Shown here piece by piece: positions 1 to 18,359 of a DNA stretch of 18,359 bases. Within the stretch, counting starts at the first letter, position 1. Each line of letters opens with the position of its first letter. Location of the stretch: the NCBI GenBank assembly GCA_001017865.1, contig LATQ01000231.1:1-18359 (forward strand). Reading direction: 5' to 3'. The translations under genes were made by a program, and so were the position numbers. Source of the stretch: Rhodococcus sp. IITR03 (GTDB lineage Bacteria > Actinomycetota > Actinomycetes > Mycobacteriales > Mycobacteriaceae). The notes beneath the pieces were generated by a model. It was given only the letters and a program-made list of their open reading frames with translations, made no database searches and was not told where the DNA came from.

Positions 1-45
1 GCCCCGAACAGCCACGTTGTCGCGCCGGCGCGTTGATGGTGCGGC

Positions 46-282
46 ATGACCGTTCAAATCTCGTACATCGACGCATCTGGCGAGCGCATCGTCCTCGGTC
101 GTCTCGGCTCATTCATCGAAGCCGCTGAGGCCGTCACCGACCACGCAGAGATCCTCGAGCTGCAACACGGTAAGGCTCTACTCGTCGAGCCGGTCGGTCC
201 GATCGTGACCGAATTCGCGGACGGCACGGTCCTGCGCTACAGCCTCGAGGTTGTCGATCAGGACGACCCCCTTCTGACCTGA
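46..282 (+). CDS. Small hypothetical protein (78 aa)
   Basis: I do not recognise this protein. It is acidic, has no membrane segment or signal peptide, and contains a repeated beta-strand-like pattern (residues 3-20 and 55-70), suggesting a compact alpha/beta fold. The frame runs from an ATG to a TGA and is followed within two bases by a 10-bp perfect hairpin, which supports it as a real gene with its own terminator. The ribosome-binding site is weak. It is the only plus-strand gene seen in the mobile element and converges on the DUF3800 gene across about 840 bp. Its upstream region is cut by the window edge, so it may belong to a longer plus-strand operon. Confidence 0.5.
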   Translation: MTVQISYIDASGERIVLGRLGSFIEAAEAVTDHAEILELQHGKALLVEPVGPIVTEFADGTVLRYSLEVVDQDDPLLT

Positions 283-284
283 CC

Positions 285-310
285 AGGGGTACGCACTTTC
301 GCGTACCCCT
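285..310 (+). terminator. Hairpin terminator after the 78-aa gene
   Basis: AGGGGTACGC (285-294) pairs perfectly with GCGTACCCCT (301-310) around a 6-nt loop. It starts two bases after the TGA at 280-282. No T-tract follows, as is common for actinobacterial terminators. Confidence 0.6.
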
Positions 311-984
311 CGGCAACCGTGTCGCTCATCGACACACCTGCTTCGTCTGTTGCCGTGATGAGTGAGGTAACTGCTCACTCCAATCCGCCGCACCCGACCT
401 GTTGGCGTCGTGCTGGTGTCCGCTTGGCGGAGACCAGCACGGCCCTGCACGCCGCGGTCCGCGAGCCTCTGCAACCCTCGTCGTTCCTCTCCCGCTGCCC
501 GACGTAAACCAGCAGCCGCCGGTGTTCCACTATCCCCACAACCGGGTGGGGCGCTTCCACGCCGATGTCAGGCCTGGCGTCGTGGGAGTCCAGCACAGCC
601 ACGCCCGTATTCGGTGACGTGGCTACAGGTGTTGGCCTGACGCGATACGGGGACGTGGTTCGTGGGAAATTTCCGGGGTGGGGTCATCGACACCGGCACC
701 CTTGGGTGCTCCTTGCGGTGAAACACAGCCCGCGGAGCGGCCCGCTTCGAGGTCGTTACTCCCCCAAGCTCCCGGCACCGGGAAACTTCCCCCAGTCGGA
801 GAACGTTTCCCACCATCGGGAACCGCAACCCACTGGGTTGCGGCTCATCTCAATCACTTTGTCGACGCAGACAAATTCGCTAGTCACGGCTTCGTCGCGG
901 AGATATTGACGTACCAGAGGCCACCGACTCGATCTGCAACGAACGAAGGCGCCACCCAGGGGGTAGCGCCTTCGCAGAGTATGT
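311..984. other. Non-coding, dyad-rich region
   Basis: I see no convincing gene here: the short open frames have no ribosome-binding sites and overlap each other on both strands. The stretch is dense in inverted repeats: 360-380 (7-bp stem), 412-438 (12-bp stem, one mismatch), 534-551 (6-bp), 665-674 (GGAAATTTCC), 696-709 (GCACCC/GGGTGC), 780-791 (GGGAA/TTCCC), 807-822 (TTCCC/GGGAA) and 823-843 (CCGCAACCC/GGGTTGCGG, 3-nt loop). Three of these share the GGGAA/TTCC core. It could be an origin, an operator cluster, or the body of a structured RNA. A weak plus-strand promoter candidate is TTGTCG (859-864), 16 bp, TAGTCA (881-886). Confidence 0.4.
944..974 (-). terminator. Hairpin, probable terminator of the DUF3800 gene
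   Basis: CGAAGGCGC (944-952) pairs perfectly with GCGCCTTCG (966-974), and CCC/GGG can extend the pairing inside the 13-nt loop. It lies about 150 bp past the stop of the minus-strand DUF3800 gene. It could equally be part of a plus-strand RNA that ends at the next hairpin. Confidence 0.45.
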
Positions 985-1011
985 ATTGAACGGTCAAGCC
1001 GTTCAGTTTTT
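985..1011 (+). terminator. Intrinsic terminator with T-tract, plus strand
   Basis: TGAACGG (987-993) pairs with CCGTTCA (999-1005) around TCAAG, and a G followed by five T residues (1007-1011) comes next. This is a classic Rho-independent terminator acting on the plus strand, although no plus-strand gene ends nearby. It suggests an unrecognised plus-strand transcript upstream. Confidence 0.55.
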
Positions 1012-1019
1012 CATCGTCG

Positions 1020-1074
1020 CTGTGAGCCCGAAGCTCTGGCCACGAAGAGCGACTGTGAGCCCGAAGCTCTGGCC
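1020..1074. repeat. Tandem direct repeat, 22 bp, period 33 bp
   Basis: The unit CTGTGAGCCCGAAGCTCTGG plus CC occurs at 1020-1041 and identically at 1053-1074, separated by 11 bp. It lies between the plus-strand terminator and the end of the DUF3800 gene, so it is non-coding on present evidence. Confidence 0.75.
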
Positions 1075-1126
1075 GCGCCACTAAGTTACCTCTAGCGATC
1101 AACCCGCGCAAGGGATACAACCCGCG

Positions 1127-1840
1127 CTACGAAGTCAGGGTGAGGACATTCACTCTGTTGGTGCGTTGATCGGTCACAAACGAAGACACCCCAAACGCCG
1201 ACGCCAGTCGCCGTGCCACTGTCGCCTTGTGATTCCCTGAGTTCGGATCCTTTGAAACTCGCTGGTGGGCGACGGCCCCAGCCACGAGATCGGCGAGCTG
1301 CAGGCCATGACTACTACGTGAGTCAGCGCATACGACAGAGACAAAACCGATGCTCTTCAGTCGCTGATTAGCCATGCTCCGGACGGTCTCATCAAAGGCG
1401 CTCTCCACGGGGGTCGACCGCTGGTCTATGACAGCCACCCCCAACTCTCGGGCATTCAGTGAGCCCACCAGCAACTTCGCTGTGACCCGTGCATGGGTGA
1501 TCCACTCTGCCTCACTTGAGGAAAACGGACTTGAAGCCGCGGTTCTATCAACTACCGTCGCCAGCAAGCGAGCATCCGACTCTTCCAACGCATCGATAAT
1601 GGCGTTGTACATGGGCAGGCGACCCCGGGTGATAGTGCTGAACTTCAACTCATCCTTGTGCTCCGTGTACCGATCACGAATCGCGGCGATGGAACGCAAC
1701 AGTTTGCCGGGTTTACGCAGTTTCACCGCACCCACTACAAAGAACGAACCGCCGCTTGCTTTCGAGGTGCTCTCGTCCACAAAGAAGGTCGAACAGGGGT
1801 AGCTGGTGGGAATGTGAACCCGCTCGTGCTGCGTCGCCAT
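1127..1840 (-). CDS. DUF3800 family protein (putative RNase H-fold nuclease)
   Basis: The 237-residue product matches DUF3800. It has an early acidic FFVDES motif (about residues 19-24), a central HKDELKF segment, a strand ending in AVIDQ, and the hallmark LQLADLVAGAV helix near the C terminus, which supply the expected acidic residues. DUF3800 proteins are predicted to have an RNase H-like fold and are often found in mobile elements and defence contexts; the substrate is unknown. I chose the ATG at 1840 because AGGAG lies 4 nt upstream; a longer frame reaching 1885 lacks this. Base composition is lower than in the neighbours: two 60-bp samples gave 52% and 57% G+C, against 65% in a chromosomal sample. 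It is probably cargo acquired separately from the element's core. Confidence 0.82.
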   Translation of the reverse strand: MATQHERVHIPTSYPCSTFFVDESTSKASGGSFFVVGAVKLRKPGKLLRSIAAIRDRYTEHKDELKFSTITRGRLPMYNAIIDALEESDARLLATVVDRTAASSPFSSSEAEWITHARVTAKLLVGSLNARELGVAVIDQRSTPVESAFDETVRSMANQRLKSIGFVSVVCADSRSSHGLQLADLVAGAVAHQRVSKDPNSGNHKATVARRLASAFGVSSFVTDQRTNRVNVLTLTS

Positions 1841-2097
1841 CGAACTCCTGAAGTCGGTCCGCCAAGTCCCGCTCACTCGCGGCAAGAAGGCACAATCGGC
1901 GGAAGCATAACCGAGTACTCCGACGTCATGGATGCCACCTGTTGGCGTCGCGCCCTAGAGATGCTTTCCGCTTACCTCTTGTCGTGATGGCCGCGGCGGC
2001 GATGCTCAGCCGATGCAGCAGCCGGCAATCTCAGCGCTCCCTGTATCGCACGTAGAGCGACGAAAACCCACCCGGTACACCGAGGGTAGGGCAGAAA
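1841..2097 (-). other. Upstream region of the DUF3800 gene
   Basis: I see no gene here. The segment lies between the DUF3800 start and the terminator of the main operon, so it must hold the DUF3800 promoter. TATGCT on the minus strand (about 1904-1909) is a possible -10 box, but I see no good -35 box. It contains ACCTGTTGGCGTCG at 1937-1950, repeated at 397-410. Confidence 0.35.
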
Positions 2098-2134
2098 CGA
2101 CGCAACCCCCGTCACGAGGACGGGGGTTGCGTCG
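2098..2134 (-). terminator. Strong intrinsic terminator of the main operon
   Basis: A perfect 16-bp stem (2098-2113 with 2119-2134) closes a 5-nt loop. On the minus strand it is followed by TTTCTG. It begins 26 bp after the stop of the ART/kinase gene and should end the long leftward operon. Confidence 0.88.
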
Positions 2135-2159
2135 GGAATCGACGATCTACAAACACAGT

Positions 2160-3251
2160 CTATCCAACCGACACCCCATACCGGGCCGCCAGAAACTCAC
2201 GGCGCGCAAGCAACACATCCCCCAACCGAGCAGGGACACCCGCGGCCGCGATCATCGCCCGGATCTCCGACTCATCGAGAGCCATGATCCGGCGCACCGC
2301 GTCAGCCTCCTCCTCCGCGGTCAGGCCCGCGTAGAGCTTCGCGCCAGCCGGTGAGATATCCGGATCTCGCATCGTCTCGAGCTCCCACACCTCGGCGGTG
2401 AGGTTGCGGCGTTCACCACGGGCACGGAAATCCAACGCACCCCCGACGTCCACACGGAATGCAGTGCCCGCCTCGTCGATGAGGATGTTCCCTGGCTCCG
2501 GGGCATCCCAGTTCGCCAACCACGCATCCACCACAAAGTGCCGGCGAACCTCCACAGTCGACTCCGACCACGGCTGCGCGTCGATCACCGCGGACATGTA
2601 CCGCGTCCCATCCGGGGACAACTGCGCCTCGGGTACCGGCACACCGGCGAGGGCGTACAGCTGGTTCGCGGCGTACTCATTGCGGGCGTGCGCGATCGTC
2701 GGCGGGGTCTTCACGAACCACTCACGGCCCGACCGAGGATCGATCACCACCCGCCCAGACGGTGCAGCCACTCGAGGACGCACAATCTCTCGATCGGTCG
2801 GGATGTGCTCGACGATCGGCAGCCCACGAACGTCAGCGACCCACTCGATTTCCTCCACCGGGTCACGGTCGAAGTACCCGAGGAACCTCTCCGGAGGGAT
2901 GGTGCACTTCCACACCGTGCCACCGGTGTTGCGTTTGCCGGTCTCCCACTCCTGCACATACCAACGTGCTCGTTCGGGGGTGTCCGTCCACGACAACCCC
3001 GCCCGATACTCCGGAGGCGCACCCCGATACAGGGTCAGCGGTTCGGTCGGGCGTTTCGACTCGTCCACCATCCCGTTCACGTCGCCGTAGGTGACGAACC
3101 CCAGGGTGCGGAACATGGAAATCCACTTGTCGGGGCGCACCCGTAGCGTGGGAACTTCCACCTTCCGCCACGCCAAAGTCAGCGCGCCGGCGAACCACTG
3201 CGCCGTGCCGTAGATCCGCTCGTCGAACATCCGCTCCACCATCAAAGGCAC
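2160..3251 (-). CDS. ADP-ribosyltransferase-like / HipA- or PI4K-like kinase fusion protein
   Basis: The 363-residue protein has two domains. The N-terminal half looks like an R-S-E ADP-ribosyltransferase: LYRG with Arg76, a SWT motif with Ser87, and EEIE with Glu134 and Glu136. The C-terminal half resembles the atypical kinase fold of HipA and PI4-kinase relatives known from actinobacterial phage proteins: a lysine strand WFVK (Lys181), the loop LANWD (Asp249) with GNIL (Asn255), and a metal-binding FRVDVGG (Asp268). No membrane segment is visible. The frame is intact, unlike many neighbours. The upstream gene's stop overlaps an internal ATG at 3242 (TGATG); the GTG at 3251 gives the longer form, and neither has a clear ribosome-binding site. 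In phages such domains can be linked to capsid proteins, but none is here, so it may be a free effector, toxin or anti-phage cargo. Function is inferred from motifs only. Confidence 0.72.
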   Translation of the reverse strand: MPLMVERMFDERIYGTAQWFAGALTLAWRKVEVPTLRVRPDKWISMFRTLGFVTYGDVNGMVDESKRPTEPLTLYRGAPPEYRAGLSWTDTPERARWYVQEWETGKRNTGGTVWKCTIPPERFLGYFDRDPVEEIEWVADVRGLPIVEHIPTDREIVRPRVAAPSGRVVIDPRSGREWFVKTPPTIAHARNEYAANQLYALAGVPVPEAQLSPDGTRYMSAVIDAQPWSESTVEVRRHFVVDAWLANWDAPEPGNILIDEAGTAFRVDVGGALDFRARGERRNLTAEVWELETMRDPDISPAGAKLYAGLTAEEEADAVRRIMALDESEIRAMIAAAGVPARLGDVLLARREFLAARYGVSVG

Positions 3252-3385
3252 ATGCTTGGAGGGACATTCGCAGCGAGGCGACGGAACCGAGGGTCACGGG
3301 TCCGAGCAGCATGGAGAGCAGCGTTCAAGGCGTCGAAGTTCTCCGGGGTGCGGGCTTTCTTCTTGCGCTTACGGGAAACAGGCAC
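3242..3385 (-). CDS. Small basic protein coupled to the ART/kinase gene (47 aa)
   Basis: I do not recognise this protein. The GTG start at 3385 is preceded by GAGAGGA with 6 nt spacing, which is why it is preferred over longer forms. The N terminus is strongly basic (SRKRKKKAR), followed by a predicted amphipathic helix. Its TGA overlaps the start region of the ART/kinase gene, so the two should be translated together. The close coupling would fit a partner, chaperone or antitoxin-like role, but nothing in the sequence proves it. Confidence 0.55.
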   Translation of the reverse strand: MPVSRKRKKKARTPENFDALNAALHAARTRDPRFRRLAANVPPSMCL

Positions 3386-3404
3386 GAGCAGTCCTCTCAG
3401 AATC

Positions 3405-3503
3405 GATTCGGGAGAGCGCGAGAGCCGAATCCCCAGACTCGTAGGAAACCCGCGCAGCAACGCCTATGGGTGTCCGGCCTACCCCCGTCGAGGAGGGGGT
3501 GGG
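3405..3503. promoter_or_regulatory. Inverted repeats upstream of the 47-aa gene
   Basis: The 174-bp gap upstream of the 47-aa gene contains GATTCGG (3405-3411) with CCGAATC (3425-3431). It also contains a 9-bp G/C stem with one wobble (3478-3486 with 3495-3503). The second could be a weak terminator after the packaging genes, and the first an operator or leader hairpin. I see no clear -35/-10 pair. Confidence 0.35.
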
Positions 3504-3559
3504 TGGTCACTGGTCGTGTCCGTGAAGGACCCGCCGCCGGACGGCGTGGTTGTCGACGA

Positions 3560-3724
3560 TCAGGCCACCACACCACCCGGCCACGGATTGGTGCGCGCCC
3601 ACTCGCGTCGAGCAGCGCACCAGGCGTGCACTCGTTCGGCTGTGGTGCCCGACCAGTCACCGGTGTCGAACGTCCACAGCATCGGCGGCACCTGCCCGGC
3701 CTCGTCGATCCGCCGGCGCCTCAC
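3560..3724 (-). CDS. Small Trp/Arg-rich protein coupled to terminase small subunit (54 aa)
   Basis: The GTG start at 3724 overlaps the terminase stop as GTGA. The span is exactly 55 codons including TGA. The protein begins with a basic run (RRRRID) and contains a pattern of tryptophans with AWCAARREWARTNP in its second half. Small proteins with a W...AR..W pattern are, from memory, common next to actinophage terminase genes, but I know of no assigned function. The strict translational coupling suggests that it works with the terminase small subunit. Confidence 0.6.
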   Translation of the reverse strand: MRRRRIDEAGQVPPMLWTFDTGDWSGTTAERVHAWCAARREWARTNPWPGGVVA

Positions 3725-4055
3725 GCCGTACCCCGAATCCCGTACACCCCTCGAGGTGCACGCACCGGACGAGAGGCATCCTCGACAGGGATGTTCAAGG
3801 CAGCGAGCAGACGAGCCAACACGATGCGCTGCTGCCTGAGTTCGGAGACGGCAGGATGCACGCGCCTGCCTGCGGTGAGTTCTGCATCGGGCCGTCATCC
3901 TTCACCACAGCCTGCAACTGTTCGATCTGGTCGACGGTTCGCACCGCTTCCCGCAGGACAGCAACTTCGTGGGTGTCGAGCTCGTACTCATCGAGCACCG
4001 CGTTCCACAGGCGGCGACCCACAGCGGTGCATCCGGGTGGGGGTTTGGGCTTCAT
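3721..4055 (-). CDS. Phage terminase small subunit, P27-like (frame broken once)
   Basis: This DNA-recognition subunit of a phage packaging motor matches the actinobacterial P27-like pattern: an N-terminal PPPG..AVGRRLWNAV segment, then DEYELDTHEVAVLREA and a DQIEQLQAVV helix. After one frame change near 3870 it continues with a GRRVHPAVSELRQQR segment and an LARLLAALNIP helix. The whole is 111 residues if one base is restored; the 335-nt span is one short of 112 codons. The ATG at 4055 has GGAGA five bases upstream. It lies between the HNH gene and a coupled 54-residue gene. No large terminase follows, which is the signature of satellites that redirect a helper's packaging. Confidence 0.8.
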
Positions 4056-4170
4056 CGGGTCTCCATAGGTCGGGGCGTTTGGCCGGCGGGGGGATAGATC
4101 CTCAACGCCGAGGGGAAGCGGAGCGGGGTGGGGCGAGGAGGTGGCCCCTGGGGGCGTCGCTGCTGTGCGG

Positions 4171-4485
4171 TCACCATTGCTGTGAGGTTGGGAGCGGCAG
4201 GCTTGTGGTGGGGACTTGGAAGGGTTCGCCGTATGCCTTGCCGCCCTTGGCGAGGTTGCAGGGCCGGCACGACAGCACGAGGTTGTTGGGGTCGTGTGCG
4301 AGGTCGGGGCGTTCCACGTATGGGATGAGGTGGTCGATCTCGATTGCGCCGGGTTCACCACGCTTGGCTTTCGGGTCCAACGCTGTTCCGCAGTGGTGGC
4401 ATTGGTGTGTGCGACTGCTGATGAGGCGTGTCCTGATGCGCTTCCATCGTGTGGTTGCGGTGCGTGGTGTTGTGGGGCGCGGCAT
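4171..4485 (-). CDS. HNH endonuclease
   Basis: The 104-residue protein has a textbook HNH core. A first zinc pair is Cys29 and Cys32. The catalytic Asp51-His52 sits in an IEIDHLIPY strand, Asn68 in DPNNLV, a second zinc pair at Cys73 and Cys76, and Asn77 with Lys80 in CNLAKG. Phage HNH proteins of this size beside a terminase commonly stimulate cos cleavage and packaging. Its position just upstream of the terminase small subunit fits that role. The ATG at 4485 has GGGAGAC about five bases upstream. The N terminus is basic (PRTATTRWKRIRTR) and may bind DNA. The frame is intact. Confidence 0.88.
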   Translation of the reverse strand: MPRPTTPRTATTRWKRIRTRLISSRTHQCHHCGTALDPKAKRGEPGAIEIDHLIPYVERPDLAHDPNNLVLSCRPCNLAKGGKAYGEPFQVPTTSLPLPTSQQW

Positions 4486-4578
4486 GGTGTCTCCCGTTGT
4501 GGTGGGTGGCGTCGGTCCAGGAGGGGAAGCCGACGCCCACCCGTTCCCCGCACGGATGCAAGGCGTGCGGGAAGTGTG

Positions 4579-5369
4579 TTAGACCATCTCGTCTTCGGGG
4601 TCGATCTCGACCCGCACCGAGCCTGCGTACCGGCCTTCACCGCGCATGTACTTCACTTCGATGGGTGCGGGTCGGCGGTAGGGCTTGAAGGTGTCGGGGT
4701 GTGCTGCTCGGATGGTTGCTCCGAGTCGTGCGATCGCTCCCCACTTGCCGGTGCGTCCGGTGTTGGTTTCCCAGGCTTCCCACAGGCGCCTGCGGTGGTG
4801 TCCTGTGGTGTCGACTGTGAGGGGTAGCAGTGCGTCGTTGTCGTGGGCGCGGAGGCCGGCGAGTACTGCTGCTGCTCGGAGTGCGGTGAGTTGCTGGTCG
4901 AGTTCGACGGCGTGGATTGCGGCGTCGGTCCAGGCTTTGCGGGCCTTCTCGGACTGGGTCACCATCTGCTCGGCGGGCAGGTCGGGGTCTGCTGCGTTCA
5001 CGGCTTTGGTGAACGCAGTGGCGGTGGCGGTGAACTTGTCGGCGAGGGTGCGGTAGTTCGCATCGGCGACAGGCTCGTAGGCGGCACGGAGAGCGAGCAG
5101 AACAGGGGCTTTCAGCTCTTTGGTGAGGTCTGCTTGTTCGACGGTTCCGCAGCGTTCGGCGAGGGCCAGTGCCGTAGCTGTGTCAGGTCGCTGGTGTCGT
5201 CGGGTGTGGTGATCGCGTCGGCGAGCACGGTGCTGATGTCGTGGCCGATGGCGAGGTACCGCTTCCAGCGTTCGTTGACGGCGGTGTAGGTGTCGGGCAC
5301 GGTGCCGCCGGCGGCTGCGACGGTGTCGATATGTTCGCGGAGGAGGTCCAAAGGGTGCTGTCCGAGCAT
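4579..5369 (-). CDS. Hypothetical protein, ~263 aa (frame broken once)
   Basis: Two open frames join at about 5175-5185. The upstream half runs to a DDTSDLT segment and the downstream half continues as ATALALAERCGTVEQADLT. The 791-nt span is one base short of 264 codons, as expected from a single lost base. The protein is mostly alpha-helical, with a central alanine-rich helical part, and ends in a basic and aromatic segment (KPYRRPAPIEVKY) and an acidic tail. I do not recognise a family. It lies 12 bp after the 80-residue gene and 93 bp before the HNH gene, so it belongs to the same operon, at the border of the replication and packaging genes. A DNA-binding or packaging accessory role is possible but unsupported by motifs. 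Confidence 0.6.
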
Positions 5370-5381
5370 GATGGTGTGTCC

Positions 5382-5624
5382 TTAGAGTTCGCGGCTGCGG
5401 TTGAGTTTCGCGCCGATGATGCGGGCGAGTCCTTCGTCGTCGTTGAGGGCGACGGGTTGCTCGTTCGGGTCGGGTTCGGGGGCGCGGTTGAGTTCGCGGT
5501 GGATGAGGTCGCGCACGTTGGCGGGGCCGGGGTCGGTTCCGCGGGCTTCGGAGATGGTGCGGCGTAGCTCGTCGTCGGTCATGGCGGCGAGCATGTCCAG
5601 CAACTCGTGCCGGGTGGGGCTCAT
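5382..5624 (-). CDS. Small hypothetical protein (80 aa)
   Basis: The ATG at 5624 overlaps the previous stop as ATGA. The protein is acidic and helical, with LDMLAAMTDDELRRTIS near the start and NDDEGLARIIGAKLNRS at the end. It has no cysteine cluster, signal peptide or membrane segment. I recognise no family. Being the last member of the run of strictly coupled genes, it probably assists replication or regulation. Confidence 0.6.
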   Translation of the reverse strand: MSPTRHELLDMLAAMTDDELRRTISEARGTDPGPANVRDLIHRELNRAPEPDPNEQPVALNDDEGLARIIGAKLNRSREL

Positions 5625-5980
5625 GCGGCCCGTCCTTTCAGGTGTTCGGTGACGGCTGCGCGGGGGATCAGCCAGCGGCCTGCGTGGAGGCGTCCGTCGA
5701 GTTGGGGTGCGAGGCGGCGTGCTTGGCGTTCGCTGCATCCGAGCATTCGTGCCGTCTCCTGTATGTCGAGCAGTTCGGTTGAAGTGTGTTGTGCGCGTGT
5801 GGGTTCGGTGTCCGTTGTTCCGGGTTCGGTCACGGCTGCTGCGAGTTCGGTGAGTTCTCGGGGGACGGGGTAGCCGTTGCGGTGCCGTGCTGCGATGGCG
5901 ACTCGTACGGCGTAGCGCACGGTGGTGAGGGCGTCTCCGGTGAGCAGGATGACACCGGGGGCGAGGTGCTGCACGGTCAT
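5621..5980 (-). CDS. HTH (excisionase/MerR-like) DNA-binding protein
   Basis: The 119-residue protein has an N-terminal half (LTTVRYAVRVAIAARHRNG) of unknown fold. The C-terminal domain of about 50 residues is typical of HTH_17/excisionase-like proteins: LLDIQETARMLGCSERQARR forms the helix-turn-helix, and a short wing GRLHAGRWLIPRAAV follows. The start at 5980 overlaps the previous stop as ATGA, and its own stop overlaps the next start in the same way. It probably binds element DNA as a regulator or a second recombination-direction factor. Confidence 0.72.
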   Translation of the reverse strand: MTVQHLAPGVILLTGDALTTVRYAVRVAIAARHRNGYPVPRELTELAAAVTEPGTTDTEPTRAQHTSTELLDIQETARMLGCSERQARRLAPQLDGRLHAGRWLIPRAAVTEHLKGRAA

Positions 5981-6150
5981 GCTCGGCCCTGCCTCAGTTT
6001 TTCGGCGGCGTCGACGAGTTGGTCTGCGAGGGCGAGTGCTTCGGACGGGCGCATGGCGATGGCGACTCCGCTGAACTCGAAGAGCACCGGGAAAGGTTGT
6101 CCGGGGTTGGCGGTCACTTTCGCCTTGCTGCGGTGGACGACGAGTCTCAT
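5977..6150 (-). CDS. Small hypothetical protein (57 aa)
   Basis: This short gene is framed by ATGA overlaps on both sides, with the WhiB stop and with the HTH start, which is the best evidence that it is real. The protein opens with a basic strand (RLVVHRSKAKV), then a hydrophobic beta segment (PVLFEFSGVAIAM) and a helix (SEALALADQLVDAAEKLRQ). It looks like a small alpha/beta protein of the kind often encoded beside WhiB and replication genes in actinophages. I cannot assign a function. Confidence 0.65.
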   Translation of the reverse strand: MRLVVHRSKAKVTANPGQPFPVLFEFSGVAIAMRPSEALALADQLVDAAEKLRQGRA

Positions 6151-6449
6151 GCTGCGGGGGTGTCCTTTCGTCCGGGGCGGCCGGGCAGGCCGTGGACCTT
6201 GCCGCCCCACATTCCGAGGGGGTGTTCCTGTTCGCTTGCTGCGGTTCGGCACAGGCCCTGGACCGGGCAGCGGGTGCATTCGGTTCGTGCCCATGCCAGT
6301 CGTGCCGATCGCTCCTCGGCGCTCTCGTCGTCGATCTCGGCATCGAACAGGGGGTGCCGGCCGCTGCATCGGGCACCGGTGAGGCGGTCGTCGACGAGGC
6401 TTGCGATGGGGTCGGGGATCTGCGGAAGCCGTGAGGCTCGTCGGGTCAT
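6147..6449 (-). CDS. WhiB-family transcriptional regulator
   Basis: The 100-residue protein carries the four cysteines that hold the WhiB iron-sulfur cluster: Cys28, then Cys58, Cys61 and Cys67 in the pattern C-x2-C-x5-C. It also has the glycine-rich turn GMWGG (79-83) and a basic tail (RPGRK) for DNA contact. WhiB proteins bind the primary sigma factor and tune promoters. Phage copies such as that of mycobacteriophage TM4 are known to influence host gene expression and superinfection. The gene overlaps the ATPase stop and the next start as ATGA, so it is made in step with the replication protein. The frame is intact. Confidence 0.92.
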   Translation of the reverse strand: MTRRASRLPQIPDPIASLVDDRLTGARCSGRHPLFDAEIDDESAEERSARLAWARTECTRCPVQGLCRTAASEQEHPLGMWGGKVHGLPGRPGRKDTPAA

Positions 6450-7667
6450 GCGGCTGCGCTCCTCGCGTTGTCGTGCGCTTCATCTCGGATGGAGCAGATG
6501 GTTTTTCCGGCTGCGGGGAAGAGGAAGGGTTGTCCACATACGACGCAGCGAGCAGTGTTGTCCCCTTGTCCGGGGGCTGTCCCCACTGTCCCGTTGTCCC
6601 ATTCCCCTTCGGTTCGTCCCTTTCGTCTTCCGATTGGGACATTGGGACAGTGGGGACAGGGGTGCTAGGGGGTCCGTACAGTCCGCGGCCGATCTTCCGT
6701 AGCCGCTCCGCATCCGCCAGACGCGCCAAGTATCGGCGTGCATCCGGAATCCCGAGAGCATCCGCCACTTCCTTCGGTGAGACACCACCGGGATAGCCGC
6801 TGACGTACCGGATGATTTCGGCGCTACGGTCCCCGATCCCGTCCGTGGACTTCCGTTCCGCAAGAGCCGCGGCGGCAGCCTTGAGGCTTCCTCCATCGAG
6901 CGTCCAGGCACCGTCTCGTGATGTGATCGCATACTCGGCTTCGATCACATCGCGGCCGGTCACAGCGAGGGATGCCTGATCGTCGTGGCGTTTGCGGGCG
7001 AGCACGAGGATGAAGTCAGCGGCGCCGGCGATGCCCTGTGTCCCGGACACCGCATCGACGAAATCGCTCGATTCGGCCTTGCGGGTGTGGTGCACGGCGA
7101 GCACGGTCGAACCGGGTACCGCATCCGCGAGTGCCTTGAGTTTGCCGGCGACTCTGTAATCGCGCTGATAGTCCGACTCCCCCGCGGCCTTCGGCGGCAT
7201 CACCTTGCCGAGCGTGTCGAGCACGACGAGGGGTGCGTCATGCCGATGCTGCTCCAACCACTCCCCGACCAGCATGGGAACTTCGTGGGCCTGGGCGTCG
7301 ATGATGACGTCGAGTTGTCCCGGGATTGGGACACTGTCCCCTAGCAGGATTCGGCACCGTGATTGCAGCGTCGGTATCCGTCCTCGAGCGCGAGGTACAG
7401 CACCGGGCCGCGACGAACCGAGATGCATCCGAGTGCCCGACCACCGTCTGCTTTCGCCAGGGCCGCACCGAGCACGAACCAGCTCTTGCCGGCCTTCGGT
7501 GGGGCGACGATCAATCCGAACCCTTCGGGGATCACTCCATCGATGGCCCAGTTCAACGGCGGGAACTGTTGCGCGTCGAGCCAAGCTCCCGACCGCAGTC
7601 GACTTGCCAGCAGTGAGTGGGAAGAGTCGTCGAACGGTGGAACGTCGAGGTATGGATCTACGCTCAT
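6446..7667 (-). CDS. RecA-like AAA ATPase, RepA-type replication protein (frame broken twice)
   Basis: This is a RecA-fold ATPase of the AAA_25/RepA type, the usual replication helicase or loader of actinobacterial mobile elements. Walker A is APPKAGKS (residues 55-62), Walker B LVVLDTLGK, and a VLAVHHTRK motif follows. A winged-helix domain (EIIRYVSGYPGGVSPKEVAD to GLYGP) ends the core. The frame changes near 7368 (after LEDGYRR, continuing LQSRCRILLGD) and again near 6550-6590. The second change opens a tail with CVVCGQPFLF and a TICSI cysteine that could form a small zinc site. The 1222-nt span plus two restored bases gives 407 residues. Start and stop both overlap neighbours as ATGA. Confidence 0.82.
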
Positions 7668-8069
7668 GCTGCCCCCGTCCCGCGGTGCTGGCGACGGCTG
7701 GTCTGGGCGTGGTCGCGTCGTCCGGCGTCGTATCCGAGTCGGTACGCTTCGGCGCCCCAGTCGATGAGGGAATCGACGCGATCACCGGATTCGGCGTAGG
7801 CCACACGTTCGTCAGGTCCACGTTCGGCGGCCAGATGCCCTGTAGGGCGAGTGTGGCGACCACGGCCCACTTCACCCCGTCGCCTGCGTTCTCCCATGCC
7901 TGCGAGCCGATGAGGGCAGTTGCCGGAGGTTGCCATTTCCGTCGTCGCGGATCTTGAGGATGTGCGGCATCACAAAGTCTGCGAGCACCGCCGAGGACGG
8001 GATCGGGCGTGTAAGGCCGGGATCGGTCCCGAGCACCGCATTCAGCAGCTCGTTTTCGTGGGTGCTCAT
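7664..8069 (-). CDS. Hypothetical protein, ~135 aa (frame broken twice)
   Basis: Three open frames join into one protein. It starts MSTHENELLNAVLG, continues across a break near 7925 into ALIGSQAWENAGDGVKWAVV, and across another near 7800 into YAESGDRVDSLIDWGAEAYR, ending just before the ATPase. The 406-nt span becomes 136 codons when two bases are restored. The ATG at 8069 overlaps the previous stop, and the TGA overlaps the ATPase start, both as ATGA. No known motif stands out. The middle is hydrophobic and tryptophan-rich but not clearly membrane-spanning. Its fixed place just before the ATPase suggests a replication accessory role. Confidence 0.62.
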
Positions 8070-8338
8070 CGACGCACCCCCTCACGGGCGGCGCACTTCG
8101 GACCCATGTGGGCTTGGAGTGACTTCGGGGATACGAGAGGGTGCCCACAGGCGGTGCAGCGCACTGCGACCCAGTAGCCGGCGCTCTGCACGATCTCGAG
8201 GGCCGCTGCGATCTCGCGGTCCGTGGGCGTAGGCACGTGGTAGCGGGGATCTTCGCTAGAATCGGTGTATCCCGCCGCCATTTGGGATTTCGGATGCGCC
8301 TCGTTGCCCGCGGGGCGCATTCTGCTGTTCGAGGTCAT
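8066..8338 (-). CDS. Small zinc-binding protein (DUF6011-like)
   Basis: The 90-residue protein has a disordered N-terminal half and a C-terminal metal site: VRCTACGHPL gives the first Cys pair, and SLQAHMGPKCAAR gives a His and the last Cys. The C-x2-C ... GP-x-C layout is that of DUF6011-type modules common in actinophage early genes. The role is unknown; nucleic-acid binding is likely. It is coupled to genes on both sides by ATGA overlaps. Confidence 0.68.
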   Translation of the reverse strand: MTSNSRMRPAGNEAHPKSQMAAGYTDSSEDPRYHVPTPTDREIAAALEIVQSAGYWVAVRCTACGHPLVSPKSLQAHMGPKCAAREGVRR

Positions 8339-8535
8339 GCAGACGCACCCCCAGCCGCAGCCATTGGGCGCATCATTGCCTCGATCTCGTCGAGGTCCAC
8401 ACGGATCATCCGGGGGCCGAACCGGTATCCGGTGATACGGCCCGCTGAGATGTAACGGCGGATTGTCTTGCTGCAGACGCCGTATTCCTCAGCGGCCTGC
8501 GGTATCGAAACCAGTCGACGCTTCGACTTATTCAC
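8335..8535 (-). CDS. Excisionase-like HTH protein (Xis/AlpA type)
   Basis: A 66-residue protein with the excisionase helix-turn-helix LVSIPQAAEEYGVCSKTIRR (residues 8-27), then a wing (ISAGRITGYRFGPRMIRV) and an acidic helix. Proteins of this kind steer the integrase towards excision and often repress or activate early promoters. It is the first sizeable gene of the leftward operon and lies 260 bp downstream of the integrase stop. GTG at 8535 is favoured because its first bases overlap the stop of a putative leader peptide as GTGA; GTG at 8541 is an alternative. Confidence 0.8.
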   Translation of the reverse strand: MNKSKRRLVSIPQAAEEYGVCSKTIRRYISAGRITGYRFGPRMIRVDLDEIEAMMRPMAAAGGASA

Positions 8536-8579
8536 TGGCACGGTCTCTCCCAAAGCGAAACGGAAGAACACGAGCGCAC
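8532..8579 (-). CDS. Putative 15-codon leader peptide before xis
   Basis: A very strong Shine-Dalgarno sequence, GGAGGTGA (8590-8583), stands 6 nt before GTG at 8579. From there a 15-codon frame (start RSCSSVS) ends at TGA, which overlaps the xis GTG as GTGA. The same SD could serve a TTG at 8581 with a 17-codon frame. The SD is too far from the xis start to serve it directly. The SD is itself part of a hairpin (8584-8600), so translation here could be switchable. Confidence 0.38.
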   Translation of the reverse strand: MRSCSSVSLWERPCQ

Positions 8580-8583
8580 AAGT

Positions 8584-8600
8584 CACCTCCCTGTGAGGTG
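8584..8600 (-). promoter_or_regulatory. Hairpin masking the leader Shine-Dalgarno
   Basis: CACCTC and GAGGTG pair around a 5-nt loop. On the minus strand the second arm is the SD of the putative leader peptide. Confidence 0.4.
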
Positions 8601-8705
8601 CTGTGCTGCTCGACGTTCTTCCGCCTGGGAAACCTGCGCCGTTCGCCTTATTGCGCGGTGGGACCTAGACCTCCTGGGTCCGTATCGGTACTCCGCCGCA
8701 TATTC

Positions 8706-8733
8706 GGGCTAGCGTGCTGTGTTCGGTTGTCAA
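8706..8733 (-). promoter_or_regulatory. Candidate promoter of the xis-replication operon
   Basis: On the minus strand TTGACA (8733-8728) is a perfect -35 box, followed after 16 bp by TAGCCC (8711-8706), a poor -10 box. Transcription would start near 8699 and give a leader of about 120 nt before the putative leader peptide. This 8580-8795 stretch has no other gene. Confidence 0.42.
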
Positions 8734-8743
8734 TCACTGTCCA

Positions 8744-8770
8744 CTTAATCGGTCAGCAAGACCATTAAAG
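8744..8770. promoter_or_regulatory. AT-rich inverted repeat between int and xis
   Basis: CTTAATCGGTC and GACCATTAAAG form an imperfect dyad around AGCAA, just upstream of the TTGACA box. It could be an operator for the element's repressor or the Xis protein, or a terminator for int. No T-tract follows on either strand. Confidence 0.4.
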
Positions 8771-8795
8771 CACACGTCTTTTCACACCCTGCTCG

Positions 8796-9944
8796 CTAAG
8801 CGTCATCGCGAGTCGCTAGCTGTGACAGCCGTTCCGCGATCTGAGCGTCACGTCCTGCTGCAGCGTGCTGGTAGCGCATCGCCATGTTCGGGGTCGAGTG
8901 CCCCAAACGTGCCATGAGTTCTTTTGTGGTCGCGCCGGCCTGCGCTGCGAGAACTGCGCCCTGGTGCCGGAGGTCGTGCAGGCGGAGATCCGGGCGGTCG
9001 ATCTTCTTTGCGGCCTGTTCGAAGTGGTATCGCAACGTCCACTCCCCTAGCCGGTCCCCGTCCGTCGATGTGAACAGCAGCGCATTCTTCCCACGGCTCA
9101 CATGCTCGGCGAGGTGATCCACCACCGCAGTACGGACGTGTGGGGGTACGGCAACGTCTCGGACGCCTGCGGTCGACTTCGGCGCACCGACGTGTGGTTG
9201 CCCTTTCACGAACACGACAGCCCGGCGGATCCGCACCACACTGCCGTCCGCAGTTACGTCGCTACGGCGTAGCTCGAGCAGTTCCCCTCGACGGAGACCA
9301 CACCAGGCTCCGAGTTTCACGAGCAACCGGAGGTGATCCGGCATCGCGTAGGCGAGCGCGTCGAGTTCGGAGAGGGACAACAACCGGATTTCATGGGCAC
9401 GTTCGGTGCGTCCAGCTCGAGGGATACGGCACGGGTTTGTGGGGATGAGTCCGTCGTCGACTGCCGTAGCGAAGATGGTCCTCAGTAGCGCGTAGACACG
9501 GGCGTTACGTGTCTTCCCCGTCGATGTCCTGTTCGGACCGGGGGTGTCGCGGAGATCGGCGAACCATACGCGGATCTGGTCTGGAGTCACCCCGTCGAGC
9601 GGGAGTGCTCCAAGGGTCGGTTCGATGTGTTGTTCGAACATGCGTCGGTAGAGGTGCCTGGTGGACTCTTTGAGGTGTCGATGAGTGATCCACCGATCGG
9701 CGTAATCCCCGAGGGTAAGCACGGGTGCCGGCGGTTCGTCGAGGTCCCGTTCGATCGGTGGGGTCCACACGTCCAGGTCGATGAGGCGCCGTTCGGCGTT
9801 CAACCATCCGATTGCGTCGTCCTCGGCGGCGAACGTGCGAGGTGCTTTGTAGAGCAGTCCGTCCGGTGCGGTGTAGTTCGCCTGCCAGCGCCCAGAGGGG
9901 AGCTTGCGGAGACCCCCAAACGATCGCTTCTTCCGACGCGCCAT
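8796..9944 (-). CDS. int: Tyrosine recombinase / phage integrase
   Basis: The 382-residue integrase inserts the element at the tRNA site 145 bp from its start. The N-terminal arm-binding part (RSFGGLRKLPSGRWQANY) is followed by a SAM-like core-binding domain (about 76-175). The catalytic domain has all key residues: Arg218 (GLRRGE), Lys256, His323 and Arg326 (LHDLRH), His349 (LGHS) and the nucleophile Tyr358 (RYQH). The ATG at 9944 is preceded by GAGGGG with about 4 nt spacing; an upstream extension lacks a site. The gene reads away from the attachment site, so after integration it is driven from its own upstream region, where short repeats lie. The frame is intact. Confidence 0.95.
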   Translation of the reverse strand: MARRKKRSFGGLRKLPSGRWQANYTAPDGLLYKAPRTFAAEDDAIGWLNAERRLIDLDVWTPPIERDLDEPPAPVLTLGDYADRWITHRHLKESTRHLYRRMFEQHIEPTLGALPLDGVTPDQIRVWFADLRDTPGPNRTSTGKTRNARVYALLRTIFATAVDDGLIPTNPCRIPRAGRTERAHEIRLLSLSELDALAYAMPDHLRLLVKLGAWCGLRRGELLELRRSDVTADGSVVRIRRAVVFVKGQPHVGAPKSTAGVRDVAVPPHVRTAVVDHLAEHVSRGKNALLFTSTDGDRLGEWTLRYHFEQAAKKIDRPDLRLHDLRHQGAVLAAQAGATTKELMARLGHSTPNMAMRYQHAAAGRDAQIAERLSQLATRDDA

Positions 9945-9954
9945 ATCGCCCCTC

Positions 9955-10015
9955 GTGCAGAATATGTGCAGAACCAGCGTCATCCTATGACACGTTGCGT
10001 CCACAACTGTCCACA
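9955..10015. repeat. Helically phased direct repeats between int and att
   Basis: GTGCAGAA occurs at 9955-9962 and 9966-9973 (period 11), and GTCCACA at 9999-10005 and 10009-10015 (period 10). The 9-mer ACTGTCCAC at 10006-10014 recurs at 8736-8744 near the xis promoter. Spacing of about one helical turn beside the attachment site suggests arm-type integrase or Xis sites. The integrase promoter must also lie here, but I cannot point to clear boxes. Confidence 0.45.
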
Positions 10016-10089
10016 TGTAGATTCACGTATGACCAGCGGATGCGGTACAAGTTCCCTGGTCAACGATCGCAGAAGATCGGCATTCACGA

Positions 10090-10113
10090 CAGGTTCGAAT
10101 CCTGCCGGGGGCA
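10090..10113 (+). other. Attachment site: 3' end of a tRNA gene (remnant)
   Basis: CAGGTTCGAATCCTG is a T-arm with the TTCGAAT loop, followed by the acceptor strand CGGGGGC (10106-10112) and discriminator A. The upstream 50 bases do not form the rest of a tRNA and lack the matching GCCCCCG 5' strand, so only the 3' end is present. The acceptor sequence resembles actinobacterial tRNA-Arg, but identity cannot be fixed from this fragment. It marks the right junction of the element. Confidence 0.8.
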
Positions 10114-10284
10114 CAGATCGGGTTCCGCCGCATCCGGGAGCACTGGCGGACCCACTTCCTCGAACATCACGGGCATCTTCCCGCCCACGCATCACGGTTC
10201 GATCTAGTCGGCCATCCACCGTCCGCGCGACAGTTAGCATCCACAACGATGCCGCTCGACGACGACGGAAATCGAGGACCCCAC

Positions 10285-11097
10285 ATGAACATTCGGCCTC
10301 GTGCCCGACATCTCGCCGTGATCGTCTCGGCGGCGGTCCTCGGATTGTTCGTCCTCCCGCCCCCGCGGTCGCCGGGGGCGTCTCGGGCCTCGTCGAAGGA
10401 CCCGCTCATCCCGTCGGGGCGGGCAACGCCCGCACGTACGTCACCGTCGACGAGGAGGGCACGCCGGCCACCATCGGGGTGCGACTCGATGCGGCCGCCC
10501 TCGACGACCTACCCAGTGCCTGATGCCGGTCACCGAGGCTACGTGCTCGAGTTGCCCGAGGAGGCGGCCGCCACCGCGTTCGACCACGTCACGGTCGACT
10601 GGAACTCGCACGGCCACGATCCCCAGCACGGCTTCGACGTCCCGCACTTCGACGTCCACTTCTATCTCCTGGATCGGCCCACGGTGGAGTCGATCCATCC
10701 CTTCGCCCCCGGCTACATCCCGGCCGCGGTCCGCGTGCCCGACCCGCGTTACATACCGGAGGGGTACGCACCGTCCGGGGATCCGCTGACGTCGACCGTC
10801 GCGGGCATGGGACTGCACTGGGTGGACACCACCGAGGCGGAGCACGATCCGGCGGCGGGACACCACCTCACCGAGACCGTGCTCTACGGCACGTGGGACG
10901 GACGGCAGGCGTTCATCGAACCCATGCTGAGCCGCGAGTGGCTCGCGACGCGGCCCGCGCACCACGAGGAACTCCGCCTGCCCGAGGCGTACCAGCGCGG
11001 AGGCCTCTACCCCACCACCTACTCCGTGTGGTGGGACGAGGCGTCGCAGACGTATACGGTCGAACTCGGCGGGCTCACGATGCGCGAGGCGTCGTAG
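10285..11097 (+). CDS. Secreted TTHB210/DUF5602-like protein (frame broken twice)
   Basis: First chromosomal gene past the junction. An ATG at 10285 with GAGGA upstream opens a signal peptide (RPRARHLAVIVSAAVLGLFV). The frame changes near 10365 in a C/G run, passes through PAVAGGVSGLVEG to LDDLPS, and returns near 10515-10525. The mature part has a histidine/aspartate cluster (HGHDPQHGFDVPHFDVHFYL), then MGLHWVD and LYGTWDGRQAFIEPM. These match, from memory, the TTHB210-like (DUF5602) family of exported proteins of unknown function. Total length is about 270 residues. Confidence 0.62.
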   Translation: MNIRPRARHLAVIVSAAVLGLFVLPPPRSPGASRASSKDPLIPSGRATPARTSPSTRRARRPPSGCDSMRPPSTTYPVPDAGHRGYVLELPEEAAATAFDHVTVDWNSHGHDPQHGFDVPHFDVHFYLLDRPTVESIHPFAPGYIPAAVRVPDPRYIPEGYAPSGDPLTSTVAGMGLHWVDTTEAEHDPAAGHHLTETVLYGTWDGRQAFIEPMLSREWLATRPAHHEELRLPEAYQRGGLYPTTYSVWWDEASQTYTVELGGLTMREAS

Positions 11098-11118
11098 ACC
11101 GGTCGGCCGAACGGGGAC

Positions 11119-11490
11119 TCAGTCCAGCGGGGAGACACGGATGAGGTTCCCGTCCGGGTCCGACACCACGAACGTCCGCCCGAACACCTCGTCGTGCGGC
11201 GCCTCCACGACCGTCGCCCCCTTTCCTACCCACTCGTCGTGGATCGCATCGACTGCGGCGGCCGATCCCGGCACCATCAGGCCCACCTCCGAGAACCGCG
11301 GCGCGTTCGCATCCATCGTCTCCGCGTGACCCGACCACAGTGCGAACAGCACTCCCGGCGTCACTTCGAAGGACACGTAGCGCGGGGTCGCCAGTTGCGG
11401 GATCATGCCGAACAGCTCGCTGTAGAAGCGGGTCGCGCGGTCGACGTCGGTCACGTAGATCAGGAACAGATTGGGCGACGACACGGTCAT
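11119..11490 (-). CDS. VOC family (glyoxalase/bleomycin-resistance fold) protein
   Basis: The 123-residue protein has the two beta-alpha-beta-beta-beta modules of the VOC fold: IYVTDVDRATRFYSELFG at the start of the first, and EVGLMVPGSAAAVDAIHDEW at the start of the second, ending FVVSDPDGNLIRVSPL. Such proteins bind a metal and act as lyases, dioxygenases or drug-binding proteins; the substrate cannot be read here. AAGGAG lies 6 nt before the ATG at 11490, so this start is preferred to the ATG at 11496. It is divergent from the WYL regulator across 99 bp containing a dyad, so that regulator probably controls it. Confidence 0.85.
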   Translation of the reverse strand: MTVSSPNLFLIYVTDVDRATRFYSELFGMIPQLATPRYVSFEVTPGVLFALWSGHAETMDANAPRFSEVGLMVPGSAAAVDAIHDEWVGKGATVVEAPHDEVFGRTFVVSDPDGNLIRVSPLD

Positions 11491-11539
11491 CGACATCTCC
11501 TTCCGGTAGGCGGTGAAGGCTTCGAGGACTACCGTGACA

Positions 11540-11571
11540 CCGAAACCCGACAGTTCCTGTCGTGTTTTCGG
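11540..11571. promoter_or_regulatory. Extended dyad, candidate operator of the WYL regulator
   Basis: CGACAG (11548-11553), TTC, CTGTCG (11557-11562) is a perfect 6-3-6 inverted repeat. It is flanked by CCGAAA (11540-11545) and TTTCGG (11566-11571), a second near-symmetric pair. It sits midway between the divergent VOC and WYL genes. Confidence 0.5.
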
Positions 11572-11589
11572 AAAGAGATCGGACAGTCG

Positions 11590-12571
11590 ATGAACCGGCC
11601 GCAGCGGTTGCTGAGCATGCTGGTCGTCCTGCAGGCCCGCAGACGGGTCACGGCCGCCGAACTCGCGGAGGAATTCGGCGTCTCCGAGCGCACCGTGCTG
11701 CGCGATGTGGAAACGCTTGCTGCCGCGGATCTTCCGGTGGTCGCCGAACGCGGCAGGTACGGCGGCATCGTGATGCTCCCCGGCCGGCAGACCGACCTGA
11801 ACCGGCTCAACGCGTCCGAGGTGGACGTCCTGCGGCGCCCTGGGGGTCGACATGGGCCGGGCCCGGCAACTCGGTGTCGACGCCGCCGCGCGGGACGCCG
11901 TCCACAAGCTCACCGCACGCGCCCGGCGCACGCCCCCACCGCACGCGAGAACCGAACTGCTGCCGCTGACGGAGGTGGTCACCGTCGACAACCGGGATGG
12001 TTCGCCACCGAGACCGTGGGCCGACGTCGCGGCGCTCACTCGTGACCTGCGGCGCGGCCGGCAACTCGCCATCACGTACCGCTCGAGCGGGCACCGCGAC
12101 GAACGTGAGATCGTCGTCGATCCCTACGGTGTGCTCTCCCGCGCGGCCGTTGGTATCTCGTGGCCGACGATCAGGGACGACCACGACTGTTCGCGCTGAC
12201 CCGCCTGAATGCGTGGACAGTGCTCGACCGGCCTCGACACCTGTCCCCCGGCCGGACCTGCCCGCCCTGGCACGCGAACTCGGCGACGCGCTCGAACGAC
12301 GCGAGGACGTCGTCGTCACCGCCGATCTCGCGACGAACCGCCTCGACCTCGCCCGGCGCATCCTCGGTGCCGCCTGCGCGGGAGCAGCGCGGGGCCGCGA
12401 CCGGACGTCTCGCGGATCACGGTGGCCTACGACTCGATCGACGGTGTGCGGCAACTGCTGCAGTTCGGCGAGCACATCGAGATCGTCGGGCCTCCCGAGG
12501 CACGGGACCTCGTGGCGGGACTGGCCGAGTCGCTCCTCCGCCGTCATACCGCGCATCGCCGCGGCGAGTGA
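11590..12571 (+). CDS. DeoR/HTH_11-WYL transcriptional regulator (frame broken about four times)
   Basis: The N terminus is an HTH_11 domain (RLLSMLVVLQARRRVTAAEL, then SERTVLRDVETLAAADLPV). After a break near 11835-11850 the frame continues as GVDAAARDAVHKLTARARR to the WYL domain (LRRGRQLAITYRSSGHRDE). A break near 12145 restores the diagnostic GRWYLVADDQG (TGG TAT CTC at 12151-12159). Breaks near 12240 and 12400 lead through LARELGDALERREDVVVTA to GVRQLLQFGEHIEIVGPPEA, the usual C-terminal end. Full length is about 327 residues, normal for the family. Three of the four breaks equal a lost base. WYL domains sense small molecules or nucleotides. It is divergent from the VOC gene. Confidence 0.75.
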
Positions 12572-12626
12572 ACTCCCGTCGAGCCGAACCCTGTCCCGAC
12601 CGGACCCGGCTTCCTATCGTGGGGAG

Positions 12627-13399
12627 ATGTTCGACGCCCACCTGCACATCATCGATCCGCGTTTCCCTCTCGTCGAGAACGACGGCTATCTGCCGAACCG
12701 TTCACCGTCGACGACTATCTCGCGCGGGTCGCGCATTTGGGTGTCACCGGCGGCGCGGTGGTGTCGGGCTCGTTCCAGGCCTTCGACCACAGCTATCTCC
12801 TCGACGCGCTCGACCGGCTCGGGCCCACTTTCGTCGGCGTCGTACAACTTCCGGCCACCGCCTCGGACGACGAGATCGTGCGGCTCGACGCGGCGGGAGT
12901 GCGCGCCGTGCGGTTCAACGTCAGACGTGGCGGATCGGCGACGCTGTCCGACCTCGACCGCCTCGCCCGGCGGGTCCACGATCTCGTCGGCTGGCACGCC
13001 GAGTTGTACATCGATTCGCGCGATCTGGCCGAACTGCACACGACGCTCTCCGCACTGCCCGCCGTCTCCGTCGACCACCTGGGCCTGTCGCAGGAGGGCC
13101 TGCCGTCTCTGTTGCGGCTGGTGGAGAGCGGTATCCACGTGAAGGCAACGGGGTTCGGACGCGTCGACCTGCCCGTGGCCGACACGCTGCGCGCCGTTTC
13201 CGATGTGAATCCCGGTGCACTCGTGTTCGGCACCGACCTGCCGTCGACACGGGCACCGCGACCGTTCCGGGACAGCGACATCACCCTCGTCGAGGACGTC
13301 CTCGGCGACGAGCTCGCCGACGCGGTGCTGCGCCGCAATGCTTCCGAGCTGTATCGGATCGAGACCGAAACCGCTCCTGGGACTTCGGTGTCTCGATAG
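12627..13399 (+). CDS. Amidohydrolase, TIM-barrel metal-dependent hydrolase (frame broken once)
   Basis: The start MFDAHLHIIDP carries the metal-binding HxH of amidohydrolase_2-type (COG3618-like) hydrolases. A break near 12700 leads into DDYLARVAHLGVTGGAVVSG, and the barrel continues through VSVDHLGLS, HVKATGFGRVD and VFGTDLPSTRAPRPF, where the Asp is the expected catalytic/metal residue. The 773-nt span is one base short of 258 codons. Related enzymes hydrolyse lactones or decarboxylate small acids; the substrate is unknown. The start lies just after GGGGAG with a TATCGT box close upstream, so a very short or leaderless mRNA is possible. It follows the WYL gene by 55 bp. Confidence 0.78.
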
Positions 13400-13493
13400 A
13401 CTCACGCTCGTCATCGGTGCGCGGGACGCGCCGCGGTGTTCCTCGCTGTGGTCGGCTCCCGGACGTGACCTTCCCTTTCCGAGGAGCAGCACC

Positions 13494-13945
13494 ATGCCTG
13501 CACTGCGAATTCCACGTCGAGTTCTCGCCCTGGCGGCACCCGTCGCCGCCGCAATCGCATTCACCGGTGTGGCCACCGCTGCACCCCCTCAGCCCCTGGG
13601 CACGGCGATCACCATCGGCTGCATCAACCAGGCAGCCTGGCGTCGTTCACCTCGGTCACGGCGCAACCCGGACCGGACGAGGGCATCCCCGGCGGCCACG
13701 TCCTGTTCTCCACGCGGGAGGCCCTGTGGCCGGTCCCGGCAGCCGGACAGGTCAGCGTCGCATGGCTCAACCGCAACAACGGCCGCACCGGCCTCGTCGA
13801 TCTGGGCGGTGCGTACCCGAACCTGTCGACACTGGTCGACACCGGTCCGGGTGAGGTCGTGGCGACGGTGTTCGGTTCGGTGAATCTCGGCAGTGGACCG
13901 CTGTGCAACTCGACCCCCGCAGTCGGCGGTGTCGTGGTTCCGTGA
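13494..13945 (+). CDS. Small secreted protein (frame broken once)
   Basis: GAGGAG lies 7 nt before the ATG. The first 30 residues are a clear signal peptide (RIPRRVLALAAPVAAAIAF, cleavage probably after VATA). A break near 13632 shifts from TIGCINQ to SLASFTSVTAQPGPDEGIPG, and the frame continues through ALWPVPAAGQVSVAWLNRNN to GPLCNSTPAVGGVVVP. The 452-nt span is one base short of 151 codons. Two cysteines, one early in the mature part and one near the end, may form a disulfide. I recognise it only as the type of small exported protein common in Mycobacteriales. Confidence 0.68.
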
Positions 13946-13958
13946 TCTCCGGACGAGA

Positions 13959-13982
13959 CATCCGGCACCTCTGTGCCGGATG
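13959..13982. terminator. Hairpin between convergent genes
   Basis: A perfect 10-bp stem (13959-13968 with 13973-13982, core ATCCGGCAC/GTGCCGGAT) closes a CTCT loop. It sits between the stops of the secreted protein gene (plus) and ynfA (minus) and probably terminates both. Confidence 0.75.
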
Positions 13983-13987
13983 CCCCG

Positions 13988-14317
13988 TCACCGAGGCGAA
14001 TACATGATGATGGCGACGCCGGCGAGGCACACGAGCGCGCCCGCGACATCCCACTGGTCCGGCCGGAAGCCGTCCATCACCATGCCCCACACCAGGGAAC
14101 CCGCCACGAACACACCGCCGTACGCGGCGAGGATGCGACCGAAGTTCGCGTCGGGCTGGAGTGTGGCGACGAAACCGTAAGCGCCGAGAGCGATCACGCC
14201 CAGCCCCATCCAGATCCAGCCGCGGTGTTCGCGCACGCCCTGCCACACCAGCCACGCACCACCGATCTCGAACAGGGCGGCAACGGCGAACAGCAGCAAC
14301 GACTTCAGCACGGTCAC
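13988..14317 (-). CDS. ynfA: YnfA/UPF0060 family membrane protein
   Basis: The 109-residue protein has four membrane helices and the YnfA signatures: [19 protein letters not shown] in the first half, [19 protein letters not shown] in the middle, and [14 protein letters not shown] later. YnfA proteins are small inner-membrane proteins related to SMR-type transporters; the E. coli member has been linked to drug efflux. The GTG at 14317 gives MTVLKS, which fits the family start; GTG at 14311 is possible. It starts 11 bp after the six-TM partner 1 stop, so it is the last gene of the signalling operon. Confidence 0.9.
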
Positions 14318-14328
14318 GGAAGGTGACT

Positions 14329-15346
14329 CTAGCCCTGCGGCGCCTTGCCCAGTTCGATGCGGCGCACGGAGTCCCCCCGCACGAGGATCGTCACGAGGGC
14401 CCGGCGTCCCGGGGGCAGGACCCGTACCGTGACGGAACCGTGTGACACCGAGTCGAGTTCGTCGGCGACCGCACGTCGGAGGCGCGCCTGCTCGTCCGGG
14501 GGCATCACCGTCCAGGCCGTGATCGTCGAGCATCACCACGTCCACGCCTCTCGTCGAGCGCGGCGTCGGCCGCCTCGACGACCTGGGGGATCCTGCAGGG
14601 CCGGTGCTCGAAGCCCGTCCGCAGACCGTGCTCGAGCAGCACACCGGCGCGTTCGCTCCCCCGCCTCGAGTACCTCCCGGTCGCGATGCGTTCGAGGAGG
14701 GGCCGGGCCAGGGAGTCGAGCCGGTCGAGTTGCGCGTCGCGTTCCTCGAGCGCTGCAGCCGAGGCGGCCTGTTCGGCGCTGCGCTGCAACGACATCGCAC
14801 GCAGCAGTAGATGGATCCGGCGAGTGGTCGCAGGGTGAAGGCGAAGAAGGTGGACATGAGGACCGGGGCGGCGTTGACGAGCGACAGCGACAGGCCGGGG
14901 CCGATCCCCTGTCCGGTGGCGTAGGTCCAGAAGGTCGCGGTCGCGATCATGCAGGCCAACCCGATCCACGCCGCGAGGGTGCGTCCGCGCACGCACATGA
15001 AGGTGAAGACGACCGTGGACATCCCGAGCGGCCAGGTCGCGATGCCTCCCGGGGAGGGCACCGGCAGCACCGAGAAGACGAGCGCCGACGAGACCGTCCC
15101 GGTGGCGGCGAGCAGGATCGTCGCCGGCATCGGCAGCGGGTCGCCTGGGACGGTGATGAGGGTGAACGCCGCGAACGTGCACACGAGCACGGCGAGGGCG
15201 GGAGGCCAGCTCGCGGACGTGTGCTCCGCGCCGAATGCCGCCAGCACGAGGCAGACCAGGGCGTAGAGGCTCACGAGTACACGTGCGGCCGTGGTGCGCA
15301 TCCCCAGCAGGTCGCGCACGTCGCGGGTCGATTCGGTGGTCGTCAC
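14329..15346 (-). CDS. Six-TM partner protein 1, degenerate kinase-like (frame broken about three times)
   Basis: GTG at 15346 overlaps the histidine kinase 1 stop as GTGA. Six hydrophobic segments follow, from [18 protein letters not shown] to a [16 protein letters not shown] helix. Breaks near 14815, 14555 and 14510 divide the cytoplasmic part: a helical [20 protein letters not shown] segment, then [13 protein letters not shown], then [20 protein letters not shown] and a [15 protein letters not shown] end. This layout recalls a sensor kinase whose helical and ATPase-like regions have lost the phospho-accepting His and ATP motifs. It is a clear paralogue of the gene at 16965-17984, with nearly identical span. 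Confidence 0.7.
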
Positions 15347-16569
15347 GGTGCGCGACGCTCGGCCGGATCGCACCAGAACAACGTCACCGTCGTACCTCCG
15401 GGGCCGGAGGTGATCTGCGAGTCGCCTCCGGCCAGGCCGCGCATGCGTCCGTGGATGCTCGCGCGGATGCCCATCCGGTAGGGATCGACCTGGGCGGGGT
15501 CGAATCCGTGGCCGTCGTCGCGGACGACCACCCGGACCGATCCGGGTCCGAGGTCGACGTGCACGGCCCGCTGTGTGCCCGGGCCGGCGTGGCGGACACT
15601 GTTCCGCACGGCCTCGGCCAGTGCGGCTCCGACCGCCTGATCACGTCGGCCGGGTAGTACGGCCCGGCATCGGCACTCGTCGCGGTCGTGAACTCGACGT
15701 CCTCGTCCACCTCGGAGGCCGCCGAACGGAACTGGGCCGCCACCCGGTCGGCGTCGAAGCTGCTCTCGGTGTCGTCGCCGCGCCGCAGGGAGTCGAACAT
15801 CTCCAGCGCACGACGGGCCTGGGCTGCGACGGGGCCGTCGGATGCGCCGCGACCCGAGGCGAGCAGGGTGGACATCACCTGGTCGTGGACGAGCGCGTCG
15901 AACCGCTCGCGTTCGACCGTCCTGGCCGCGCGCCGCGACAACGGATCGCTCGGTGGCCGCGACGGTGGAATCGAGGACGTCGCCCGTGCGGAAGGCGACG
16001 ATCGCCGCAGCGGCGAAGACCCCGCAGAACATGAGTGCGAACGCGAGTTCCGGGACGAAGCGGTACCCCGTCGTGGTGTTCACCAGCAGATAGTTGGTGG
16101 CCTGCACGACGAACACCACCACCGTGAGGTAGGCGAGCGCCGTCCGCGGCCGCCACGCTGCCGCGGCGGACAGTCCTGCCACTCCGGGGAAGAGCGCCTG
16201 CCAGGCCGTGTTCGTGGAAACCTCACCCGTCCAGGCCGGGAACCACAGGACCGCCACGACCAGGAAGGCGACGGCGTTGGCGGCTGCGAGTCGCCCGATC
16301 CACCGGACATCGCTCAGGAAGGTCGCCACCCCGAGCGCAATCCCGGTGCCGAAGATCGCGAGCAGTGCCGTCGGCAACCACCACCATGCCGTGAGGTGGG
16401 CCTGCGACACCGCTGTGGGGACGACGAACAGCAGGTAGAACACATAGCCCGCGCTGATGAACCGGCCGAAGACCCGGTGGATCCGGTCGGCCGCGCTCGT
16501 CGGATCCGTCGTGTGTCCACCCTGTGTGGTGCAGGCCGACGGGTCACAGCTCGTCGATGGAGACCACAC
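15343..16569 (-). CDS. Sensor histidine kinase 1 (frame broken at least twice)
   Basis: About six membrane helices ([18 protein letters not shown] to [18 protein letters not shown]) lead to a HisKA_3-like segment, [18 protein letters not shown], where the His is the likely phospho-acceptor. Frames change near 15940 and 15645. The ATPase domain has the N box [10 protein letters not shown], the G1 box DDGHGFDP and the G2 region [14 protein letters not shown] 16569 is the only start in the membrane-region frame and overlaps LuxR by 26 bp. GTG 16547 overlaps the LuxR stop as GTGA but would need a further lost base. The stop overlaps the partner's GTG. The kinase is expected to work with that partner and the LuxR protein. 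Confidence 0.82.
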
Positions 16570-16816
16570 CGTCCTGCAGAGCGCGGGCGAGCAGTGCCGT
16601 CTTCGTGGTCGCCGTACGCCCGACGCGGGCGTACTTCTCGCGGATGCGGACGATGTGGGTGCTGACCGTTGCTGCAGTGACGAACAGGCTCGCAGCCGCC
16701 TCGGACTTGGACTCGCAGAGCAGCCAGGCCCGCAGGATCTCGATCTCGCGAGCCGAGAGTGCGGGCTTCTGAGGCGCAGGCTTCTGTGCCGGGGAATGTT
16801 CGAGCATCGTCGTCAT
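16544..16816 (-). CDS. LuxR-type HTH regulator without receiver domain
   Basis: The 90-residue protein is almost entirely a LuxR C-terminal HTH: PALSAREIEILRAWLL, then SKSEAAASLFVTAATVSTHI as the helix-turn-helix, RIREKYARVGR and TKTALLARAL. There is no receiver domain and so no phosphorylatable Asp from a standard response regulator. It is flanked by kinase/partner pairs on both sides, so it is the natural output protein, but how the kinases signal to it is not evident. The ATG at 16816 is preceded by TAGGGACG. The frame is intact. Confidence 0.88.
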   Translation of the reverse strand: MTTMLEHSPAQKPAPQKPALSAREIEILRAWLLCESKSEAAASLFVTAATVSTHIVRIREKYARVGRTATTKTALLARALQDGVVSIDEL

Positions 16817-16964
16817 AGCGCGTCCCTACCGAGATGAATACATGGGATCGAACCGAGTCCCCCGACGAACTCCGTTTCGAGTGCCTACAACGTAACGGTT
16901 GAAACCGACAACTACCCAGACAGATTTTTCTCTGCCCAAGAAAATATGGGCATCGGTGTTTCGC
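16817..16964 (-). promoter_or_regulatory. AT-richer intergenic region with dyad, probable luxR promoter
   Basis: This gap separates partner 2 from luxR and is visibly AT-richer than its surroundings. It contains CGGTT-GA-AACCG (16896-16907), a 5-2-5 dyad that could bind a LuxR dimer. On the minus strand a TTGTCG box lies beside it, with no clear -10. It suggests that luxR - kinase 1 - partner 1 - ynfA has its own, possibly autoregulated, promoter. Confidence 0.42.
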
Positions 16965-17984
16965 CTAATTACCGGTGCGCCGGCCGTCGTGCCCGATCTC
17001 GATTCGGCGCACATCCTCGCCCTTCACAAGCATCGTCACCATCGCCGCGCGGGCCGGCGGCAACACACGCACGGTCACCGACCCTTCGCTCACCGAATCG
17101 AGCGCGTCCACCACCTCCCGGTAGACGGCGCGCCGGACCTCGGGAGATGCCGAGTCCATGGCGTGGTCGTCGAGCATGACGATCTCGACGCCGCGCCTGC
17201 GGGCCGCAGCGGCAGCCCGGTCGACCTCGGGTACCTGGAGTACGGGCGCACGCAGACCGTCGCGCAGTCGTGCCTCGACGAGTCCGCACTCGATCCGTTC
17301 GTTCTCGTCGAGGGGTTCGCCCGAGACGATCCGCTTGAGCAACGGCCGCGCCGACGCATCGAGCTGCCGAGACGAGCGTCGCGTTCCTCCAGGCCGCGGC
17401 AGCTGCGGACTCCGCTGCGATCCGCTGCATCGACCGGGCGCGCAGCAGGTAGATCGACCGCGCCAGGGGGCGGATCGTGTAGGCGCAGACGGTGCCCATG
17501 AGCACCGGTCCGGCACTCGTGATCGTCAGGCCGAGCCCGTAGCCCATCCCTGGGCCCGTGAGATGCGACCACAGCGCGGCGACGACGAGCATGAGGAGCA
17601 TCCCGCACCAGGCGAACGCCGTGCGTCCCCGCACGCACATGAACACGAGGATCGTCGTGGACATCCCGAACGGCCACAGCTCGATGGGGTGCGGTGCCGG
17701 ATCGGCGGGCACCACCCACAGCACCGACGCCGACGCGATCGCGCCCGAGAACGTCATCGCCAGTGCGGGTCGCACCGGTAGTGGGTCCCCCTCGACCACG
17801 ACGAGCGCGTAGGCGGCGGCCACACACACGATCACAGCGATCGCGACGGGCCAGCGGACCTCGGCACGGGGCGCGGTGTTCATGGCGAGCACCACGCAGG
17901 TCACCGCGTACAGGACGGCGAAGGCCGCGCGGGCCGGCTGTGCATCCGCAGCAGATCGGAGACGGTCGAGTTCGCAGTGTTCAT
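16965..17984 (-). CDS. Six-TM partner protein 2, degenerate kinase-like (frame broken about three times)
   Basis: ATG at 17984 overlaps the histidine kinase 2 stop as ATGA. The start MNTANSTVSDLLRM parallels partner 1. A break near 17930 leads into AFAVLYAVTCVVLAMNTAPR, and six membrane helices follow. Two shifts close to 17375-17400 pass through LEERDARL to LDASARPLLKRIVSG. The C-terminal part carries [33 protein letters not shown] and a VTMLVKGEDVRRIEIG end. Alignment with partner 1 by eye is collinear throughout. No phospho-accepting His or ATP-binding boxes are seen, so it is probably a sensory subunit or pseudokinase. Confidence 0.7.
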
Positions 17985-18359
17985 GCGGCCGGATCCCGCC
18001 AGTACAACAACACCCGGGTCCCGGCCCCCGGCGCGGACTGCACGACCGCCCGTCCACCGGACAGTCGGCGCATACGTCCGCGGATGCTCACTTCGAGACC
18101 GAGCCGGTGCGGGTCGACGGCGTCGGGTTCAAAACCTCTGCCGTCGTCCACGACCTGCACGGAGATCCATCTCGGTGCCACGTCGACCTCGACCGTGCGG
18201 GACGCGTCCTTACCCGCGTGCCGCACGCTGTTGCGTACCGCCTCGGCGAGGGCAGCGGCGGTCGCGCGTGCGGGTTCGGGTGGGAACGCAACGTCGCCGG
18301 ATCCCGGGGCGACACGGCCGGTGAAGACGACGTCCTCGTCGGCCTCGGTCGCCGCCGAT
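17981..18359 (-). CDS. Sensor histidine kinase 2, C-terminal part (cut by window end)
   Basis: Only the ATPase domain end is in the window, in one unbroken frame from the right edge. It has EADEDVVF, the N box [13 protein letters not shown], the G1 box DDGRGFEP, the conserved RLGLEVSIRGRMRRLSGG and a GAGTRVLLYWRDP end. It aligns with histidine kinase 1 almost position by position (for example [18 protein letters not shown] there). The stop overlaps the partner 2 ATG as ATGA. The membrane part and the His segment should lie just beyond the window. Confidence 0.85.
   Translation of the reverse strand, partial: SAATEADEDVVFTGRVAPGSGDVAFPPEPARATAAALAEAVRNSVRHAGKDASRTVEVDVAPRWISVQVVDDGRGFEPDAVDPHRLGLEVSIRGRMRRLSGGRAVVQSAPGAGTRVLLYWRDPAA

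Follow-up and report, generated by a model that had tools for sequence, protein, structure and literature searches.

We found here that the 18,359-nt stretch of Rhodococcus DNA under analysis (the window, taken at its full length) carries what is probably an integrative, TerS-type, PICI-like phage satellite seated in the 3′ end of tRNA-Arg(CCU). On the gene content and comparative genomics we put the probability of this reading at about 0.84, with helper induction and packaging as its putative parts. An integrase beside a duplicated tRNA end, an excisionase-like gene, an ATPase, WhiB, an HNH-TerS pair and cargo are all seen directly (Table 1), and the gene set named in an earlier sequence-only reading (int, xis-like HTH, AAA ATPase, WhiB, HNH and TerS) is present in full by Pfam or phrog matches. 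There is no head, tail or large terminase (TerL) gene in the visible part of the element, and the frames scanned from it gave no match to large terminase, portal or capsid. Such an element would be switched on by a helper phage and excised by Xis and Int, and its ATPase would help to replicate it. TerS of the satellite, acting together with HNH, would direct the large terminase of the helper to a site on the satellite, and satellite DNA would enter helper-made particles.

Table 1. Features of the window, with the match or comparison that identifies each
Feature	Position	Strand	Evidence
Frame corresponding to the end of a G008 gene placed between attL and the RNA	46..282	+	66% identity, 74 aa
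Structured RNA (model R1)	461..724	+	covariation; no Rfam 15 match; missed by the sequence-only reading
DUF3800 cargo protein	1127..1885	-	PF12686 7e-12; PADLOC candidate PDC-M04A 9.8e-14
363-aa cargo	2160..3251	-	phrog_4776 2.2e-7
Short conserved frame after TerS, WPGG motif	3566..3727	-	aligned with post-TerS frames of L067, L074, L075, L076
Terminase small subunit (TerS), two frames	about 3721..4060	-	phrog_1496 4.3e-8
HNH endonuclease, directly before TerS	4171..4485	-	PF01844 2.1e-9; phrog_338 8.2e-20
Second HTH_17 protein	5621..5980	-	PF12728 2.6e-6; start estimated from frame
WhiB-like protein	about 6147..6449	-	PF02467 4.9e-8
RecA-like ATPase, replication type, two frames	about 6619..7667	-	AAA_25 9.8e-6; phrog_6357 8.9e-31
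Small Cys-rich protein	8066..8338	-	open frame; relatives in G008, G112
Excisionase-like HTH_17 protein	8335..8586	-	PF12728 1.6e-8; phrog_66
Tyrosine integrase	8796..10016	-	PF00589 2.8e-17
attR, copy of tRNA-Arg(CCU) 3′ end, 25 bp	10090..10114	+	identical 25 bp within intact G001 tRNA-Arg
Host chromosome, right flank	10115..18359	.	98.7% identity to G001, 35 gap events

The right boundary is well defined. When the right end of the window is compared with Rhodococcus G001, the site is found empty there, with tRNA-Arg(CCT) uninterrupted and followed by a flank about 99% identical to that of the window, which bears out the right att copy proposed earlier at 10090-10114. This is the sole copy in the window, and the left end of the element lies beyond it. 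The earlier limit at 3560 was wrong, since a DNA match to the relative G008 already begins at window position 79 and the protein frame at 37-279 matches G008 as well. We estimate the element at roughly 10-11 kb. The 'strong terminator' that had been described found no support either, as positions 1-10400 contain six terminator-like sites against 5.5 expected (longest stem 985-1007). The host flank also speaks to the quality of the assembly: against G001 it shows 35 gap events per 8.3 kb, mostly of 1 nt, and the assembly is therefore indel-noisy. The broken frames in the window are probably assembly errors and, given this noise, are no sign of decay. The limits of the split genes (ATPase and TerS) were taken from the frames, and the split in the ATPase was left as it stands.

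Nine relatives are free-standing units of 8.2-11.9 kb, closed on each side by a copy of the 3′ end of a tRNA. The check suggested by the sequence-only reading, which included a search of related genomes for the gene order as a free-standing unit, was made on these relatives, and no large terminase or portal was found in any of the nine. All nine have either TerS (seven, each matched by the open TerS piece of the window) or capsid genes instead (the other two). The proposed gene order fared less evenly: TerS recurs as stated, but HNH is found in none of the nine and WhiB in four, so neither is core to the group. The excisionase-like HTH_17 gene is present in six and the WPGG frame was detected by phmmer in three; neither the 363-aa cargo gene (whose only HipA_C match, at 0.0093, is under the family cut-off) nor the DUF3800 gene was found among them. 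Across several genera, TerL-less elements with differing cargo occupy tRNA-Arg, -Ser, -Pro and -Val sites, which looks like the behaviour of a mobile family. The recurrence of att-bounded, TerL-less relatives, seven of them with TerS, supports the interpretation as a phage-inducible island. A gene for capsid or tape measure protein is present in the relatives G014, G008, G266 and G112, and the window lineage has its integrase type and tRNA site in common with its capsid-carrying siblings (the window integrase is 89% identical to that of G014, 87% to G009 and 57% to G008). Closed relatives in which a related integrase goes with a capsid module and not with TerS suggest one backbone with exchangeable routes of head takeover. 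Comparison of the window with phages and plasmids gave no megablast match; among the same kinds of sequence no relative of the window integrase was confirmed, and two relatives of a satellite TerS were.

The TerS gene and its surroundings were followed further. In a tree, the TerS proteins encoded next to TerL (that of Mycobacterium phage Bernal13 and those of four prophage-like loci) separate from 25 TerL-less TerS, including that of the window (97/94), as would be expected if satellite TerS had long been separate. Family-wide, none of 46 TerS places has a PF03354 TerL within 60 kb, but this zero is no evidence by itself because no Pfam family matches the TerL of Bernal13 at E 0.001. Terminase families that lack a Pfam model were covered by the Bernal13-type search alone, and it overturned the earlier zero: TerL lies directly beside TerS in four of 20 fetched TerS loci, and TerS alone is therefore no proof of a satellite. 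A PF03237 search, made in the 67 genomes that carry the RNA described below, returned one TerL (G155:C11:72151) at 16 kb from a TerS and outside the att bounds of the TerS element.

Among the closest known systems are the TerS PICIs. Islands of the SaPI type are described as small, with integrase, excision, replication and TerS genes and without TerL or lysis genes (PMC6092414), and the window element shares the four genes of that description. It differs in having WhiB and a structured RNA, with no Stl- or AlpA-like regulator recognised, and in size (about 10 kb, compared with about 15 kb for TerS PICIs). As for the features by which PICIs are defined, the window has an integrase with a tRNA att site (both att copies being seen in the nine relatives), a TerS homologue, which some PICIs have, and a replication gene (AAA_25/phrog_6357, with AAA_25, DUF3631 or DUF3987 in relatives). 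On the regulatory side we saw two HTH_17 proteins and WhiB in the window, where no Stl- or AlpA-type repressor was recognised, and HTH_3 in 3 of 129 frames of the relatives. The candidate PICIs of Mycobacterium, among them phiRv1 and phiRv2, are described as defined by integrase and major capsid gene (PMC10654092). They too are small att-bounded elements of related bacteria, often in tRNA genes in that account, and our capsid-type relatives fit with them (PMC10654092); the window type differs in having TerS and no capsid that we could find. The cfPICIs, which are reported to have genes for capsid, protease, portal and connectors as well as for the two terminase subunits (PMC10690885), resemble the window in their HNH and TerS, and some window relatives have capsid and connector genes; however, a TerL or portal of its own was found neither in the window nor in the nine closed relatives. 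MulchRoom and MiniFlayer are likewise actinobacterial satellites, of Streptomyces phages, but the TerL, portal and capsid that they are described as encoding, with no primase in that description (PMC10690885), set the window apart. The nearest phage TerS, from the Bernal13 group, is 40% identical over 76 aa; in Bernal13 itself TerL, portal and capsid follow TerS, and the tree puts this TerS and that of the window in different groups. One published survey of mycobacterial satellites is described as a search by capsid genes (PMC10654092), and the lineage found here has a small terminase instead of a capsid and extends over several genera. Because it shares integrase type and tRNA site with capsid siblings, one can study how the takeover strategy changes while the backbone stays the same.

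Three other explanations deserve consideration. The element might be the remnant of a decaying prophage that lost TerL, head and tail and kept int to TerS by chance, as its partial set of phage-type genes and the broken frames of the window could suggest, and as could the four loci in which the same TerS family stands in full context with TerL. We regard this as unlikely: seven TerS elements, seated at four kinds of tRNA, agree in size and in their TerL-less content, the TerS of TerL-less elements groups apart from TerL-linked TerS, and the host flank shows indel noise that matches the frame breaks. The element might also be a genomic island or integrative mobilizable element that moves without phage particles, with TerS and HNH as passengers; this would agree with HNH having been found in none of the closed relatives and with there being no known helper. 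It is very unlikely in our judgement, given that every closed relative has TerS or a capsid gene and that the 25 commonest Pfam families of the 129 frames include none for relaxase or conjugation (there are 11 rarer families besides).

The position of the structured RNA bears on the last of the three, a complete prophage with its TerL, head and tail genes to the left of position 1, for which the location of the left end outside the window leaves room in principle. Where the tRNA of an RNA-bearing relative was identified (five relatives), the start of the RNA is always 241-1365 nt away from it; this left-end RNA is already within the window, so that, if the window is like them, little room is left for terminase, portal and capsid genes. 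Moreover, the 110 places at which the RNA occurs are all more than 60 kb from each of 11 PF03354, 15 PF03237 and 7 PF20441 TerL places. In the RNA-bearing genomes, a capsid gene lies no further than 5 kb from nine of the 11 PF03354 places. We therefore consider a complete prophage highly improbable, and the satellite reading is retained.

The 110 places of the RNA itself (model R1) are spread over 67 of 401 genomes of the family, and it shows strong covariation, at 28 of 67 pairs in a sequence-only alignment. We also propose a pairing between its conserved CGTCG stretch and CGACG in the first hairpin loop. Window positions 1-1200 matched no Rfam 15 covariance model at E 1, and a chromosomal copy in L153 had a sole Rfam match, far under the gathering score and on the opposite strand. 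Against phages and plasmids there was no blastn match, and two exact patterns of the RNA had no occurrence in viral contigs. Satellites with either type of module carry it, and Rhodococcus also has it upstream of a sigma-factor gene. Several simple explanations were weighed. A recognition site for TerS, in its simple form, is rejected: it would not account for the TerS elements L067, L069, L074, L075 and L076, in which the RNA gave no match at E 0.01, nor for the capsid-only elements G014 and G008, which do have the RNA. Coding sequence is unlikely, as several alignment gaps are not divisible by three; the opposite strand folds more weakly (-55.9 compared with -75.7 kcal/mol); and a tie to DUF3800 fails because that gene was found in none of the nine closed relatives. 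The sigma-factor copies (6 of 51 loci) may be leaders of the downstream gene, but in several satellites, including that of the window, no plus-strand gene was picked after the RNA, which counts against it. Our preferred guess is a regulatory RNA. More specifically, and tentatively, this conserved multi-helix RNA of about 260 nt could be a trans-acting component of the satellites of this family of Actinobacteria, with the host or its helper phage as the target. It would then have a relative in a host RNA upstream of an ECF-type sigma-factor gene, and would have persisted through exchanges of integrase (tyrosine or serine) and of head-takeover module (TerS, capsid or both). If this were true, satellite RNAs would gain a new class. 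With its strong covariation and cellular relative, and without an Rfam 15 match, the RNA offers a direct way to test what it does for satellite, host or helper. Ms1 is an RNA-polymerase-binding RNA of Actinobacteria. Its gene is described as lying between oxidoreductase and HAD hydrolase genes (PMC9130861). In a comparison made by synteny, the chromosomal R1 copies are upstream of a sigma-factor gene that is followed by an oxidoreductase gene; the proportion of genomes with R1 is lower than expected for Ms1.

The sequence-only reading assigned to this element an integrase (int), xis, a RecA-like ATPase, WhiB, HNH, a small terminase subunit (TerS) and cargo, and all of these are seen in the window. 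The assigned genes from the right end down to position 1127 all lie on the minus strand, and some span two frames, which we took unmended.

Features of the element, from right to left
Position	Strand	Feature	Basis
10090-10114		attR	
	-	int	
	-	excisionase-like HTH_17	
	-	small Cys-rich gene	
	-	RecA-like ATPase	
	-	WhiB	
	-	second HTH_17	
	-	unassigned frames	
	-	HNH	
	-	TerS	
	-	short frame with WPGG motif	
	-	two cargo genes	
461-724	+	structured RNA	
46-282	+	frame matching the end of a gene of closed relative G008	sequence match

The closest genome, G001, gives a 99% match to positions 10090-18359 and carries an uninterrupted tRNA-Arg(CCT) at the position of the element's right end; the 25 bp common to both are the 3′ end of tRNA-Arg. 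Judged by this alignment, the G001 locus is the empty site of the element. No second att copy lies inside the window. The 8.3 kb host flank shows 35 gap events against G001, mostly of single bases, and the frame breaks of the element are therefore not readable as decay. Between 13988 and 18359, host histidine-kinase-like frames are likewise interrupted by small indels when compared with G001, which points to an error-prone assembly.

Some match to positions 1-10090 was found in 13 of 18 genomes of the genus, and three elements bounded by two att cores emerged there (G014, 9,510 bp; G009, 10,899 bp; G008, 8,219 bp). The intact TerS of G009, used as a family-wide query, matched 46 places in 42 of 401 Mycobacteriaceae genomes. 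Among the 20 loci fetched around 20 of these places, six have TerS enclosed by two copies of a tRNA 3′ end, delimiting elements of 9.3-11.9 kb in tRNA-Ser (G155, G041), tRNA-Pro (G063), tRNA-Val (G112, G273) and tRNA-Arg (G266); the remaining 14 show no second copy within the fetched stretch. A single integrase cluster is common to the resulting nine closed relatives and the window element, and in G155 and G041 this integrase lies at the intact-tRNA side. The expectation of a free-standing unit with the same gene order in related genomes holds for the unit, given nine att-closed elements, but not in every gene: HNH was found in none of the nine and WhiB in four (the xis type in six).

The element had also been proposed to lack a large terminase subunit (TerL), and in the scanned frames of the nine closed relatives neither TerL nor portal was found. 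Large frames, chosen by codon composition and each scanned singly, were AAA_25, DUF3631 or DUF3987 replication proteins, integrases, capsids, the G112 tape measure and unmatched frames. TerS (phrog_1496) was matched by six of 129 picked frames of at least 60 aa, and no TerL or portal stood among the 25 commonest of 36 and of 108 families for these frames. In a recount of every open stretch of at least 330 codons, eight of the unpicked ones were scanned and gave no Pfam match; the remaining unpicked ones overlap picked genes. With the TerL of Mycobacterium phage Bernal13 as query, 71 fetched loci gave matches only in L079, L080, L082 and L084, each directly adjoining TerS; these four look like prophages. 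In a TerS tree of 30 rows, Bernal13 groups with these four loci, apart from the 25 rows that lack TerL (support 97/94; 98% of 200 bootstrap trees). Single placements are weak: only 72 residues represent the window, the branches of three rows are long, and some loci stop at contig ends.

HNH nucleases adjoining terminase genes serve cos-type packaging, so the HNH-TerS pair fits a cos-type site. According to PMC6092414, the TerS of phage-inducible chromosomal islands (PICIs) binds its own packaging site and cooperates with the helper's TerL. By analogy, the TerS of the element would bind its own site, of cos type, and use a helper TerL, as expected of a TerS-type, PICI-like satellite in tRNA-Arg(CCU). 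The takeover modules differ between the elements: TerS is present in the window and G009, G014 has a capsid gene (PF25209) together with cement (PF09956) and a protease-like piece, G008 has an HK97-type capsid (PF05065) with a head-tail adaptor (phrog_1290), G266 has TerS and capsid together, and G112 has TerS with a lone tape measure protein. The G014 capsid type recurs in the four TerL-bearing loci and in L077. Such a distribution suggests that takeover modules are exchangeable between related elements. A long tape measure protein adjoins satellite-type TerS at L075:6799-9657 (the closed 11.9 kb element of G112) and, on viral contigs, at L167:3556-8988 and L168:1-939, the last additionally with a capsid gene and with HNH preceding TerS; this pairing may be a third module type. 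In the literature, PMC10654092 puts forward candidate PICIs in Mycobacterium, recognised by an integrase together with a capsid gene and in some cases also bearing terminase genes, and PMC10023795 regards small elements of Actinobacteria as possible satellites (further sources: PMC10690885, PMC11389934, PMC9130861, PMC11077062). Searches on actinobacterial, mycobacterial and Rhodococcus satellites and on comparable RNAs, in coverage mostly outside subscription papers, gave no description of the TerS lineage or of the RNA among the entries listed.

The RNA folds better on the plus strand, and Rfam 15 gave no match to positions 1-1200 at E 1. Positions 440-760 were matched at eight other loci (nhmmer). 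In a sequence-only MAFFT alignment of the nine sequences, from which the structure was itself derived, 91.5% of cells are paired, and 28 of the 67 pairs show changes in both partners; shuffles gave 15.8 such pairs and slid controls no more than 13. Thirteen loci outside model building, aligned and folded by themselves, reach -25.3 kcal/mol, whereas 100 column shuffles averaged -2.5 and went no lower than -7.9; both partners differ in 20 of their 33 pairs (at most 7 in the controls). Across 51 matches, in an alignment fitted to the model, 62 of 67 pairs vary in both partners, with a covariation score of 0.54 (at most 0.10 in slid controls).

The model matched 110 places in 67 of the 401 family genomes and, in a class-wide sample, six of 296 genomes, all Mycobacteriaceae. 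Counting neighbours up to 16 kb from each of the 110 places, we found PF05065 capsid at 24, integrase (strict matches only) at 12, TerS at 11, portal at 3 and TerL PF03354 at none, with 74 places lacking integrase, TerS and capsid, several contigs being short. None of 15 PF03237 and 7 PF20441 places, both TerL families, lies within 60 kb of an RNA place. Nor does Bernal13-type TerL occur in any of 51 RNA loci (the window, L070 from a separate search, and 49 of the 110 places), of which 30 have integrase, capsid, TerS or another head gene, six a downstream sigma-factor gene and 15 neither. Six RNA-bearing elements combine serine integrase, capsid gene and TerS (L085, L123, L125, L138, L156, L147); two others have capsid and portal genes (L141, L132), with no TerL match by the searches made.

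Wherever an integrase was picked (26 loci), the integrase gene stands downstream of the RNA and runs on the opposite strand. For five elements whose tRNA could be identified, the distance from the tRNA to the start of the RNA is 241-1365 nt; since the RNA starts at 461 here, a similar spacing would put attL no more than about 0.9 kb to the left of position 1. The RNA may regulate host or helper, or may serve as a leader for genes that differ from place to place. Downstream of the chromosomal relatives in Rhodococcus (L118, L137, L152, L153, L154, L120) come a sigma-70-type gene that ends in a SnoaL-like tail, which we take to be of ECF41 type, and an oxidoreductase gene.
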